64,000 nt of DNA from Mangrovimonas sp. YM274 (GTDB lineage: Bacteria > Bacteroidota > Bacteroidia > Flavobacteriales > Flavobacteriaceae), in assembly GCF_030908385.1 (NCBI RefSeq), contig NZ_CP133091.1, positions 3,405,501 through 3,469,500 of the forward strand, given 5' to 3'. Every line of letters starts with the position of its first letter. Position 1 is the stretch's first letter. Shown one piece after another: positions 1-64,000 of the stretch. The notes under the pieces were generated by a model, which was not told the origin of the DNA, did not search any database, and was given only the letters and a program-made list of their open reading frames with translations. The translations under genes were made by a program, and so were the position numbers.

Positions 1-414
1 AGATTTAGCACCTACCCAAGCACCGTTTTCAACCGTTATACTTCCTATAATCAAATCGAAAGAAGGCTTTTTGTAATTATGATTCCCGCATAACAACATG
101 GCTCCTTGCGATACACACACATTACTTCCAATAGTCACCTCTGCTAAATTATCGATCCAAACCTTTTCTCCAATCCAGGAAAAATCACCAATCGTCAATT
201 TCCGTGGATATTTAATATTAACCCCCGGTTTGATTACCACTCCTTTTCCCACTTGAGCTCCAAACATCCTTAAAAGGAAAACCTTCAAACCCGAAGACGG
301 ATTCAAAGGATTCACAAAAAACAATGCATTAACAATATACCAACTTAAACGCTTCAATGGGTTTCCAGGCTGGTACCAATCGTTATTGTATGTTGACAAG
401 TCTGTTTTCAACAA
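1..414 (-). CDS. WcaF-like sugar O-acetyltransferase (partial, C-terminus outside window)
   Basis: The 138 visible codons read as the N-terminal part of a left-handed beta-helix acetyltransferase of the WcaF type. These enzymes transfer acetyl from acetyl-CoA to a sugar hydroxyl during exopolysaccharide assembly. The family opening DWYQPGNPLKR is followed by hexapeptide-like turns (IGDFSWIGEKVWID, VTIGSNVCVSQGAML) and the CGNHNY stretch that normally carries the catalytic histidine. The frame opens with two TTG codons directly after the TAG stop of the upstream epimerase, so the start is almost certainly TTG at 414 or 411 and translation is probably coupled. The reading frame runs off the window at base 1. 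The family assignment is firm; the acetylated sugar is unknown. Confidence 0.82.
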   Translation of the reverse strand, partial: MLKTDLSTYNNDWYQPGNPLKRLSWYIVNALFFVNPLNPSSGLKVFLLRMFGAQVGKGVVIKPGVNIKYPRKLTIGDFSWIGEKVWIDNLAEVTIGSNVCVSQGAMLLCGNHNYKKPSFDLIIGSITVENGAWVGAKS

Positions 415-1359
415 CTAGGCCTCTTTTAAAAGTTGATCAAAATAGGCGATGGTTTTCACCAGCCCCTCTTCCAAATGCACCTTTGGCTCCCACCCATTCA
501 ATTCCTTTTGAGCTAAAGAAATGTTCGGTTTACGTTGCATAGGATCGTCTTTAGGCAATGGCAAATGAATTAACTTGGATTTTGAATTGGTTAATTTCAG
601 TACCTTTTCGGCTAATTCCAACATGGTAAACTCTCCTGGGTTCCCAATATTAACAGGCCCCATAAAACCATCCCTACTACTCATCATCCTAATAGTTCCT
701 TCAACCAAATCATCTACATACTGAAAGGAACGTGTTTGAGTACCATCTCCAAAAATGGTGATATCATCTCCCTTTAAAGCCTGAACAATAAAATTGGACA
801 CCACTCTACCATCATTTGGATTCATGTTAGGTCCGTATGTATTGAAAATACGAATGATTTTAACATCTACATCATTCTGAATATGATAGTCCATAAACAA
901 AGTTTCCGCACAACGCTTTCCTTCATCATAACAAGAACGCAAACCAATTGGATTCACATTTCCCCAATAGGATTCCGGTTGTGGATGCACCGAAGGATCG
1001 CCATACACCTCACTAGTGGATGCCTGCAAAATTCTGGCCTTAACACGTTTTGCCAAGCCCAGCATATTGATGGCGCCCATCACTGACGTTTTGATAGTCT
1101 TGATAGGGTTGTACTGATAATGTACAGGAGAAGCCGGACATGCCAAATTGTAAATTTCGTCCACCTCGATCATATAAGGTTGAGTCACATCATGACGTAC
1201 TAATTCAAAGTAATGATGATCCATTAAATGCTCGATATTTTTTTTACTACCTGTAAAATAATTATCCAAACATATCACTTCATTGCCTTCATTCAGCAAA
1301 CGTTCACATAAATGAGAACCAACGAATCCTGCTCCTCCTGTTATTAAAATACGCTTCAT
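415..1359 (-). CDS. uxs: UDP-glucuronate decarboxylase (UDP-xylose synthase)
   Basis: This 314-residue extended short-chain dehydrogenase should convert UDP-glucuronate to UDP-xylose with a bound NAD. Visible landmarks are the Rossmann glycine motif GGAGFVG (residues 8-14), the STSEVYGD strand (about 114-121), the catalytic pair Y144 and K148 (YDEGK), and family-typical stretches [12 protein letters not shown] and IFNTYGPNM. The length is normal for bacterial UXS without an N-terminal extension. Its substrate would come from the UDP-glucose dehydrogenase about 25 kb upstream in the same locus. A 4-epimerase is less likely because the [10 protein letters not shown] and RSCYDEGKR signatures are those of the decarboxylase branch. 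Confidence 0.9.
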
Positions 1360-1367
1360 GTATATTT

Positions 1368-2516
1368 TTATTTGTTAAATAATTCTCTATTTGCATTTAA
1401 TATTTTTGGATTGTCAAAATAGTCCTTTGCAAACATAAAGGCTTTTTTTGACTTCTTATCAAAATCCTCTTGGGACATTTGAGCACAATATTCAATAACT
1501 CTTTTAAATTCACCTATAGAATCCAAAGGAATATCCCAACCAATCTCTGTTGTATTCAAATCCCTCCAAGGGGTTTGGTCTGAAATAATGGTTAAACAAC
1601 CATTTTGCCAGGATTCTACAATAACATGACCGTAGTTCTCATTAAAAGTAGGCAACAACAAGGCATGCTGATTATTTAATACGTTTTGCAAATTGGCATG
1701 TGGTACTGCTCCGACATATTCTACTTTTATATTCGATGGCATCTTTTTTATTTCCTCTTGACATTCCTTCCAATATGCAGGATCATCAACTGGACCAATA
1801 ATAGTATATTCCACAAATGTCCTAGAATCTATCCCTTTTAATAATCGTAATGCCCCCAACAAGTTTTTCTTAGGATGTATTCTAGATAGATAGAATAACT
1901 TTAAATCCCCTTTTTCCTTGGCTCTTGGAGCATAATCTAATGATCTTTGTGGTAGATTTGAAGCTATTTTACAACGGATTCCATTTCCAAAATTTCGAAA
2001 AATCTCCTGTTGTTCGCTAACGGCAGTTGCATGCCATACTATTTTTTTATGCCAGCCTAACATTTTAAAACCTTTCAGAAAAACTTGTTTCTTTAAGGGC
2101 TTAATTTTTAAAGCGCCCTTACCCAACATTCCTCGAGGAGCCAAAATTACTTTAACATTAGCCCTTAAGGCAGCCCTTAACGGCAAAATTGAGAACTTGA
2201 ATGAAAACAAAGAATTTAGATACACCAAATCGAAACTCTCGTTATTCAAAATTGACCTATAAAAACTATAGTTTTGATGCGCTTCATCCAAGTACATAAT
2301 CCTATAACGACCCTTATCCAAAATTCTATTATATTCAATATTCGGATATGGAAGTGTGTCACCCAAATCCTTATTTGAGGTTAGAATGGTAAACTGATAT
2401 TCCTTGCCCAATTTTGCCAATAAGTTGTTGATGGACTGTATCGGCCCGCCAGCTTTATACCCTGGCAAAAACCAATCTGTAACTATTAAAACTTTCTTTT
2501 GTAGTTTGTCTTCCAT
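1368..2516 (-). CDS. GT4-family glycosyltransferase
   Basis: A 382-residue GT-B fold glycosyltransferase. The N-terminal domain begins with [17 protein letters not shown], the glycine-rich acceptor loop of GT4 enzymes. The C-terminal domain shows [11 protein letters not shown] (nucleotide-sugar binding strand) and a degenerate EX7E region around [15 protein letters not shown]. No signal peptide or membrane span is seen, so it should act on the cytoplasmic face on a lipid-linked intermediate. It lies 8 bp upstream of the UXS gene and 10 bp downstream of another GT4 gene, consistent with a single transcript. Donor and acceptor cannot be told from sequence. Confidence 0.85.
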
Positions 2517-2526
2517 TCCAACAAGC

Positions 2527-3504
2527 TTATAAACTTTGATACAAAGCTAGGTATTGCTCCGCAATTACATCCAACTGAAACCTCTTAACATTTTCTAATC
2601 CTGAAACAATTAAATTTTGTCTATAGGCCTCGTCATCAAGGACCCTTTTCACTCCTTCACGAATAGAGTTCACACTATTAGGATTCACTAAACAAGCTCC
2701 TGCTCCAGCAACTTCCTTCATCGCCCCCATGTTTGAAGTGATCACTGGACGACCAATTGCCTGGGCTTCAATTATTGGCATCCCAAACCCCTCATATGTG
2801 GAAGCAAATAACACCAGATCACATTTTGTATAAGCATCCACAATCTCCTGGTATGACACATTAAACTTATTATTATATTCAAATTCAAAAGCTTTCAAAA
2901 GACTCAATTGTGACTCTGAGAGCAACCCTATGATCAATAAAGTACAATTAAGTTCTTTTAAAGCTTTTAGGGTACGTTCCAAATTTTTATTGGGTTTAGT
3001 TCCTAACAATAAAATTTGAGGTTTCCGAACATTTAATTCCTTCGGAGTATAGCATAACTGAGAATTTACCGGGTTATAAATCACTTGGATTTTGGAAGCT
3101 GCAAAAGGGATGACTTTTTTTAATTCCTTTTTGGAAAATTCTGATATCACGGTGATTTTTTTCACACACAATGCTGGGAGCCAAAACCAAAGCAATTTTA
3201 TAATTTGTTGCTTTAACCAAGGCCCTTTTATAATTGACTGAACATCATGAATTGTCAGCACTGTTCTGTTTCCCGTTACCAAAGCCATATAATGCACATC
3301 GCCTGTAATATGAGTGATACTTCTCTCTGGAGCCCTATGAGATTTTAAATTTTTAACAATCGTCTGTAAATTTGCTCCAGAATGAGACACTTCTGCCAAC
3401 GACACTTTACATATTTTGGAAATATGGCATACAACAACTGCAAACAACTCTTCTATACTGTTGTATTGTGGTAACTTTTTTCTAAAAACAAAATGAATAC
3501 TCAT
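2527..3504 (-). CDS. GT4-family glycosyltransferase
   Basis: A 325-residue retaining glycosyltransferase of the GT4 group. The C-terminal half is textbook: ILLLGTKPNKNLERTLKAL, then the donor-binding block FASTYEGFGMPIIEAQAIG with the EX7E glutamates, followed by RPVITSNMGAMKEVAG. The N-terminal domain is short but contains LTIHDVQ and VISEFSKKEL, common in mannosyl- and related transferases of this clan. It sits between a Wzy-like polymerase gene and another GT4 gene. The sugar specificity is unknown. Confidence 0.87.
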   Translation of the reverse strand: MSIHFVFRKKLPQYNSIEELFAVVVCHISKICKVSLAEVSHSGANLQTIVKNLKSHRAPERSITHITGDVHYMALVTGNRTVLTIHDVQSIIKGPWLKQQIIKLLWFWLPALCVKKITVISEFSKKELKKVIPFAASKIQVIYNPVNSQLCYTPKELNVRKPQILLLGTKPNKNLERTLKALKELNCTLLIIGLLSESQLSLLKAFEFEYNNKFNVSYQEIVDAYTKCDLVLFASTYEGFGMPIIEAQAIGRPVITSNMGAMKEVAGAGACLVNPNSVNSIREGVKRVLDDEAYRQNLIVSGLENVKRFQLDVIAEQYLALYQSL

Positions 3505-3581
3505 TATCTAAACAATCTCAACTAACTTTTAATTAAAATTATAATCCAAAAAAATTAAAAGAATAACTCTCTACAATTTAA

Positions 3582-4976
3582 TTAGGTTCTTAAAAGTCGT
3601 TTATCGACTATTGGCAAGGCAAATTTGATAATTAAACTGAATACTATTAAAAACATAAAGGTATTCCCTGAAATTTTCACAATATTCTTACTAAATATAT
3701 TAAACAGAAAGTACATTGGAATCAAAAATCCATAAGCCCAAAGTGGATTTTTTATTTTTTCTAAAAAATATTTATAAATAAAACCTAATAAATACCCTAA
3801 CAAATAAATTGGCACATACATAAAAATAGGACCATAATCCGCATAGGCTGAAGCCATATACCCTGTAGTAATTGACACGCCGGATTCAGTCCCAGACACT
3901 TCATTAATTCCTGTTAAGGCTCTTGTTTGTTCAGAATCGTCAATTGACTCCTTGTTAGGGAAAAGTATCCTTGGCATAAAAACATGCTCAAGAGCTCCGA
4001 TCCAATATTTTCCATCCGTAAAGCCAGTATTTTGAGAAATATTTCCAATCGTCGCTGAGAAATATTCTAAAAAGAAAAAACGCTTAATCATGCCTTCAAT
4101 ACCCTCAGAGTAATCTTCTGATTTAACATTCGAAACTAAATCTGTAAATTTTTGAAATGCTTCCTGTTTAGATACCCTTACCACTTGGCTATCCAAACCA
4201 CCTGACAGATATTCCCTATATTCTTCTTTTACAGCAGTCCAAATAACTCCTAAATTAAATAACAAAATGGCAATAAATACTATTTTCAAAATATTTTTCG
4301 GTTTATCTATGCGCTGATTGGTGATAAAAATAATTGGAAATAAAATAAGAATATCTTTAAAGGCCGAGAAAAAACCAGTAAAACCTAAGAGCACTTCAAA
4401 TAGGATAATGGATAATACTGCTCTTTTATACTCATCCTTAACAAATGCCAAGGTAACAACTAAAAATAACAACACCCATTTAAAGTATAATAATGTTGTA
4501 AGAGGGGCTGCCAAACCAGGAATTATGGATGTCAATATTTTTAAGATGATTCCTGAACCAAATGAAAAAGAGACATAAAATATGATAGCCTTTTTAGTGT
4601 CATATTTTTCAAGTAAATCTCTTGGTATAGGGTTATAATTTATCTTTTTAGTAGCATGCCATGTCCCAAATGAAAAAATAATTAATCCAAGAATACTATA
4701 ATAATAGGTGACATTTATAAAGTTAAGAGAATATCCAGGTCGCCATAACAAATCTACCATTTCTGCTCTGGACAGAGATAAATATATATATCCTGATGTA
4801 ACGGCAAACCATTGAAAGAACATCCCTCCCAATATAACGGGAGGCACCCCTTTTTTCCAAAACAACTTAAAAATAAAAATAAGAGTTAAAAAGGCAGAGG
4901 AAATCTCAACTAAATAATCACCGAATGCCGATACTATAATAAAAATTGCGGAAATAAAATAAACCTGCTTTGGCAT
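3582..4976 (-). CDS. Wzy-like O-antigen/exopolysaccharide polymerase
   Basis: A 464-residue integral membrane protein with about ten hydrophobic segments separated by short loops and one large polar region (roughly residues 245-375) containing MPRILFPNKESIDDSEQ and an STTGYMA-like GVSITTGYMASAYADYG stretch. This arrangement is typical of oligosaccharide repeat-unit polymerases, which join lipid-linked repeats on the periplasmic side. Similarity in this class is weak, so the call rests on topology, the loop motif and the locus. A lipid-linked polymer ligase (WaaL-type) is the main alternative. Its presence beside a Wzm/Wzt exporter is notable because ABC-dependent pathways normally need no Wzy. 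Confidence 0.72.
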   Translation of the reverse strand: MPKQVYFISAIFIIVSAFGDYLVEISSAFLTLIFIFKLFWKKGVPPVILGGMFFQWFAVTSGYIYLSLSRAEMVDLLWRPGYSLNFINVTYYYSILGLIIFSFGTWHATKKINYNPIPRDLLEKYDTKKAIIFYVSFSFGSGIILKILTSIIPGLAAPLTTLLYFKWVLLFLVVTLAFVKDEYKRAVLSIILFEVLLGFTGFFSAFKDILILFPIIFITNQRIDKPKNILKIVFIAILLFNLGVIWTAVKEEYREYLSGGLDSQVVRVSKQEAFQKFTDLVSNVKSEDYSEGIEGMIKRFFFLEYFSATIGNISQNTGFTDGKYWIGALEHVFMPRILFPNKESIDDSEQTRALTGINEVSGTESGVSITTGYMASAYADYGPIFMYVPIYLLGYLLGFIYKYFLEKIKNPLWAYGFLIPMYFLFNIFSKNIVKISGNTFMFLIVFSLIIKFALPIVDKRLLRT

Positions 4977-4999
4977 AAAATCCTCTTTTACCTATTGCT

Positions 5000-5719
5000 T
5001 TATCTTTGACTAAAGAAATTTTCAGAAGCAAATTTATACAATTCCATATCTAAAGAATTTAACTCTTTTAATTTATTGAGTTCCTTTGAAGATAAATCTT
5101 TTATAGCTATTCTTTTATGTGTTTTAGTTACATTATTGTGAGTTATATCTAATTTTAAATTATAAGTTTTAGCCATTAGCTCTAAATCATTAGTATAATT
5201 TTCAAATTGGCCTACGAAATCAAATCTTTTTATTAAGTTTTGTTTAGCTTTATTTAATTGAATCTTCGCCCCAGCCTTAGACGTCCTCCTGAATAATTGA
5301 TCGTAGAAAACACCTGCGCAAAATTTAGTTTGTAGATTTAATGCTCTTGGAACACTCTCATAAAACTCAACTATTGATTTATCACCAATTTCATGTTTGT
5401 AAGCGGAATATCCAATTTGTTGTTTTTGAAAATAAAAGAAACTAATTAAATGATCTATTGGTTCCCTAAGAAATGTTATATGTAACTTTTGCCTATTTCT
5501 AACTGGGTTATTAATATGACAGTAATTTTCTATACCATATGGCCAATGTCCTATGATATACCTGAAATCATTTTTATAATATAAAATTTCTTTAAAACTT
5601 CCTGATCGATAAATTAAAGAAGATTCTATATTATTTACAATAATACTCTCTCTTAGAGATGTTCCTGCACATTTTGGAATATGCGTAAATATTATAGCGA
5701 TATTATCATCTAAATGCAT
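5000..5719 (-). CDS. Sulfotransferase family 2 protein (carbohydrate sulfotransferase)
   Basis: A 239-residue protein with the 5'-phosphosulfate-binding loop near its N-terminus, FTHIPKCAGTSLRES (PKCAGTS at residues 15-21), and a 3'-phosphate-binding strand FLREPIDHLISFFYFQ. These are the two PAPS-binding elements of heparan 2-O-type sulfotransferases (Sulfotransfer_2). The likely role is sulfation of a sugar in the locus polysaccharide, using PAPS made elsewhere. No PAPS synthesis gene is in the window. Two other sulfotransferases (17,804-18,589 and 23,791-24,483) share the locus. The start is ATG with the binding loop at the expected distance. Confidence 0.85.
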   Translation of the reverse strand: MHLDDNIAIIFTHIPKCAGTSLRESIIVNNIESSLIYRSGSFKEILYYKNDFRYIIGHWPYGIENYCHINNPVRNRQKLHITFLREPIDHLISFFYFQKQQIGYSAYKHEIGDKSIVEFYESVPRALNLQTKFCAGVFYDQLFRRTSKAGAKIQLNKAKQNLIKRFDFVGQFENYTNDLELMAKTYNLKLDITHNNVTKTHKRIAIKDLSSKELNKLKELNSLDMELYKFASENFFSQR

Positions 5720-5784
5720 GTGGGTCTAAGCTTTATTAAAAAAAGTTTAAAAGGTCTATTTGCTACCTTATTCAACATTCATAA

Positions 5785-6795
5785 TTAATCCCTAATAATT
5801 TTAATAAAAAAAATAGAATTAGTGATTTTTTTATTATTCAATCCCAAATATTTTTCTGGAATAAATTTAGCAGCTAATACAGATAAAATGGCCACAACTG
5901 AGATTAACACAAATACATATAAGTAATTATTTGAAACCTTTAATAATTTGATTAACTGAAAAACTGGCCAATGTAACACTAGAAATACCTTGGATTTTTC
6001 CCCTATCCAAGCCAAAGAATTAGACTTTATATATCTAAAAATATTTATACTCAAAATTATTCCAATTAATGAATTAATAACATATAAACAATAATTACCA
6101 AAGAAGACCTGATTTACATGAAAATCGACATAACTGGGATAAAAAAAGAATAAAGCCAAAAAAGTAATTGATAAAATAACCAAACTACGTTTATTTAATT
6201 TACGCATTAATTCCAATCTATTATACAAATAACCAGCACAGACAAAAAAAATAGCCAAAGGCAAATTATGAATTCCTAAAGGTAAAACCAGATTGAAATT
6301 TTTAAAAACAGCACCTAAAACCAATAATCCTACAGATAAGATCGCTATGTTTTTAATGCTTAATTTTAGTACTAAAAACATAACCATTTTTGCAATAAAC
6401 AAAGAGAGTAAAAACCACAAAGAGCTATTTCCAACAGTCTCTCCACTCTTTATTAGATGAAATATTGGAGATAGCAGTATTTTTAAAATTGAATAATTAC
6501 CATTAAAAAGTTCAGGCAACCTTACAATTATATACCCTACTGACATCCAGACAACCATCGGTACAAGAAGGTTTTCAACCTCTTTTTGTAAGGTTTTACT
6601 AAACTTTTGGTTTGTTTTTATAAACATCCCTCTTTTAAAGTAAAACCACGGTATAAAAAAGAATAATAATTTTAATAAAACATTATAAATAATGGATGCC
6701 TTTAATTCTCCCCAACCAAAGGCATGATAAATTATCATCCACAAAATCAATACTCCTGAAATTTTATCAAAGGTATCATTTCTTAATTTACTCAT
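5785..6795 (-). CDS. Acyltransferase 3 family membrane protein
   Basis: A 336-residue polytopic membrane protein with about ten hydrophobic segments. The N-terminus has the layout of acyltransferase family 3 (OafA/WecH-like): FDKISGVLILWMIIYHAFGW, in which an IYH histidine follows the first span. Later come WFLLSLFIAKM and VLHWPVFQLIKL, family-like positions in spans 4 and 9-10. Such enzymes move acetyl or other acyl groups across the membrane to decorate sugars. It lies in the polysaccharide operon between a sulfotransferase and a GT2 gene. Acyl group and target are unknown. Confidence 0.75.
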   Translation of the reverse strand: MSKLRNDTFDKISGVLILWMIIYHAFGWGELKASIIYNVLLKLLFFFIPWFYFKRGMFIKTNQKFSKTLQKEVENLLVPMVVWMSVGYIIVRLPELFNGNYSILKILLSPIFHLIKSGETVGNSSLWFLLSLFIAKMVMFLVLKLSIKNIAILSVGLLVLGAVFKNFNLVLPLGIHNLPLAIFFVCAGYLYNRLELMRKLNKRSLVILSITFLALFFFYPSYVDFHVNQVFFGNYCLYVINSLIGIILSINIFRYIKSNSLAWIGEKSKVFLVLHWPVFQLIKLLKVSNNYLYVFVLISVVAILSVLAAKFIPEKYLGLNNKKITNSIFFIKIIRD

Positions 6796-6849
6796 CTATC
6801 TTTCTGCCTTTATTTACTACTTTAACAGCCGTTTTGCTCCTAAACACCC

Positions 6850-7830
6850 TTAATCAAACGCCTTTCTATAATACAACCAATATTGAAATTTTTTATCCTT
6901 CTTAAAAACATTCAGAAACTTTAAAAAACCATATCTGAGATAAAACCCCGGCACACTACTATATTTTTTAATCACTTTTAAAAACGCTTTGGCTTCTTTG
7001 ATATCCCCTGAACGTAATAAATTTAAATATAGTCCAAAATATTGGTTATACACGCGCCATAACAAACCGCGTTCTAAATACTTTTTTTTATCCTCCGGAA
7101 CTCGAGCCATCAATGTCTTAAGTATCTCATCGTTTTCATGAATGCGGTAAATCCACATATTCGGATTTCGACTCAGTTGTCCCATATGTCGTCTTAACTG
7201 TATTAAATGTTTTTGAATAATGCCTACGGGTAATTGATCTGTTATACGACACCAGAATTCAAAATCACCTGAATATTTTAAATCTTCCCTAAAATAACCA
7301 TAACGTTCGAAAACAGTTTTTCTAATGGACACATTGGCAATATTGCCAGGCACACTTCCTGTAAGGATCGATGTTAAGTCATGAGTCAAAGTGCTCATCG
7401 TATCATTGGTGTTTATAGGCATCCTATCAATTATCTCCCCGTTTTCATCAATCACTTCAACTCTGCAAAAGGCATAGGCTATATTGGGATGTTCTTCATG
7501 AAATTTAACCGTTTCCGCCAAACAATTAACATTCATAATATCGTCTTGTGACCACAGATGAATAAGCTCTCCCCGTACATTTCGTATTAAATTGTTAAGA
7601 TTAGCAAATAAGCCTAAATTCTCTGGATTATGAAAGACTCTTAAACTAGAATGTTCAATACTATCCAAATATGCCTTCGTTTCAACATCTAATGGGTTAT
7701 CGTTCCCTACCAAAAGTTCAAAGCTAACATCTTTCTGATTTAGCACTGATTCCAATGCTTTTTTAAACAAGGGCATACCGCTATAGGAAGGTAGCACAAC
7801 TGAAATAGAAATTTGATTTTCCCTTTGCAT
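6850..7830 (-). CDS. GT2-family glycosyltransferase
   Basis: A 326-residue GT-A fold glycosyltransferase. The first domain shows ISISVVLPSYSG and a nucleotide-binding strand ELLVGNDNPLD. A LIHLWSQDDIM segment occupies the place of the DXD metal site. The middle region SGDFEFWCRI resembles the ED-type acceptor-side motif. The C-terminal portion is basic and may contact the membrane. The protein is in the middle of the minus-strand locus, 10 bp downstream of a GT4 gene. Specificity is unknown. Confidence 0.85.
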   Translation of the reverse strand: MQRENQISISVVLPSYSGMPLFKKALESVLNQKDVSFELLVGNDNPLDVETKAYLDSIEHSSLRVFHNPENLGLFANLNNLIRNVRGELIHLWSQDDIMNVNCLAETVKFHEEHPNIAYAFCRVEVIDENGEIIDRMPINTNDTMSTLTHDLTSILTGSVPGNIANVSIRKTVFERYGYFREDLKYSGDFEFWCRITDQLPVGIIQKHLIQLRRHMGQLSRNPNMWIYRIHENDEILKTLMARVPEDKKKYLERGLLWRVYNQYFGLYLNLLRSGDIKEAKAFLKVIKKYSSVPGFYLRYGFLKFLNVFKKDKKFQYWLYYRKAFD

Positions 7831-7840
7831 AAAACTTAAT

Positions 7841-9013
7841 TTAAATGTTATTCTGAATCTCCCTTTCTATTGCTCCTACAATAGTCTCAAAATTCCAGGC
7901 TTTAATGTCTTGTTTTGCTTTATTTCCCAGGATTTGTAACTCGTGTTTATTTAAACCTGTTAATATCTTTTCTAATGCTAAATGATTATTATAATCAAAA
8001 ACAAAACCATTAACATTCTCCCTAACAAGATCTGATGCACATCCTACCTTTGAACTCACAATCACAGGCCTTCTAGATGCCATTGCTTCATTCACCGCCA
8101 ATCCCCAAGTCTCACCTGGCCCCTTCGAAGGTAAGCAAATAACATCTCCTAATCTGTATAATATTGGCATTTTACTTTGATTTTGAAACGGTAAAACTGT
8201 AATATTCCTATCATTCTCAGCTAAGTCTTTTAATTTGTTTTCCAATGGACCATGTCCAACTAAAACAAATTTCAATGGGATTTCTCGGTCTTTATTAGCC
8301 TTTTGAAATGCCTTCAGTAAGAAATCAGGCTGCTTTTTTGCTTCAAATTTACCAGCAAATAAAATCACGATGTCATCTTCTGAAAAACCAAGTTCCTTTC
8401 TCCATTCCAAAGCTTGGATTTCATATTGAATAATTTCAGAATCTGCAAATCGTGAATTATCAATAGCATGAGGGGCAAAAACCAATTGATACTCCTTTAC
8501 CCCATGCGCCTTAAAATATCGCTTGTTTTCTGCTCCGACATAAAACGCCTTGTCAATATGTTTATACACCCAGGTTAAATAGAAGCGCCTTAAAATTGTT
8601 TTAACTCCTGAAATTTCATCCAACAATGTTGAGTCTCCCCTAAACCAAACTGGAATTTTGCCTTTAAAGTGCTTCATTACCTTAAAATGACTTTTTAAAT
8701 ACCAGCCAAAAACTAGAATGGCATCTGGGTGCCATGCACTAACCTTAGCTATAAGCTCAGGACAAATAATCCCATTTTTATGATGTGTTCCTGGATCTTT
8801 AGAACTATTTTCAACAAATTCGTAATCATAGCCTTCTAAAAGCGGTATATCCCATTTAATCGTTTTTCCAAAAGTTTTATCTTCTACATCTTCTGCTGCC
8901 TGCGACCAAGTATAAAACACCTTTAGTTTAATATTTTGACGCTCTGCCAGCAACTTAAACCAAGGCGCATAATACTGAATAGGATGTGATACGACTATTG
9001 CTAATTTTTTCAT
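7841..9013 (-). CDS. GT4-family glycosyltransferase
   Basis: A 390-residue GT-B glycosyltransferase. It begins LAIVVSHPIQYYAPWF, a start often seen in bacterial capsule GT4 enzymes. The donor half contains ILFAGKFEAKKQPDFLL, LVGHGPLENKL and the block GPGETWGLAVNEAMASRRPV with the EX7E-type glutamates. A 238-bp AT-rich spacer precedes it, longer than most gaps in this locus, so an internal promoter is possible, but no TAnnTTTG element was found there. Confidence 0.87.
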   Translation of the reverse strand: MKKLAIVVSHPIQYYAPWFKLLAERQNIKLKVFYTWSQAAEDVEDKTFGKTIKWDIPLLEGYDYEFVENSSKDPGTHHKNGIICPELIAKVSAWHPDAILVFGWYLKSHFKVMKHFKGKIPVWFRGDSTLLDEISGVKTILRRFYLTWVYKHIDKAFYVGAENKRYFKAHGVKEYQLVFAPHAIDNSRFADSEIIQYEIQALEWRKELGFSEDDIVILFAGKFEAKKQPDFLLKAFQKANKDREIPLKFVLVGHGPLENKLKDLAENDRNITVLPFQNQSKMPILYRLGDVICLPSKGPGETWGLAVNEAMASRRPVIVSSKVGCASDLVRENVNGFVFDYNNHLALEKILTGLNKHELQILGNKAKQDIKAWNFETIVGAIEREIQNNI

Positions 9014-9251
9014 TTTATATACGGAACTATGGTATTCCTTTATTTTAATATTCTATAGATCAAAGATCCATTGTAGAAAATATTTCGACATCCTTCCCAA
9101 AAGGCTCTATCAAAATGCCGCTTAATGTGGTTTCAATTTCTCTCTTCTATTGAATTACTTTGGTTTTTAAAAATTGACAAAAAATAGTTTAAAATTTCGA
9201 AGCAACATTTGAGATAATTTTGCATACGGTATAGAAACTGTAAACTTAAAA

Positions 9252-10298
9252 TTATTCAACAATTTTCCTTAATCCCCTATTAAAAGACATTAAATAAACA
9301 GTTAAAATGGATAACCCAAAAACAAGCAAAGTAAAAACAATTTCTACAAATGTCCCACAATATTGCATTTTATAGGGCTTCAAAATATCAATAAAAATAT
9401 AATGTATACCATATACCCCAAGCGTTTTTCTCCCAATACTACTTAAATTAGGTATTCTAAAAACTTTATTATTGGATAATGCTATTAAAGAAACTCCTAT
9501 TCCAGTAAAATACGTTCCAAAAAAATAGTCAGAGATTGCAGATGTATCAAAATACTTTTTTAACACAATAGTTTCAAGACACTGTATAAAAACTCCTAGC
9601 AAAGAAAGCATTATTCCTGATTTAAGGTAATTGATCTTATAATCCTTTTGAAAAAATTTAAATCCAGAAACAAAAAACAGTAATCCCAAAAAAGGTCCAT
9701 TACGTGTATAAAAACCAAAATCCACTCCTATTGGAGTCTTTGAATAGGATAATGCCATATTACCTATTATAAACAGCATTAAAGCAACATAAAAAATACT
9801 AAGTCTTAATTTATACTTTTCCCATAAAAACGTTATGAAAATTACTTGAATTAAAGAAGACAAAAACCACAAATGCCCTTTAGTCCCATTAAATAAAAAA
9901 TTGATTGGATTTTTTAAATTACCTATAATTCTATTTTTAATAAATTCTAATGCTTCAACAATATTAAACTCACCAAGTGGGAATAATTTATGCCACGGAA
10001 ATAGATAAATACCGCTCCATGCTATAAAAATCAGAAAAACTCTACTTAAAGTCGTTTTCGCAGCCTTATCGATCGATTCTGATTTACTTATTTTTAAGGC
10101 AAAAAAATAACCGGAAATGGTAAAGAAAAAAGGCACTGCGAAACGTGATATTTGATTGATAAATACACCTAAATAATTATTAACTCCACAACCAAATAGT
10201 GTGCTTCCTAAAAAAGGCCTCGTATGAATCATTATCACACAAAAAATAGCCAACAATCTAAATATGTCAACACTTTCAATTCGTGATTTAATATTCAT
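9252..10298 (-). CDS. Acyltransferase 3 family membrane protein
   Basis: A 348-residue multispan membrane protein. The N-terminus IESVDIFRLLAIFCVIMIHTRP matches the acyltransferase 3 opening, with the conserved arginine and histidine flanking span 1 (FRLLAI, MIHTRP). FAVPFFFTISGYFFALKI is the usual second-span signature. Near the C-terminus GVYGIHYIFIDIL fits the family's later spans. It probably adds acetyl or another acyl group to polysaccharide residues. It is the second such enzyme in the locus (the other at 5,785-6,795), so at least two acylations are plausible. Confidence 0.82.
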   Translation of the reverse strand: MNIKSRIESVDIFRLLAIFCVIMIHTRPFLGSTLFGCGVNNYLGVFINQISRFAVPFFFTISGYFFALKISKSESIDKAAKTTLSRVFLIFIAWSGIYLFPWHKLFPLGEFNIVEALEFIKNRIIGNLKNPINFLFNGTKGHLWFLSSLIQVIFITFLWEKYKLRLSIFYVALMLFIIGNMALSYSKTPIGVDFGFYTRNGPFLGLLFFVSGFKFFQKDYKINYLKSGIMLSLLGVFIQCLETIVLKKYFDTSAISDYFFGTYFTGIGVSLIALSNNKVFRIPNLSSIGRKTLGVYGIHYIFIDILKPYKMQYCGTFVEIVFTLLVFGLSILTVYLMSFNRGLRKIVE

Positions 10299-10404
10299 AA
10301 ATTTTCAACTTTATTTTTCTTATATTTTATCTATTTAATGACCTGGAGCAAATCAACTATTCAACATACACTCCGTATCTGGGCATCATTAACCCTACAA
10401 AAAA

Positions 10405-11646
10405 TTAAACTACAGCATTCATAACTTCAACCAATGCTCTTGCCGATTCTTTGGAAGAGTATTGATCTAATTCGCTTATATCAGGTTGCCAGTTTAAATC
10501 TTCTTTTTGAAAAGCCTGTAAGATATCAATCATGACTTCTGAAACGTTTTCATTAGTATCACCTTCATGAAAAGGCACTAAAAATGCGTCGGCTTTCACA
10601 TCCTTTAAAACCTGTACCGCTTGACTCTCCCCATGCAATACAGTGAATAAAGGACGCTCGCTTAGTAAACATTGATAAGTTTTTGAGGCCGTATAATGTT
10701 TTTCTGTACTTCCAAAGAGCATCACACGGTATGCTGCACTTAAATAGTTTAATATGTATAAAAATGGCTGACGTTCACGTTGCTCGACAACGATATCTTC
10801 CAGACCATAATCAGCCGCATAAGCAGTAATACGCTTTGCAGGATATGGCCCTGTACCGATAAAAAATAGTCGAATGTCAGCATCCCAGTTCCCATCTTCT
10901 TTTAATCTGGCTATGGCTTTAAAAAAAGCCTCCATAAACACATGCGAATTGGGTAAAAATGCCCCCGCATAAATCCAGGGTTTACAATTTGGCATGCCTT
11001 CCCAAGGCATTTTTAAGCCTTTCAACTGAATTTTATGATCATTGGGGTCAAAGCCATAGGGCATCCCCACATGGGCCGGAGGGGTTTTAAAGTTACGTTC
11101 AATAACAGGCCAGTAATACGGCGTAGAGACCCCTGTAATAAAAGCCGCTTTATTAACCGCGTAAGGTTCTAAATTTCGTGCCACTAACTGACTTAACTTG
11201 GCGCGTGTATCATTTTGGTTGGTAATATCGCGCACCCAGGGATCGATATAATCTATCCCATACGGAATACCGGTTTTATCATGAATCATACGTCCCAAAA
11301 GTGCTGTATAAAATGACGGAATCGGAATCCAGATGCAATCTATTTTTCTAGTTTTACACAACTCCAAGGCCTTAGCCTTCAAAAACGGAAAAGCTCGCAA
11401 GCCAATATCGCCTATAACGCGTGGTTTAGTTACTTTATAGGCCTTAGTGAATACGACTTCTATATCTTTAGAAGCGGTTTTTGCAATAACAGGATCCGGT
11501 ATTTCTTCGTAATATTTCGAATCAACGGTTAATAACAACGGATGCCATCCTAATTCCTTTAAATAATTTCCAATTAACCTAGGACGTTGCACCCCTGCTA
11601 AATTAGCTGGTACCCAATGGGGATATATAATGAGTACTGTTTTCAA
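10405..11646 (-). CDS. Glycosyltransferase (GT4-like), probable TTG start
   Basis: A GT-B type glycosyltransferase of about 413 residues. The N-terminal stretch VLIIYPHWVPANLAGVQRPR is a recognisable acceptor-loop opening, and SAAYRVMLFGSTEKHYTASK with later LLSERPLF marks the donor domain. The open frame extends to a TTG at 11,709, which would overlap the upstream gene by 52 bp. An internal TTG at 11,646 gives the natural start (M)KTVLIIYPHW, lies 11 bases past the upstream stop and is preceded by an A/G-rich stretch, so I prefer it. There is no ATG at a sensible position. Specificity is unknown. Confidence 0.78.
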   Translation of the reverse strand: MKTVLIIYPHWVPANLAGVQRPRLIGNYLKELGWHPLLLTVDSKYYEEIPDPVIAKTASKDIEVVFTKAYKVTKPRVIGDIGLRAFPFLKAKALELCKTRKIDCIWIPIPSFYTALLGRMIHDKTGIPYGIDYIDPWVRDITNQNDTRAKLSQLVARNLEPYAVNKAAFITGVSTPYYWPVIERNFKTPPAHVGMPYGFDPNDHKIQLKGLKMPWEGMPNCKPWIYAGAFLPNSHVFMEAFFKAIARLKEDGNWDADIRLFFIGTGPYPAKRITAYAADYGLEDIVVEQRERQPFLYILNYLSAAYRVMLFGSTEKHYTASKTYQCLLSERPLFTVLHGESQAVQVLKDVKADAFLVPFHEGDTNENVSEVMIDILQAFQKEDLNWQPDISELDQYSSKESARALVEVMNAVV

Positions 11647-11657
11647 CTTTTTCTTTA

Positions 11658-12905
11658 TTATAGAATTTGTTGCCAAATGCTTTTTAATTTTTCTTGTTCC
11701 TGATCCCAACTGAGTTTCTTTCCTAAATTAAAACGTTTCTGTTTTTGCGCTTTAATTTGAGAGGCATTCTGACACAAACTCAATAAGGTATCCGCTAAAT
11801 TTTGTGATGATTGTTGACTTAAAACTCCTAATTCTGGATTCTCGCCAATAAATTGATCTTGAGCTTTAGTATCTGTTGCTAAAATATACAAGCCTGCTTG
11901 GGCGTAAGTGATAATTTTATTCGTCAAACAAATTTGTCTGTTAAGATCTCGTGAATCAAATTCAAGGGCCAATCCAACATCATAACGGCAAACTTCGGCA
12001 TGGAGCTCTTTCTGTTGTAATGCTTTTTTAATAAAGAATTGAATTTTGGAATCTTTCAATTGTAAAACTAAAGGATTTATAACTTTATTCTGAAATTCTA
12101 AATCCATTTCACCTATCAAAGTCAACTCTAAGTCGATTTCAGGCTGTGATTCATTTAAAATAATGAATGCCTCAAACAGTTGCTCCAATCCCCTTCCGAA
12201 ACTAACTTTCTGACTAAACCAAACTAATTTTAAACCTACATTAGTTTTTTTTGGTTCAAAGAAAACAAATTCATCCGAGTTAAACCCATTAAGGACAGTG
12301 TCTGAATTATTTAAATTACCGACTAAAGTTTTTGTGTACTTTTCTATTAAAGGGCTTGCAAACGTAACTGCACTAACCTTAGGCAACAAGGCCTGCATTA
12401 AAAATTCACGTCGCTGCTTTTCATTTTCTGCATCAAAGGCAATACTCTCTCCAGGGTGATAATCCTCTACATCGAAAACAAAAGGTTTGTTTATTACTGA
12501 ACTTAATCGAAATCCGGGATACAAACTTCCCGAACTATGTCCTATTATCAAATCGATATAGGAATAATCTTGTTTTTTTAAATACTCCCATAATACAATA
12601 CTGGACTTATTACTTAGGTATGCATTGATCAGCTCGCTCTTGGGTTTTATTCTATAGACAAAAGTTGCTAACTTTTGATATAAAGATGCTTTAAACCAGG
12701 GTAAAAAAGGATCTCTCCCTAATTCTACATAATTCGTTTTAATACCCAGAAAGTTTATTATTTCTTTATCTTTTTTCTTCCATTCATCGTCCCGATTAAC
12801 CAATATAAGCTCGCAGGTAGTACCTAAGGGCATTGATTGTATCGCTTTGACTGCCCTAGGCGTAGTCGACAAATTTCCAGATAAAACAAAAAGGGCTTTT
12901 TTCAT
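11658..12905 (-). CDS. Glycosyltransferase (GT4-like)
   Basis: A 415-residue protein with a GT-B layout. It opens KKALFVLSGNLSTTPRAVKA. The middle contains FVFDVEDYHPGES, seen in some bacterial GT4 relatives. The donor domain has LKLVWFSQKVSFGRGLEQL and LTLIGEMD, and then YAQAGLYILATDTKAQ in place of a classical EX7E block. The catalytic glutamates are therefore less clear than in neighbouring GT4 proteins. The gene ends 11 bases before the preferred start of the next glycosyltransferase and follows the 12,907-13,929 gene with one base between them. Confidence 0.72.
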   Translation of the reverse strand: MKKALFVLSGNLSTTPRAVKAIQSMPLGTTCELILVNRDDEWKKKDKEIINFLGIKTNYVELGRDPFLPWFKASLYQKLATFVYRIKPKSELINAYLSNKSSIVLWEYLKKQDYSYIDLIIGHSSGSLYPGFRLSSVINKPFVFDVEDYHPGESIAFDAENEKQRREFLMQALLPKVSAVTFASPLIEKYTKTLVGNLNNSDTVLNGFNSDEFVFFEPKKTNVGLKLVWFSQKVSFGRGLEQLFEAFIILNESQPEIDLELTLIGEMDLEFQNKVINPLVLQLKDSKIQFFIKKALQQKELHAEVCRYDVGLALEFDSRDLNRQICLTNKIITYAQAGLYILATDTKAQDQFIGENPELGVLSQQSSQNLADTLLSLCQNASQIKAQKQKRFNLGKKLSWDQEQEKLKSIWQQIL

Positions 12906-12906
12906 T

Positions 12907-13929
12907 TTAGTTCTCTAACATCCTTTTAAAAAGCTTCAAATATTCTCCAGAAATAAATTCTAGAGAAAATCTGTCCTCACAATCTTTCCGAACGATATCT
13001 CGGTTTATTGCATTAATATTTTCTACAGCCTTAATCATTTGTTCTACATTATCAACTACATATCCAGTTACACCGTCTTTTACAACTTCAGGTACAGATC
13101 CACGTCTGAACCCTATTACAGGAACACCGCAAGCCATAGCCTCTGCCAATACAATTCCAAAAGGTTCTTCCCACTTTATAGGAAATAAAAACGCTTTTGC
13201 TCTTTGTAAATAATGTAATTTTTGCTCGTCGTTTACTGGGCCTACATACTCTATCAATGGATTGTCCAAGTATGGTTTTATATAATTTTCAAAATAATCA
13301 TCATGCCCTTCTTGAATATTACCTGCTATCAGCAGCTTTTGGTTTGTTGCTATGGCTACATCTATTGCTTCTTTAGTCCCTTTTATATCTTCAATACGTC
13401 CTAAAAACATTAAAAAATCTTTAGAAACATTTTTATTTGGAACAAAATAATCTGTTAAGGTAAAATTATGGATTGGTGTAAATTTCTTGACATCCGGAAG
13501 CTGTTTCAACATGTGCTCTCCACAACAAGTAAATTGTAATTTATCTCCTGCTATTTTAGAGGACATACCAGTGGTTTTTATACTGATTGCCCGACCATAG
13601 GTCATAACTAGAGGAATTTTCTTAAAAATCATTTCTGGAAGCATATATACTAACCTCCCAAAACTGTGAATGACATCCGGTTTTTCCTGATTTACAACCG
13701 AATACAATTTTCTTGTGTTCTGTATTGAATTTAATAAGCCCCTAGAATGCTTTGCAGGCCAAGCATATAACTTAGCTAGCTTATTAGTACTATCCTCATG
13801 AGCTACTAAAACTACCTCATGTCCCTCTTTTGCATAGGCCATAATTAAACCATCCACTAAGCGTTCAACGCCACCATAAAGTCTAGGTGGAACAGGAATT
13901 TCAGGATCGACTGGGATTAATATTTTCAT
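12907..13929 (-). CDS. GT4-family glycosyltransferase
   Basis: A 340-residue GT4 enzyme with strong family features. Acceptor side: ILIPVDPEIPVPPRLYGGVE, followed by DGLIMAYAKEGHEV. Donor side: LMFLGRIEDIKGTKEAI, EYVGPVNDEQKLHYLQ and the catalytic block PIKWEEPFGIVLAEAMACG, with GFRRGSVPEVVKDGVTGYVV after it. The PPxxYGGVE opening is typical of cytosolic GT4 proteins acting on small or lipid-linked acceptors. Transferred sugar unknown. Confidence 0.9.
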   Translation of the reverse strand: MKILIPVDPEIPVPPRLYGGVERLVDGLIMAYAKEGHEVVLVAHEDSTNKLAKLYAWPAKHSRGLLNSIQNTRKLYSVVNQEKPDVIHSFGRLVYMLPEMIFKKIPLVMTYGRAISIKTTGMSSKIAGDKLQFTCCGEHMLKQLPDVKKFTPIHNFTLTDYFVPNKNVSKDFLMFLGRIEDIKGTKEAIDVAIATNQKLLIAGNIQEGHDDYFENYIKPYLDNPLIEYVGPVNDEQKLHYLQRAKAFLFPIKWEEPFGIVLAEAMACGVPVIGFRRGSVPEVVKDGVTGYVVDNVEQMIKAVENINAINRDIVRKDCEDRFSLEFISGEYLKLFKRMLEN

Positions 13930-13967
13930 TTTTAATATTTAGGTATTGAATCTATTCTCTTAAGAAT

Positions 13968-14942
13968 TTAACGTTTCATAAGTTTATGACCATAAAAAGA
14001 TACGCTCTTAGCTATTCTCCAACCAAAAACCGATTTTATAAGTTCTATAACCGATCCACCTAACTTAGGTTTATAAAAACTCCCCCCTAAGTCTTGGCAA
14101 GCTTCCATAGCTTTTTTGGTAATATCTTTAAATTCAGGCCAAGCATCCATAGCCACATGCTTATATTGCGTCGCTATAGCTAACTTGGCTTCTTGAGATT
14201 GCGATATGTTAAACAAATATTGGGACTTTAAATCGGTGGCTAATAAATTACTTTTGATATGTTTTCGTTGTTTCTGCGAAGCTATATTACTGCCTTTTAT
14301 ATGCTTACGGTAATAATTCTTAGCTTCAGGAACATATATAATGCCTTTGCTTTGTAAGCCCACCCGCGCAAAAAACTCGCCATCCTGGTCCTTTGCCAAT
14401 TGCTCGTTCCAAGAACCTGCTTCCTCAATTAATGCTCTAGGTGTTAACCAAGCACTGGTCTGAATCATATTCATTTTACTATCCAAACCGCCCCAAAGTT
14501 TTATAAATAAATCCTCGGGAGCATCGGTTGAAAACACATAATCGGTATCGGTACAAATTCCTGTGTCTGGGGTTTCGTAAAAGTGTATGGTATTACAAAC
14601 TGCCAATTGATCCCGAACACCATTTAAAACCTTGACTTGGCTTTCAATTTTATTGGAACTTAACAGATCGTCGGCATCCAAATATTGAATATAATCGCCA
14701 GAGCTTAATTCAAATCCATAATTGCGAGCAGCACAAGCCCCTTTGTCTTTGTTTTTGACAACTTTAACCGTATCGGATTGATATTTTTTAGCTAATTCGA
14801 AACTACCATCAGTAGAGTCATCGTCTACAATAATTACTTCAATATTTTCAAATGTTTGATTAAAAACAGATTGAAGTGTTTCCTCAATAAAAGTAACAGC
14901 ATTGAATAAAGGAATTACGACGGATACTTTACACATTAACAT
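13968..14942 (-). CDS. GT2-family glycosyltransferase
   Basis: A 324-residue inverting GT-A enzyme. VSVVIPLFNAVTFIEETLQS is followed by VIIVDDDSTDGS (nucleotide site) and GDYIQYLDADDLL, which carries the DXD-type metal ligand. WNEQLAKDQDGEFFARVG supplies the later acidic motif. Two ATGs (codons 1 and 3) are possible; the second gives (M)CKVSVVIPL, which fits family starts slightly better. It belongs to the polysaccharide locus, directly downstream of the frameshifted glycosyltransferase with a 12-bp gap. Confidence 0.88.
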   Translation of the reverse strand: MLMCKVSVVIPLFNAVTFIEETLQSVFNQTFENIEVIIVDDDSTDGSFELAKKYQSDTVKVVKNKDKGACAARNYGFELSSGDYIQYLDADDLLSSNKIESQVKVLNGVRDQLAVCNTIHFYETPDTGICTDTDYVFSTDAPEDLFIKLWGGLDSKMNMIQTSAWLTPRALIEEAGSWNEQLAKDQDGEFFARVGLQSKGIIYVPEAKNYYRKHIKGSNIASQKQRKHIKSNLLATDLKSQYLFNISQSQEAKLAIATQYKHVAMDAWPEFKDITKKAMEACQDLGGSFYKPKLGGSVIELIKSVFGWRIAKSVSFYGHKLMKR

Positions 14943-14954
14943 TAAGTTTCTATA

Positions 14955-16006
14955 CTATTTATTTGAATCATTGTTTAAAATTAGATCTTTGTACAAATCT
15001 AGATGCATTTGAGCGACAAGATTCACATTCCAATGCTGCTTTCCAAACCTATAATTTTCCTGCCCTTTATCAGCCAATACTAAGGTTTTTGCTTGATTCA
15101 ATGCTTGTTCTACACTACTTAGTTCTCCTGGAATAAACGAGGGATTTCCTGTCCTTTGTAGCAGACTCCCTATATTACCTATTTCAGGCCCTACTACAAC
15201 TTTTCCAAAAGTAAAAGCCAAAGGAATATTCCCTGTATTTAAGGTATCGATTCTCGGAATAAATACGATATCACAGGCATTTAAATAGAGTTGAATATCG
15301 GATTCGGACACATATTCAATATTGTTTAAACAATATCTTTTATCAAAGTGTTTTCTTTTTAAATAAATTTCGTGCTTTAGCCGTTTAGTTGGTTCTTTTT
15401 TCCAACCGAAAAGTTTAGGCCATTTGGCCGTTAACAATGTCTTCTTTGAATCCTTAAATTTTTTAAAAGCATTAATTGTTAAATTTAATTCATCTTGATT
15501 TCGATAATTCCCGAAACAGCAAATTACAAATCTATCTGTTGCTATGCCTAAGCGTTCTCTGCTTTCTAATTGCGTTAACGTGTTAGGCAAATTTTCATAT
15601 AAAGGATGCGGGATTATACTATTTCTGATAGAATTAAAAGTTGAATTGTCTACCGATTTTTCCCCTAGATGAATAATTACATCTGCATATTTATAAATGT
15701 TTTGGTAGGCTATTAATATCTTAGATTTTTTAGAATGCGGTAATTCATTATGTTTGGTAATAATAATTTTGGTGTTTTTATTTTTCCAAAATTCCAAATA
15801 ATGAAAGAGTTTATCCAAATCCTTGTTTGAAGGTTCATTCCAATTAAAAAAGGCTTCTGGCCACTGTATATGTATAATATCATACTGCTTAGAGGTATCA
15901 AAAAAATTAGTTATTGAAAAATCATAATCTAAGCTTTCAATATTACTAACTATTATATCTAAATAACTATTCTCTTGATTGGGGGAATTGGAAATAAAAT
16001 TTTCAT
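14955..16006 (-). pseudogene. Glycosyltransferase with frameshift at a G5 (C5 on coding strand) tract
   Basis: The long open frame 14,955-15,818 begins only at an internal TTG, yet the same frame stays open and protein-like upstream, with SYLDIIVSNIESLDYDF and YDIIHIQWPEAFFNW, back to about 15,980. It has no ATG there. An ATG at 16,004-16,006, nine bases after the upstream stop, starts MKILFPIPP in another frame and meets a stop after 15 codons. Adding one C to the CCCCC run (15,981-15,985) joins both parts into MKILFPIPPNQENSYLD, a normal GT-B start, giving about 350 residues. The body shows ICCFGNYRNQDEL and IPLAFTFGKVVVGPE. So this is a glycosyltransferase that is off through a frameshift, phase-variable, or miscalled at a homopolymer. 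Confidence 0.8.
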
Positions 16007-16015
16007 CTACTAACC

Positions 16016-16906
16016 CTAATTTTCTTTTAACCTTTCAATTTCAACCATCATTTCGTCTGTTTTTTTCTGAACTAAATTAGAATCACTCAATTGAAAATTA
16101 ATAGAACCAAGATCACTACTTTTTAACTGTTTAATTAATTGATTTTCTTTTACTTTTTTAAAGTTAAGCCTTTTTAAATTATTTTCTACAACTCTAATAT
16201 ATCTATTGTAATCTAATTTAATATGATTATGTTTTAACCCCATAGAAAACAACCAGTCCGACCATTTAAATTCTGATACATAATTCTGTTCATGAAAATG
16301 GGAAAAGTATTTAAAACGCAACCAAGGCACTTGGAAGGCATCTGCTAAAATGGCTCCATGCATGGCTTCAGTAAGTAAAAACTCAGACTCTAATATTTGA
16401 TCCATTATAACCTCTACATCATCATAAGAAGGATCGATGAAATGATATCCCAAGGTATCACAAACATGTTTCCAATCTACGCGGTTTAACGATCTAAAAT
16501 GGGGCATTACGGATATCTTATGTTTTTTTATAGGCTTCTTGTTTTTAAAATAAGAAGTTTCTCGTATTAAATAAGCTGGGTCTGTAATATACTTTATATC
16601 CTGATTTATTTGATTCTTAATACATACAGCAGAAAAAGGACCTCGAACGAATCTAAATTTCCAATTATCATCAAATTTTGGAACTTTATCCATAAATCTA
16701 ATACCGGATCCGAAAACAATCTTATCCTCTTGGTTAGTATTTAAGCCTTTACTATTAAAAAAATCATCTGACAATATTGTACCGATAACCAATAAATCCG
16801 TATCTAATTGAATTGATTTCGCATGCGGAATTAATTCATAGATGATATAAGGGTTTAGATCATCTCCAAAATTTGGGATATCTCCTTTAAAATAACATAA
16901 ATTCAT
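16016..16906 (-). CDS. Polysaccharide pyruvyl transferase family protein
   Basis: A 296-residue protein with the family's N-terminal NFGDDLNP (residues 12-19), IVFGSGIRF and RFVRGPFSAVC, and the conserved LLTEAMHGAILADAFQVPW segment. These enzymes place a pyruvate ketal from phosphoenolpyruvate on a sugar of an exopolysaccharide, adding negative charge. Some members are glycosyltransferase-like, so ketalase activity is inferred from family membership only. The last 35 residues after the catalytic region are polar and helical-looking. It sits directly upstream of the frameshifted glycosyltransferase (nine-base gap to that gene's ATG). Confidence 0.82.
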   Translation of the reverse strand: MNLCYFKGDIPNFGDDLNPYIIYELIPHAKSIQLDTDLLVIGTILSDDFFNSKGLNTNQEDKIVFGSGIRFMDKVPKFDDNWKFRFVRGPFSAVCIKNQINQDIKYITDPAYLIRETSYFKNKKPIKKHKISVMPHFRSLNRVDWKHVCDTLGYHFIDPSYDDVEVIMDQILESEFLLTEAMHGAILADAFQVPWLRFKYFSHFHEQNYVSEFKWSDWLFSMGLKHNHIKLDYNRYIRVVENNLKRLNFKKVKENQLIKQLKSSDLGSINFQLSDSNLVQKKTDEMMVEIERLKEN

Positions 16907-16964
16907 TCAAAGATTTTTTAAGTAAGTGATAATTTATCAAAATGATTTGTCTTTATGTAAGATC

Positions 16965-17807
16965 TTAAGCCTTTTTTAAAGCATTATACATTTGTAATGA
17001 TTTTTTTAATGAGTGATGCTTTAAAGCACTTAAAATAGATCGCTTTATTTTCTTTTTCACTAAAGCAATGGCTTGTTGTTTCTCGTCATCTTTCAGTGGA
17101 CTATCATGAGCATTCAAATGCTCTAAACTATTTAACAAGTACTTAAATGGCACATAAGGATCTGTACGATTATCATTCATTTGCTGATCCTCATGCTCTC
17201 TATGCCAAACGATACCAGGTGGCATTAATACAACATTAAATTGTTTTGATAAAATATGCCATAATTCAAAATCCCCCAAATGCTGTTTGCCACTAAAACA
17301 TCCAGATTCTAAAAATTTCTCTCGATTTATAATGGAGGAAAGAGGTGCGCGTTCGAAAATCGGAAGTTCAAAATAATGTTTAAAATATGCTTCCTCTGGA
17401 GACAACTGATATGGGTATATATTTAATTTATCCTGCTTTATAGAACAAAGTCCAAATCCAGCTTCCGGAAATTGCTCCATATAAAACACCAATTGTTCCA
17501 ATCCATAAGGATAAATCATGTCATCCGCATCGACATATTTTAAATATTTACCATTCGCATAAGAAGCGGCCTGATTACGATTTGGATAATCACCTAAATT
17601 TTTTTCATTAATATAAACTTTTATACGCTCATCATTTCTTTCAAAAGATCTAGCAATTGAAACAGAATCATCCTTAGAACGATCGTCAACTATAATCAAT
17701 TCCCAATTTTTATAGGTAGAGTCTACAACAGATTGTATCGCTTCTGCTATATATTTTTCTCGATTATAAACCGTCATTAAAACGGATACTAATGGATTGG
17801 TATTCAT
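16965..17807 (-). CDS. GT2-family glycosyltransferase
   Basis: A 280-residue GT-A enzyme: VSVLMTVYNREKYIAEAIQS, then LIIVDDRSKDDSVSIA, then the metal-site region GKYLKYVDADDMIYPYG and LGDFELWHILSKQF. The C-terminal end is strongly basic, with KKKIKRSILSALKHHSLKKS, possibly a membrane-surface helix. The start codon overlaps the stop of the upstream sulfotransferase by 4 bp, indicating translational coupling between a sugar-adding and a sulfating enzyme. Specificity unknown. Confidence 0.9.
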   Translation of the reverse strand: MNTNPLVSVLMTVYNREKYIAEAIQSVVDSTYKNWELIIVDDRSKDDSVSIARSFERNDERIKVYINEKNLGDYPNRNQAASYANGKYLKYVDADDMIYPYGLEQLVFYMEQFPEAGFGLCSIKQDKLNIYPYQLSPEEAYFKHYFELPIFERAPLSSIINREKFLESGCFSGKQHLGDFELWHILSKQFNVVLMPPGIVWHREHEDQQMNDNRTDPYVPFKYLLNSLEHLNAHDSPLKDDEKQQAIALVKKKIKRSILSALKHHSLKKSLQMYNALKKA

Positions 17808-18589
17808 AACTTATTTAATATCGCTTCAATTTCAGCGTAATTTTTAATGGAAGACTTTAAATTAGTTTCATTCATTTTTTTTACACTAGCTTGAACAGGA
17901 TAAGATTTTACACCAATATATTCGAAAATACGATTACATACCTCCTGATGATTTTCCAATTGCAATAAATCCTTTTCATACGATACGGGTATATGTGGGA
18001 TATTTTGTAAACACGCCTTTTCCATTGCAGAAAATTTACGTCTCCAAAGTACGGATTTTTCAAACTGCACGGGATCTACATACAGTTTTTCAGAAGTCTC
18101 CTTTTTTACTATTTCTTCTTTTTCCACAAACCATGTCCCCATACTAAAGGCTTTAAATGAAGACACATTATGAGCCATTTCGTCCTCTCTATAAAGAAAT
18201 ATAAACTTCCAGCCTTTTTTATGAAGACGATCTAACAGCTTTTTAATGTTTTTAATTTTTTGATCAGAAAACAATTGATATACTTTTACCTTAAATCCAT
18301 ATATAGGCTTTCCTGATGTACTCGGCTTTCTAGCATTGCTCTCTATATATTTTTCAGGAAATAAAAATATTGGAGATTGTTTACTTCCAAAAATTTCCTG
18401 ATCGCAAAAAATATCTGGGTGCTGATCTAAAAGTTTTGTTAACAATGTACTTCCTGATCGTCCTTGACCAAAAACGATAAATTTAACCTGTTTGGAATTC
18501 TGGCTTTTAAGTAAGTGTCTGTAATGATACCAATGTGTCAATACTGCTTTCAGTCCATTTTTTTTTATTAATTCTAGTAATCTATTCAT
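17804..18589 (-). CDS. Sulfotransferase (PAPS-dependent)
   Basis: A 261-residue protein whose FIVFGQGRSGSTLLTKLL stretch (GRSGST at residues 43-48) is the 5'-phosphosulfate-binding loop of sulfotransferases, followed by DQHPDIFCDQEIF. FIFLYREDEMAHNVSSFKAF supplies the arginine/serine 3'-phosphate-binding element. This branch resembles Stf0/Sulfotransfer_3 rather than the PKCAGTS type of the other two in the locus, so it likely sulfates a different position or sugar. It overlaps the downstream GT2 gene by 4 bp. Confidence 0.83.
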   Translation of the reverse strand: MNRLLELIKKNGLKAVLTHWYHYRHLLKSQNSKQVKFIVFGQGRSGSTLLTKLLDQHPDIFCDQEIFGSKQSPIFLFPEKYIESNARKPSTSGKPIYGFKVKVYQLFSDQKIKNIKKLLDRLHKKGWKFIFLYREDEMAHNVSSFKAFSMGTWFVEKEEIVKKETSEKLYVDPVQFEKSVLWRRKFSAMEKACLQNIPHIPVSYEKDLLQLENHQEVCNRIFEYIGVKSYPVQASVKKMNETNLKSSIKNYAEIEAILNKL

Positions 18590-18624
18590 AATTACTTTTA
18601 GTAGTTAAAAACAATCTATATATA

Positions 18625-19653
18625 TTAATACTTTGCTCTGTAATGCATCTTAAACCCTCTAAAATAACCTGGGTGCCTTAAATCTATTAAGCGAGCTATA
18701 ATCCTAAAAGCTAAAGCACTATTTAACTTTAAACTTCTATATACAAGACTAATCCAAGTATTCCAATTCTCGGCAATAGACTTTGAAAATTTATTATTGG
18801 TGCTTTTAAATGTATCTAGGATTGGCTTTAAGGCTTCATTTCTTAAACACGACACGGTATCCCGAACCAAGTATTTATGTAAGGCACGCAGTTGTTTTGG
18901 ATCTATAACGACTTTTAACAATTTATTAATCAGTTCAATTCTATTTTGAAACTTAGCTACAGAACTATGTCCTCCGCTAATCCTACCCGACTCATTATCA
19001 TCTCTCCTCACAAAATAATCTGGCTGTACATCAATCTTCGAATACTTTGGATGCTTTAATAAGCTATGAATGTGAAATTCCCAATCTTGAGAACTAGCAG
19101 CGGTTTCATCAAACTTTAAACCTTGCTCCAATAAGTAACTACGTTTCCAGATAGGTCCCGTTGTTTGCCAAACCACATCGCCTCTTAAAAAACGAAGTAA
19201 ATCATTTTCTTCTGTAAACTTATTCCATAAGCGATCGGAATCCTCTATTTCCCTATTAAAAAATGCGCCCGGAAATACCAAAAAGTCACAATCATTTTTA
19301 GTCCAAAAAAAGGTAAGTCTATTTTCTAATGCATCTGGCCTTAAAATATCATCGGAATCTAAAAACATAACATAAGTACCGATGGCCTGATTTAAACCTA
19401 TATTTCTACAAACCGGCGCCCCCTTAACGTTAGAATATGCTTCTCTATAATATATCTTAATTCTACAATCTTGACTTGATAAAGTACTTAATACATCACG
19501 TGTGTTATCTTTAGAACCGTCATCCACTAAAAGAAGTTCCCAGTTAGAATAAGTTTGCTTAAAAACGGATTGTATCGTTTCTCCTACAACGTCTGCTCTA
19601 TTATACACAGGTACAACTATACTAACAGTTATCATCTCCTTCAAAAATTTCAT
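18625..19653 (-). CDS. GT2-family glycosyltransferase
   Basis: A 342-residue GT-A enzyme. VSIVVPVYNRADVVGETIQS, LLLVDDGSKDNTRDV and GTYVMFLDSDDILRPDAL give the nucleotide and metal sites. KGAPVCRNIGLNQA and TAASSQDWEFHIHSLL are strikingly similar in order and wording to the GT2 protein at 21,681-22,736, so the two are paralogues. Two starts are possible. ATG at 19,653 overlaps the upstream GT4 gene by 32 bp. ATG at 19,635 (codon 7) gives the typical (M)ITVSIVVPVYN and is preceded by GGAG, and is perhaps the true start. Sugar specificity unknown. Confidence 0.9.
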   Translation of the reverse strand: MKFLKEMITVSIVVPVYNRADVVGETIQSVFKQTYSNWELLLVDDGSKDNTRDVLSTLSSQDCRIKIYYREAYSNVKGAPVCRNIGLNQAIGTYVMFLDSDDILRPDALENRLTFFWTKNDCDFLVFPGAFFNREIEDSDRLWNKFTEENDLLRFLRGDVVWQTTGPIWKRSYLLEQGLKFDETAASSQDWEFHIHSLLKHPKYSKIDVQPDYFVRRDDNESGRISGGHSSVAKFQNRIELINKLLKVVIDPKQLRALHKYLVRDTVSCLRNEALKPILDTFKSTNNKFSKSIAENWNTWISLVYRSLKLNSALAFRIIARLIDLRHPGYFRGFKMHYRAKY

Positions 19654-20761
19654 TATACCAACACTGTTCGTTTTCTAAACTAAAATGTTCTCTAACATGT
19701 TTTTGTGCATTCCGACTATGTAAAGACATTAAATTAGTATCATTGTAATAATTTAAAAAATAATTCGCCTGCGCCTCAACATCAAAGGGTTGGAATAAGA
19801 ATCCTGTTTCATTATGAACAACCGTTTCTTTGGTGCCTCCGGAAGCTCCCGTAATTACCGGAATGCCAAAACTCATAGCTTCTATAATAGACACCCCAAA
19901 CGCTTCTTCCTGTCCTGTTAGTTGACCTATACAGTTATGCGCTACAAAAACGGAAGCGTGTTTGAACAATTCCTGAGCCTTATTATAATCTACAGCCCCC
20001 AAAATTTCAATATCTTCCTTGTAATCAGAAACCAAACGCATAAGTTCAAGAGTTTCTCTTAAAGCTCCGTCTCCAGCAAATATCAATTTTGCCTTCATCC
20101 CCTTTGCGCAAGCCATTTCAAAAGCCTTCAATACCAAATGGGGTCCTTTAAAATCCACTAATCTACCCAGATATAGTAAGGTGTAATACTCCGGTAATTT
20201 ACGAAAATCATTATGCTCTATGCCAAAATGCTTCATTCGTATTTTAGCTTCTGAAACACCAATATCTCTTAGCTTCTGAACCGTATTTGCTGAATTAGCT
20301 ATAAAACAAACATCCTTAGAAAGGTCTAAAACATCTGTTTTATATGTTTCTGAAAAAGATGCTTCTCTTGGGTTACTCGATTTTCTCAAATCCCAGGTCA
20401 CATCGTAGCCATGACAATACACAAAACAATCTTTATTAGACCGTTTAATAACATCCTTAAAATTTAGTGTGAAATCTATATAATGAAACAATATGGTGTC
20501 GCATTGTGATTTAGAAAGCAAGTGCTCCAATTTAGATCGTTTATACTCCAGAATATCTTTTCTAAATACTTTCGATAATACCTTATATTTTATTTGATAT
20601 TCCAAAGCCAAAGACCGCACTGGCACACCGTACAATTCAGTTAAATCGCAGTCGCCCATAACCAAAACTTGTTCCACATCTGCTTTCAGCAATTCAATCT
20701 GGCGTTTCAACCAATGCTCAGAATATATACCTAGTTGCCTGGCTACAATTATTACTTTCAA
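19622..20761 (-). CDS. GT4-family glycosyltransferase
   Basis: A 379-residue GT-B enzyme. The acceptor domain begins KVIIVARQLGIYSEHWLKRQ. The donor domain contains LLYLGRLVDFKGPHLVLKAF, LIFAGDGALRETL and GQEEAFGVSIIEAMSFGIPV with the EX7E glutamates, then TGASGGTKETVVHNETGFLF. FVYCHGYDVTWDLRK is a GT4 feature near the domain boundary. This is one of the clearest GT4 proteins in the locus and resembles capsule/EPS biofilm-type mannosyl or fucosyl transferases, though the sugar cannot be assigned. The gene overlaps the downstream GT2 start. Confidence 0.9.
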   Translation of the reverse strand: MKVIIVARQLGIYSEHWLKRQIELLKADVEQVLVMGDCDLTELYGVPVRSLALEYQIKYKVLSKVFRKDILEYKRSKLEHLLSKSQCDTILFHYIDFTLNFKDVIKRSNKDCFVYCHGYDVTWDLRKSSNPREASFSETYKTDVLDLSKDVCFIANSANTVQKLRDIGVSEAKIRMKHFGIEHNDFRKLPEYYTLLYLGRLVDFKGPHLVLKAFEMACAKGMKAKLIFAGDGALRETLELMRLVSDYKEDIEILGAVDYNKAQELFKHASVFVAHNCIGQLTGQEEAFGVSIIEAMSFGIPVITGASGGTKETVVHNETGFLFQPFDVEAQANYFLNYYNDTNLMSLHSRNAQKHVREHFSLENEQCWYNEIFEGDDNC

Positions 20762-20765
20762 ACTG

Positions 20766-21566
20766 TTAACTTAAATTAGGATAGATTAATCTAAAGTATT
20801 GTTTAAATCCCTTTTTTATGACATTGCCAAAAGGAGCTTGCGTAATTTTAGGATTAAATACAAATCGCCTTAACGCCTTCTGTTCTTTTTCTGAAAAATA
20901 GGTGTTACGTATCAGAGGAATTTCTTTACGACTATAAGTATCATATTGTACTTCACTCAGTCCGCCCAATAAATAATTTGCAATGATAAAATCTGTATTT
21001 AAAACTTTAGGGGTATATCTTGAGAATGCATGTAACAACCATTCAAAATCCGCCTTTATTTTATATTTTATTTTAAATAAATTATCTTGAAACAGACGTC
21101 TATGACAAAATAAGGCTTGATGACACACCATTTTATGAAATAGCTCAATTTTATCCAAATTAGTTTTTGGGCGGATCGCAGATGCTCCCGTTTCCTCATT
21201 TACATCATTTACATTACCGTAAATAATGTCGGTTTTTTTACTATCTAATAGTTTTGTAATATGGTCTAAAACCTCCGCATTATAAAACGTATCACCAGAA
21301 TTTAAAAAATATAAATAGTCTCCAGACCCTTTGGCAATGCCTTTATTCATAGCATCATAAATGCCCATGTCGGGTTCACTCACCCAGTAATCTATTTGAT
21401 CTGAATATTGCTCAATTAAAGCCTTACTTCCATCTGTTGACCCCCCATCAATCACAATATACTCAAAATCCTGATAGTTTTGAGAAAAAACACTTTCAAA
21501 GGTATTTTTTAACTCTAAGACATTATTGTAGTTAATGGTAATTATGGATACATATGTCTTACTCAT
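20766..21566 (-). CDS. GT2-family glycosyltransferase (WcaE-like)
   Basis: A 266-residue GT-A enzyme of the colanic-acid WcaE-like subgroup. It shows VSIITINYNNVLELKNTFES, YIVIDGGSTDGSKALIEQYS, WVSEPDMGIYDAMNKGIAKG and YLYFLNSGDTFY, the last replacing the usual DXD with NSGD. The SEPDMGIYDAMNKG string is diagnostic of this subgroup. It ends with a basic tail of the kind often found against the membrane. It has a 4-base gap to the downstream GT4 gene. A 114-bp AT-rich gap separates it from the GT2 gene upstream. Confidence 0.9.
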   Translation of the reverse strand: MSKTYVSIITINYNNVLELKNTFESVFSQNYQDFEYIVIDGGSTDGSKALIEQYSDQIDYWVSEPDMGIYDAMNKGIAKGSGDYLYFLNSGDTFYNAEVLDHITKLLDSKKTDIIYGNVNDVNEETGASAIRPKTNLDKIELFHKMVCHQALFCHRRLFQDNLFKIKYKIKADFEWLLHAFSRYTPKVLNTDFIIANYLLGGLSEVQYDTYSRKEIPLIRNTYFSEKEQKALRRFVFNPKITQAPFGNVIKKGFKQYFRLIYPNLS

Positions 21567-21680
21567 TTTTCATAATATTATAACTAATAACATATTCACT
21601 TTTTTCGCAAATATCCCTCTAGTAAATTCTTATATTTTTTTCAAATTGACTGATAATAGTTTCTTACAATCGCTATTATA

Positions 21681-22736
21681 TTAATTGTTCAGTACGTACC
21701 TGTATGTCTTATAATGATTATTTTTACTGGATAACAGAATATAATTATCCTTAGATTTTGCTATCATAAATCTAAATAGGGAAGGAAAATATCTAATATT
21801 TTTTTGATAGAAATACCTATACAAAGTACAGTAATACATAGTCAAAGGCATAAGACCTAAATCAAGTTTATAAATACATTCTTGTATCGATCTAATGACA
21901 TTGTTGTCTTTTAATTTTTTATTAAAAATATAGTTCTTAATAATTGAGGCTATAAGAGGTTTTAAAGTCTCTTTAGGACACTCAGGATTCCCACCGTATT
22001 TCTCTAATATGTAAAGCCATAATCTGACCTTTCTAACATCCCCCTTAATATCATTACCTATATTTCCCAGAGAATGGAATCGCCACAAACAATCTGGTTC
22101 TAATCGATTGTTAGAGTATTCAAAACTTAAGTTACTTATAAGACAATTAACATGAAAATCAATATCCTGAAACCCCTCCAAATTTTCATCCCAAACCAGG
22201 CCATGCTCCAGTATGCTCTGCTTTTTATAGGTTGGATTTAATGTATTCCAAGGTATCCTTGCTCTAAAAAACTCTTCTATTGTGTTTTCTTTATCATTTT
22301 TAGAAGAGATTAAATAATAATCCTTTTGATTGCTAATTGGATATTCTCCTCTTAAACCCGGTGTCACACAAAAATCTAGTTTCGGTTTAGATTCCATAAA
22401 ATCAACCCTAGATTCTAAGGCATGAGAAAATAAGATATCATCTGAATCTAGAAATATAATATATTTCCCCTTAGCATTTTCTAGACCGATATTCCTACAG
22501 GTTGGTGCGCCCTTTGGTAAACGGTCCCGTTCTAGAAGTCTAAAACGTCCATCTTTCTCAATATAACTTTTAACAATTGAATTTGTAAAATCTGTAGAAC
22601 CATCGTCTACAACAAGACATTCCCAATTTTGAAAAGATTGTTCTAAAATTGAATCTAACGTCTGACTAATTAATTTCTCTCTGTTATATGCGGGTATAAC
22701 AATAGAAATCAAACCCACTTCACTATTTCTTTTCAT
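21681..22736 (-). CDS. GT2-family glycosyltransferase
   Basis: A 351-residue GT-A enzyme: ISIVIPAYNREKLISQTLDS, CLVVDDGSTDFTNSIV, KGAPTCRNIGLENAKG and KYIIFLDSDDILFSHAL. It is a paralogue of the GT2 protein at 18,625-19,653, sharing the order of motifs and the GAP-CRNIGL segment. The C-terminal third is rich in Lys, Tyr and Asn and very AT-rich in DNA, like several genes in this part of the locus. Flanking gaps are 114 bp and 161 bp, both AT-rich and without visible genes. Sugar unknown. Confidence 0.88.
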   Translation of the reverse strand: MKRNSEVGLISIVIPAYNREKLISQTLDSILEQSFQNWECLVVDDGSTDFTNSIVKSYIEKDGRFRLLERDRLPKGAPTCRNIGLENAKGKYIIFLDSDDILFSHALESRVDFMESKPKLDFCVTPGLRGEYPISNQKDYYLISSKNDKENTIEEFFRARIPWNTLNPTYKKQSILEHGLVWDENLEGFQDIDFHVNCLISNLSFEYSNNRLEPDCLWRFHSLGNIGNDIKGDVRKVRLWLYILEKYGGNPECPKETLKPLIASIIKNYIFNKKLKDNNVIRSIQECIYKLDLGLMPLTMYYCTLYRYFYQKNIRYFPSLFRFMIAKSKDNYILLSSKNNHYKTYRYVLNN

Positions 22737-22897
22737 ACTTATAAAGATGATTTATTAATTCAATATTATATTGAGAAAAGATTTCTTGTTTAAAAATGTC
22801 ATTTGATAGAACTAAATATAACTGATAAAAAACTTATAGAGTTATTATTAATGAAATACATAATAAAAAAGTAATATTTATAAAACGCTCCTCCACC

Positions 22898-23794
22898 TTA
22901 AACTTTCAACTTACCACCATCTCCATCCACTTTATCAAACAATTTTAAAGATAACTTATCTATTTTAACTTGTTTGTCCAGTTCCTTATGATTGTTAGCA
23001 TATACAAACTTGAGCATAATTGTATTAACCAAAATTCTTCGATATAAAAACGATTTTTTGAACTTGTTCTTTTTTAGTTGCAAAACCGCACCTTTTAGAA
23101 TTTCGTTTTTGAGGTAGTTCCTATTTTTATCTTTTCTTACCTGTGGCCTGTCGTGATATATTCTAGATTGCGACACTACAAAAACCTCCATTCCCGCTCG
23201 TTTTACCCTTGCATAAAAATCATCATCCTCCCCATACATTTCAAATATTGGATCGAAACCACCAATTTGCTCTATACAGATTCTAGGTAATAACCACGCA
23301 GCAGCATTAACAAATCCAGACTTATAATAGGGTTTCAAATTGTTCAAATATAAATCAGACAGAAAGTGCGGCGTATTATTACCACTTAAATAATTTTGAA
23401 ACCCACGATCTATACTAGTCCCCGAACCACTTAAATGCAACGGGCTTAAAATACCCACATCCTCAGTCTTTACACTGTTATATACATCAATAAGTTTGCA
23501 TAATGTATCCCGTTCTATCCAAGCATCCTGATTCAACAAAAAAGCAAAATCGTAGTTCTTCTCCAAAACTCGCTTTAAACCAATATTATTAGCTTTTCCA
23601 AACCCCAAATTTTCACTTGGCTCTATAACCTTTACTTTAGGAAATTTTCCTTTAATTAAGCTTACCGTATTATCTGTAGACCCATTATCAATAACCAAAA
23701 CATCTACGGCAATACTTGAATCTTGAAGACTCGAAAAACACCTGTCCACCCATTTCGCACCATTATAGGTCACTATAATTGTTAAGATTTTCAT
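22898..23794 (-). CDS. GT2-family glycosyltransferase (rhamnosyltransferase-like)
   Basis: A 298-residue GT-A enzyme. TIIVTYNGAKWVDRCFSSL, VLVIDNGSTDNTVSLI and SENLGFGKANNIGLKR are the hallmark opening of the WcaA/rhamnosyltransferase-like GT2 subgroup. FAFLLNQDAWIERDTL carries the metal site (NQD), and FEMYGEDDDFYARVKRAG gives the ED-type acidic motif. This subgroup often transfers 6-deoxy sugars, which fits a locus that makes GDP-fucose, but that link is inference. The gene overlaps the upstream sulfotransferase by 4 bp. Confidence 0.88.
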   Translation of the reverse strand: MKILTIIVTYNGAKWVDRCFSSLQDSSIAVDVLVIDNGSTDNTVSLIKGKFPKVKVIEPSENLGFGKANNIGLKRVLEKNYDFAFLLNQDAWIERDTLCKLIDVYNSVKTEDVGILSPLHLSGSGTSIDRGFQNYLSGNNTPHFLSDLYLNNLKPYYKSGFVNAAAWLLPRICIEQIGGFDPIFEMYGEDDDFYARVKRAGMEVFVVSQSRIYHDRPQVRKDKNRNYLKNEILKGAVLQLKKNKFKKSFLYRRILVNTIMLKFVYANNHKELDKQVKIDKLSLKLFDKVDGDGGKLKV

Positions 23795-24483
23795 TTAAAT
23801 TTCTTAACTAATTTATTCTTTATAATTTCTATTTGACAAGGGTACTTATAATTTAATAATTCAATATCTTTACCATAGATACTTCTTACTAGTTTAATTT
23901 GACTTCTACTATAAAAATCATAGTAAGAAAGCTTTTTGTTATTTCGTTTTTCAAAATACTCCTTATTTGAATTAATCTTTAAAATGGATTTAATTTTGTC
24001 AAAATCCATTTTAAAATTTTCAAATCTTCCCACCATATCAAGAGTGTAACTTTCATTTTCTTTGAAATCAAAAAAATCCGTTTGAGGCATTAAATGATCC
24101 CCTCTATAAATTTTATCCGAGTTATCTCTCAATACGCCTTCAAAATTATTTTGTTTCAAAAGGAAATCTTCAAAACTCCCTTTAATCTTTACATCTTGTT
24201 TTACCCATAAATAATCAGAATAAGCTCTATCCCATGGATTTCTAACAAATGTAAACTTAAAATAATCCTTCCATTGATCTTCTGTAACCAAACCAAACTC
24301 TAACATTTGTTTTGCTGTTGCATGTTGCAAATGAATTCTTCTTTTTGGACACCATCCATAAAGAAATTCATAATTTGGAATTTTCCAATCCAATTTTAAA
24401 CCTCCATTTAAATGGTAATTTACACTAGACCCAGCTGTTTTGGGAATATGAATAAAGATACATTTATGTTTATGTGAAATCAT
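23791..24483 (-). CDS. Sulfotransferase family 2 protein (carbohydrate sulfotransferase)
   Basis: A 230-residue protein with CIFIHIPKTAGSSVNYHL (PKTAGSS at residues 14-20) as the 5'-phosphosulfate loop and FTFVRNPWDRAYSDYLWV as the 3'-phosphate element, the standard pair for Sulfotransfer_2 enzymes. It probably sulfates a hydroxyl of the polymer or of a growing repeat unit. It overlaps the downstream GT2 gene by 4 bp and lies 10 bp after the Wzt gene, so it is the first polymer-modifying gene after the export genes in the transcript. Confidence 0.87.
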   Translation of the reverse strand: MISHKHKCIFIHIPKTAGSSVNYHLNGGLKLDWKIPNYEFLYGWCPKRRIHLQHATAKQMLEFGLVTEDQWKDYFKFTFVRNPWDRAYSDYLWVKQDVKIKGSFEDFLLKQNNFEGVLRDNSDKIYRGDHLMPQTDFFDFKENESYTLDMVGRFENFKMDFDKIKSILKINSNKEYFEKRNNKKLSYYDFYSRSQIKLVRSIYGKDIELLNYKYPCQIEIIKNKLVKKFK

Positions 24484-24493
24484 AATTCTATAA

Positions 24494-25756
24494 TTAATAT
24501 TTCCAACTATGATTTACATATACTCCGCCTTTTAAACCAGGTATTTTACCCGTTTTAAAATAATCCCCAGCTTCAACATCAAATTCTCCTGCAAATTCAA
24601 TTTCATCCGCAACTCTTCTATTAATTAGAGCTTGCAGATGATAGTAATAAGTTCCCTCTGGTAAAGGCAAATTATCTATTAGTAAATTTACACAACCACT
24701 TTGTTCAATTCGACTTATCGGCTCAGATGAATGAAAATTATTACATACAAATCTTAAATTATCTTCGTTATCTATAACCATTAATCTAAAGATAACATTC
24801 TCAATTGGTCCCTGAATTTTGAAATAAATATCAAACTGTGCACAACACCCTGCTTGCAAATTAAGATCACTTAACCCATTATTTTTAATTTTAACATCCG
24901 AGAACTTAAGAAATCCACTACCTATCCTATCTGTTCTATCTAAAATTTTAACATTAGAATTAGAAATTCTCTGTTGCAGATATTTCTGTATCCCCTTCTC
25001 CGTATCCCCTTCAAAAACAGTCATTCCATTTTCCAAAATAACAACTTTAGAACATAAATTTTGAATACTCGCCATATTATGACTCACAAATAAAACGGTG
25101 CGTCCACCTTGTTTGGACACATCTTGCATCTTTCCTATAGCCTTTTTTTGAAACTCAGCATCGCCCACTGCCAACACTTCATCTACTATCAAAATTTCGG
25201 GTTCCAAATGCGCAGCCACAGCAAAGGCCAAACGTACATACATCCCTGAAGAATACCGTTTCACAGGCGTATCAATATAACGTTCACAACCAGCAAAATC
25301 AACAATTTCATCAAACTTTGAGGCTATTTCCTGTTTGGTCATCCCCATAATAGCCCCATTCAAAAATACATTTTCCCGGCCCGTCAATTCAGGGTGGAAC
25401 CCCGTACCAACTTCCAATAGCGAAGCAATACGTCCACGAGCTTTTATACTTCCTGTGGTTGGTGCCGTCACCCGACTTAAGAGTTTTAACAAGGTGGATT
25501 TCCCGGCACCATTTTTACCGATAATGCCAAGAACTTCCCCTTGTTGTACTTCAAAATTAATATCCCTTAAAGCCCAAACATAATCAGAACTTCCCTTACT
25601 GGTCCTGTCATTGGTTTCTCCAATTTTCAGATACGGATCTTCCTTGCCTCGTACCGTATGCCACCAACGGTTCATATCGTGAGCAAACGATCCCGTTCCA
25701 ACCGTTCCTAATCGGTACTGTTTACTTAAATTCTCTATTTTTATTGCAGGCTTCAT
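24494..25756 (-). CDS. wzt: Polysaccharide ABC exporter ATP-binding protein (Wzt-like)
   Basis: A 420-residue ATPase that would power export of the finished glycan through Wzm. Walker A is GKNGAGKS (residues 80-87), the signature is RYSSGMYVRLA (about 167-176), and Walker B is ILIVDE (188-193), with H-loop LFVSHNMAS. About 160 extra residues follow the nucleotide-binding domain (from about 260). They look like a Wzt-C carbohydrate-binding beta-domain, which in O-antigen systems recognises the capped chain end. The N-terminal extension before the Walker A (RWWHTVRGKEDPY) is typical of this exporter type in Bacteroidetes. The permease gene lies directly upstream. Confidence 0.92.
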   Translation of the reverse strand: MKPAIKIENLSKQYRLGTVGTGSFAHDMNRWWHTVRGKEDPYLKIGETNDRTSKGSSDYVWALRDINFEVQQGEVLGIIGKNGAGKSTLLKLLSRVTAPTTGSIKARGRIASLLEVGTGFHPELTGRENVFLNGAIMGMTKQEIASKFDEIVDFAGCERYIDTPVKRYSSGMYVRLAFAVAAHLEPEILIVDEVLAVGDAEFQKKAIGKMQDVSKQGGRTVLFVSHNMASIQNLCSKVVILENGMTVFEGDTEKGIQKYLQQRISNSNVKILDRTDRIGSGFLKFSDVKIKNNGLSDLNLQAGCCAQFDIYFKIQGPIENVIFRLMVIDNEDNLRFVCNNFHSSEPISRIEQSGCVNLLIDNLPLPEGTYYYHLQALINRRVADEIEFAGEFDVEAGDYFKTGKIPGLKGGVYVNHSWKY

Positions 25757-25776
25757 TCTATTCTCTTCTTTTATAC

Positions 25777-26628
25777 CTATACAGTATCCATAAAACTTTT
25801 CTGTACCTTATTAAAGGTAATGGTTCCTAAGGCTAATAATAATACCATTATCCCAAAGCTATAGCCTAAGCTCGCCCAACTAAAATTACCTACCCCCAAA
25901 AAAGCATAGCGAAAGGTTTCTATAATGGCACTCATAGGGTTGGCCATAATGACAGTTCTCTTGATTCCTTCAATAGCACTAGCAGGATAAATAATTGGCG
26001 TAGCATACATGCCCAATTGGATAGCAAATCCCAACAAAAAGGTAAAATCTCGATACTTCGTTGTTAAAGAAGTTATCAACAGCCCCAAACCTAAAGCCAA
26101 TCCTGCCGTCATAATTATTAGTACAGGAACAAATAAAATCATCGCATTAGGCTGTAAAGGAGCATCGGTAAAGATTAGAAAATAAGAAAATACCCCCAAA
26201 AACAAAACAAATTGAACTCCAAAAGTCAATAGTTTAGAAACTATTAAACTTAAAGGTGTGATGATGCGAGGAAAGTATACTTTTCCAAACACTCCTTTGT
26301 TAGTTACAAAGGTATTTGACGTGCCCGATAACGCTGTTGCAAAATAGTTCCATAACACAATCCCTGACAGGTAGAATGCGGCTTGAGGCATCCCATCTGT
26401 ACTCATTTTAGCAATACCTCCAAATACCACCATAAACATAATGGTTGTTAATATTGGCTGAATAAAAAACCATAAAGGTCCAAAAATGGTCTGTTTGTAG
26501 ACTGCTACAAAATCACGTCGTACAAATAGGGTCAACAAATCTCGGTACCTCCAAACCTCCCTTAAATTTAAATCCAATAATTTGGATTTTGGGTAAATTT
26601 CAATCGTCCAGTCTTCCGACTTCTCCAT
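25777..26628 (-). CDS. wzm: Polysaccharide ABC exporter permease (Wzm-like)
   Basis: A 283-residue membrane protein of the ABC-2 permease class with about six spans. The cytoplasmic N-terminus WTIEIYPKSKLLDLNLREVW and YRDLLTLFVRRDFVAVYKQT is the conserved amphipathic lead of Wzm proteins. Later come LWNYFATALSGTSNTFVTN and ATPIIYPAS. Together with the adjacent Wzt it forms the inner-membrane glycan exporter. It is the fourth gene in the operon, after gmd, fcl and ugd. Confidence 0.92.
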   Translation of the reverse strand: MEKSEDWTIEIYPKSKLLDLNLREVWRYRDLLTLFVRRDFVAVYKQTIFGPLWFFIQPILTTIMFMVVFGGIAKMSTDGMPQAAFYLSGIVLWNYFATALSGTSNTFVTNKGVFGKVYFPRIITPLSLIVSKLLTFGVQFVLFLGVFSYFLIFTDAPLQPNAMILFVPVLIIMTAGLALGLGLLITSLTTKYRDFTFLLGFAIQLGMYATPIIYPASAIEGIKRTVIMANPMSAIIETFRYAFLGVGNFSWASLGYSFGIMVLLLALGTITFNKVQKSFMDTV

Positions 26629-26654
26629 ACTTATTATTCTAAAGTTCGTAATCC

Positions 26655-28046
26655 TTATTTACCAATAGTGTATACCTTGAAACCTACGCCAGATAATTCC
26701 TCAACATCCAACAATCGGCGTCCATCAAACACAAATGCGGGCTTCATCATGTTCTCATATACCTTGTCCCATTCGTAAGTTTTAAACTCATCCCACTCTG
26801 TCAATACAGCCAAGGCATGAGCTTGGTTCATAGCGTCGTATGGATTATCAACTACTGTTACTCTATTTTTTATTTCTTCGGAAGACAACGTTCCTAAATA
26901 TTCCAAATCGGAATAGATTTGTTCTTCTGTAACCTTAGGATCATACACCACAATATTGGCTTGCTCTTGAAGTAAATGTTCTGCGACATAAATTGCGGCA
27001 CTTTCTCGAGTATCATTGGTATCCTTTTTAAAGGCCCACCCCAAAAATGCAATCTTTTTGTCTGCAATTGTGTTATATAAAGTTGTGATGATCTTTTTCG
27101 CAAAACGGTACTTTTGGTAGTCATTCATGATGATGACCTGTTCCCAATAATTAGCCACCTCATTTAGACCAAGAGATTTTGAGATGTACACCAAATTTAA
27201 AATATCCTTTTGAAAACAAGAGCCACCAAAACCAACAGAAGCTTTCAAAAACTTAGGTCCAATTCTAGAGTCTTTCCCAATAGCTCTAGATACTTCTTCT
27301 ACGTCTGCTTCGGTAGCTTCGCATAATTCCGAAATGGCGTTAATAGAAGACACACGCTGAGCTAAGAAAGCATTAGCTACCAATTTAGACAATTCAGAAG
27401 ACCATACATTAGTTGTTAAAATCTGTTCTCTTGGCACCCAACTAGCATAGATATCAACCAAAGCTTGCATTGCTTCCTTACCTTCAGGAGTATCTTCTCC
27501 TCCAATCAGGACTCTGTCTGGAGATTGCAAATCTTCAACGGCTGTTCCTTCTGCTAAAAATTCAGGATTGGATAAAATCGAAAATTTATGTCCATTTCCA
27601 GTATTTGCCAAAATACTTTTTACTGCTTGAGCTGTTCTTACCGGAAGTGTTGACTTCTCAACAACAATCTTATCGCCTTTGGCTACTCTAGCAATTTGAC
27701 GTGCACACAATTCCACGTATTTTAAATCGGCGGCCATTCCTTTTCCTTCACCATAAGTCTTGGTTGGGGTGTTTACAGAAATGAACACCATTTCAGCTTC
27801 TTCAATAGCCTTATCTACTTCAGTAGAAAAAAAGAGATTTCTTCCTCTTGCCTCTTCTACTACTTTATCCAAACCAGGTTCATACACTGGTAATTTTGAC
27901 AAATCCTCGTCATTCCAAGCTGCAATCCTAGCGTTATTAAGATCTACAACCGTTACTTTTACATTAGGATTTTTTTGGGCAATTACAGCCATGGTAGGAC
28001 CACCAACATAACCAGCCCCAATACAGCATATATTTTTTATTGTCAT
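26655..28046 (-). CDS. ugd: UDP-glucose 6-dehydrogenase
   Basis: A 463-residue NAD-dependent enzyme oxidising UDP-glucose to UDP-glucuronate. The N-terminal Rossmann motif is GAGYVGG (residues 10-16). [12 protein letters not shown] and STLPVRTA are typical, and [10 protein letters not shown] contains the catalytic cysteine C277. The C-terminal UDP-binding domain has [18 protein letters not shown]. Length and the NTPTK and KTYG motifs match the longer, eukaryote-like UGDH branch rather than the short E. coli-type Ugd. Its product feeds glucuronate transfer and the UDP-xylose synthase at 415-1,359. It lies four bases downstream of fcl. Confidence 0.94.
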
Positions 28047-28050
28047 TACT

Positions 28051-29007
28051 TTAATTTGAAAGTTTTACTTGCTTTATATCTTCTATATGTTCTAAAAACC
28101 ATTGATAGGTCTCTGCTATCCCCTCTTTCAAAGGAATAGAGGCTTGCCAACCTTGTTGGTTCAATTTAGACACATCCAATAATTTTCTAGGTGTTCCATT
28201 AGGTTTGGTCGTATCCCAAATAATTTCCCCTTGATGCCCCACTATTCCCTGAATAGTCAGCGCCAATTCTTTAATTGTGATATCCGTCCCTGTACCAACA
28301 TTATATAAATGTTCTGAAAGTTCATTCTCTATGGCAAACACTACAGACTTCGCCATATCGTCCACATGCAAAAATTCACGCATTGGCTCTCCACTCCCCC
28401 ACAAAGTAACATCTGCATTATCATTTAATTTGGCCTCATGAAACTTTCTAATCATGGCTGGTAGCACATGGGAGGTTTTTAAATCGAAATTATCATTTGA
28501 GCCATACAAATTTGTAGGCATCAAGCTAACAAAATCCTTATTGTATTGTTTTCTGATCGCCTCACATGCCTTTACACCTGCTATTTTAGCGATAGCATAC
28601 CACTCGTTTGTCGGCTCCAAACTATCCGTTAAAAGATATTCCTCCTTTAAAGGTAGAGGCGCCAGCTTTGGATAAATACAAGAACTTCCTAAAAACACAA
28701 ATTTAGCGACATTATGTTTATGCGCTGCATCGATAAGATTGTTCTGAATCTGCAAGTTCTCCATTAAAAATTGGTAAGGGTAGTCATTATTTGCCAAAAT
28801 CCCCCCCACTCGTGCAGCGGCATCCACTATAACATTTGGTCGCTCTTCAGTAATGAACCTCATAACTTCATCTTGATTACGCAAATCTAGTTCTTTACTA
28901 GATTTACCTAACAAATTCGTATACCCTTTGTTTTCTAAGGCCCGCCAAACTGCAGAGCCCACCATGCCTTTATGGCCAGCAATATATATTTTCGAAGATG
29001 TATCCAT
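28051..29007 (-). CDS. fcl: GDP-L-fucose synthase
   Basis: A 318-residue epimerase/reductase that turns GDP-4-keto-6-deoxymannose into GDP-L-fucose with NADPH. Visible landmarks: [10 protein letters not shown] (residues 11-20), [14 protein letters not shown], the SSCIYP segment around 108-113, catalytic Y137 and K141 (YAIAK), and [12 protein letters not shown]. It acts directly on the product of the gmd gene, which precedes it by 9 bp in the transcript. The length and motif spacing are normal for the family. Confidence 0.95.
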
Positions 29008-29016
29008 TTTTAAAAA

Positions 29017-30135
29017 CTATTCAAAATAATTTAAAATCTGATAATTCCCTTCTTTAAGGTACTGCTCCTTTTTCATCAATTTAAGGTCACTTTGCATCAT
29101 ATCATTCACCAAATCCTTCAAATCATATTTTGGAGTCCAACCTAATTTATTATTTGCTTTAGATGCATCTCCAATTAACAAATCCACTTCAGTTGGTCTA
29201 AAATATTTAGGATCCACAGCAAGAACTTCTTTTCCTATTTCAATTTGATAATCCAGATTATCACAGGACACTACATAAGCTTTTTCTTCAACACCTTCAC
29301 CTTTAAATTCCAAGGTGACACCAACTTCAGCAAATGCCATACGTACAAAATCACGTACTTTGGTTGTCTTTCCGGTAGCAATCACCCAATCTTCCGCCTC
29401 CTCTGCTTGTAAAATCATCCACATCATACGTACATAATCCTTTGCATGTCCCCAATCGCGCTGTGCATCAAGATTTCCTAAATAGAATTTATCCTGTAAA
29501 CCTAAGGCTATCCTTGAAACAGCTCTGGTAATCTTTCTAGTCACAAAGGTTTCCCCCCTAATTGGAGATTCATGATTAAATAAAATACCATTACAAGCAT
29601 ACATTCCGTAAGCCTCACGATAGTTTACAGTTATCCAATAGGCATACATTTTAGCCACTGCATAAGGACTACGCGGATAAAAAGGTGTAGTTTCAGACTG
29701 AGGAACCTCTTGCACTTTCCCATACAACTCCGATGTAGAAGCCTGATAAATCCTTGTTTTCTTTTCCAATCCCAATAGGCGCACCGCATCCAAAATCCTT
29801 AATGTCCCAAGACCATCTGCATTCCCAGTATATTCAGGCACTTCAAAGGACACATGAACATGACTCATGGCCGCCAAATTGTAAATTTCGTCTGGCTGAA
29901 TTTCTTGAATCAAACGAATTAAGTTTGTACTATCCGTCATATCTCCATAGTGAAGAATGAAATTTCTATGGGATTCATGTGGATCCTGATACAAATGATC
30001 GATCCTATCGGTATTGAACAACGACGAGCGACGTTTTAACCCGTGTACCACATACCCTTTTTTCAACAAGAATTCGCTTAAATAAGCACCATCTTGACCT
30101 GTTACACCTGTTATAAAAGCTACTTTTTGACTCAT
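29017..30135 (-). CDS. gmd: GDP-mannose 4,6-dehydratase
   Basis: A 372-residue enzyme converting GDP-mannose to GDP-4-keto-6-deoxymannose. [12 protein letters not shown] binds [20 protein letters not shown] is specific to [11 protein letters not shown] (133-140) and Y158/K162 (YAVAK) form the catalytic site, and [20 protein letters not shown] is the other GMD signature. It is the first gene of the minus-strand polysaccharide operon. An 813-bp spacer upstream contains a hairpin with a T-tract that may act as a leader attenuator (30,308-30,347). Confidence 0.96.
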
Positions 30136-30307
30136 ATATTATATTTTTAAAGACACATCACTTTTTATGAATGCCCTATAAATTAATAAGGTTTTATGAC
30201 TCCTAGTTTACTCCCTTCTCCGCTATTTCATCAAAATACTAAAAAAACAAAGCTGACCAGAATCTTTACTCCACTCATAATATCCCTTTTAAATGTGAGG
30301 GATATAC

Positions 30308-30347
30308 AAAAAGAATAGCATCCCGAAACATCTAGAATGTTATTCTT
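30308..30347 (-). terminator. Hairpin plus T-tract in gmd leader (possible attenuator)
   Basis: On the minus strand AAGAATA pairs with TATTCTT (7 bp). After one mismatch, CATTC pairs with GGATG. The outer arm is followed immediately by TTTTT. Read toward gmd this has the form of an intrinsic terminator about 175-210 bases before the gmd start codon, so it could attenuate the polysaccharide operon. It could also be the end of an undetected minus-strand transcript from the spacer. No matching T-run exists for the plus strand. Confidence 0.4.
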
Positions 30348-30909
30348 CCTGACTAAACGGCAATATTACTGCCTTATTTCATTTTATACTATTTCCAATC
30401 TAAAGGTTATACACTTTAGCATCTGTCCTAATATTTCTTGCACTGCTTCAAATAACATAAAAAATTCAATTTTATAGCTCTGTCTTCATTTAAATAAACA
30501 CTCATCAAACCAACCTAAGCCCATAAAGCCATCTAGATTGAATACCTCACAAAACACTGACATCTCCACATCTAGACCAGAATTCAAAAATATTTCAAGT
30601 ACCTCTCAAGGCAAAGCCTAAAATAACAATCCCCTATTTTGAGGTTTGCACATTTCATTTGTAAAAATAACCCGATTCAAGCAACGAAAAAAATTACACG
30701 TCGAAATCATTAAAATTTTAACAATCAATTAGAAACATTAGAAATAACTCATTTTTACACTTAAAAAATATCATTATAATAAAATCAAGTCGCAATAAAC
30801 TACACTTTCGTCAAAAACCACTTTTATCGTTAAAATCCACATAAAACCGACACAATGCCCAATAGCTGAAATAGTGGAATTTGTCGTTTATAATTCGTAT
30901 TTTTATATG

Positions 30910-30917
30910 CATATTTG
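30910..30917 (+). promoter_or_regulatory. Weak TAnnTTTG-like -7 element upstream of the T9SS gene
   Basis: CATATTTG matches seven-eighths of the Bacteroidetes -7 consensus TAnnTTTG (C for T at the first position) and lies 32 bases before the ATG at 30,949, a sensible distance. No TTTG is correctly spaced upstream; the nearest ends 26 bases away. This is a low-confidence placement. Confidence 0.3.
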
Positions 30918-30948
30918 CTTTTGAATCAACTTTTACAACCAAAATATT

Positions 30949-33900
30949 ATGTCGAAAATTACTTTTTCATTCTTATTCTTGTTGTTTTCAATAAACATAG
31001 GCATCGCCCAAGACATTACCTTGGCAGCCATTGATAATGACAATTCTAATGACCCCACCTTAACAGGTAGTGCCCTCTCTTTGTCCTCTGAGGGCTTCAC
31101 AATAGGCCCTGGCATTTCTCCACAAATAGCAACTGCCGCTTTTACCGCCAACAATTGGGTTGTAAACGGGACAGAAGTAGACGCTACTGAATATTTTCAA
31201 TGGTCCATAACCGCAGATACAGGTTATGACGTTGTTGTAAATGGTATCCAAATCGAGTTGAGACGAAATATTTCAGGACCCAATAATTATGTAATCCAGT
31301 ATAGTACTGACAACTTTGCTACTCCAGGTACAATTGCCGGAAGCGGAACGCTTCCTGTAGATTTAACTAATTACAACCCAAACTTCACATCCTTAAACAT
31401 ACCTTCCGGTACAGGTGGCACCATTACCTTTCGCTTATATGCATGGGGAGCAACCTCTAATGCTGGTTGGCTACGTGTAATGAGTGTAAATGCTTGGGAC
31501 GAACTTGGAATCGAAAATGCTGGGGCCCTAATTACAGGAACCGTAACAGCCAATACCCCCAACAGTACTGAATCGGATATTATAAGTACAGCCTTTGACC
31601 CAGAGGACAATTTCGATTACAGAGATTATATTGTTACTACGGGATTAACTACAGAAAACGCCTTACAGATTGGGGAATTTGAAATACGTGACGGGGGAGC
31701 TTCTGCACCAGATGCAGATAATCAACCTACTATTCTAACCGATCTTGGATTCACTATTTCCAATTACGAGAATATTGCAACCTTGGCACTTATGGACGCT
31801 CTTGGAACTAACGTCGCGGAAATAACCTCTGTTGGTGAAAATACACAGTTTTTGGATATCTCAGGCTTACAAACAGAAGATGACGAATCCAACACCTTTA
31901 GCTTGTATGCCACATTCAAGACAGAGGTAACAGATAATGATCAAATTCATGTCACGATTACAGACGCTGCAGCCGATGCTATTAACGGCTCAATTTTTGC
32001 GAGTATAGATGCAGGAGGCGCTGCAACCCCGATTACAGGAGATGATAACCGTATAGAGGTTACTGCAGGTCAAATTGTGTTTGACCAACAGCCTACAGAC
32101 ACCAATATTTATGAACTAATGGTACCATATCCAACCTTATTGGCTGTAGATGATAATTTAAATGTAGACTTGGACTACGACTTATCCCTAATTGTTTTCT
32201 CTACGGGTGACATGGAACCACCTTCAGGCAGCTACAATTTTGTGGATGGTATTGCAGTATTGGATGCAATTATGTTTACAAGTGAAGATACAGGGGTTAT
32301 ATTATTCGTAAACTCCAACGGCTTCAATGTTACAAGTAGTACCTTTAATGTTAACGGCCCTTTGTTTACTATAGCCCAACAAGATTTTGACGGAAGTACT
32401 CCCGAATGGTCTTATACGACAGATTTAGCTTTCTTTGGTTCTTCTTGGGGAGAAGCTTATTACGGAATTGTCGATGCAGCATCGGCTACACCACTAAGCA
32501 AACCTGAATTTTCAGGAAATATTTTAGGGATAAACGATTTAAGCAATGGGACTACACCAACAACCTACACTACCATAACCTTTGAAGATGTAGATGTTAC
32601 TATTTTCAACAATATAATATTGACCTTCGATTGGGAAGTGATTGGCTTTAACAATGATAATGATGATGTACAATATCAATTAGTAATAGATGGTATAGGA
32701 CAAGGTTATCAATTCCTATTTGAAGGGGACAACAATAGTCTCATTCAAGATGGTTCTGGATCCGAAACCATTGCTATTCCAGACACTGCAAGCACCGTGG
32801 GCTTACAAATTCAAATAAGTAACAACAACCTTAATGATTTTGCCGGTTTTGACAACTTTAGACTAAAAACCGCCTTTGACGGTTTGGTATATAGTAACAA
32901 TAACTGGTTGAACTCTGAAGCTCCAGATGGCACAACAAACTCTGAAAGCGCCTACATTTTAAGCGGGACTTATAATATTGGTACCAATGTTGGTTTAAAC
33001 CACCTTTTAATCAATGAAGATGCAGCTGTCACCATTTCCCTAGGTCAGTCACTGACTTTAGATGGCAGTATTATCAACAACGGAACTTTGGAACTTAACT
33101 CTGTTTCTACTTCTTACTCAAGTTTAATAGTAAATGGCAATGTTGAAGGAAATGTAATTTACAACAGACATGTAAATGAAAACCAAAGTGTAGGCGGTAA
33201 CGACTTGGTTGCCCCTCCTGTAACAGGCCAATCCTTTGGGGACTTTGCAGAAAATAATGCCAACATTTTATCAAATCCTTCTACTCCTACTCAGAAACTT
33301 TTTGGACCATTTGACAAACCGACAGGAAGCTACCTTCTTTACGATTCCCTTACCGATGCCAGTATTATTTTATCGGCAGGTACTGGATACCGAGCAGCTT
33401 CCTCTGATTTAGGTGGGTCAACATTCGCATTCGAAGGTTCAGTAATCACTGAGAGTGTGATTTTACCAATAACCAATGTTGGACCATCATTTGCTATGTG
33501 GAACTTAATTGGTAATCCTTATCCGTCTTATTTGAATTTATCCGCCTTCTTAAGCGCTAATAATTCCCAGTTCAACACCAACTATTCTGGTATCTATGGC
33601 TACGATGGGAACGCACAGGATGGATGGAGCATCTGGAACCAAGCCTATTCTGATGCCCACCCTAATGCTAAATTGACACCTGGTCAAGGTTTCTTCGTGT
33701 CTTCTGCCACAAACTCTGGCTCCATAAGCTTCACAACAGCTATGCGTACCACTGGAACAACAGACGATTTTATAGCTGGACGAATGGACAACACAAGTCC
33801 TCATAAAGGCTTTTTTAGCTTGGAATTATTCAATGAAAATGATTTTTTCCAAACCGAATTTTATTTGAATGACAATGCAACTCTTGGTTTTGACCAAAAT

Positions 33901-34479
33901 TACGATTCCGCTATTTTTGGAAGCACACCTACATTTTCAATATATTCAAATTTAGTAGAGGACAATGCAAATTTCCCATTGGGAATACAATCATTGCCGG
34001 GAACTGTCACGGAAACCACTGTTATTCCTTTAGGCATTCATGCAAATCAAGGAGAACAAATAAGCATTGCTCTTTCCAACTCAACATTGAACCCTGATGT
34101 AGAGGTATACCTAGAAGATAACGTAAAGAATGTTTGGACCTTACTAAACAATTCAAACTATACCTTAACACCTAGCGTTAACCTTAGTGGGACAGGAAGA
34201 TTCTATTTACACCTTTCCGCAAATACTTTAGGTTTGGAACAAAGTGATTTAGACTCTCTTAAAATTATCGCTAGTAACAAAACCATTAAAATAATTGGTA
34301 ATATACTTAAAGGTACTTCCCTTAAAATTTATGACATCCAAGGACGATTAGTTTTAAGTGAGCATACTTCCAGACATACCACTTCGCATACAATTGATGC
34401 AGTATCTTTAAAAAATGGCACTTATATCATAGAAGTTGAAAATGAAAATGGAATAAAAACAAAAAAACTTATTTTATAG
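30949..34479 (+). CDS. Large secreted protein with type IX secretion C-terminal sorting domain
   Basis: A 1176-residue protein with a signal peptide (hydrophobic FSFLFLLFSINIGIAQ, cleavage probably after Gln21). At the end is a type A T9SS sorting domain: SLKIYDIQGRLVLSE, then LKNGTYIIEVENENG and the basic end KTKKLIL. Between them are beta-rich, Asp/Asn/Thr-rich segments. One, about residues 480-645, has a jelly-roll-like, MAM- or lectin-type flavour (ILTFDWEVIGFNNDNDD, AGFDNFRLK). A later segment carries NLIGNPYPSYLN, common in large flavobacterial surface proteins. No catalytic motif is seen. It should be exported by Sec, crossed by T9SS, then anchored or released at the surface. Function unknown; adhesion or matrix binding is plausible beside a polysaccharide locus. 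Confidence 0.85.
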   Translation: MSKITFSFLFLLFSINIGIAQDITLAAIDNDNSNDPTLTGSALSLSSEGFTIGPGISPQIATAAFTANNWVVNGTEVDATEYFQWSITADTGYDVVVNGIQIELRRNISGPNNYVIQYSTDNFATPGTIAGSGTLPVDLTNYNPNFTSLNIPSGTGGTITFRLYAWGATSNAGWLRVMSVNAWDELGIENAGALITGTVTANTPNSTESDIISTAFDPEDNFDYRDYIVTTGLTTENALQIGEFEIRDGGASAPDADNQPTILTDLGFTISNYENIATLALMDALGTNVAEITSVGENTQFLDISGLQTEDDESNTFSLYATFKTEVTDNDQIHVTITDAAADAINGSIFASIDAGGAATPITGDDNRIEVTAGQIVFDQQPTDTNIYELMVPYPTLLAVDDNLNVDLDYDLSLIVFSTGDMEPPSGSYNFVDGIAVLDAIMFTSEDTGVILFVNSNGFNVTSSTFNVNGPLFTIAQQDFDGSTPEWSYTTDLAFFGSSWGEAYYGIVDAASATPLSKPEFSGNILGINDLSNGTTPTTYTTITFEDVDVTIFNNIILTFDWEVIGFNNDNDDVQYQLVIDGIGQGYQFLFEGDNNSLIQDGSGSETIAIPDTASTVGLQIQISNNNLNDFAGFDNFRLKTAFDGLVYSNNNWLNSEAPDGTTNSESAYILSGTYNIGTNVGLNHLLINEDAAVTISLGQSLTLDGSIINNGTLELNSVSTSYSSLIVNGNVEGNVIYNRHVNENQSVGGNDLVAPPVTGQSFGDFAENNANILSNPSTPTQKLFGPFDKPTGSYLLYDSLTDASIILSAGTGYRAASSDLGGSTFAFEGSVITESVILPITNVGPSFAMWNLIGNPYPSYLNLSAFLSANNSQFNTNYSGIYGYDGNAQDGWSIWNQAYSDAHPNAKLTPGQGFFVSSATNSGSISFTTAMRTTGTTDDFIAGRMDNTSPHKGFFSLELFNENDFFQTEFYLNDNATLGFDQNYDSAIFGSTPTFSIYSNLVEDNANFPLGIQSLPGTVTETTVIPLGIHANQGEQISIALSNSTLNPDVEVYLEDNVKNVWTLLNNSNYTLTPSVNLSGTGRFYLHLSANTLGLEQSDLDSLKIIASNKTIKIIGNILKGTSLKIYDIQGRLVLSEHTSRHTTSHTIDAVSLKNGTYIIEVENENGIKTKKLIL

Positions 34480-34498
34480 TTTATTAAGTTATAACTAT

Positions 34499-34528
34499 TT
34501 TGATAATGTAAATATTTTGTTACTTTTG
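34499..34528 (+). promoter_or_regulatory. Bacteroidetes-type promoter for the small-peptide module
   Basis: TTTG at 34,499-34,502 is followed after 18 bases by TACTTTTG at 34,521-34,528, an exact match to the TAnnTTTG -7 element of Bacteroidetes housekeeping promoters. A start site near 34,535 would leave only about a dozen leader bases before the ATG at 34,547. It implies that the peptide and the two genes behind it are transcribed independently of the T9SS gene. Confidence 0.6.
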
Positions 34529-34546
34529 ACACAACACGATTGTCTT

Positions 34547-34711
34547 ATGAAAAAAGGGAAACTAAAAGATAATATTACTCGAAAAGAAGCCATATCCAAA
34601 ATGGGCAAGTATGCAGCTCTTACAGCTATGGGTACCTTTTTAATTTTAACCCCAGCAAGGGCCCAACAGGAATCTTTACCCCCTGATCCCGGAGGCCTAC
34701 CTTGGGATTAA
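34547..34711 (+). CDS. 54-residue peptide with leader/signal-like N-terminus and PPDPGGLPWD tail
   Basis: I do not recognise a named family. From the ATG at 34,547 the peptide has a charged start, NITRKEAISKMGKYAAL, a hydrophobic stretch AALTAMGTFLILTPARA, then a short tail ending ESLPPDPGGLPWD. The first part looks like an export signal of Tat style (RK instead of RR) with an ARA-Q cleavage point; it also fits a RiPP-type leader followed by a Pro/Gly-rich core. A TTG further upstream (34,517) is unlikely because the promoter -7 element lies there. The next gene, with a PqqD-like domain and a kinase domain, begins 20 bases downstream, so co-expression is likely. Function is unknown. Confidence 0.62.
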   Translation: MKKGKLKDNITRKEAISKMGKYAALTAMGTFLILTPARAQQESLPPDPGGLPWD

Positions 34712-34731
34712 TCAATTAACATTTTCGTTTT

Positions 34732-35866
34732 TTGAACTCACATTTACAACCTAAATATAAAAGCACGATAGGATCAACTATCGTGCTTTGGTTTTTCAAT
34801 AGCAACCGTTATGTAGTTGTAGATAATATCACAGGTAAATTTATTGAGGTATTTTTAGCCTCAAATTCTATTGAAGATTTCAAAAATAGGTTATCTATTG
34901 AAAGCAAAACAAACTCAAAAGAACTCTATCTTGATATTAAGAATTTTCTAACAGATTGCAATCAAACTAATTTTGAAGAAATTCAAACTGAATACACAAA
35001 TCATGATCATATAGCCCCACCAAGTAATACCTTTGAATATTCTATTTTCGATCAGAAAATACAAATTAATTATGAATCAACATTTATACAATCTTATTTA
35101 CATCCTAAGCTAAAACAATTATCGAAAACCCACCTAACCGGAAACACCTGCTCCTTCACTATCACAACAAACAAAAACCATTTATTACTTTTCAAGAACA
35201 AAGAGTTCCAGTATGCTTTCCTAAAAAAAGACTATCATAAGCTTCAAGGAAAATTTAATTTTTTGTTGTTATGTGAGCTTTACAATAAACAAGAATCAGA
35301 TTGGTTGGGAACCTTTCATGCCTCCACCTTAGGCAATGAAAAAGAGGCTATCATGTTAATAGGCGACTCGGGGAATGGAAAAAGTACTTTAAGTGCTCTT
35401 CTTATGGCTCATGGTTTGGATTTAATATCCGATGACATAACAGCTATGCTAGCTGACAATTTACATGTCTACAGAAACCCAAATGCTATTTCTATCAAAC
35501 AGGGAGCTTTTGAGGTGCTCAAACCATATTTCCAAAAACTGGATTCCTACGATGATGTTTTCATCAATAAAACCAAAGGGTACGTGAAATATATCCCGCC
35601 TTCTAACACCAACCCTAAAAAAATTTGATTTCCCTTGCAATAAGATAGTCCTAGTAAAATATGACCAAAATACACCTAGCACTTCGCTATCAGAATTAAA
35701 TCCAGCTAAAGCCCTCGAAACGCTCATACCTGAATCTTGGATTTCACCAAATCCTGAGCATGCTAGATTGTTTTTGAATTGGCTGGAGTCTGTAGAATTT
35801 TATTCATTAACCTATAACAACAACGACCAAGCTATCACTACCTTTAACTCGTTATTTTCGAATTAA
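34732..35866 (+). pseudogene. PqqD-like/HprK-like kinase with frameshift at an A7 tract
   Basis: Starting at TTG (no ATG is available), residues 1-80 resemble a PqqD-type peptide-recognition fold (NRYVVVDNITGKF). From about 190 an HPr-kinase-like domain follows: WLGTFHAST, the P-loop GDSGNGKST (211-219) and LISDDITAM (232-239). The frame stops at 35,626 just after AAAAAAA (35,617-35,623). Removing one A lets translation continue as KKFDFPCNKIVLVKYD to a stop at 35,864, giving about 377 residues with an HprK-like C-terminal half (ESWISPNPEHARLFLNWLES). So the gene is frameshifted, reads through by slippage, or is miscalled there. Related HprK-like proteins phosphorylate peptides or occur beside exopolysaccharide genes; the substrate here is unknown. 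Confidence 0.75.
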
Positions 35867-35898
35867 TCGTATATTACCTTTCAATAACCGAAGCATCT

Positions 35899-36939
35899 AT
35901 GCCCTCTTTAAAACCGACATTTTTTAGGATTGCGCATATCTTAAGTTTTGAATCTGATAATTCTAAATTACAACAGGAGTTATCCTCTCCTGACATGGAT
36001 TGGGACAACTTAGTGAGAGTTGCAAGCAGCCACCTAATTCTTCCGGCTATTTATAATAGATTAAGAACAAAAAATTTACTCGGCACACTTCCTGAAGACC
36101 TTGTTTTATACCTAGAAGAAATCAACAAATTAAACCTAGAGCGAAACAAACAAATCTTTTCTGAAATAGAATTTATAAGTCAGTTATTCTCCAAATACCA
36201 AATCAACCATGTATTTTTAAAAGGTGCTGCGATGTTAGCCAGCGGATTATACAAAAGTTTATCAGAACGAATGGTTGGAGATATTGATATATTGATACAA
36301 GAAAACCAAATTGAACAAGCTTTTGAGCTCCTCAAAAACCAAGGCTACAACAAGCTATTTAAATTTAATTACGAGGTTAAAAATTACCGGCACTACCCTA
36401 GACAAGTTTCAGAAAATAGATTAGCTGCAGTCGAATTACACACAGGTTTGTTAAAATTTGCACATAATCAATTAATAGATCTGGATAAAATGCTACAAAC
36501 CAAGCAAAGTGTAAATGGCATTTCAATACCCAGCAACTTTTATCTCAACTTACATAACATATTAAGCTGGCAAATTAACGACCATGGCTTCTTTTATAAC
36601 CGCCTTTCACTTAAGAATAGCTATGACAGCCTTGTTCTTGGTCTATATCAGAATAAAGATTTGTTATCATCCCTTCTTCCCATTAAACATTGTACTGCCT
36701 ACATTTGTTTAAACGCCGTCATATTTGAAGAATACAGCCATATAAAATTCAATAGCAACCTCAAATTAAAACAGTATAACTACCTTAACTCTTTAAAGCA
36801 TCAAGGTTATGCAATGGTCAATTACAACCTAAAATACGCCTACATTAACGCAAAGAAAAGAGTGGTTACCTTTACAACTAACAAGAGTTACAGAAGTCAT
36901 ATTCTCAAAAATAAGTTTTTCAATAGAAACAAACACTAG
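35899..36939 (+). CDS. Nucleotidyltransferase-fold protein (PF14907-like)
   Basis: A 346-residue protein. HVFLKGAAMLASGLY and then RMVGDIDILIQ (GDID at residues 127-130) match the glycine motif and paired acidic metal ligands of the uncharacterised nucleotidyltransferase family PF14907. A following helix-rich half has no clear second domain. Proteins of this family recur next to HprK-like kinases and PqqD-like domains in exopolysaccharide and peptide gene clusters, which is the arrangement here (32-bp gap from the kinase). The nucleotide and target are unknown. The last four bases overlap the convergent MtfA-like gene. Confidence 0.75.
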   Translation: MPSLKPTFFRIAHILSFESDNSKLQQELSSPDMDWDNLVRVASSHLILPAIYNRLRTKNLLGTLPEDLVLYLEEINKLNLERNKQIFSEIEFISQLFSKYQINHVFLKGAAMLASGLYKSLSERMVGDIDILIQENQIEQAFELLKNQGYNKLFKFNYEVKNYRHYPRQVSENRLAAVELHTGLLKFAHNQLIDLDKMLQTKQSVNGISIPSNFYLNLHNILSWQINDHGFFYNRLSLKNSYDSLVLGLYQNKDLLSSLLPIKHCTAYICLNAVIFEEYSHIKFNSNLKLKQYNYLNSLKHQGYAMVNYNLKYAYINAKKRVVTFTTNKSYRSHILKNKFFNRNKH

Positions 36940-37790
36940 TACCCCGCAAAGTGGAAATTTAGCATCTGCTTGGTCTTATCATAAATTTCAGGAAACAAGG
37001 ATTGAAACTCTTTAGGCGTCTCTATAAAGGTTTCAATAATAACCGCTATAAACTCAAATTGGTTGGTATAGGCATAATTCCTAAAATATTCCGACTCAAT
37101 GAGCGCTTTACGTAACCCTTCATCCTTTGCCAACAAATCAATCAATTCCTTGAATGAATCCGCAAAAATTGTTGCACTCACATCCTTTTCCTTGTAACTA
37201 TTTAAATGAATGGCATGAGCAAATTCGTGTATACCCAAGTTTAAATTGTCATTTTCAATTTCATAGCCTGCTTCAAAATCTTTCCAAGACAATACCAAAG
37301 CCTGCAATTTGGGGTTAAATTCTCCCTTATGATAAGATTCGTTCATATTAGAATAGAAGGCTTCTGGATAAATAAAAATTTTATCAATAAGACCTATATA
37401 AAAATCTCTAAACCCAAAAGTTAACATAACAGCAGTGGCGGAAATAAGCACCTTCATCTCCTCTGACACCTTAACACCCCCTCTTCCAATAAAATCCTTG
37501 TCTGCAATAAAGGAAGCTACCCTATGCTCAAAAAAACGTTGTTGTTTTGGGTACAACTTTTTGTAAAATGTAAATTTATTTCGAAGAATGGCTCGCTGGC
37601 TCTTATTTAAGGATTTCAGCAAAAAGGGAACATGTACATATAACGGCCTTTTATAGGCTATTACATACCTGAATTCCACCATGCGCCACACAAAATAAAT
37701 AAGCATGAATAGAAGCCCTACTAAAAACACACCCAATATATTAGAATCTACCCCCTCCAAAATAGTAATCAATTTGTAATTCAATTTCAC
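36936..37790 (-). CDS. MtfA-like zinc metallopeptidase (M90 family)
   Basis: A 284-residue protein with one N-terminal membrane span (about residues 17-36) and a cytoplasmic or periplasmic domain of the MtfA (Mlc titration factor) family. The zinc site is HEFAH (188-192) in LNLGIHEFAHAIH, and FIADKDFIGRGGVKV plus IYPEAFYSNMNESYHKGEF are family segments. In E. coli MtfA binds the repressor Mlc; no Mlc is expected here, so the peptidase role is the safer call. The membrane anchor is absent from E. coli MtfA but common in Bacteroidetes relatives. Convergent with the PF14907-like gene, overlapping 4 bp. Confidence 0.82.
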   Translation of the reverse strand: MKLNYKLITILEGVDSNILGVFLVGLLFMLIYFVWRMVEFRYVIAYKRPLYVHVPFLLKSLNKSQRAILRNKFTFYKKLYPKQQRFFEHRVASFIADKDFIGRGGVKVSEEMKVLISATAVMLTFGFRDFYIGLIDKIFIYPEAFYSNMNESYHKGEFNPKLQALVLSWKDFEAGYEIENDNLNLGIHEFAHAIHLNSYKEKDVSATIFADSFKELIDLLAKDEGLRKALIESEYFRNYAYTNQFEFIAVIIETFIETPKEFQSLFPEIYDKTKQMLNFHFAGY

Positions 37791-37858
37791 AAATAACGTG
37801 AATTACCTTGATAGATTATATAAAAAATAGCAATCGTCATTTTTTTTTGTTAAATCTC

Positions 37859-37890
37859 AAAAAAAAGCCCAACACCAATGATGTTGAGCT
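37859..37890 (-). terminator. Rho-independent terminator after tRNA-Arg
   Basis: On the minus strand an 11-bp stem (AGCTCAACATC with GGTGTTGGGCT, including G-U pairs) closes a three-base loop ATT and is followed by eight T residues. It begins 9 bases after the tRNA 3' end. Confidence 0.88.
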
Positions 37891-37898
37891 TTAACTAG

Positions 37899-37972
37899 TG
37901 ACCGCGGAGGGATTCGAACCCCCAACCCTCAGAGCCGAAATCTGATATTCTATCCAGTTGAACTACGCAGCC
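37899..37972 (-). tRNA. tRNA-Arg (anticodon TCG)
   Basis: A 74-base cloverleaf on the minus strand. The 7-bp acceptor stem is GGCTGCG with CGCGGTC (two G-U pairs), and the discriminator is A. The D-stem is GTTC/GAAT. The anticodon arm TCAGA-TTTCGGC-TCTGA gives anticodon TCG, decoding CGN arginine codons. The T-arm contains TTCGAAT. CCA is not encoded and must be added after transcription. A strong terminator follows. Confidence 0.95.
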
Positions 37973-37989
37973 ATTTCCAAGTTATTGTC

Positions 37990-38439
37990 TTAGGACAATT
38001 TTGATTTTACTATAGTAGCAATGGTTTTTCCATCAGCTTTTCCAGCCAATTCTTGATTAACCACTCCCATTACTTTTCCCATATCCTTCATTCCTTCAGC
38101 TCCAACCTTGGCGATAGCAGCTATAACAACAGCCTCTACTTCTTCCTCGCTCAATTGCTCAGGTAAAAATTGACTGATCACTTCAGCCTGCGCCAATTCC
38201 GGTTCTGCCAAATCCTCTCTATTTTGCTCCTTAAAAATAGCCGCACTATCCTTACGTTGCTTTACAAGTTTAGAAACAATTTTCAACTCTTGCTCCTCTG
38301 TAAGACCTTCTGCCGACCCAGACTCTGTCTGTGCCAATAAAATCTCAGATTTAATAGCTCTTAACGCTGCCAAAGCTGTTTGATCCTTGGCTTTCATTGC
38401 TGTTTTCATAGCAACCATTACATCTCCTTGTAAACTCAT
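37990..38439 (-). CDS. YqeY-like GatB/YqeY domain protein
   Basis: A 149-residue protein of the YqeY family: MVAMKTAMKAKDQTALAALR, then ESGSAEGLTEEQELKIVSKL, EQFLPEQL-type ISQFLPEQLSEEEVEAVV and the terminal GKTIATIVKSKL. It shares the tail domain of GatB, the amidotransferase subunit, and its role is thought to involve tRNA or aminoacyl-tRNA handling without being proven. An upstream in-frame start exists at 38,505, but the ATG at 38,439 gives the standard (M)SLQGDVMVAMK start. It lies between tRNA-Arg and the ftsZ terminator on the same strand. Confidence 0.88.
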   Translation of the reverse strand: MSLQGDVMVAMKTAMKAKDQTALAALRAIKSEILLAQTESGSAEGLTEEQELKIVSKLVKQRKDSAAIFKEQNREDLAEPELAQAEVISQFLPEQLSEEEVEAVVIAAIAKVGAEGMKDMGKVMGVVNQELAGKADGKTIATIVKSKLS

Positions 38440-38532
38440 AATTGGGTATTTTATTGAATTGCGAAGATAATAAAAAATAAAGATTGAATCCGATAGAATC
38501 CACATGGAAAACTAAGTGTTTTACCAAATAAA

Positions 38533-38567
38533 AAACCCGGAAAGCCACCATAATACCTCCCGGGTTT
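38533..38567 (-). terminator. Terminator at the end of the division/cell-wall operon
   Basis: On the minus strand AAACCCGG and CCGGGTTT form a perfect 8-bp stem around a 19-base loop, followed by further T residues (TTTTTTATTT). It lies 35 bases after the ftsZ stop codon and before the YqeY gene, so it is the likely end of the ftsZ transcript. Confidence 0.75.
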
Positions 38568-38601
38568 GACACAAGTGTGAAACACTAAACTAAATTTGCT
38601 A

Positions 38602-40566
38602 TTAATCTACGTTGTCGTGTAAAAATGAATTGTTACTTCTTAACTGAATGTCATCGTTGTCGTCAGTTCCAACGGACATCCTGGAAGCATTGGTTTCAGA
38701 AGAGTGTTGAGACTCTTCCAAATTCACACCCTGTCGTTTGTAAGCAGGTTCTTTTTCTATTTCGTCAATCTTTGCTGTATTGAATTTATAGTTGAAATCC
38801 TTCATTTTACGACGTCTCTCATCAGCACGCTCCTTTAGCAAGTCTGAGATAGGACTGTTCATAGGGTCCAATTCTTCAACTTCTCTTTTTTGAGGTTGTT
38901 CCGGCTGTACCACCTTACGCTCAAAAACAATATCTTCTTCTACCTTTTGCTCCTTTTTAACTTTTGTTTGACCATTTGAAGCCTCATCATCCATAAAATC
39001 GTCCAAAGCATAACGTTTTTCTCCATTTTCATTGGCTTCAGTTACAGGAACCACCTCAATATGGTCGTTTACTTTTATGTTTTTGATCTCTCTAATGCTT
39101 CTTATTTCATCATCAAGATTGAATAACATTTTAGGTTCATTGCCCATTGGATGCTTAGGTTTTTCCTCCTTTTTAGAAGGAGAAAGCGGCAAATCGAATG
39201 TTAAGGATATTTGCTCTTCCTGCTCATATTCTTTTGGAGCTTTCTTTTCTTCCTGCACCTCTTGAACTGGCGTAATGATAAAATCTTCTTCACTCATGGT
39301 TTTGTGATCCAACACTTCCTCATAAGACACATTGATGTTTCTTATAAATTCTGTAGTTGGAATCAATTCAGAATGCGTCTCGGGTTGTGACACCTCTTCC
39401 TCTTCTTCCTCATCCATTAAAGTATGCACCACCATTTTAGGAGCTTTAGGCTCTTCTTTTTCCAAAACAATATCTGGAGTAATGATCGCCGGATCTTGTT
39501 CCTTCACCTTTACTTCATCTTTATCATCTTCAAGGGCGTGCACTACCTTTTTTATTTCGGTATTTGAAATTTCGTGTTGTTGATCAATATTAAACCCAGT
39601 AGCAATAATGGTTACAGAAATAGATTCTTGAAGCGACTCATCTTCACCAACCCCCATAATGATATTAGCACCATGTCCAGCTTCGTTTTGAATATGATCA
39701 TTGATTTCTCCAATTTCATCTATAGTAATTTCCTGAGATCCAGAAACGATAAGCAACAATACGTTTTTGGCTCCAGTAATTTTATTATCGTTCAACAATG
39801 GCGAATCCAAAGCTTTCATAATAGCTTCCTGTGCACGCGTTTTCCCTGACGCACTAGCCGATCCCATTATAGCAGTTCCACTATTGCTCAATACGGTTTT
39901 GGCGTCACGTAAATCGATGTTTTGGGTATAGTGATGCGTAATTACCTCTGCAATACCTCTTGACGCAGTCGACAAGACTTCATCTGCTTTGGAAAATCCT
40001 GCCTTAAACCCTAGGTTACCATAAACTTCACGCAGTTTGTTGTTATTGATAACTATTAAAGAATCTACATGACTTCTCAGTTTTTCAATTCCTTTTTGGG
40101 CTTGTTCGTTTCTTGTCTTTCCCTCAAATTGAAAAGGCATGGTCACAATTCCCACAGTTAAAACATCCAGTTCTTTCGATAATTTGGCGATTACAGGAGC
40201 TGCTCCAGTACCAGTTCCTCCGCCCATTCCCGCAGTAATAAATACCATTTTTGTATTGGTATCCAACATGCGTTTGATATCTTCTAAACTTTCCAAAGCA
40301 GCTTGCTCCCCTACTTCTGGGTTGGCACCTGCTCCTAATCCTTCGGTTAAATTAACTCCTAATTGGATCTTGTTTGGGACACCGCTATTTTGCAGTGCTT
40401 GAGAGTCGGTATTACAAATCACAAAGTCAACACCCTTGATTCCTTGCTGGAACATGTGGTTAATGGCGTTGCTTCCTCCACCTCCAACACCAATCACCTT
40501 GATAACGTTGGATTGGTTTTTTGGTAAATCGAATGCAATATTCCCAAATTCGTTGTTGTTGCTCAT
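38602..40566 (-). CDS. ftsZ: Cell division GTPase FtsZ
   Basis: The tubulin-like protein that forms the Z-ring at the division site. The GTP-binding domain shows VIGVGGGGSNAINHM (about 24-38), CNTDSQAL, and the tubulin signature AGMGGGTGTGAAPVIA (GGGTGTG at 115-121). At 654 residues it is far longer than E. coli FtsZ (383). The extra length is a roughly 330-residue, strongly acidic, low-complexity C-terminal linker with runs of Glu, ending in a short conserved peptide NNSFLHDN. Long FtsZ linkers are usual in Bacteroidetes. Last gene of the dcw operon; ftsA lies 30 bp upstream. Confidence 0.97.
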   Translation of the reverse strand: MSNNNEFGNIAFDLPKNQSNVIKVIGVGGGGSNAINHMFQQGIKGVDFVICNTDSQALQNSGVPNKIQLGVNLTEGLGAGANPEVGEQAALESLEDIKRMLDTNTKMVFITAGMGGGTGTGAAPVIAKLSKELDVLTVGIVTMPFQFEGKTRNEQAQKGIEKLRSHVDSLIVINNNKLREVYGNLGFKAGFSKADEVLSTASRGIAEVITHHYTQNIDLRDAKTVLSNSGTAIMGSASASGKTRAQEAIMKALDSPLLNDNKITGAKNVLLLIVSGSQEITIDEIGEINDHIQNEAGHGANIIMGVGEDESLQESISVTIIATGFNIDQQHEISNTEIKKVVHALEDDKDEVKVKEQDPAIITPDIVLEKEEPKAPKMVVHTLMDEEEEEEVSQPETHSELIPTTEFIRNINVSYEEVLDHKTMSEEDFIITPVQEVQEEKKAPKEYEQEEQISLTFDLPLSPSKKEEKPKHPMGNEPKMLFNLDDEIRSIREIKNIKVNDHIEVVPVTEANENGEKRYALDDFMDDEASNGQTKVKKEQKVEEDIVFERKVVQPEQPQKREVEELDPMNSPISDLLKERADERRRKMKDFNYKFNTAKIDEIEKEPAYKRQGVNLEESQHSSETNASRMSVGTDDNDDIQLRSNNSFLHDNVD

Positions 40567-40596
40567 ATAATTAGTTCTTTACTGGATTTATATTAA

Positions 40597-41943
40597 TTAT
40601 TCTGCGTTATCTAAAAAATCTTTAACTCGTTCCGTTAGTTTGTCCAAAAAGGATTTTCGCTCCTTTCTAGGCGGTTCAACAGGTTGCTCTTGTTCTTCTT
40701 CTGTCGCTTCCGAAGCAGGTTCAACTTTGGTTTCTTCAACCATTTCTTGTTCCTCAGCCTCCTTTTCTACCCTTCTACGTTCTTGACGCTTTAAGCCGTC
40801 CATAACCAAACCAACCGCTGTAGCATATAGAGGGCTTGCCACATCTTCGTCACTATCTCCTGCCAAATGTTCATTAGGATATCCTATTCTGGTATCCATC
40901 CCTGTAATATATTCCACCAATTGCTTTAAGTGCTTTAATTGGGCGCCACCACCTGTTAACACAATTCCGGCAATTAGTTTCTTTTTTTGTTCTTCGTGTC
41001 CGTAGTTTTTGATTTCTACATAGACTTGCTCTATGATCTCAACTACTCGCGCATGGATGATCTTAGACAGGTTTTTCAAGGTAATTTCCTTAGGTTCCCT
41101 TCCTCTCAGACCTGGAATAGAGACAATCTCATTATCCTTATTCTCTCCTGGCCATGCCGATCCAAATTTTATTTTTAACAATTCGGCCTGCTTTTCGATA
41201 ATTGAACAGCCCTCCTTGATATCTTCAGTAATCACATTTCCTCCAAAAGGAATTACCGCCGTATGACGAATAATCCCATCTTTGAAAACGGCCAAATCCG
41301 TAGTACCTCCTCCTATATCGATAAGTGCTACACCGGCTTCCTTTTCTTCTTGACTCAAAACAGCATTGGCAGATGCCAATGGCTCCAAAGTAATCCCTTC
41401 GAGCTCCAATCCAGAACTCTTGACACATCGACCAATATTTCTAATAGACGATACTTGTCCTACCACCACATGAAAATTAGCTTCCAAGCGGCCTCCGTAC
41501 ATCCCAATAGGCTCCTTGATCTCCGCTTGACCATCAACCTTATATTCCTGTGGTAATACATGGATAATCTCTTCTCCCGGCAACATCACCAATTTATGAA
41601 CCTGATTAATTAACATATCAATATCTTCGTCATCTATAACCTTATCGGAATTTGGACGAGTAATATAATCACTGTGCTGCAAGCTTCTGATATGCTGTCC
41701 TGCAATACCTACAGTTACCCCTTCAATTTTATAGCCTGATTCAGTCTCGGCTTCTTGAACCGCCTGTTGAATGGATTGAATGGTTTGGGTAATGTTATTA
41801 ACCACACCTCTGTGCACACCTAAGCTTTTGGATTTTCCAATTCCAAGAATCTCAACCTTCCCGTAATCATTTTTACGGCCAATCATAGCCACAATTTTTG
41901 TGGTCCCTATGTCTAATCCTACTGAAATTTTATTGTTTTCCAT
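40597..41943 (-). CDS. ftsA: Cell division protein FtsA
   Basis: A 448-residue actin-like ATPase that tethers FtsZ to the membrane. It starts KISVGLDIGTTKIVAMIG (phosphate-1 loop). GVALIDIGGGTTDLAVFKDG is the second phosphate loop and ITEDIKEG with AGIVLTGGGAQLK gives the adenosine loop. A charged, Glu/Lys-rich insert near residues 385-430 precedes the C-terminal helix KSFLDKLTERVKDFLDN, the likely membrane-binding amphipathic helix. Neighbours are ftsQ (3-base gap) and ftsZ. Confidence 0.96.
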   Translation of the reverse strand: MENNKISVGLDIGTTKIVAMIGRKNDYGKVEILGIGKSKSLGVHRGVVNNITQTIQSIQQAVQEAETESGYKIEGVTVGIAGQHIRSLQHSDYITRPNSDKVIDDEDIDMLINQVHKLVMLPGEEIIHVLPQEYKVDGQAEIKEPIGMYGGRLEANFHVVVGQVSSIRNIGRCVKSSGLELEGITLEPLASANAVLSQEEKEAGVALIDIGGGTTDLAVFKDGIIRHTAVIPFGGNVITEDIKEGCSIIEKQAELLKIKFGSAWPGENKDNEIVSIPGLRGREPKEITLKNLSKIIHARVVEIIEQVYVEIKNYGHEEQKKKLIAGIVLTGGGAQLKHLKQLVEYITGMDTRIGYPNEHLAGDSDEDVASPLYATAVGLVMDGLKRQERRRVEKEAEEQEMVEETKVEPASEATEEEQEQPVEPPRKERKSFLDKLTERVKDFLDNAE

Positions 41944-41946
41944 TCT

Positions 41947-42669
41947 TTACTTTTTGGTGCAGATGACCTGATTATCAAATTTTAAGTTCACCGTGCTGTA
42001 ACTGTCAAGGGTTTTATCTTTATAGGCCTTCTGGTAAAATGCCTTGAGATTGTTTATTTTCTTATCCAATTTTTTCAAACTACCAAACTTTATTACAAAG
42101 TCGTTCAACCTAAACTTCACATCTATGGATTTGTCTCCGTTTTGATGAATTTCAACAACATGCTGCCTTAGAAATTGATCTGTATAAACTTTGTTAGCAA
42201 TCTTGTATACGTTCTGCAAGTCATTCTTGAGCACATTTCCAGTAACTATTGGTACTCTTGCCGAATAATTTGCAGACAAAGGCATGTAGGAACCTTCGGT
42301 ATCTATGTAATAGGATGCGTTTGTATTTACTCGAGCAATAGGTTGTTTTTGCTCAATTTCTGTGGTGATCACTCCATCAACACTCATAAATACTTGAGCC
42401 TCCTTTATTAACGGGTTGGAATTCAGGGCAGTCTCCAAGTATTTCAAATCTATAATTTCTTTAGGCTTGTTTGCAATAGGTTGTTCATTTTGTATTAACA
42501 ACTTACTAACAGTCTGAGGTGTAATGAATAAGTTATCGTCACCTAAAAAATTAATTTCAGGTGTACCAACCTTCCGCTTCGCATTTCTTACAGAGGAAAA
42601 TGCAAACAGCCCACTCACCATAATGAGCACGATCATCAACTTTATATTTCCTTTGTTAATTCGCAACAC
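41947..42669 (-). CDS. ftsQ: Cell division protein FtsQ
   Basis: A 240-residue bitopic protein with one N-terminal span (KLMIVLIMVSGLFAFSS) and a periplasmic part containing a POTRA-like region (EINFLGDDNLFITPQTVSKL) and a following beta domain (IEQKQPIARVNT, YYIDTEGSYMPLS). FtsQ links early and late divisome proteins. It diverges strongly in sequence, and the call rests on topology, POTRA-like pattern and position between murC and ftsA. The start overlaps the murC 3' end by 14 bp. Confidence 0.88.
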   Translation of the reverse strand: MLRINKGNIKLMIVLIMVSGLFAFSSVRNAKRKVGTPEINFLGDDNLFITPQTVSKLLIQNEQPIANKPKEIIDLKYLETALNSNPLIKEAQVFMSVDGVITTEIEQKQPIARVNTNASYYIDTEGSYMPLSANYSARVPIVTGNVLKNDLQNVYKIANKVYTDQFLRQHVVEIHQNGDKSIDVKFRLNDFVIKFGSLKKLDKKINNLKAFYQKAYKDKTLDSYSTVNLKFDNQVICTKK

Positions 42670-44011
42670 TTAACGCCTGTTTTATAGATTGCACTTCTTC
42701 TCCTATATCGCCTGCCCCCAATGTTAAAATCACGGTGGCTTCGGATTCCTTTATAGCCGAAATCAATTCCGGTTTTTCAACCAAAGACTTATGGCTGTTT
42801 GATACTTTATCCAACAACCATTGCGACGTCACCCCTTCAATTGGCAACTCCCTAGCCGGATAAATGTCCAATAATAGCAATTCATCAAATTTTGACAACT
42901 GTTCGGCAAATTCATCTGCAAAATCTCGCGTTCTACTGAATAAATGGGGTTGAAACACCGCCAAGACCATTTGCCCTGGATACATTTCCCTTACAGCTTC
43001 ATATACCGCTCTAATTTCTTCTGGATGATGCGCATAGTCATCAATGAATACCCTATCATTTGTTTTAATATGATAGGTAAATCTACGTTTAACCCCCTTA
43101 TAAGACGCTAATGCTTTGGCGAGCTGCTGGCGAGGGACTCCATATTCTGCAGACATCGCCAAGGCAATTAACGCATTCGACAGATTGTGTCTACCAGGTA
43201 GGTTAAATTTGAAATCTTCAAGAATGGTTCCATTAGGTGTTTTTACATCAAACACATAAGCCCCATCTTCTATTCTAATATTTTGTGCAGCATAGTCGGA
43301 ATCATCCTCTATGCCGTATGTTATTCCTTTTAAAGGCAAACCATTTCTAACAAACAGTTTCCCCTCTGGTTTCAACTGCTTTGTAAACTGTACAAAAGAT
43401 TCATGAATTGCCTCCTTTTCTCCATAAATATCCAAATGATCTGCATCCATGGAGGTGATACAGGCCATATCTGGAAATAAGGTCAAAAAGGACCTATCAA
43501 ATTCATCGGCTTCCACAACGGTCACCTTAGTTCCCTCCAAAATCAAGTTGGAATTGTAATTTTGACTGATACCTCCTAAAAAAGCGGTTACTTCAACCCC
43601 ACATTCCTTCAACAAATGCCCTAGTATACTGGTGGTGGTGGTTTTTCCATGCGTTCCCGCTACAGCTAGACAGAAGGTTTGCTTAGTAATTTCTCCCAAC
43701 ACCGCCGAACGCTTCATTACCATAAAACCATTGGACTTGAAATATTCCAATTCTTTGTGATCTTTTGGCACCGCAGGAGTATACACTACTAAAGTATTTT
43801 CAGAATTTAGAAAACGCTCATCAATTTGATCTACAGCATCTTCAAAATGTACTTTAATATCGAGTTCTTCCAAAGCAACTGTCACTTCGGTTTTGGTTTT
43901 ATCATACCCAGCCACATACTTATTGTTGGCCGCAAAATATCGCGCCAAAGCACTCATGCCAATGCCCCCAATTCCTATAAAATAGACGTTATGTATGTGT
44001 TTAAATTCCAT
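42656..44011 (-). CDS. murC: UDP-N-acetylmuramate--L-alanine ligase
   Basis: A 451-residue Mur ligase adding L-alanine to UDP-MurNAc, the first step of the peptide stem, in the cytoplasm. FIGIGGIGMSALARYF is the UDP-binding start, AVAGTHGKTTTTSILG the ATP P-loop, and VEADEFDRSFL and DYAHHPEEIRA are conserved Mur-ligase motifs. The sizes of the three domains are normal. It is positioned between murG (adjacent, no gap) and ftsQ. Confidence 0.96.
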   Translation of the reverse strand: MEFKHIHNVYFIGIGGIGMSALARYFAANNKYVAGYDKTKTEVTVALEELDIKVHFEDAVDQIDERFLNSENTLVVYTPAVPKDHKELEYFKSNGFMVMKRSAVLGEITKQTFCLAVAGTHGKTTTTSILGHLLKECGVEVTAFLGGISQNYNSNLILEGTKVTVVEADEFDRSFLTLFPDMACITSMDADHLDIYGEKEAIHESFVQFTKQLKPEGKLFVRNGLPLKGITYGIEDDSDYAAQNIRIEDGAYVFDVKTPNGTILEDFKFNLPGRHNLSNALIALAMSAEYGVPRQQLAKALASYKGVKRRFTYHIKTNDRVFIDDYAHHPEEIRAVYEAVREMYPGQMVLAVFQPHLFSRTRDFADEFAEQLSKFDELLLLDIYPARELPIEGVTSQWLLDKVSNSHKSLVEKPELISAIKESEATVILTLGAGDIGEEVQSIKQALSVAN

Positions 44012-45106
44012 TTATTTCTTTAAAAGCTTTTCAACTTCATCCACAATGTCCTTGGTAGCATTTACCAAAGCCAATGTCTTAATATGTTTACTTAACGATT
44101 CTCTTTCCTCTTTTGAACCCAATAATTTTGAGAACTCAGGTTGAAAATCGGTATCTAGGTCTTGTTCTTTTATCATTACCGCAGCCTGTTTTTCAACAAT
44201 GGCCATGGCATTTTTAGTTTGATGGTCTTCGGCTACATTTGGTGACGGAATAAAAATCACTGGTTTTCCAACCACACATAATTCTGACACCGAACTTGCA
44301 CCTGCTCTGGAAATGATGACATCCGCCGCAGCATAAGCCATATCCATATTGTTCAAAAATGGATGCACCTGTACACCTTCCATTTCATTGTAGCGTTTGT
44401 ATTGCTGATAATACAACTTGCCACATTGCCAAATTATCTGGACATTTTGCTCATGCAAATACTCCAGTTGGCTTTCCACCAATTCATTTATTCTTCTAGC
44501 CCCAAGACTCCCTCCCAAAACTAACAAAGTATGTTTACCATGTTTTAATTTGAAGATGTCTTTGGCTTCAATCGTTTTATTGTCAATTTCCAATAAATCC
44601 TGACGGATTGGATTTCCCGTTTTTACCAATTTTTCCTTTGGAAAAAAACGCTCCAAACCATCATAGGCCACACATATTTTATCCACCTTCTTAGCCAAAA
44701 GCTTATTGGTGATTCCTGGAAAGGAATTCTGCTCTTGGATCAAACTTGGAATATGCTTGGAAGACGCTACATACAGTAACGCCCCACTGGCAAATCCACC
44801 AGTACCAATAACGATATCAGGCTTAAAACTTTTTATAATTTTTCGGGAACGCAATAAGCTAAGTCCCAATTTAAAAGGAAACATGGCATTTTTGAAAGTC
44901 AACTTGCGTTGAATTCCAGAAATCCACAACCCTTCAATAGAATATCCTGCCTGAGGCACCTTTTCCATCTCCATTCTATCACTAGCACCCACAAACAAGA
45001 ATTTAGCCTTGGGGTAACGGGACTTCAATTCATTTGCAATGGCAATGGCAGGATAGATATGACCTCCTGTGCCGCCTCCAGACAATATGATTTTATAGTT
45101 CCCCAT
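44012..45106 (-). CDS. murG: UDP-GlcNAc:lipid I N-acetylglucosaminyltransferase MurG
   Basis: A 364-residue GT28 enzyme converting lipid I to lipid II at the inner membrane. [18 protein letters not shown] (residues 7-24) and [13 protein letters not shown] are MurG glycine loops. [19 protein letters not shown] is the donor-sugar site and [12 protein letters not shown] the family HQxxNA-type equivalent. Start and ftsW stop share one base (TAATG arrangement), implying coupled translation. Confidence 0.97.
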
Positions 45107-46305
45107 TATATCGCTTCACTTAAAATTTCAAGTGGATTTTCCTCTATATTTATTTCTTCTTGCTCCTTTACCCCTTCTCGCTGAGCACTCACGCTCAAAA
45201 TGATACCAACCGCCAAACAAGTCATCCAAATTGAGGTCCCCCCGCTACTTATAAGCGGAAGGGTTTGCCCCGTAACAGGAAACAGTTCGACAGCAACTGC
45301 CATATTGATTAGTGCCTGAAATACAATTGGCAAACCAACACCAAGCACCAATAATTTCCCAAAGACAGTATCAGACTTTTGGGATACAATCACGATTCTA
45401 AACAAAAACCACGAGTACATTAACAACAAAAACAACCCACCTAAAAGGCCGTACTCTTCAATGATGATTGCAAAGATGAAATCGGATGATGACTGTGGCA
45501 AAAAGTTCTTTTGAACGCTTTTACCTGGTCCAACTCCCTGGATGCCTCCAGACGCAATGGCTATTTTGGCTTTTTCTATTTGATAATCTTCTTCGGTGTC
45601 TTCACCATTGGAGAAATTTTCTATACGGCTGATCCACGTGTCAACCCTATTGGGCATTAAATCGGGGAATGCCTTTGCTACCAAAACAAAGAATGCCAAA
45701 GCTAAAATTCCAGAACCTACTATAACTGCCAAATACCGTATGGGGTACCCACCAACAAAGGTCAGTACCAATACCATAGCAAACATTATGGCTGTTGTTG
45801 AAAAATTCGCCGGCAAAATTAATATTAATACTAAGAAAACAGGCATCCAAAGCGGCAAAATACTTTCCTTAAAGGACACTTTTTTATCCTGAATTTTGGA
45901 AAGGTATCTAGCAACGTAAACCATTAACACTACAAAAGCCAATGTGGAAGTTTGAAATGACATCCCGACGATTGGAATTTGTATCCATCTACTGGCATTA
46001 GCTCCCTCAATAGTAGTTCCCTGAAGCATTGTAACAACCAACAATACCAAAACAACAGGCAACATTACCATAGATAATCCCCGAAAATAGCGATAAGGGA
46101 TTTTATGGGTACCATACATGATTACAAAGCCCAAAAGCAAATGCACAAAATGCTTCACAAAAAATGTAAATGTGCTTCCCCCACCCACAGTATATGCCAA
46201 ATTACTGGAAGCACTGTAAACAGGAAGGAATGAGAAAATTGCCAACAAAGCCACTATAGCCCATATTAAACGATCTCCTTTTATATTTTTATACAATTTT
46301 TGCAC
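45106..46305 (-). CDS. ftsW: Lipid II polymerase / division protein FtsW
   Basis: A 399-residue SEDS-family membrane protein with about ten spans. [23 protein letters not shown] is the long periplasmic-loop signature of FtsW/Rod[21 protein letters not shown] and [15 protein letters not shown] carry the residues of the catalytic and PBP-contact region. It acts with FtsI as a septal glycan polymerase. Its place between murD and murG supports FtsW rather than RodA. Confidence 0.95.
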
Positions 46306-46325
46306 GCTACTGCTTACTTTATAAT

Positions 46326-47657
46326 TTATAGATTTCTAACCGCTTCTTTAAATTGACGACCGCGATCTTCATAGTTTTCAAACAAATCGAAACTCGCACA
46401 AGCAGGTGATAGTAATACATTGTCTCCAGCCTCTGCCAGCTTGTATGCCATTTTAACGGCCTCTGTCATACTCTGGGTTTCCACAACAACATCTACCATA
46501 CCAGAGAAACTATCCATTAATTTTTGATTGTCTACACCTAAACAAATGATGGCTTTTACCCTTTCGTTTACAAATCGGAACAATTCTTCATAATTGTTTC
46601 CTTTATCCTCTCCCCCAACAATCCATACCGTAGGTGCATCCATACTTTCCAAAGCAAAATAGGTTGCATTTACATTGGTAGCTTTGGAGTCATTTATATA
46701 CTGTACTTTATTTATTTTAAGCACATTTTCCAATCGGTGCTCCACACCTTGAAAGTTCTCCAAACTTTCACGTACCGTTTGTTTTCTAATTCTTAGTAAA
46801 TGCGCCACTGTGGAGGCCGCCATGGCGTTCTTCACATTGTGTTTACCTTCTAGTGCTATACTTTTTGTAGGCATAATTATATGGTTGTTATCAATTGTTA
46901 TTTTAATATTTTCATTGTCTAAATAGGCGCCATTCTCCAGAGTTTTCGTCAAAGAAAACGGCAATAATCTTGATTGTACAGGATGCCTCTCTAACCATTC
47001 ATTGATTACCTCGTCATCGGCATCGTAGATCAGGTAATCATCCTTAGTCTGGTTCATGACGATTCTAAATTTGGATTCGATATAATTTTCAAACTTATAA
47101 TCGTACCTATCCAAATGATCAGGGGTAATGTTGGTGATCACGGCAATATGCGGTTTGAAATCCACGATATCATCCAGTTGAAAACTACTAATCTCCAAAA
47201 CATAGTTGGGATAGTCCTTTTCCAGAATCTGTTTTGCAAAACTATCGCCAATGTTTCCCGCCAATCCAACTTCCAGTTCCTGTTTGAGAATGTGATGGGT
47301 CAACGACGCAGTGGTTGTTTTACCATTACTCCCTGTGATTCCGACAATAGTAGCATCGGTATATCTTGATGCAAATTCTATTTCCGAAATCACGGGAACG
47401 CTGGCTGCTATTAACCGTCCTATCAAATTCACTTTATTAGGAATACCTGGACTTTTCATTACTAGGTCTGCATTGAGAATCTTAGCTTCTGTGTGCTGCT
47501 CTTCCTCCCAATCAATCTCATGATGTATAAGAACCTGTTTATATTTTTCTTTTATCGTTCCCTTATCGGAAACAAATACTTCAAAACCTTTTGCTTTACC
47601 TAAAAGCGCCGTTCCTACGCCACTTTCGCCGCCTCCAAGAATGACCAATCGTTTCAT
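46326..47657 (-). CDS. murD: UDP-N-acetylmuramoylalanine--D-glutamate ligase
   Basis: A 443-residue ligase adding D-glutamate to UDP-MurNAc-L-alanine. LVILGGGESGVGTALLGKA starts the UDP domain. GITGSNGKTTTASLTHHIL is the ATP P-loop, TPDHLDRYDYKFENYIESK and VEHRLENV are typical of MurD, and YINDSKATNVNATYFALES is its hallmark segment. The gene abuts mraY on one side and is 20 bp from ftsW on the other. Confidence 0.96.
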   Translation of the reverse strand: MKRLVILGGGESGVGTALLGKAKGFEVFVSDKGTIKEKYKQVLIHHEIDWEEEQHTEAKILNADLVMKSPGIPNKVNLIGRLIAASVPVISEIEFASRYTDATIVGITGSNGKTTTASLTHHILKQELEVGLAGNIGDSFAKQILEKDYPNYVLEISSFQLDDIVDFKPHIAVITNITPDHLDRYDYKFENYIESKFRIVMNQTKDDYLIYDADDEVINEWLERHPVQSRLLPFSLTKTLENGAYLDNENIKITIDNNHIIMPTKSIALEGKHNVKNAMAASTVAHLLRIRKQTVRESLENFQGVEHRLENVLKINKVQYINDSKATNVNATYFALESMDAPTVWIVGGEDKGNNYEELFRFVNERVKAIICLGVDNQKLMDSFSGMVDVVVETQSMTEAVKMAYKLAEAGDNVLLSPACASFDLFENYEDRGRQFKEAVRNL

Positions 47658-48899
47658 CTATCTAATTTTCAAGGTCACTATGGACAGTATGGCCAACAAT
47701 ATTCCCACAATCCAAAATCGCGTTACAATCTTACTTTCGTGATAGCCCGATTTTTGATAGTGGTGATGCAAAGGCGACATCTTAAAAATGCGTCGGCCTT
47801 CACCAAATTTCTTCTTCGTATACTTGAAATAACTTACCTGCAATACCACCGATAAATTTTCAGCAAGGAAGATTCCACACAACACTGGGATTAACCATTC
47901 TTTTCTAACTGCTATGGCTATTACAGCGATAATTCCCCCTATAGTCAAACTACCGGTATCCCCCATAAACACCTGAGCAGGATACGTGTTGTACCACAAG
48001 AATCCTATTAACGCCCCAACAAATGCCGTAATGTAAATGGTAATCTCCTCCACCCTTGGTATGTACATAATGTTGAGATAATCAGAAAAAATAATGTTAC
48101 CCGATACCCAGGCAAAAATTCCCAAAGTGAGCACTATGATTGCCGAGGTTCCCGCTGCCAAACCATCAATTCCATCGGTTAGGTTCGCCCCGTTAGACAC
48201 TGCAGTAATAATAAAAATGGCCACGACCACAAATACAATCCAAGCATATTGTTTCAAATCTGGATGAATCCATGTAATTAAATCGGCATAATCAAACTCA
48301 TTTCCTTTCACAAAAGGAATGGTTGTTTTTGTAGACTTTTCCTCTTCCTGAAACAACTTTGAAGGCGACACGTTAGGATCTTGTTTCAAAATTTCTTGTT
48401 GCTGAGCTAATGGCAGCTTTTCCTTAATCGTTACATTATCATTGAAATACAGCGCAGTACCAACGATAACACCCAAACCAATCTGTCCCATCACTTTAAA
48501 ACGCCCCTTTAGCCCTTCTTTATCATTTTTGAATTTCTTGATATAATCATCAATAAACCCAATGGCTCCCATCCAAACCGTGGTAACAATCAACAACAAA
48601 ATGTATACGTTATCCAATTTTGCCAATAAAAGCACCGGAATCAAAGTCGCCATAATGATAATGATTCCTCCCATAGTTGGCGTTCCTGCCTTTTCAACTT
48701 GGCCTTCAAGACCTAAATCCCTAATGGTTTCACCCACCTGTTGTTTACGCAGAAAATTGATAATACGCTTTCCATAAATGGTAGAAATCAACAGAGACAA
48801 AATAATGGCAATTGCCGCCCTGAATGTTAGATACCCAAAGAGTGATGCCCCAGGAAACTGGAATTCTTTTTCTAAATATTCAAATAGGTAATACAACAT
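47658..48899 (-). CDS. mraY: Phospho-N-acetylmuramoyl-pentapeptide transferase MraY
   Basis: A 413-residue integral membrane enzyme that moves phospho-MurNAc-pentapeptide to undecaprenyl phosphate, making lipid [34 protein letters not shown] (Asp pair), [10 protein letters not shown] and [15 protein letters not shown] are family motifs. A loop of about 70 residues after [10 protein letters not shown] (near 150-220) makes it longer than the about 360-residue E. coli enzyme, as usual in Bacteroidetes. Confidence 0.97.
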
Positions 48900-48909
48900 T
48901 GGCTACTTC

Positions 48910-50373
48910 TTATTTCTTCAACTGTTTTAAAAAATCTTTCACTATTTTGTAATCATCAAAATCAAAGCGCTCGCCTTTAATTTCCTGATAGGTTTCATGC
49001 CCCTTTCCTGCCACCAAAATGATATCGTTGGGCTGTGCCATTTGACATGCTGCTTTTATAGCCTGTTTTCTATCAACAATAGACAGTGTTTTTTTGAAAT
49101 TTTGAGGCTCAACCCCTTTTTCTATATCTTCTATAATGGTTTCCGCCACTTCAGTTCTAGGGTTATCGCTGGTAAAAATCACCTTAGTACTTAATGCCGA
49201 AGCAATGTGCCCCATTTTAGGTCGCTTGGTTTTATCCCTATCGCCACCACAGCCTACAACGGTTATCAATTCTTCATTCTTGGTTCGGATACTATTGATC
49301 GTCTCCAACACATTTTTCAAGGCATCCGGCGTGTGTGCATAATCTACAATGGCCGTAATTTTATCTTCAGACACAAAATATTGGAAACGTCCACTTACGC
49401 TTTCCAACTGGCTTACCAATTGAAGCACTTCAACCGTCTCCAATCCCAATAATTTGGCGGTAGCATATATTGCCAAAATGTTGTAGGCATTGAAGTTTCC
49501 AATCAAACGTGTCCACACTTCATTATCATCCAATTTCAACAACAGGCCTCCAAATTGGTTTTCCAATATTTTCGCCTTAAAATCGGCATACGATTTCAAA
49601 GCATAGGTTTGCTTTTTAGCCTTGGTATTTTGCATCATTACCAAGCCATTTTTATCATCGATATTCACTAATGCAAAAGCCGTCTTTGGCAATTGATCAA
49701 AAAACATCTTTTTAACATCACGGTACTCCGCAAAAGTTTTGTGATAATCTAAATGATCGTGGGTTAAGTTTGTAAAAATCCCCCCTTCAAAATGAAGTCC
49801 CTCCGTTCTACTTTGATGAATTCCATGGGAACTTACCTCCATAAAGCAAAACTCCACCCCCTCTTCATTCATCTCATTCAAATATTTATTGATAGTCAAA
49901 GAATCTGGAGTGGTATGTGTGGCCTTATACTCCTTATCATCAACCATTATTTTCACGGTTGACAACAAACCAACCTTGAAGCCCGCTTTTTTAAACAACT
50001 GATACAATAACGTGGACACCGTAGTCTTACCGTTAGTACCCGTTACCCCCACCAGTTTTAAATTTTCCGATGGATTTCCATAAAAATTGGCCGCCATAAA
50101 CGCCAAGGCCTTATTAGCATCCTCCACTTGGATATAGGTAAGCTTTTCCTTCAACTCATTTGGCAAAGTTTCACAAACAATTGCCGCTGCACCATCCTCT
50201 ATAGCTTTTTCAATAAACTCATGTCCATCAACAACAGTGCCTTTGATAGCTACAAACACATCACCCTTTTTGATCTTTCGCGAATCAAAATGGACATCAG
50301 CCACTTTAACAGTAGTACTTCCCACTACTGCGTTTATAGTCACCTTGTACAATATGTCTTTTAACTCTATCAT
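48910..50373 (-). CDS. murE: UDP-MurNAc-tripeptide synthetase MurE (meso-DAP adding)
   Basis: A 487-residue Mur ligase adding the third residue of the stem peptide. VTGTNGKTTVSTLLYQLF is the P-loop, DYAHTPDALKNVL and GCGGDRDKTKRPKMG are MurE motifs, and FTSDNPRTE contains DNPR, which marks meso-diaminopimelate specificity. It shares one base with ftsI. murF, which usually follows murE in other phyla, is absent here; mraY comes next. Confidence 0.97.
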   Translation of the reverse strand: MIELKDILYKVTINAVVGSTTVKVADVHFDSRKIKKGDVFVAIKGTVVDGHEFIEKAIEDGAAAIVCETLPNELKEKLTYIQVEDANKALAFMAANFYGNPSENLKLVGVTGTNGKTTVSTLLYQLFKKAGFKVGLLSTVKIMVDDKEYKATHTTPDSLTINKYLNEMNEEGVEFCFMEVSSHGIHQSRTEGLHFEGGIFTNLTHDHLDYHKTFAEYRDVKKMFFDQLPKTAFALVNIDDKNGLVMMQNTKAKKQTYALKSYADFKAKILENQFGGLLLKLDDNEVWTRLIGNFNAYNILAIYATAKLLGLETVEVLQLVSQLESVSGRFQYFVSEDKITAIVDYAHTPDALKNVLETINSIRTKNEELITVVGCGGDRDKTKRPKMGHIASALSTKVIFTSDNPRTEVAETIIEDIEKGVEPQNFKKTLSIVDRKQAIKAACQMAQPNDIILVAGKGHETYQEIKGERFDFDDYKIVKDFLKQLKK

Positions 50374-52370
50374 TAAATATTTAACACGACTGTTTGATTA
50401 GGAGCAATTTTAACTCCTTTATTAATAGATTGCTTTCTAACCTCACCAACACCATTTACTTTCACCTTTAGGCCCATATTTTCCAAAAGTGCCATAGCAT
50501 CCATAACCGGCATTCCAACTACATTTGGCATGATGGTTTTATAGGTTTTAGCAACTTCGTAATAGGTCTCAAAGTCCTTTTCAATTTTGGCATCAGCAAA
50601 TTCCAATTGCTCCACCTCATCTATCAAAGGGGTATCAGTAAAGATCTTCTGCGCAATTCGTTTAAATACTGGTCCGGTAACATCTGCCCCATAATACCCT
50701 TTTTTAACACTTGGCTTATGGATTACCACAATACACGAATATTTAGGATTGTCCGCAGGAAAGTAGCCGGCAAAAGACGAAATGTACCGTCTGTTTTCTT
50801 TCCAATCCTTCATCCAATACTCGGTTTGAGCTGTACCCGTTTTCCCTGCCATTGAAAAATGCGGTGAATACAAAGAATGCCCTGTACCTCGCTCCACCAC
50901 ATTTTTTAATATGTCCTGAATCTCCTTTAAAGTTTTCTCAGAACAGATCCTGTCCTTAAGCTCCACCTGCTCGAAAGACTCTACTACTCTATCCAATTCT
51001 TTAACCGAACGCACAAACCTAGGCTTCACCATAACCCCATTATTCGCAATTGCATTATAAAAGGTCAAGGTCTGCAAAGGCGTCAACTTCAAATTATAGC
51101 CATAAGCCATAGAAGGCAAGGCATTTTTACTCCATATTTTATCCCCTGGACTTGGAATAACAGGCTGACCTTCCCCTAGAATTGGCAGACCCAACGGCTT
51201 ATCCAAGCGCCAATCCTTAAGATGATCAACAAATTTCTGTGGCTGTTTTGAATACCCTTGATCAATAATTGTTGCCAAACCAATATTAGACGAGACCTCT
51301 AATGTTCTAGCCACGGAAATCTTTCCATGTCCATGAGTATCATAAATCCCACGTCCATAAAACTGCTTATAGCCCATTTTGGTATCAATTATTGCCGAGG
51401 TATCCACTACCTTATCCTCCAAAGCAGCCATTAAAGCCATTACTTTAAACGTAGAACCAGGCTCATGCGCCTCGCCAACAGCATAATTTAAACGTTCATA
51501 ATAGTGTCCGTTTTCATTTCTACCCAAATTGGAAATCGCCTTAATCTCTCCCGTTTTTGCTTCCATCACAACCACACATCCATGATCCGCCTCATACTCT
51601 TCCAACTGCTTCAACAAAGCATGATGAGCTACGTCTTGAATATTCACGTCAATAGTGGTATATAAATCATACCCATCTTGAGGCTCCACTTCATTATAAT
51701 CTGCAATTGGTTTCCACTGTCCGTTTCCAATCTTCTGCTTCAACCTGTGCCCATTTACACCACTCAAATACTCCTGTCCATAAGCACCTTCAATTCCTGC
51801 TCTAGTAACATTCCCTTCCCCATCCACTCTTTCATACCCAATGGAACGATGAGCAATAGCACCCATAGGATGTTCGCGACGTGTGGTTTGCTCAACAATC
51901 AACCCACCTTTATAAGCACCAAGACTAAACATTGGAAAATTTCTAATTCTTATGTAATTAGAATAGCTAATATTCCTTGCTATTAAATAGTAGCGATTTT
52001 TATTGGCACGAGCTTTTCTTAAAGCATTTTGATATATCGCCGAAGGTTTCCCCGAATATTTAGAAAGGGAATCACAAAGCGGAATCAAGTACTTTTCAAA
52101 AGTTCTTGCTGAAGGCGTTAAAGCATCAAACCTGATATCGTACTTAGGAATAGAAGTCGCCAACAAACTACCATCGGCTGAATACACATTCCCTCTATTA
52201 GCAGGTATCTCGACATTTTTAACCGTACGTTTCTCTGCCAAATCACGGTATTTATCTCCTTGCACAAACTGAATAACAAAGAGCTTAAACACCACAGCCA
52301 GCACAAAGACAAACATGGTCCCTGCCACAAAGTACAACCTGTTTAATATGTTCTTTTCCGTTACTGCCAC
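50373..52370 (-). CDS. ftsI: Septal transpeptidase FtsI (PBP3) with PASTA domain
   Basis: A 665-residue class B penicillin-binding protein: one N-terminal span (FVAGTMFVFVLAVVFKLFV), a pedestal domain (RGNVYSADGSLLATS), and a transpeptidase with EPGSTFKVMALMAAL (SxxK), EVSSNIGLAT (SxN) and SMAGKTGTAQTEYW (KTG). A single PASTA domain (MPNVVGMPVMDAMALLENMG) ends the protein, as in Bacteroidetes FtsI. It crosslinks septal peptidoglycan with FtsW. ftsL lies 4 bases upstream. Confidence 0.96.
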   Translation of the reverse strand: MAVTEKNILNRLYFVAGTMFVFVLAVVFKLFVIQFVQGDKYRDLAEKRTVKNVEIPANRGNVYSADGSLLATSIPKYDIRFDALTPSARTFEKYLIPLCDSLSKYSGKPSAIYQNALRKARANKNRYYLIARNISYSNYIRIRNFPMFSLGAYKGGLIVEQTTRREHPMGAIAHRSIGYERVDGEGNVTRAGIEGAYGQEYLSGVNGHRLKQKIGNGQWKPIADYNEVEPQDGYDLYTTIDVNIQDVAHHALLKQLEEYEADHGCVVVMEAKTGEIKAISNLGRNENGHYYERLNYAVGEAHEPGSTFKVMALMAALEDKVVDTSAIIDTKMGYKQFYGRGIYDTHGHGKISVARTLEVSSNIGLATIIDQGYSKQPQKFVDHLKDWRLDKPLGLPILGEGQPVIPSPGDKIWSKNALPSMAYGYNLKLTPLQTLTFYNAIANNGVMVKPRFVRSVKELDRVVESFEQVELKDRICSEKTLKEIQDILKNVVERGTGHSLYSPHFSMAGKTGTAQTEYWMKDWKENRRYISSFAGYFPADNPKYSCIVVIHKPSVKKGYYGADVTGPVFKRIAQKIFTDTPLIDEVEQLEFADAKIEKDFETYYEVAKTYKTIMPNVVGMPVMDAMALLENMGLKVKVNGVGEVRKQSINKGVKIAPNQTVVLNI

Positions 52371-52374
52371 GCTT

Positions 52375-52692
52375 CTACTGCTGCGATTTTATTCTTATTT
52401 TTCTAGGAGGAATTTCCGAAGGAAACACTCCTTTCTCCGACATTTTTTTTACTAAAGACGATTCCATCTTAAGCCTCATCAATTGCGAACGCCCATCTAC
52501 AAAAGCCGAACGCAACTCCTTCACCTCATTATTTAAGCGTGCAATCTCATGCACTTTTTTATCGGCACTATGAGAACTTGCAATCATAACTAGGGCCAAG
52601 ACAGAAATAAAAATGATAACCCTCCAATTTTTAAAAGAATCATCACTAACTAAAAACTTCCCTTTCAGAATACTATAAACATTGTTTTTCAT
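52375..52692 (-). CDS. ftsL: FtsL-like division protein
   Basis: A 105-residue bitopic protein: a short cytoplasmic head, a span WRVIIFISVLALVMIASSHS, then a charged helical stretch KKVHEIARLNNEVKELRSAF with heptad-like spacing, consistent with the FtsL/FtsB coiled coil. Sequence identity in this family is very low, so the call rests on topology and position between rsmH and ftsI. The first bases overlap the rsmH stop by 4 bp. Confidence 0.82.
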   Translation of the reverse strand: MKNNVYSILKGKFLVSDDSFKNWRVIIFISVLALVMIASSHSADKKVHEIARLNNEVKELRSAFVDGRSQLMRLKMESSLVKKMSEKGVFPSEIPPRKIRIKSQQ

Positions 52693-53597
52693 AGTTTCTC
52701 AGCGATTCTTAATTTAGCACTCCGCGCCCTACTATTTTGAGCGATCTCTTCTTTAGTTGGCACTATCAATCCGCCCACCTTTTTCAACGGCACTTCAAAA
52801 TTCCCAAACATATCACGCTCGGGCTCCCCTTCAAACAAACCATTTCTTATGAAACGTTTCACCAACCGATCCTCCAAAGAGTGGTAGGAAATAAAACTTA
52901 AACGCCCACCTTGCTTTAACAGCTCCGGCATTTGCAGCAACAATTCCTTAAGCACCTCAATCTCCTGATTCACCTCTATACGAATGGCCTGATAAATCTG
53001 AGCCAACACTTTATTCTCCTTTTTATGCCCCAAAAAGCGCTTCAACACTTCCTTAAGCTGCTCGCTTGTTTTTATGGACGCATCTTTTCTTGCCTCCACT
53101 ATTATCCTAGCCATTGCAGGAGCCTGCCTTAATTCGCCATACTGCAAAAGCACTTGCCTCAACTGCTCCTCCTCATAATCATTTACAACATTATATGCAG
53201 ACAACCCCTCCTTCTGATTCATGCGCATATCCAAATTAGCTTCAAACCTTGTGGAAAACCCTCGCTCCGCCACATCAAACTGATGAGAGGACACCCCAAA
53301 ATCTGCCAAAACACCATCCACTTCTTTAACGCCATAAAACCTCAAGAAACGCTTGATGTATCTAAAATTCTCATTTATTAACGTAAAGCGAGAATCATCA
53401 ATAGCATTCGCCAAAGCATCTTGGTCCTGATCAAAAGCAAACAACTTCCCTTCCGGCCCCAAGCGACTTAAAATCTCTCTACTATGCCCACCTCCTCCAA
53501 AGGTCACATCTACATACACTCCATCAGGCTTAATATTTAAACCATCAACTGTTTCCTTTAACAATACCGGATTATGATATTCCATACTCATCGTCAT
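52689..53597 (-). CDS. rsmH: 16S rRNA m4C1402 methyltransferase RsmH
   Basis: A 302-residue SAM-dependent enzyme that methylates N4 of C1402 in 16S rRNA. YHNPVLLKETVDGL is the family start, VDVTFGGGGHSREIL the SAM loop, LADFGVSSHQFDVAERGFS and FISYHSLEDRLVKRFI are hallmark segments. The first ATG (53,597) overlaps mraZ by 26 bp. An ATG five codons in, or (M)EYHNPVLL at 53,585, is also plausible and closer to the common start. Confidence 0.95.
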   Translation of the reverse strand: MTMSMEYHNPVLLKETVDGLNIKPDGVYVDVTFGGGGHSREILSRLGPEGKLFAFDQDQDALANAIDDSRFTLINENFRYIKRFLRFYGVKEVDGVLADFGVSSHQFDVAERGFSTRFEANLDMRMNQKEGLSAYNVVNDYEEEQLRQVLLQYGELRQAPAMARIIVEARKDASIKTSEQLKEVLKRFLGHKKENKVLAQIYQAIRIEVNQEIEVLKELLLQMPELLKQGGRLSFISYHSLEDRLVKRFIRNGLFEGEPERDMFGNFEVPLKKVGGLIVPTKEEIAQNSRARSAKLRIAEKL

Positions 53598-54042
53598 CTT
53601 GTCCCATTACTTCTTCAGCCAAATCAGCAAAATCTTCAGCTGCATCGTCTATAGACTGTTCATACTTATCTTTATCCCAAATTTCAACGATATTAATGGC
53701 CGACGACAACACTATCTCTTTGGAAATTCCCGAAAAGGCAATTAAATCTTTTGGAATAAGCAAACGGCCCGCAGTATCCACTTCCACCATTTTCACACCT
53801 GCCGTAAAACGTCTAATAAAATCGTTGTTCTTTTTCTTAAACCGATTAAGTTTGTTCATCTTTTGCATGAGCTTCTCCCACTCTGCCATCGGATACAATT
53901 CCAGGCAAGGTTGAAACACTGCTCGCTTAAGCACAAAACCATCCTGAAATACAGGAGAAAGTTGTTTTTTAAGCGCAGAAGGCAACATTAACCTACCTTT
54001 GGCATCAACTTTACATTCGTATGTCCCTATTAATGAATTCAA
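53572..54042 (-). CDS. mraZ: Transcriptional regulator MraZ
   Basis: A 156-residue protein with two SpoVT/AbrB-like swapped-hairpin repeats: GTYECKVDAKGRLMLPSALK and VKMVEVDTAGRLLIPKDL, each carrying the family D-x3-R core (DAKGR, DTAGR). MraZ forms ring oligomers that bind direct repeats upstream of its own gene and represses the dcw operon. Three such repeats lie at 54,094-54,123. First gene of the operon; a charged acidic tail (about 130-156) follows the second repeat. Confidence 0.95.
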   Translation of the reverse strand: MNSLIGTYECKVDAKGRLMLPSALKKQLSPVFQDGFVLKRAVFQPCLELYPMAEWEKLMQKMNKLNRFKKKNNDFIRRFTAGVKMVEVDTAGRLLIPKDLIAFSGISKEIVLSSAINIVEIWDKDKYEQSIDDAAEDFADLAEEVMGQDDDEYGIS

Positions 54043-54075
54043 AACGACCGGCTTATACTACAAACGATAACAATT

Positions 54076-54083
54076 CAAATATA
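54076..54083 (-). promoter_or_regulatory. -7 promoter element of the mraZ/dcw operon
   Basis: On the minus strand TATATTTG is an exact TAnnTTTG element 34 bases before the mraZ ATG. The expected -33 region (about 54,102-54,107) has no TTTG and is occupied by the MraZ-box repeats, which suggests that MraZ binding would block the promoter directly. Confidence 0.65.
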
Positions 54084-54093
54084 TTGAAAAATT

Positions 54094-54123
54094 TACCACA
54101 TTTTACCACTTTCTACCACTTTT
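54094..54123 (-). promoter_or_regulatory. MraZ box: three direct repeats at 10-bp spacing
   Basis: On the minus strand the units are AAAAGTGGTA, GAAAGTGGTA and AAATGTGGTA, with the core GTGGTA recurring exactly every 10 bases. Known MraZ operators are three or four short direct repeats with one-turn spacing upstream of mraZ (TGGGN in E. coli, AAAGTG-like in mollicutes). Position, period and core agree, though binding is not shown. Confidence 0.75.
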
Positions 54124-54384
54124 GTTAATAATTTCTATATAATGAAGCATTTAACCGCCCAATTACAACTCCCAAAAAACCTTAAATATTTTAAGTTCAA
54201 CCCCTTGAATTGTTCATAACATTTAGAAATTCCATCATCTATAATGTTAACAATTAGCGTGGATTTTTCAGGTCAAAAGGACTTCATCACACTATATTCC
54301 GACCGAAAAAAACTATCAAAAACAACATTTGGCACCTACCTGATTTCATAATCAAAAAACAGTACGAATAATCAGATAAATACC

Positions 54385-54392
54385 TATATTTG
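54385..54392 (+). promoter_or_regulatory. -7 promoter element for the hydrolase gene
   Basis: TATATTTG, an exact TAnnTTTG match, lies 30 bases before the ATG at 54,422. No well-spaced TTTG is seen for the -33 position. Confidence 0.45.
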
Positions 54393-54421
54393 CTTTTGAT
54401 GAAGATGACTAACATATATAC

Positions 54422-55186
54422 ATGAAGCACCTTTTAAAAACAGAGAAAAACTATAATTATATTGAAGTTGGAGAAGGAAAGCCTATAGTTGTTTTACACG
54501 GTTTAATGGGTGGACTAAGCAATTTTGACGCTGTTACACGCCACTTTAGCAACAAAGGCTACAAGGTCATCATCCCCGAGCTACCAATTTACACCATGTC
54601 CTTACTCAAAACCAACGTTAAGAGTTTTGCCAAGTATTTACATGATTTTATAGAACACAAACAGCTTAACGATGTTATTTTGTTAGGCAATTCCCTGGGC
54701 GGGCATATTGGTCTTTACCACACCAAACTGTTTCCTGAAAAAGTGAAAGCGCTTATCATTACCGGAAGTTCTGGACTTTACGAAAGTGCCATGGGCAGTG
54801 GGTATACTAAACGCAGCGACTATGAGGTCATCAAAAAAAAGGCTCAGGATGTATTTTACAATCCTGAAGTGGCTACAAAAGAAATTGTAGACGAAGTATA
54901 CCAAACGGTAAACGACAGAAACAAGCTTGTAAAAACATTGGCCATTGCAAAGAGCGCCATTAGACACAATATGGCCAAGGACCTTCCATACATGGAAACC
55001 CCCACCTGCATTATTTGGGGAAAAAATGATACCGTTACGCCTCCAGAAGTAGCAGAGGAATTCCACTCCCTCCTACCAGACTCTACCCTTTTTTGGATAG
55101 ACAAATGTGGCCATGCCGCCATGATGGAGCACCCAGACGAATTCAATACCATTTTAGACAAATGGCTCACTGAACGCAATTTTTAA
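54422..55186 (+). CDS. Alpha/beta hydrolase
   Basis: A 254-residue hydrolase. VVLHGLMGGLSNF is the oxyanion-hole region, GNSLGGHIG (from residue 89) holds nucleophile Ser91, WGKNDTVTPP gives acid Asp203 and CGHAAMMEHP gives His231, so the catalytic triad is complete. The fold class resembles meta-cleavage-product hydrolases and general esterases; the substrate is unknown. It is divergent from mraZ and 9 bp upstream of engB, so the two probably share a transcript. No signal peptide is seen. Confidence 0.9.
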   Translation: MKHLLKTEKNYNYIEVGEGKPIVVLHGLMGGLSNFDAVTRHFSNKGYKVIIPELPIYTMSLLKTNVKSFAKYLHDFIEHKQLNDVILLGNSLGGHIGLYHTKLFPEKVKALIITGSSGLYESAMGSGYTKRSDYEVIKKKAQDVFYNPEVATKEIVDEVYQTVNDRNKLVKTLAIAKSAIRHNMAKDLPYMETPTCIIWGKNDTVTPPEVAEEFHSLLPDSTLFWIDKCGHAAMMEHPDEFNTILDKWLTERNF

Positions 55187-55195
55187 ACAGAAGTA

Positions 55196-55810
55196 ATGTT
55201 AATCAAAACCGCTGAATTTATTATCAGTAATTCCGACGTTTCCAAATGTCCGAAGGACCCTATTCCAGAATACGCTTTTATTGGAAGAAGTAATGTTGGA
55301 AAATCTTCTTTGATCAACATGCTTACAAACCACAAAAGTCTAGCAAAAACTTCTGGAAGGCCAGGGAAAACCCAATTGATCAATCACTTTTTGATCAACA
55401 AGAATTGGTTTTTGGTCGATTTACCTGGTTACGGTTACGCTAGAGTTTCAAAAACAGCTAAGAAAAAGTTCCAAAAATTCATTACCAACTATTTCGAGCA
55501 ACGCCAACAATTGGTATCGGCATTTGTATTGGTAGACATTCGTCATGAACCTCAAAAAATCGACATGGAGTTCATGGAATATTTAGGAGAAAATGGCATT
55601 CCTTTTTCTATCATTTTCACAAAGGCCGATAAATTGAAACCAATGGCCATTGAAAGAAACGTTGAAAACTACACCAAAGAAATGCTCAAAGTCTGGGAAG
55701 AAATGCCCCCTTATTTCATCACCTCTTCCAGCAAAACTATTGGCCGTGAGGAACTCTTAAATTTCATTCAAGAGACCAATACGGAGATCAACAATTTAAA
55801 AAACCAATAG
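55196..55810 (+). CDS. engB: Ribosome biogenesis GTPase EngB (YihA/YsxC)
   Basis: A 204-residue small GTPase needed for large-subunit ribosome assembly. G1 is GRSNVGKSS (residues 30-38), G2 lies in [16 protein letters not shown]3 is [12 protein letters not shown] and G4 is TKADKLKP. Length and the GYGYA and SGRPGKTQ signatures are diagnostic. It ends four bases from the convergent permease gene. Confidence 0.96.
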
Positions 55811-55813
55811 AGT

Positions 55814-56908
55814 TTAACTTTTTACATCTAAGGCATCTCTAAGTGCATTCCCTATCAGCATAAATGCCATTACCAAAACCATGATACACACACCGGGTAT
55901 CAAAGCTAGGTACGGTTTCCCTAGGATAATATAGTTGTAATGATCCTTGATCATGCCTCCCCAACTTGGCATGGGCGGCTGTGCTCCAATCCCTAAAAAA
56001 CTTAAACCACTTTCTATTAATATTGCTGCCGCAAAATTAGCTGCCGATATTACGATAATAGGCGCCATAATATTAGGCAAGATATGTCTAGAAATAATTC
56101 TAAAATCGGTATAGCCCAAAGCTCTTGCCGCTGTTACATATTGCATCTCCTTAACACCAATTACCTGTCCCCTCACCACACGAGCCACTTCCACCCACAT
56201 TGTCAACCCCACAGCGATAAACACCTGCCAAAAGCCCTTCCCTAAAGTTAAAGTAATAGCAATCACCAAAAGTAAGGTTGGTATTGACCAAGTGACATTT
56301 ATGAGCCACATGATTACAGCGTCTATTTTCCCTCCAAAATAACCAGCAATGCTTCCCATGAAAATTCCAATTATTAAAGAAATAAACACTGCTACAAAAC
56401 CAATAAAAAATGAAATACGGGAACCAATCAAGATTCTACTCAACAAATCCCTACCATATTTATCGGTTCCGAAAAGAAAACGTCGCTCCTTTATATAAGG
56501 GAAATATTCATTGTTAGGAAATTTATTCAACGCAACTTCTTTAACGATGCCTTCAAGACCATCGGATGCGAATTCGGTATACACCAAATGGTCACCTACC
56601 ACTTCATAGGCTGAAATAGGAATTTCGGAATCGGCATTTTTATCTCCAAAAAACGCCTTGGAAAACCACGATTGTTGCGATTGAACTTCAGAAGGAACTG
56701 TAAGCACGGTCACCTTAAACCCCGGCTTTTTGGAATGAATGGCTAAATGCATCTGATTGGCGCTTTGACTATCATCAGGTGCCAACACATAAGCAAACAT
56801 AGCAATAAGACCAATTGTTATGACTATACCCAAACTTAAAACGCCCCAAAAGTTACTTTTAAACTTTTGGAGCGCTAATTGAGATAATGAGTTATTATGT
56901 ATACTCAC
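55814..56908 (-). CDS. OppC/DppC-type ABC transporter permease
   Basis: A 364-residue permease for peptides or related solutes. The first span GVLSLGIVITIGLIAMFAY is followed by a large periplasmic loop (about residues 45-150), then LFGTDKYGRDLLSRILIGSR, the typical OppC start of the transport core. The cytoplasmic EAA loop is AARALGYTDFRIISRHILPN, and IESGLSFLGIGAQPPMPSWG is the other family signature. No partner permease, ATPase or binding protein is adjacent, so its complex must be encoded elsewhere. The loop makes it longer than E. coli OppC (302). Confidence 0.88.
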   Translation of the reverse strand: MSIHNNSLSQLALQKFKSNFWGVLSLGIVITIGLIAMFAYVLAPDDSQSANQMHLAIHSKKPGFKVTVLTVPSEVQSQQSWFSKAFFGDKNADSEIPISAYEVVGDHLVYTEFASDGLEGIVKEVALNKFPNNEYFPYIKERRFLFGTDKYGRDLLSRILIGSRISFFIGFVAVFISLIIGIFMGSIAGYFGGKIDAVIMWLINVTWSIPTLLLVIAITLTLGKGFWQVFIAVGLTMWVEVARVVRGQVIGVKEMQYVTAARALGYTDFRIISRHILPNIMAPIIVISAANFAAAILIESGLSFLGIGAQPPMPSWGGMIKDHYNYIILGKPYLALIPGVCIMVLVMAFMLIGNALRDALDVKS

Positions 56909-56913
56909 TTATA

Positions 56914-59088
56914 TTAATCTTTTACGGTCGCTACTTTTGTTTTAACGTCGTAAGTCATCTTTAAGTCATTCAATACATGTAAAGCCTCCTCAATGTAAAC
57001 ATCCTGACTTAAGTTTTCATGCCAACGCTCTCTTTTTTCTTTTAAAACACTATCCTTGGCCATCAACTCCTGCTCATAGGGCAATGAATTAAAGGTTAGA
57101 TCTGTTTGGTAATCTGAAATTTTTTCAAAACGCTTGGCTTCTTCTTCATTCAGCTTTAATTCAGCTTTGTACTTATCGTAGTTCAGCGAATATACTTCCT
57201 GATCTCTAATTTTCTTCACCCACTGTGCATTGGCATCGATTAACTTTAATTGTTCGTTATTAGCCATACGCTCCTTACTTTGCTTGATAGTCACATCATA
57301 ATCATAATAGTTCTTCCAAACATCGTAATCTACAGCATCTATTTTATCCCAAGCTAAAGGATTTTCTTGATCTTTCTCTCCAATGTTAATGTAGCTATAC
57401 CTGTCCGGCACTACCACATCACTCTTAACGCCTTCTAATTGGGTAGACCCTCCATTGATACGGTAGAATTTCTGAGTCGTAAACTTCAAGGCTCCCATAT
57501 CCCCACTTGAACTGTTTCTTACCATACGATTAAGGTCCAAAACATTTTGAACAGTCCCTTTACCATAAGTTTGCTTACTCCCTATAATAATTGCTCTTTT
57601 GTAATCCTGCATTGCGGCCGCCAAAATCTCGGAAGCAGAAGCCGAAAGCTCATTTACCAATACTACCAAAGGCCCATCCCATACAATAGATTTATCTCTA
57701 TCGTTTAGCACTTCCTTTTCTTCACCTGCTGTCTTTACCTGTACAACCGGACCATCTTTAATAAACAATCCAACCATATCTACAACGGTCTGTAAAGATC
57801 CACCTCCATTATTTCTTAAGTCAAGAACCAGACCTTGCGCTCCAGCGTCCTTCATTCTTATAATTTCCTTTTTAATGTCAGATGCCGCATTTCTTTTGTT
57901 GTAATCTTCAAAATCCACATAAAACTTCGGTAAGTTAATCACACCAAAGGTTTTACCATCTTTAATAACCGTAGACGATTTGGCATATGTTTCTTCAATT
58001 TCAACAATATCACGGGTAATAGTAATATCCTCAATGGTACCATCCACTTTCTTTAGCGTCAGGGTAACTTTGGTTCCCTTTGGTCCTTTTATAAATTTTA
58101 TGGCATCATCCAAACGCATGCCTACAATACTAATAGGATCTTTTTCATCTTCTTGCTTCACTTTCATGATTTGGTCACCTACTTCCAACTCGTTTTGTCT
58201 CCATGCAGGTCCACCGCTAATGATTTCATTGACGATGATAGCATCCATTTTCTTTTGTAATCTAGCGCCAATACCTTCGAAATTTCCAGACATGGCCACA
58301 TCAAAGCGGTCTTTGTCTTCTGGCGCAAAGTAGAACGTATGCGGATCAAATTCTTCAACTATAGCATTTACATATACCGAGAACCAATCTTGGCGCTGTC
58401 TGTCGTTAATAAATTCATGAAGTTCATCCAAAGAGGTCAAGGTCACTTCTCTAGCTTCCTCTTCCAACTGAGCTTTCGTTTTAATCTCTCTTTTCTCATT
58501 TGAAACATCACCTTCATCTTGACTTGTTGCATCCTCAGACTCCTGCTCCGAAATCAAATTATCATAATTTGCAATTGTAGAAAATTTCAACAATTTCCTC
58601 CAACGCTCTTTCATTTCCTTTTTAGACCCTACATATGGCAAGGCATCATAATCTGTAGATATTTCCTCTTCAACAGAAAAATCAAAAGGTTGCGACAACA
58701 CTTCTTTGTAAATCTCTTCAGACTCCTTGATACGCTGAATCAAACGTTCGTGTGTCAAGTTGAAAAATGACACGTCATATACCTTTATTTGATCATCCAA
58801 CTTATCCTTATACAGCATGAACTCCTTGATATCGGACTCATAGAAATAACGTTTAAATGGATCCAGCTGTTTTAAGTAATCCTCAAAGACCTGTTCTGAA
58901 AATTCATCGTTTATATCCTTCGGCTGAAAATGCCCATTCTCTAACACATAACTTATTAATTGTACTAGCAATCTATCTTTATTCGGGTCGTCAAAAGTCT
59001 TGGTTGTAAAGCTACAAGACGCAAAAGCCAAGAGCAAAACCAACAGTAATAGCTTATAATTCCTTCTCATGATTCTATAAAATTGCAT
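56914..59088 (-). CDS. prc: Tail-specific protease (Prc/CtpA family, S41), lipoprotein
   Basis: A 724-residue envelope protease. A lipoprotein-type signal LLLVLLLAFASC precedes a long N-terminal helical domain. Then come a PDZ domain (IVNEIISGGPAWRQNELEVG) and the S41 catalytic core, with LRNNGGGSLQTVVDMVGLF, ELSASASEILAAAMQDYKRA (Ser nucleophile) and GSKQTYGKGTVQ (Lys base). A C-terminal region related to the E. coli Prc tail domain follows. The family trims periplasmic proteins, including cell-wall hydrolases. ATG at 59,088 or, seven codons later, 59,070 are both possible; the latter gives a shorter signal. The permease gene lies 5 bp downstream. Confidence 0.93.
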   Translation of the reverse strand: MQFYRIMRRNYKLLLLVLLLAFASCSFTTKTFDDPNKDRLLVQLISYVLENGHFQPKDINDEFSEQVFEDYLKQLDPFKRYFYESDIKEFMLYKDKLDDQIKVYDVSFFNLTHERLIQRIKESEEIYKEVLSQPFDFSVEEEISTDYDALPYVGSKKEMKERWRKLLKFSTIANYDNLISEQESEDATSQDEGDVSNEKREIKTKAQLEEEAREVTLTSLDELHEFINDRQRQDWFSVYVNAIVEEFDPHTFYFAPEDKDRFDVAMSGNFEGIGARLQKKMDAIIVNEIISGGPAWRQNELEVGDQIMKVKQEDEKDPISIVGMRLDDAIKFIKGPKGTKVTLTLKKVDGTIEDITITRDIVEIEETYAKSSTVIKDGKTFGVINLPKFYVDFEDYNKRNAASDIKKEIIRMKDAGAQGLVLDLRNNGGGSLQTVVDMVGLFIKDGPVVQVKTAGEEKEVLNDRDKSIVWDGPLVVLVNELSASASEILAAAMQDYKRAIIIGSKQTYGKGTVQNVLDLNRMVRNSSSGDMGALKFTTQKFYRINGGSTQLEGVKSDVVVPDRYSYINIGEKDQENPLAWDKIDAVDYDVWKNYYDYDVTIKQSKERMANNEQLKLIDANAQWVKKIRDQEVYSLNYDKYKAELKLNEEEAKRFEKISDYQTDLTFNSLPYEQELMAKDSVLKEKRERWHENLSQDVYIEEALHVLNDLKMTYDVKTKVATVKD

Positions 59089-59224
59089 ACTTTATTTTTC
59101 ACTAAAGTAACAGAAAAAACTGTGCCATAGAAACCTAATGCTACTAATTTTTTGTTAAACCAGGTTTTATGGGAGTTTCCAGATGATTTTATGTAATTTA
59201 GTATTTTGAAAAAGAAACCCTAGT

Positions 59225-60001
59225 ATGACAAACAAACCGCTCATCTTAGTCACCAACGACGATGGCATTACAGCCCCTGGAATTAGGACCCTCATTAGCA
59301 TCATGAACGAGATTGGCGAAGTGGTTGTGGTAGCTCCAGACAGCCCGCAAAGTGGCATGGGACATGCCATTACTGTTAACTCTACCATTTTTGTTGAAAA
59401 AGTAGTTGTAGATGACGGCCCCCAAGCTGAATATAGCTGTTCAGGAACCCCTGCCGATTGTGTAAAACTGGCTAATAGAGAGATTTTGAAGCGTAAACCA
59501 GACCTATGCGTCTCGGGTATTAACCACGGCTCCAATTCCTCGATTAATGTAATATATTCGGGAACCATGAGCGCAGCCATTGAGGCCGGTGTTGAAGGAA
59601 TTCCCGCTATTGGTTTTTCCCTTCTTGACTATAATTGGAATGCCAATTTTGAAGGCACCAGACGCTATATTAAAACCATTGTAGAAAACGTCCTAAAGGA
59701 AAAATTACCTAAAGATGTTGTTCTCAATGTCAACCTGCCCAATTTACCTGAAGGCGAAATAAAAGGCATTAAGGTTTGTAGGCAGGCTAGAGCCAACTGG
59801 GTTGAAGAATTTGACAAACGCCATAGTCCACAAGGACGCGAGTATTATTGGTTAACGGGCAAATTTGTAAATTTGGACCATGGTGAAGACACAGACGAGT
59901 GGGCTTTGGAACACGGTTATGTTTCGGTGGTTCCTGTTCAGTTTGATTTAACGGCACACCATTGTATTCAAAATTTAAACACTTGGAATTTTAATGATTA
60001 A
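59225..60001 (+). CDS. surE: 5'/3'-nucleotidase SurE
   Basis: A 258-residue metal-dependent phosphatase acting on nucleoside monophosphates. ILVTNDDGITAPGI (NDD at residues 11-13) binds the metal, PDSPQSGMGHAIT (Ser43) and SGINHGSNSSINVIYSGTM are the other active-site loops. Length is standard. It is the first gene of a plus-strand run with a small membrane protein (8-bp overlap) and lpxB. Confidence 0.96.
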   Translation: MTNKPLILVTNDDGITAPGIRTLISIMNEIGEVVVVAPDSPQSGMGHAITVNSTIFVEKVVVDDGPQAEYSCSGTPADCVKLANREILKRKPDLCVSGINHGSNSSINVIYSGTMSAAIEAGVEGIPAIGFSLLDYNWNANFEGTRRYIKTIVENVLKEKLPKDVVLNVNLPNLPEGEIKGIKVCRQARANWVEEFDKRHSPQGREYYWLTGKFVNLDHGEDTDEWALEHGYVSVVPVQFDLTAHHCIQNLNTWNFND

Positions 60002-60278
60002 AAAAGAAGTTATCATTGGTCTCATTACTGGGTTTGGGGCCAACTTTTTAGGACTGTTATTGGCAGTCTACATTTTCGGAAATGGCGAAGGTTTTTCAAC
60101 CACTATCAACCAAGCTATAGCCGAAGGATTTTTTAGTAAATTAGTAAGCATTGGAGCTATATTAAATCTCGTTGCTTTTTTTGTTTTCATTAAAAAGAAA
60201 CAAGATTACAGAGCAAGAGGTGTATTGTTGGCCACCATTCTAGTTGCCGTATTTACGTTTCTATTAAAATTTTGGTAA
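59994..60278 (+). CDS. Small membrane protein of unknown function
   Basis: A 94-residue protein with three hydrophobic segments: IIGLITGFGANFLGLLLAVY, LVSIGAILNLVAFFVFI and LLATILVAVFTFLLKF. A short positively charged loop KKKQDYRARG lies between the last two. I do not recognise the family. It overlaps surE by 8 bp and ends 7 bp before lpxB, so it is cotranscribed with them. The same neighbour may occur between surE and lpxB in relatives. Confidence 0.75.
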   Translation: MIKKEVIIGLITGFGANFLGLLLAVYIFGNGEGFSTTINQAIAEGFFSKLVSIGAILNLVAFFVFIKKKQDYRARGVLLATILVAVFTFLLKFW

Positions 60279-60285
60279 TTCACGT

Positions 60286-61407
60286 ATGAAATACTACATC
60301 ATTGCAGGAGAAGCCTCGGGAGATCTTCATGGGTCCAACCTGATGAAAGCATTGTCCCAATTGGATGTCAATGCCGAATTTAGGTTTTGGGGTGGCGATT
60401 TAATGCAGCAAGTAAGTGATAATTTGGTAAAACACTACAAAGACTTGGCCTTTATGGGCTTTGCCGAAGTAATCATGAATTTACGCACAATTGCCAACAA
60501 TCTTTCTTTTTGCAAAAAGGATATTGCAGCCTTCCAACCGGATACCATCATTTTTATTGATTACCCCGGATTTAACATGCGTATAGCCAAGTGGGCAAAA
60601 AAAGAGGGCATCAGAACGCAGTATTACATATCTCCTCAAATTTGGGCCTGGAAAGAAAACCGCATTCATGCCATTAAGCGTGATGTGGATAATATGTATG
60701 TTATCCTTCCTTTTGAAAAGGATTTTTACAAAAAACATCAGTACCATGTTGAATTCGTAGGACACCCGCTTATCGATGCCATCGGGGACAGAACCCAAGT
60801 AGATGAATACGTTTTTAGAGCCGAGCACGGCCTTACTGACAAACCTATTATAGCCCTACTACCTGGAAGCAGAAAACAGGAAATTAAAAAGATGCTTTCG
60901 GTAATGCTAAGCATTGTTGACGATTTTCCTAAATATCAATTTGTAATTGCCGGAGCGCCAAGTCAAGAACGCAGCTTTTACCAAGGCTTTATCAAAAAGG
61001 CCAATGTTGCATTTGTTAGCAATGAAACCTATGATTTACTGAGCGTATCCTATGCTGCTTTGGTAACTTCGGGCACCGCTACTCTGGAAACAGCCTTATT
61101 TAAAATCCCAGAGGTAGTGTGTTACAAAGGCAGTTGGCTTTCCTACCAAATAGGGAAGCGCCTGGTAAAACACATCAAATACATTTCACTGGTTAACTTA
61201 ATCATGGACAAGGAAGTTGTTACCGAGCTTATCCAGGATGATTTCACCACTGCGCGCTTAAAGGAAGAATTAAACAAAATCCTTGACGACTATGAACGAG
61301 TTAAATTTTTCTTGGACTATTACGACTTAGAAAAACAATTGGGAGGAAAAGGAGCAAGTCAAAATGCAGCAAAGCTGATTTTTAAAGATATTACCAAGAA
61401 TCACTAG
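60286..61407 (+). CDS. lpxB: Lipid-A-disaccharide synthase
   Basis: A 373-residue GT19 enzyme that joins UDP-2,3-diacylglucosamine and 2,3-diacylglucosamine-1-phosphate in lipid A synthesis. YYIIAGEASGDLHGSNLM is the family start, PDTIIFIDYPGFNMRIAKWA and YYISPQIWAWKENR are hallmarks, LLPGSRKQEIKKML the donor site, and ALVTSGTATLETALFKIPEV the C-terminal block. Presence of lpxB confirms a lipid A-bearing outer membrane. Confidence 0.97.
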   Translation: MKYYIIAGEASGDLHGSNLMKALSQLDVNAEFRFWGGDLMQQVSDNLVKHYKDLAFMGFAEVIMNLRTIANNLSFCKKDIAAFQPDTIIFIDYPGFNMRIAKWAKKEGIRTQYYISPQIWAWKENRIHAIKRDVDNMYVILPFEKDFYKKHQYHVEFVGHPLIDAIGDRTQVDEYVFRAEHGLTDKPIIALLPGSRKQEIKKMLSVMLSIVDDFPKYQFVIAGAPSQERSFYQGFIKKANVAFVSNETYDLLSVSYAALVTSGTATLETALFKIPEVVCYKGSWLSYQIGKRLVKHIKYISLVNLIMDKEVVTELIQDDFTTARLKEELNKILDDYERVKFFLDYYDLEKQLGGKGASQNAAKLIFKDITKNH

Positions 61408-61477
61408 TAATATATTTAAGAATTAAATAGTATAATTTTTAGTTCACAGAACTTAAAGCACATAATTTCATGCCAGA

Positions 61478-61526
61478 GGACTTTTAGTTTACAAGAAATT
61501 AATATTTTTAAAAAAATTAAAAGTCC
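61478..61526 (+). repeat. Perfect 9-bp inverted repeat just upstream of the NlpC/P60 gene
   Basis: GGACTTTTA and TAAAAGTCC are exact complements separated by 31 AT-rich bases. The right arm ends 4 bases before the ATG at 61,531, so in RNA the start region could lie at the foot of a hairpin. Alternatively it is an operator half-site pair. No T-run follows the right arm, so it is not a typical terminator. Confidence 0.45.
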
Positions 61527-61530
61527 CTGA

Positions 61531-62031
61531 ATGAAAAAAGTTGCCCTTATATTACTTCTTCTTGTCAGTTTCAGTAGCTGTAAATCTTCCAAACGCGCTA
61601 GAAACAGTGCTCCCAAAACAACCAAAACCACAAAAGCTACCGACTCAAAAACCGCAGACAAACTTGTGAAATACGCCATGCAGTTTGATGGTGTAAAGTA
61701 TAAATATGGAGGAACTACCAAAAAGGGCATGGACTGCTCTGGATTGGTGACTACAGTTTTTCAAAGTGAAAATATTCAATTACCAAGAACTACTGGCTCT
61801 ATGGCCACAACTGGAGACTGGATAGACTTAAAAGAAGTTCAAAAAGGGGATTTGTTATTTTTTGCCACCAAGAAAAACAGCCGAAAAGTTAACCATGTTG
61901 CTCTAGTAACGCAGGCAAGAGGCGATTACGTGGAGTTTATCCATGCCAGCACCAGCAAAGGTGTTATCGTCTCCAATTTAGCTGAGCGATATTGGTATTA
62001 TGCTTTTGTTCAAGCCCGTAGAGTCTTATAG
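61531..62031 (+). CDS. NlpC/P60 endopeptidase lipoprotein
   Basis: A 166-residue lipoprotein. The signal MKKVALILLLLVSFSSC ends in a lipobox cysteine (Cys17), followed by a Lys/Thr/Ser-rich linker (about 18-40) and a C40 peptidase domain with KYGGTTKKGMDCSGLVTTVF (catalytic Cys69), KVNHVALVTQ and YVEFIHASTSKG (histidines). Such enzymes cleave the peptide stem of peptidoglycan. The size is close to E. coli MepS (Spr). The inverted repeat upstream may affect its expression. Confidence 0.93.
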   Translation: MKKVALILLLLVSFSSCKSSKRARNSAPKTTKTTKATDSKTADKLVKYAMQFDGVKYKYGGTTKKGMDCSGLVTTVFQSENIQLPRTTGSMATTGDWIDLKEVQKGDLLFFATKKNSRKVNHVALVTQARGDYVEFIHASTSKGVIVSNLAERYWYYAFVQARRVL

Positions 62032-62057
62032 TTTATTAAAATTTGGTAACTTTAAGT

Positions 62058-64000
62058 ATGAAGTTACTAAATTTTCCCATTATTAAACTTACAGTTTGCC
62101 TTAGTTTAGGCATTATAGCTTCCTACTTTTATAACATTCCTTTTCAGCTTGCTGCATCTGCCACCTTTGGCGGCATAATACTGCTCATTACCCTTCACCA
62201 GATTACAAAACATCAACTAGAACCTCCTGTAAGTTTTGGAATAGCCACCCTTTGCACAACCTTCTTTTTAGGAGTTCTCACCTATCATTTACACAATCAA
62301 AAGAACTTTAAAGACCATTACTCAAACTTTACAAAATATGAACAAACAGCGTCCTCGCTTTTAACACTTAGAATTAGAGAATCTTTAAAACCCAACAAGT
62401 ATAATGAAAAATATGTCGTAGATATTTTAACACTTGATTCTGCTCCAGTTTCTGGAACAGCTTTATTAAACGTGGCCGCAGACTCCCTTAGTCCACCATT
62501 AAATATTGACGAGATTATCCTTGTCAATGCTTCACTTAACGAAATCCCCCCACCACTTAATCCCAATCAATTTAATTATAAAGCCTACTTAGAAAAACAA
62601 TATATCTACCACCAAATACATACAACTACAAAAGAAATACTATCCCTCAGCTCTCAACCTCATTCTATGGTTGGATACGCTGCTCTCATAAGAGGATACA
62701 TTTCAAACCAATTGGAAAACACAAAACTCCCAAAGGAGGACCTAACAATTTTAAGCGCCCTACTGCTTGGCCAACGACAACATATTAGCCAAGAAACCTA
62801 CGAACAGTTTACCAAGGCAGGGGCCGTTCACATATTAGCGATATCAGGCTTACATGTAGGCATCATCTTAATCCTTCTAAATTTTCTTTTCAGACCTTTG
62901 AATCATTTTTCAAAGGGGCGGCTCTTTAAAACAATCCTAACAATCCTAATACTTTGGTCCTTTGCCATCATTGCAGGCTTATCTCCTTCGGTTACAAGAG
63001 CCGTCACCATGTTTTCAGTAATAAGCATTGCTATGAACTTAAAACGCACATCAAACATATACAACACACTGGCCATTTCTGTTTTTATTATACTACTTTT
63101 CAAACCATTATTATTGTTTGATGTGGGTTTTCAATTAAGTTACGTAGCCGTTATATCCATTGTTGCCATACAACCGCTTCTTTACAAACGTTACTCGCCA
63201 AAAACCAAACTTGACAAATTAATTTGGAACACATTTACGGTAACTATAGCAGCACAATTTGGAGTGCTTCCTTTGAGCATCTATTATTTCCATCAATTTC
63301 CAATCCTATTTATAATTAGCAATTTGTTAGTCATACCTATTTTAGGGCTTATCCTGGGTTTAGGAATTATAACAATTATTCTAACTCTTCTTAAAACACC
63401 AATAAACGTAGTTACTGACGTATTCCACCTAATGGTTCACTACATGCAATCAGTTATACATTGGACCGCAGAAAAAGAAGCCTTCATCATAGAGGATATA
63501 CCTATTTCAAGTTTAATGGTCATTGCCTTCTATCTCTTTACAATTTCCTCCTTTAGGCTCGGTACCAAAATTAATTTCAGTCGTTTATCGTGGACTTTAG
63601 CTTCGGTAATTCTAATTCAAACATCATTTATCCTAAACAACCAAAACACTGGTCAAGATGCATTTGTTATCTTTCACAAAAGCAGACATAGCCTTTTGGG
63701 GTTTCATAAAAACAAGCAACTTGTAATACATCACGATTTAGACTCAACCACTATCTATCAAGAAAAACTATTAAAAAATTACACTGTAAAGAATTTCATT
63801 TCCAGCACAGATGAAGACCGCATTAAGAATTTATATACGATTAACAACAAGACTTTATTGGTGGTTGACAGTTTAGGAATTTTCAAAATACCTAAGTTAC
63901 AGCCACAGTATGTGCTTTTAAGGAATTCACCAAAGATCAACCTAAAAAGACTCATTGATTCCATCCATCCCAAACACATCATTGCCGATGGCAGCAATTA
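62058..64000 (+). CDS. comEC: ComEC/Rec2-family DNA uptake channel (partial, runs off the right edge)
   Basis: An open frame of 647 codons from the ATG at 62,058 to the window end. It starts with hydrophobic spans (IIKLTVCLSLGIIASYF) and a soluble OB-like region (VVDILTLDSAPVSGTALL). Then comes the competence domain with FTKAGAVHILAISGLHVGII, AGLSPSVTRAVTMF and FDVGFQLSYVAVISI, all typical of ComEC. After further spans the C-terminal part is a degenerate metallo-hydrolase-like region (HHDLDSTTIYQ, VVDSLGIFKIP). Only the last few dozen residues are probably missing. It would move single-stranded DNA across the inner membrane. Confidence 0.92.
   Translation, partial: MKLLNFPIIKLTVCLSLGIIASYFYNIPFQLAASATFGGIILLITLHQITKHQLEPPVSFGIATLCTTFFLGVLTYHLHNQKNFKDHYSNFTKYEQTASSLLTLRIRESLKPNKYNEKYVVDILTLDSAPVSGTALLNVAADSLSPPLNIDEIILVNASLNEIPPPLNPNQFNYKAYLEKQYIYHQIHTTTKEILSLSSQPHSMVGYAALIRGYISNQLENTKLPKEDLTILSALLLGQRQHISQETYEQFTKAGAVHILAISGLHVGIILILLNFLFRPLNHFSKGRLFKTILTILILWSFAIIAGLSPSVTRAVTMFSVISIAMNLKRTSNIYNTLAISVFIILLFKPLLLFDVGFQLSYVAVISIVAIQPLLYKRYSPKTKLDKLIWNTFTVTIAAQFGVLPLSIYYFHQFPILFIISNLLVIPILGLILGLGIITIILTLLKTPINVVTDVFHLMVHYMQSVIHWTAEKEAFIIEDIPISSLMVIAFYLFTISSFRLGTKINFSRLSWTLASVILIQTSFILNNQNTGQDAFVIFHKSRHSLLGFHKNKQLVIHHDLDSTTIYQEKLLKNYTVKNFISSTDEDRIKNLYTINNKTLLVVDSLGIFKIPKLQPQYVLLRNSPKINLKRLIDSIHPKHIIADGSN

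Follow-up and report, generated by a model that had tools for sequence, protein, structure and literature searches.

The findings presented here indicate that a 64,000-nucleotide stretch of the genome of Mangrovimonas sp. YM274 (hereafter the window) carries a module in which genes for a cargo protein of type IX secretion (T9SS), a short precursor-like peptide, an HprK-like kinase bearing a RiPP recognition element (RRE) and a PF14907 nucleotidyltransferase (NTase) follow one another on the plus strand. Comparison across genomes makes it almost certain that these four genes are one inherited set, and we cautiously read the locus as a system that modifies a peptide and is dedicated to one subfamily of surface proteins exported by T9SS. 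An earlier note on this DNA, made from its sequence alone, had delimited a module of peptide, kinase and transferase; it left out the cargo gene, which belongs to the system.

The cargo gene (30949..34479, plus strand) encodes 1176 residues with a secretion signal-like N-terminus and a type A sorting tail (Por_Secre_tail, PF18962; E=6.8e-9, 36.3 bits against a cut-off of 27). Such a gene lies directly 5' of the peptide, on the same strand and within 1 kb, in 94 of 97 related peptide loci, most of the orphan peptides included. All 94 upstream cargos share with the window cargo a C-terminal module of about 480-560 residues (32797..34476, plus strand), which is specific to peptide-associated cargos, has the sorting tail at its end and in nearly all members matches no Pfam family besides that tail. 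A module-bearing cargo is also found directly upstream in 22 of 24 further peptide loci. Because the window genome contains 67 sorting-tail matches but one cargo module and one peptide, the peptide-associated cargos form a subfamily. In a sample of the family comprising 151 genomes, almost one per genus, full-length copies of the cargo module score at least 497 bits and the next best genome 198 bits, and module homologues above 200 bits occur only in system-bearing genomes, bar one genome that is 80% complete. In the genomes G446, G221 and G352, a peptide gene follows immediately 3' of 18 of the 21 module cargos, with a single kinase match per genome, and up to seven cargo-peptide pairs are present in genomes with one kinase-NTase pair. 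Judged by gene content, this shows that a single kinase and NTase can serve several cargo-peptide pairs located at separate places in a genome. The pairing of cargo and peptide is not strictly one to one, since cargos outnumber peptides in G098, G401 and G046 (six versus one in the last), and some peptide loci in small-genome MAGs have no adjacent cargo.

The 54-residue peptide described in the earlier note is encoded at 34547..34711 on the plus strand, with the sequence given there, MKKGKLKDNITRKEAISKMGKYAALTAMGTFLILTPARAQQESLPPDPGGLPWD, and consists of a signal-like leader and a short P/G-rich tail. By scanning a collection of species genomes with a peptide alignment we confirmed 393 relatives. 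In this alignment a charged n-region and the conserved core I[TS]RKEA[IL]xKMGKYAALTAxGTF are followed by L-N-P and then by an A-Q-x-x-S-x-P junction. The leader positions I10, R12, A15, G20, T26, G29 and P36 are conserved, which on sequence comparison exceeds what a signal peptide usually needs. The tails are P/G-rich and often terminate in F or W plus D or N. The earlier note had made conservation of the tail a check on its reading, and we find that leader and tail motif are kept and that a single tail residue and no other, Ser43 (codon 34673..34675, plus strand), is invariant, in 85 of 85 and in 120 of 120 distinct peptides, while the neighbouring tail residues vary. This serine is the proposed phosphosite; if the peptide were cleaved after A-Q-A, it would become residue 2 of the product. 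The relatives' peptides contain no Cys, and among the 120 distinct peptides none has a twin arginine in the n-region, T-R-K-E-A being merely Tat-like, or the [Y/W]xxP motif found in the leaders of lasso peptides and of linear polyphosphorylated peptides (LPP). Pfam and NCBIfam searches with the peptide return no family.

The kinase gene of the window begins with TTG and its open reading frame (34732..35628, plus strand) covers the N-terminal 298 residues, as assigned from Pfam and NCBIfam matches, an alignment and the structure model of a homologue. The window ORF matches Pfam Hpr_kinase_C (E=5.6e-4) and NCBIfam HprK_rel_A (E=8.5e-13), and HprK families match all 59 kinase homologues. The best family match is HprK_rel_A (TIGR04352), which is covered over nearly its full model length (E=1.4e-20 for the intact homologue L081), with a score for the best-matching member of 73.5 bits that lies under the curated cut-off of 200 bits. 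In the alignment His196, the motif GxSGxGKST (in the window GDSGNGKST, 35362-35388, plus strand) and the Asp-Asp pair at 234/235 are invariant. An AlphaFold model built from the 59-member alignment with L081 as its first row (pLDDT 94) returned only PEPCK/HprK folds in Foldseek, so the N-terminal 93 residues were modelled separately (pLDDT 86). They adopt a beta3-alpha3 layout of three strands and then three helices, and the ten PDB entries that they match best are without exception RREs, among them TbiB1 with its leader, CteB, FusB1 and SkfB, at probabilities of 0.90-1.00 and with marginal E-values of 0.02-0.45, a modest level that a domain this short would be expected to give. Thus the earlier description of the protein as a PqqD-like domain joined to an HPr-kinase-like domain stands for the HprK-type kinase and, according to the homologue's model (mb43cfdcfba73), for the N-terminus at the level of the fold; the RRE, a winged-helix domain, is placed by alignment at 34756..34968 (plus strand). 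It does not extend to the PqqD family itself, as PF05402 is absent from the listed Pfam matches of the 59 homologues, nor to an intact reading frame in the window.

The third gene of the earlier description, a PF14907-type nucleotidyltransferase of 346 residues (35899..36939, plus strand), is confirmed with E=2.8e-33 and 116 bits against a cut-off of 31.2. The alignments keep its catalytic motifs K-G, R-x2-G-D-x-D and E-x-H, with D128, D130 and E179 invariant. Inspection of the kinase and the NTase reveals no evident secretion signal, and no relative of PF14907 with a solved structure was found. In about six genera an outer-membrane-barrel-like protein of approximately 190-200 residues is encoded 3' of the NTase (L022:8319-8891, L023:9083-9679, L024:6772-7329, L025:8762-9346, L026:7044-7655 and L027:2036-2611), three of these proteins with a weak OMP_b-brl match. 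It is possibly a fifth component, treated as optional because it is absent from the window. In the window a Peptidase_M90 gene (36936-37790, minus strand) shares a few bases with the NTase gene at its stop, and the module sits between a large polysaccharide/glycosyltransferase cluster (415-30135, minus strand) and an ftsZ-ftsA-mur cell-division cluster (38602-54042, minus strand). The conserved mur/fts and M90-peptidase neighbours were considered as parts of the system and judged to be local synteny.

The earlier note had asked whether the peptide recurs beside the kinase and the transferase, and it does. When the best 80 of the 393 relatives were examined as loci, in Winogradskyella, Psychroserpens, Gelidibacter, Polaribacter, Lutibacter and others, kinase and NTase were found downstream of the peptide in 69, nearly always directly and in two about 3.4 kb away. 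Of the 151 family genomes, 15 have the peptide, 15 the kinase and 14 the NTase, weak kinase and NTase matches being left out, and pairwise Fisher tests on this full sample give p values from 7e-16 to 9e-20, uncorrected for kinship between genera. Of the sample, 127 genomes are near-complete (at least 90% complete, contamination no higher than 5%), and in this subset one and the same set of 12 genomes has the peptide, the kinase, the NTase and the cargo module; the genomes discordant for parts of the system have incomplete assemblies. Peptides at a large distance from the only kinase-NTase pair are seen in G124 and in four members of a single genus (G446, G221, G352 and G401). The link between peptide and enzymes is therefore more than synteny, as these distant peptides are still in the same genomes as the pair. 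Beyond the family the kinase is confined, within the phylum sample, to two incomplete genomes, both from one other family of the same order. One locus (L033:4916-7219) shows the order cargo-peptide-NTase-kinase instead of cargo-peptide-kinase-NTase, and another (L152:1080-3003) contains five near-identical tandem ORFs of 119 residues (MVRAHVGPQIKAALGLLFYIKTRS...), possibly a repeated tRNA-adjacent endonuclease-type unit.

The peptide is preceded in the window by a Bacteroidota-type promoter-like element, TTTG-N18-TACTTTTG (34499..34528, plus strand), which the earlier note had read as an exact promoter of the module. The string is there, but TTTG-N18-TAnnTTTG strings occur six times in the window against 4.1 expected, which is not above chance. 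It is the position, conserved in relatives, rather than the string alone that upholds the claim: TAnnTTTG is found within 150 nt upstream of 73 of 97 related peptides versus 11 of 83 kinases and 22 of 83 NTases, and it mostly ends 15-24 nt ahead of the peptide ATG. A -33 TTG is weakly conserved upstream of the relatives' peptides (14 of 73).

We propose that the RRE fused to the kinase would bind the conserved peptide leader (ITRKEA..KMGKYAALTA) and that the HprK-like domain would then phosphorylate the invariant serine just behind it, in the way that LppK acts on Ser3, its only site, of LPP cores (PMC13381572). By this analogy, action of the kinase on the serine appears likely. The NTase could next add a nucleotidyl or sugar group to the phosphoserine, as proposed for PsmN in pseudomycoidin, a step that by analogy may just as well occur as not. 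The leader, with its positive n-region, hydrophobic stretch and A-Q-A type end, would double as an export signal, and a short phosphorylated P/G-rich peptide would reach the periplasm or the surface. There it might act together with the cargo encoded beside it, the simplest version being a cofactor or anchor, bound or attached, for the shared C-terminal module, although we see as much reason to doubt such a direct role as to accept it. The RRE fold, the catalytic residues of kinase and NTase and the invariant acceptor-type serine all fit peptide recognition and modification. The suggestion of the earlier note that the peptide is recognised by the PqqD part and modified by the enzymes gains from recurrence, from the conserved leader and tail and from genome-wide co-occurrence, while recognition and modification themselves are what we infer from these. 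Against this explanation we count the lack of a leader peptidase or exporter gene in the module, the marginal E-values of the RRE matches, the absence of [Y/W]xxP, the excess of cargos, the cargo-less MAG loci and the frameshifted kinase of the window.

The same enzyme pair and single core serine are found in LPP (PMC13381572), and genomes with several precursors are typical of RiPPs. The module could thus make a linear, LPP-like phospho-RiPP whose product is free and secreted as a signal, an antimicrobial or a matrix component, the T9SS gene being only a co-regulated neighbour without direct molecular contact. We regard this as rather improbable, since the upstream cargo is one subfamily in 94 of 94 cases and not any T9SS protein, co-occurs genome by genome and stays paired with the peptide even far from kinase and NTase, and since the module has no recurring gene for export or immunity. 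The resemblance of the leader to a signal peptide, the exopolysaccharide (EPS) cluster that adjoins the module and the dedicated linking sugar to which P. gingivalis T9SS cargos are attached (PMC7468200) are also compatible with an ordinary small exported or membrane protein, next to enzymes whose target is something else, for instance a glycan or a lipid connected with EPS or with the anchoring of T9SS cargos. This is more improbable still in view of the RRE fold on the kinase, a leader conserved beyond the needs of a signal peptide, the invariance of the serine and the tight co-occurrence of the peptide with the enzymes. The alternative of the earlier note, that the module regulates the neighbouring exopolysaccharide locus, draws on the EPS genes seen upstream of it in the window, in L021 and in L034, and on sugar-nucleotide genes in L024, L028 and L029. 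We rejected it on context and consider it very improbable: several relatives keep the module away from such genes (none adjoin it in L022, L023, L031-L033 and L198-L201), the module lacks a DNA-binding regulator, and its co-occurrence is with T9SS cargos.

A separate question, which concerns this strain alone and is compatible with any of these readings, is whether the module has decayed and become non-functional here. An A7 run in the window (35617..35623, plus strand) carries a one-base insertion, so that the kinase stops at 35628 after 298 of about 377 residues; both same-genus homologues have A6 at that run and are intact at 376-377 residues. Broken kinases elsewhere, in L106 and probably in L050, might favour decay as well. 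The Lutibacter locus L106 has a second, fragmented kinase next to extra peptides (L106:8312-8661), and in the MAG locus L050 two overlapping kinase ORFs (L050:787-1927) probably represent another broken kinase. In the window, however, peptide, NTase and cargo are all intact, and homopolymer indels are common assembly errors. The P-loop and the Asp-Asp motif lie 5' of the frameshift, and the displaced C-terminus of about 78 codons (35630..35866, plus strand, in another frame), recognised by its translation and by a separate HMM match to kinase-profile positions 297-378, shows 22.5 synonymous and 9.5 nonsynonymous differences from L034 (pS 0.44, pN 0.05). Judged by these ratios it is still under purifying selection, which suggests that the system was broken recently or that the extra base is an assembly error. 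Decay is thus possible, but on the whole we doubt it. Comparison of the window kinase (34732-35866) with its same-genus homologues (L034:8115-9248 and L021:7476-8606) also reveals a mosaic, in which a catalytic stretch of about 104 codons is far closer to L034 (pS 0.14) than its flanks are (pS 0.62 and 0.44). This suggests recombination. Sequence change is rapid in the N-terminal half with the RRE and the linker (pN 0.24-0.29).

Transferases of the PF14907 type and HprK-like kinases are repeatedly met together, both in peptide clusters and near polysaccharide loci, and here a presumed substrate can be named, a peptide with one invariant serine that in a wide range of flavobacterial genera is linked to one defined class of secreted surface proteins. 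That the set is common to many marine flavobacteria suggests a chemically decorated small peptide serving a particular family of secreted surface proteins. The cargo partner offers a phenotype that can be assayed, secretion or attachment, which makes the purpose of a phosphopeptide directly testable. If our preferred reading of a modification system dedicated to T9SS cargos is true, a small-peptide component would be added to T9SS biology. We offer with more reserve the tentative idea, which we think unlikely at present, that a subfamily of T9SS surface proteins has as its dedicated anchor, linker or cofactor a short, genetically encoded peptide with a phospho-modification (nucleotidylated or glycosylated), in which case the secretion or sorting of proteins in Bacteroidota would have RiPP-type chemistry built in.

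In exosortase/PEP-CTERM genomes, members of the HprK_rel_A family are accompanied by PqqD-like proteins and NTases. The kinases described here differ from that family (TIGR04352) in their fused RRE, their association with T9SS and not with exosortase, and their score of 73.5 bits versus 200. In the open-licence papers searched, where absence is no proof, we found no peptide partner, RRE or kinase for T9SS, no RRE-kinase fusion of this kind and no pairing of T9SS with HprK, PqqD and NTase proteins. What appears to be new is this fusion, together with the signal-like leader and the pairing with T9SS cargos. The statement of the earlier note that this is not a known RiPP class needs updating, as both LPP (PMC13381572) and pseudomycoidin use the same enzyme pair. 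Pseudomycoidin and paeninodin are lasso peptides (PsmK and PsmN, PadeK; PMC8498205, PMC9266682) that likewise employ an HprK-like kinase for a precursor serine and an NTase. In pseudomycoidin the serine is phosphorylated by PsmK, and PsmN attaches a hexose to that phosphate; PsmN may be a new kind of glycosyltransferase or may act after nucleotidylation (PMC9266682; PMC8498205). In our module the predicted modification would fall on an internal serine near the leader, unlike their C-terminal one, and the modules lack a lasso D exporter and, on inspection of their gene lists, contain no macrolactam cyclase (C) or B2 protease. Closer is the LPP family (LppA-K-B-S-D-N, Paenibacillus), published in May 2026 and stated as restricted to Bacillota, for which the activity of LppN and the biological role of the modified peptides are given as unknown (PMC13381572). 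The two share a linear precursor with a conserved N-terminus and a variable tail, an RRE, an HprK-like kinase, an NTP transferase, a single serine near the leader/core junction and the lack of a cyclase, and both may lie near polysaccharide loci. They differ in that the LPP RRE is discrete, while here it is fused to the kinase N-terminus and no separate RRE gene was seen in the modules; inspection of gene lists likewise revealed no recurring SpI-like leader peptidase or MsbA-like exporter around the modules, and the YxxP leader motif is missing. The module thus probably works like LPP but is not filed as LPP, since it lacks the discrete RRE, the SpI peptidase, the exporter and the YxxP leader, and it is a system of Bacteroidota paired with a T9SS cargo. 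In this pairing it resembles T9SS type A sorting (PF18962) with its A-LPS linking sugar (PMC7468200), where a sorting tail is likewise present and dedicated chemistry accompanies attachment to the surface.
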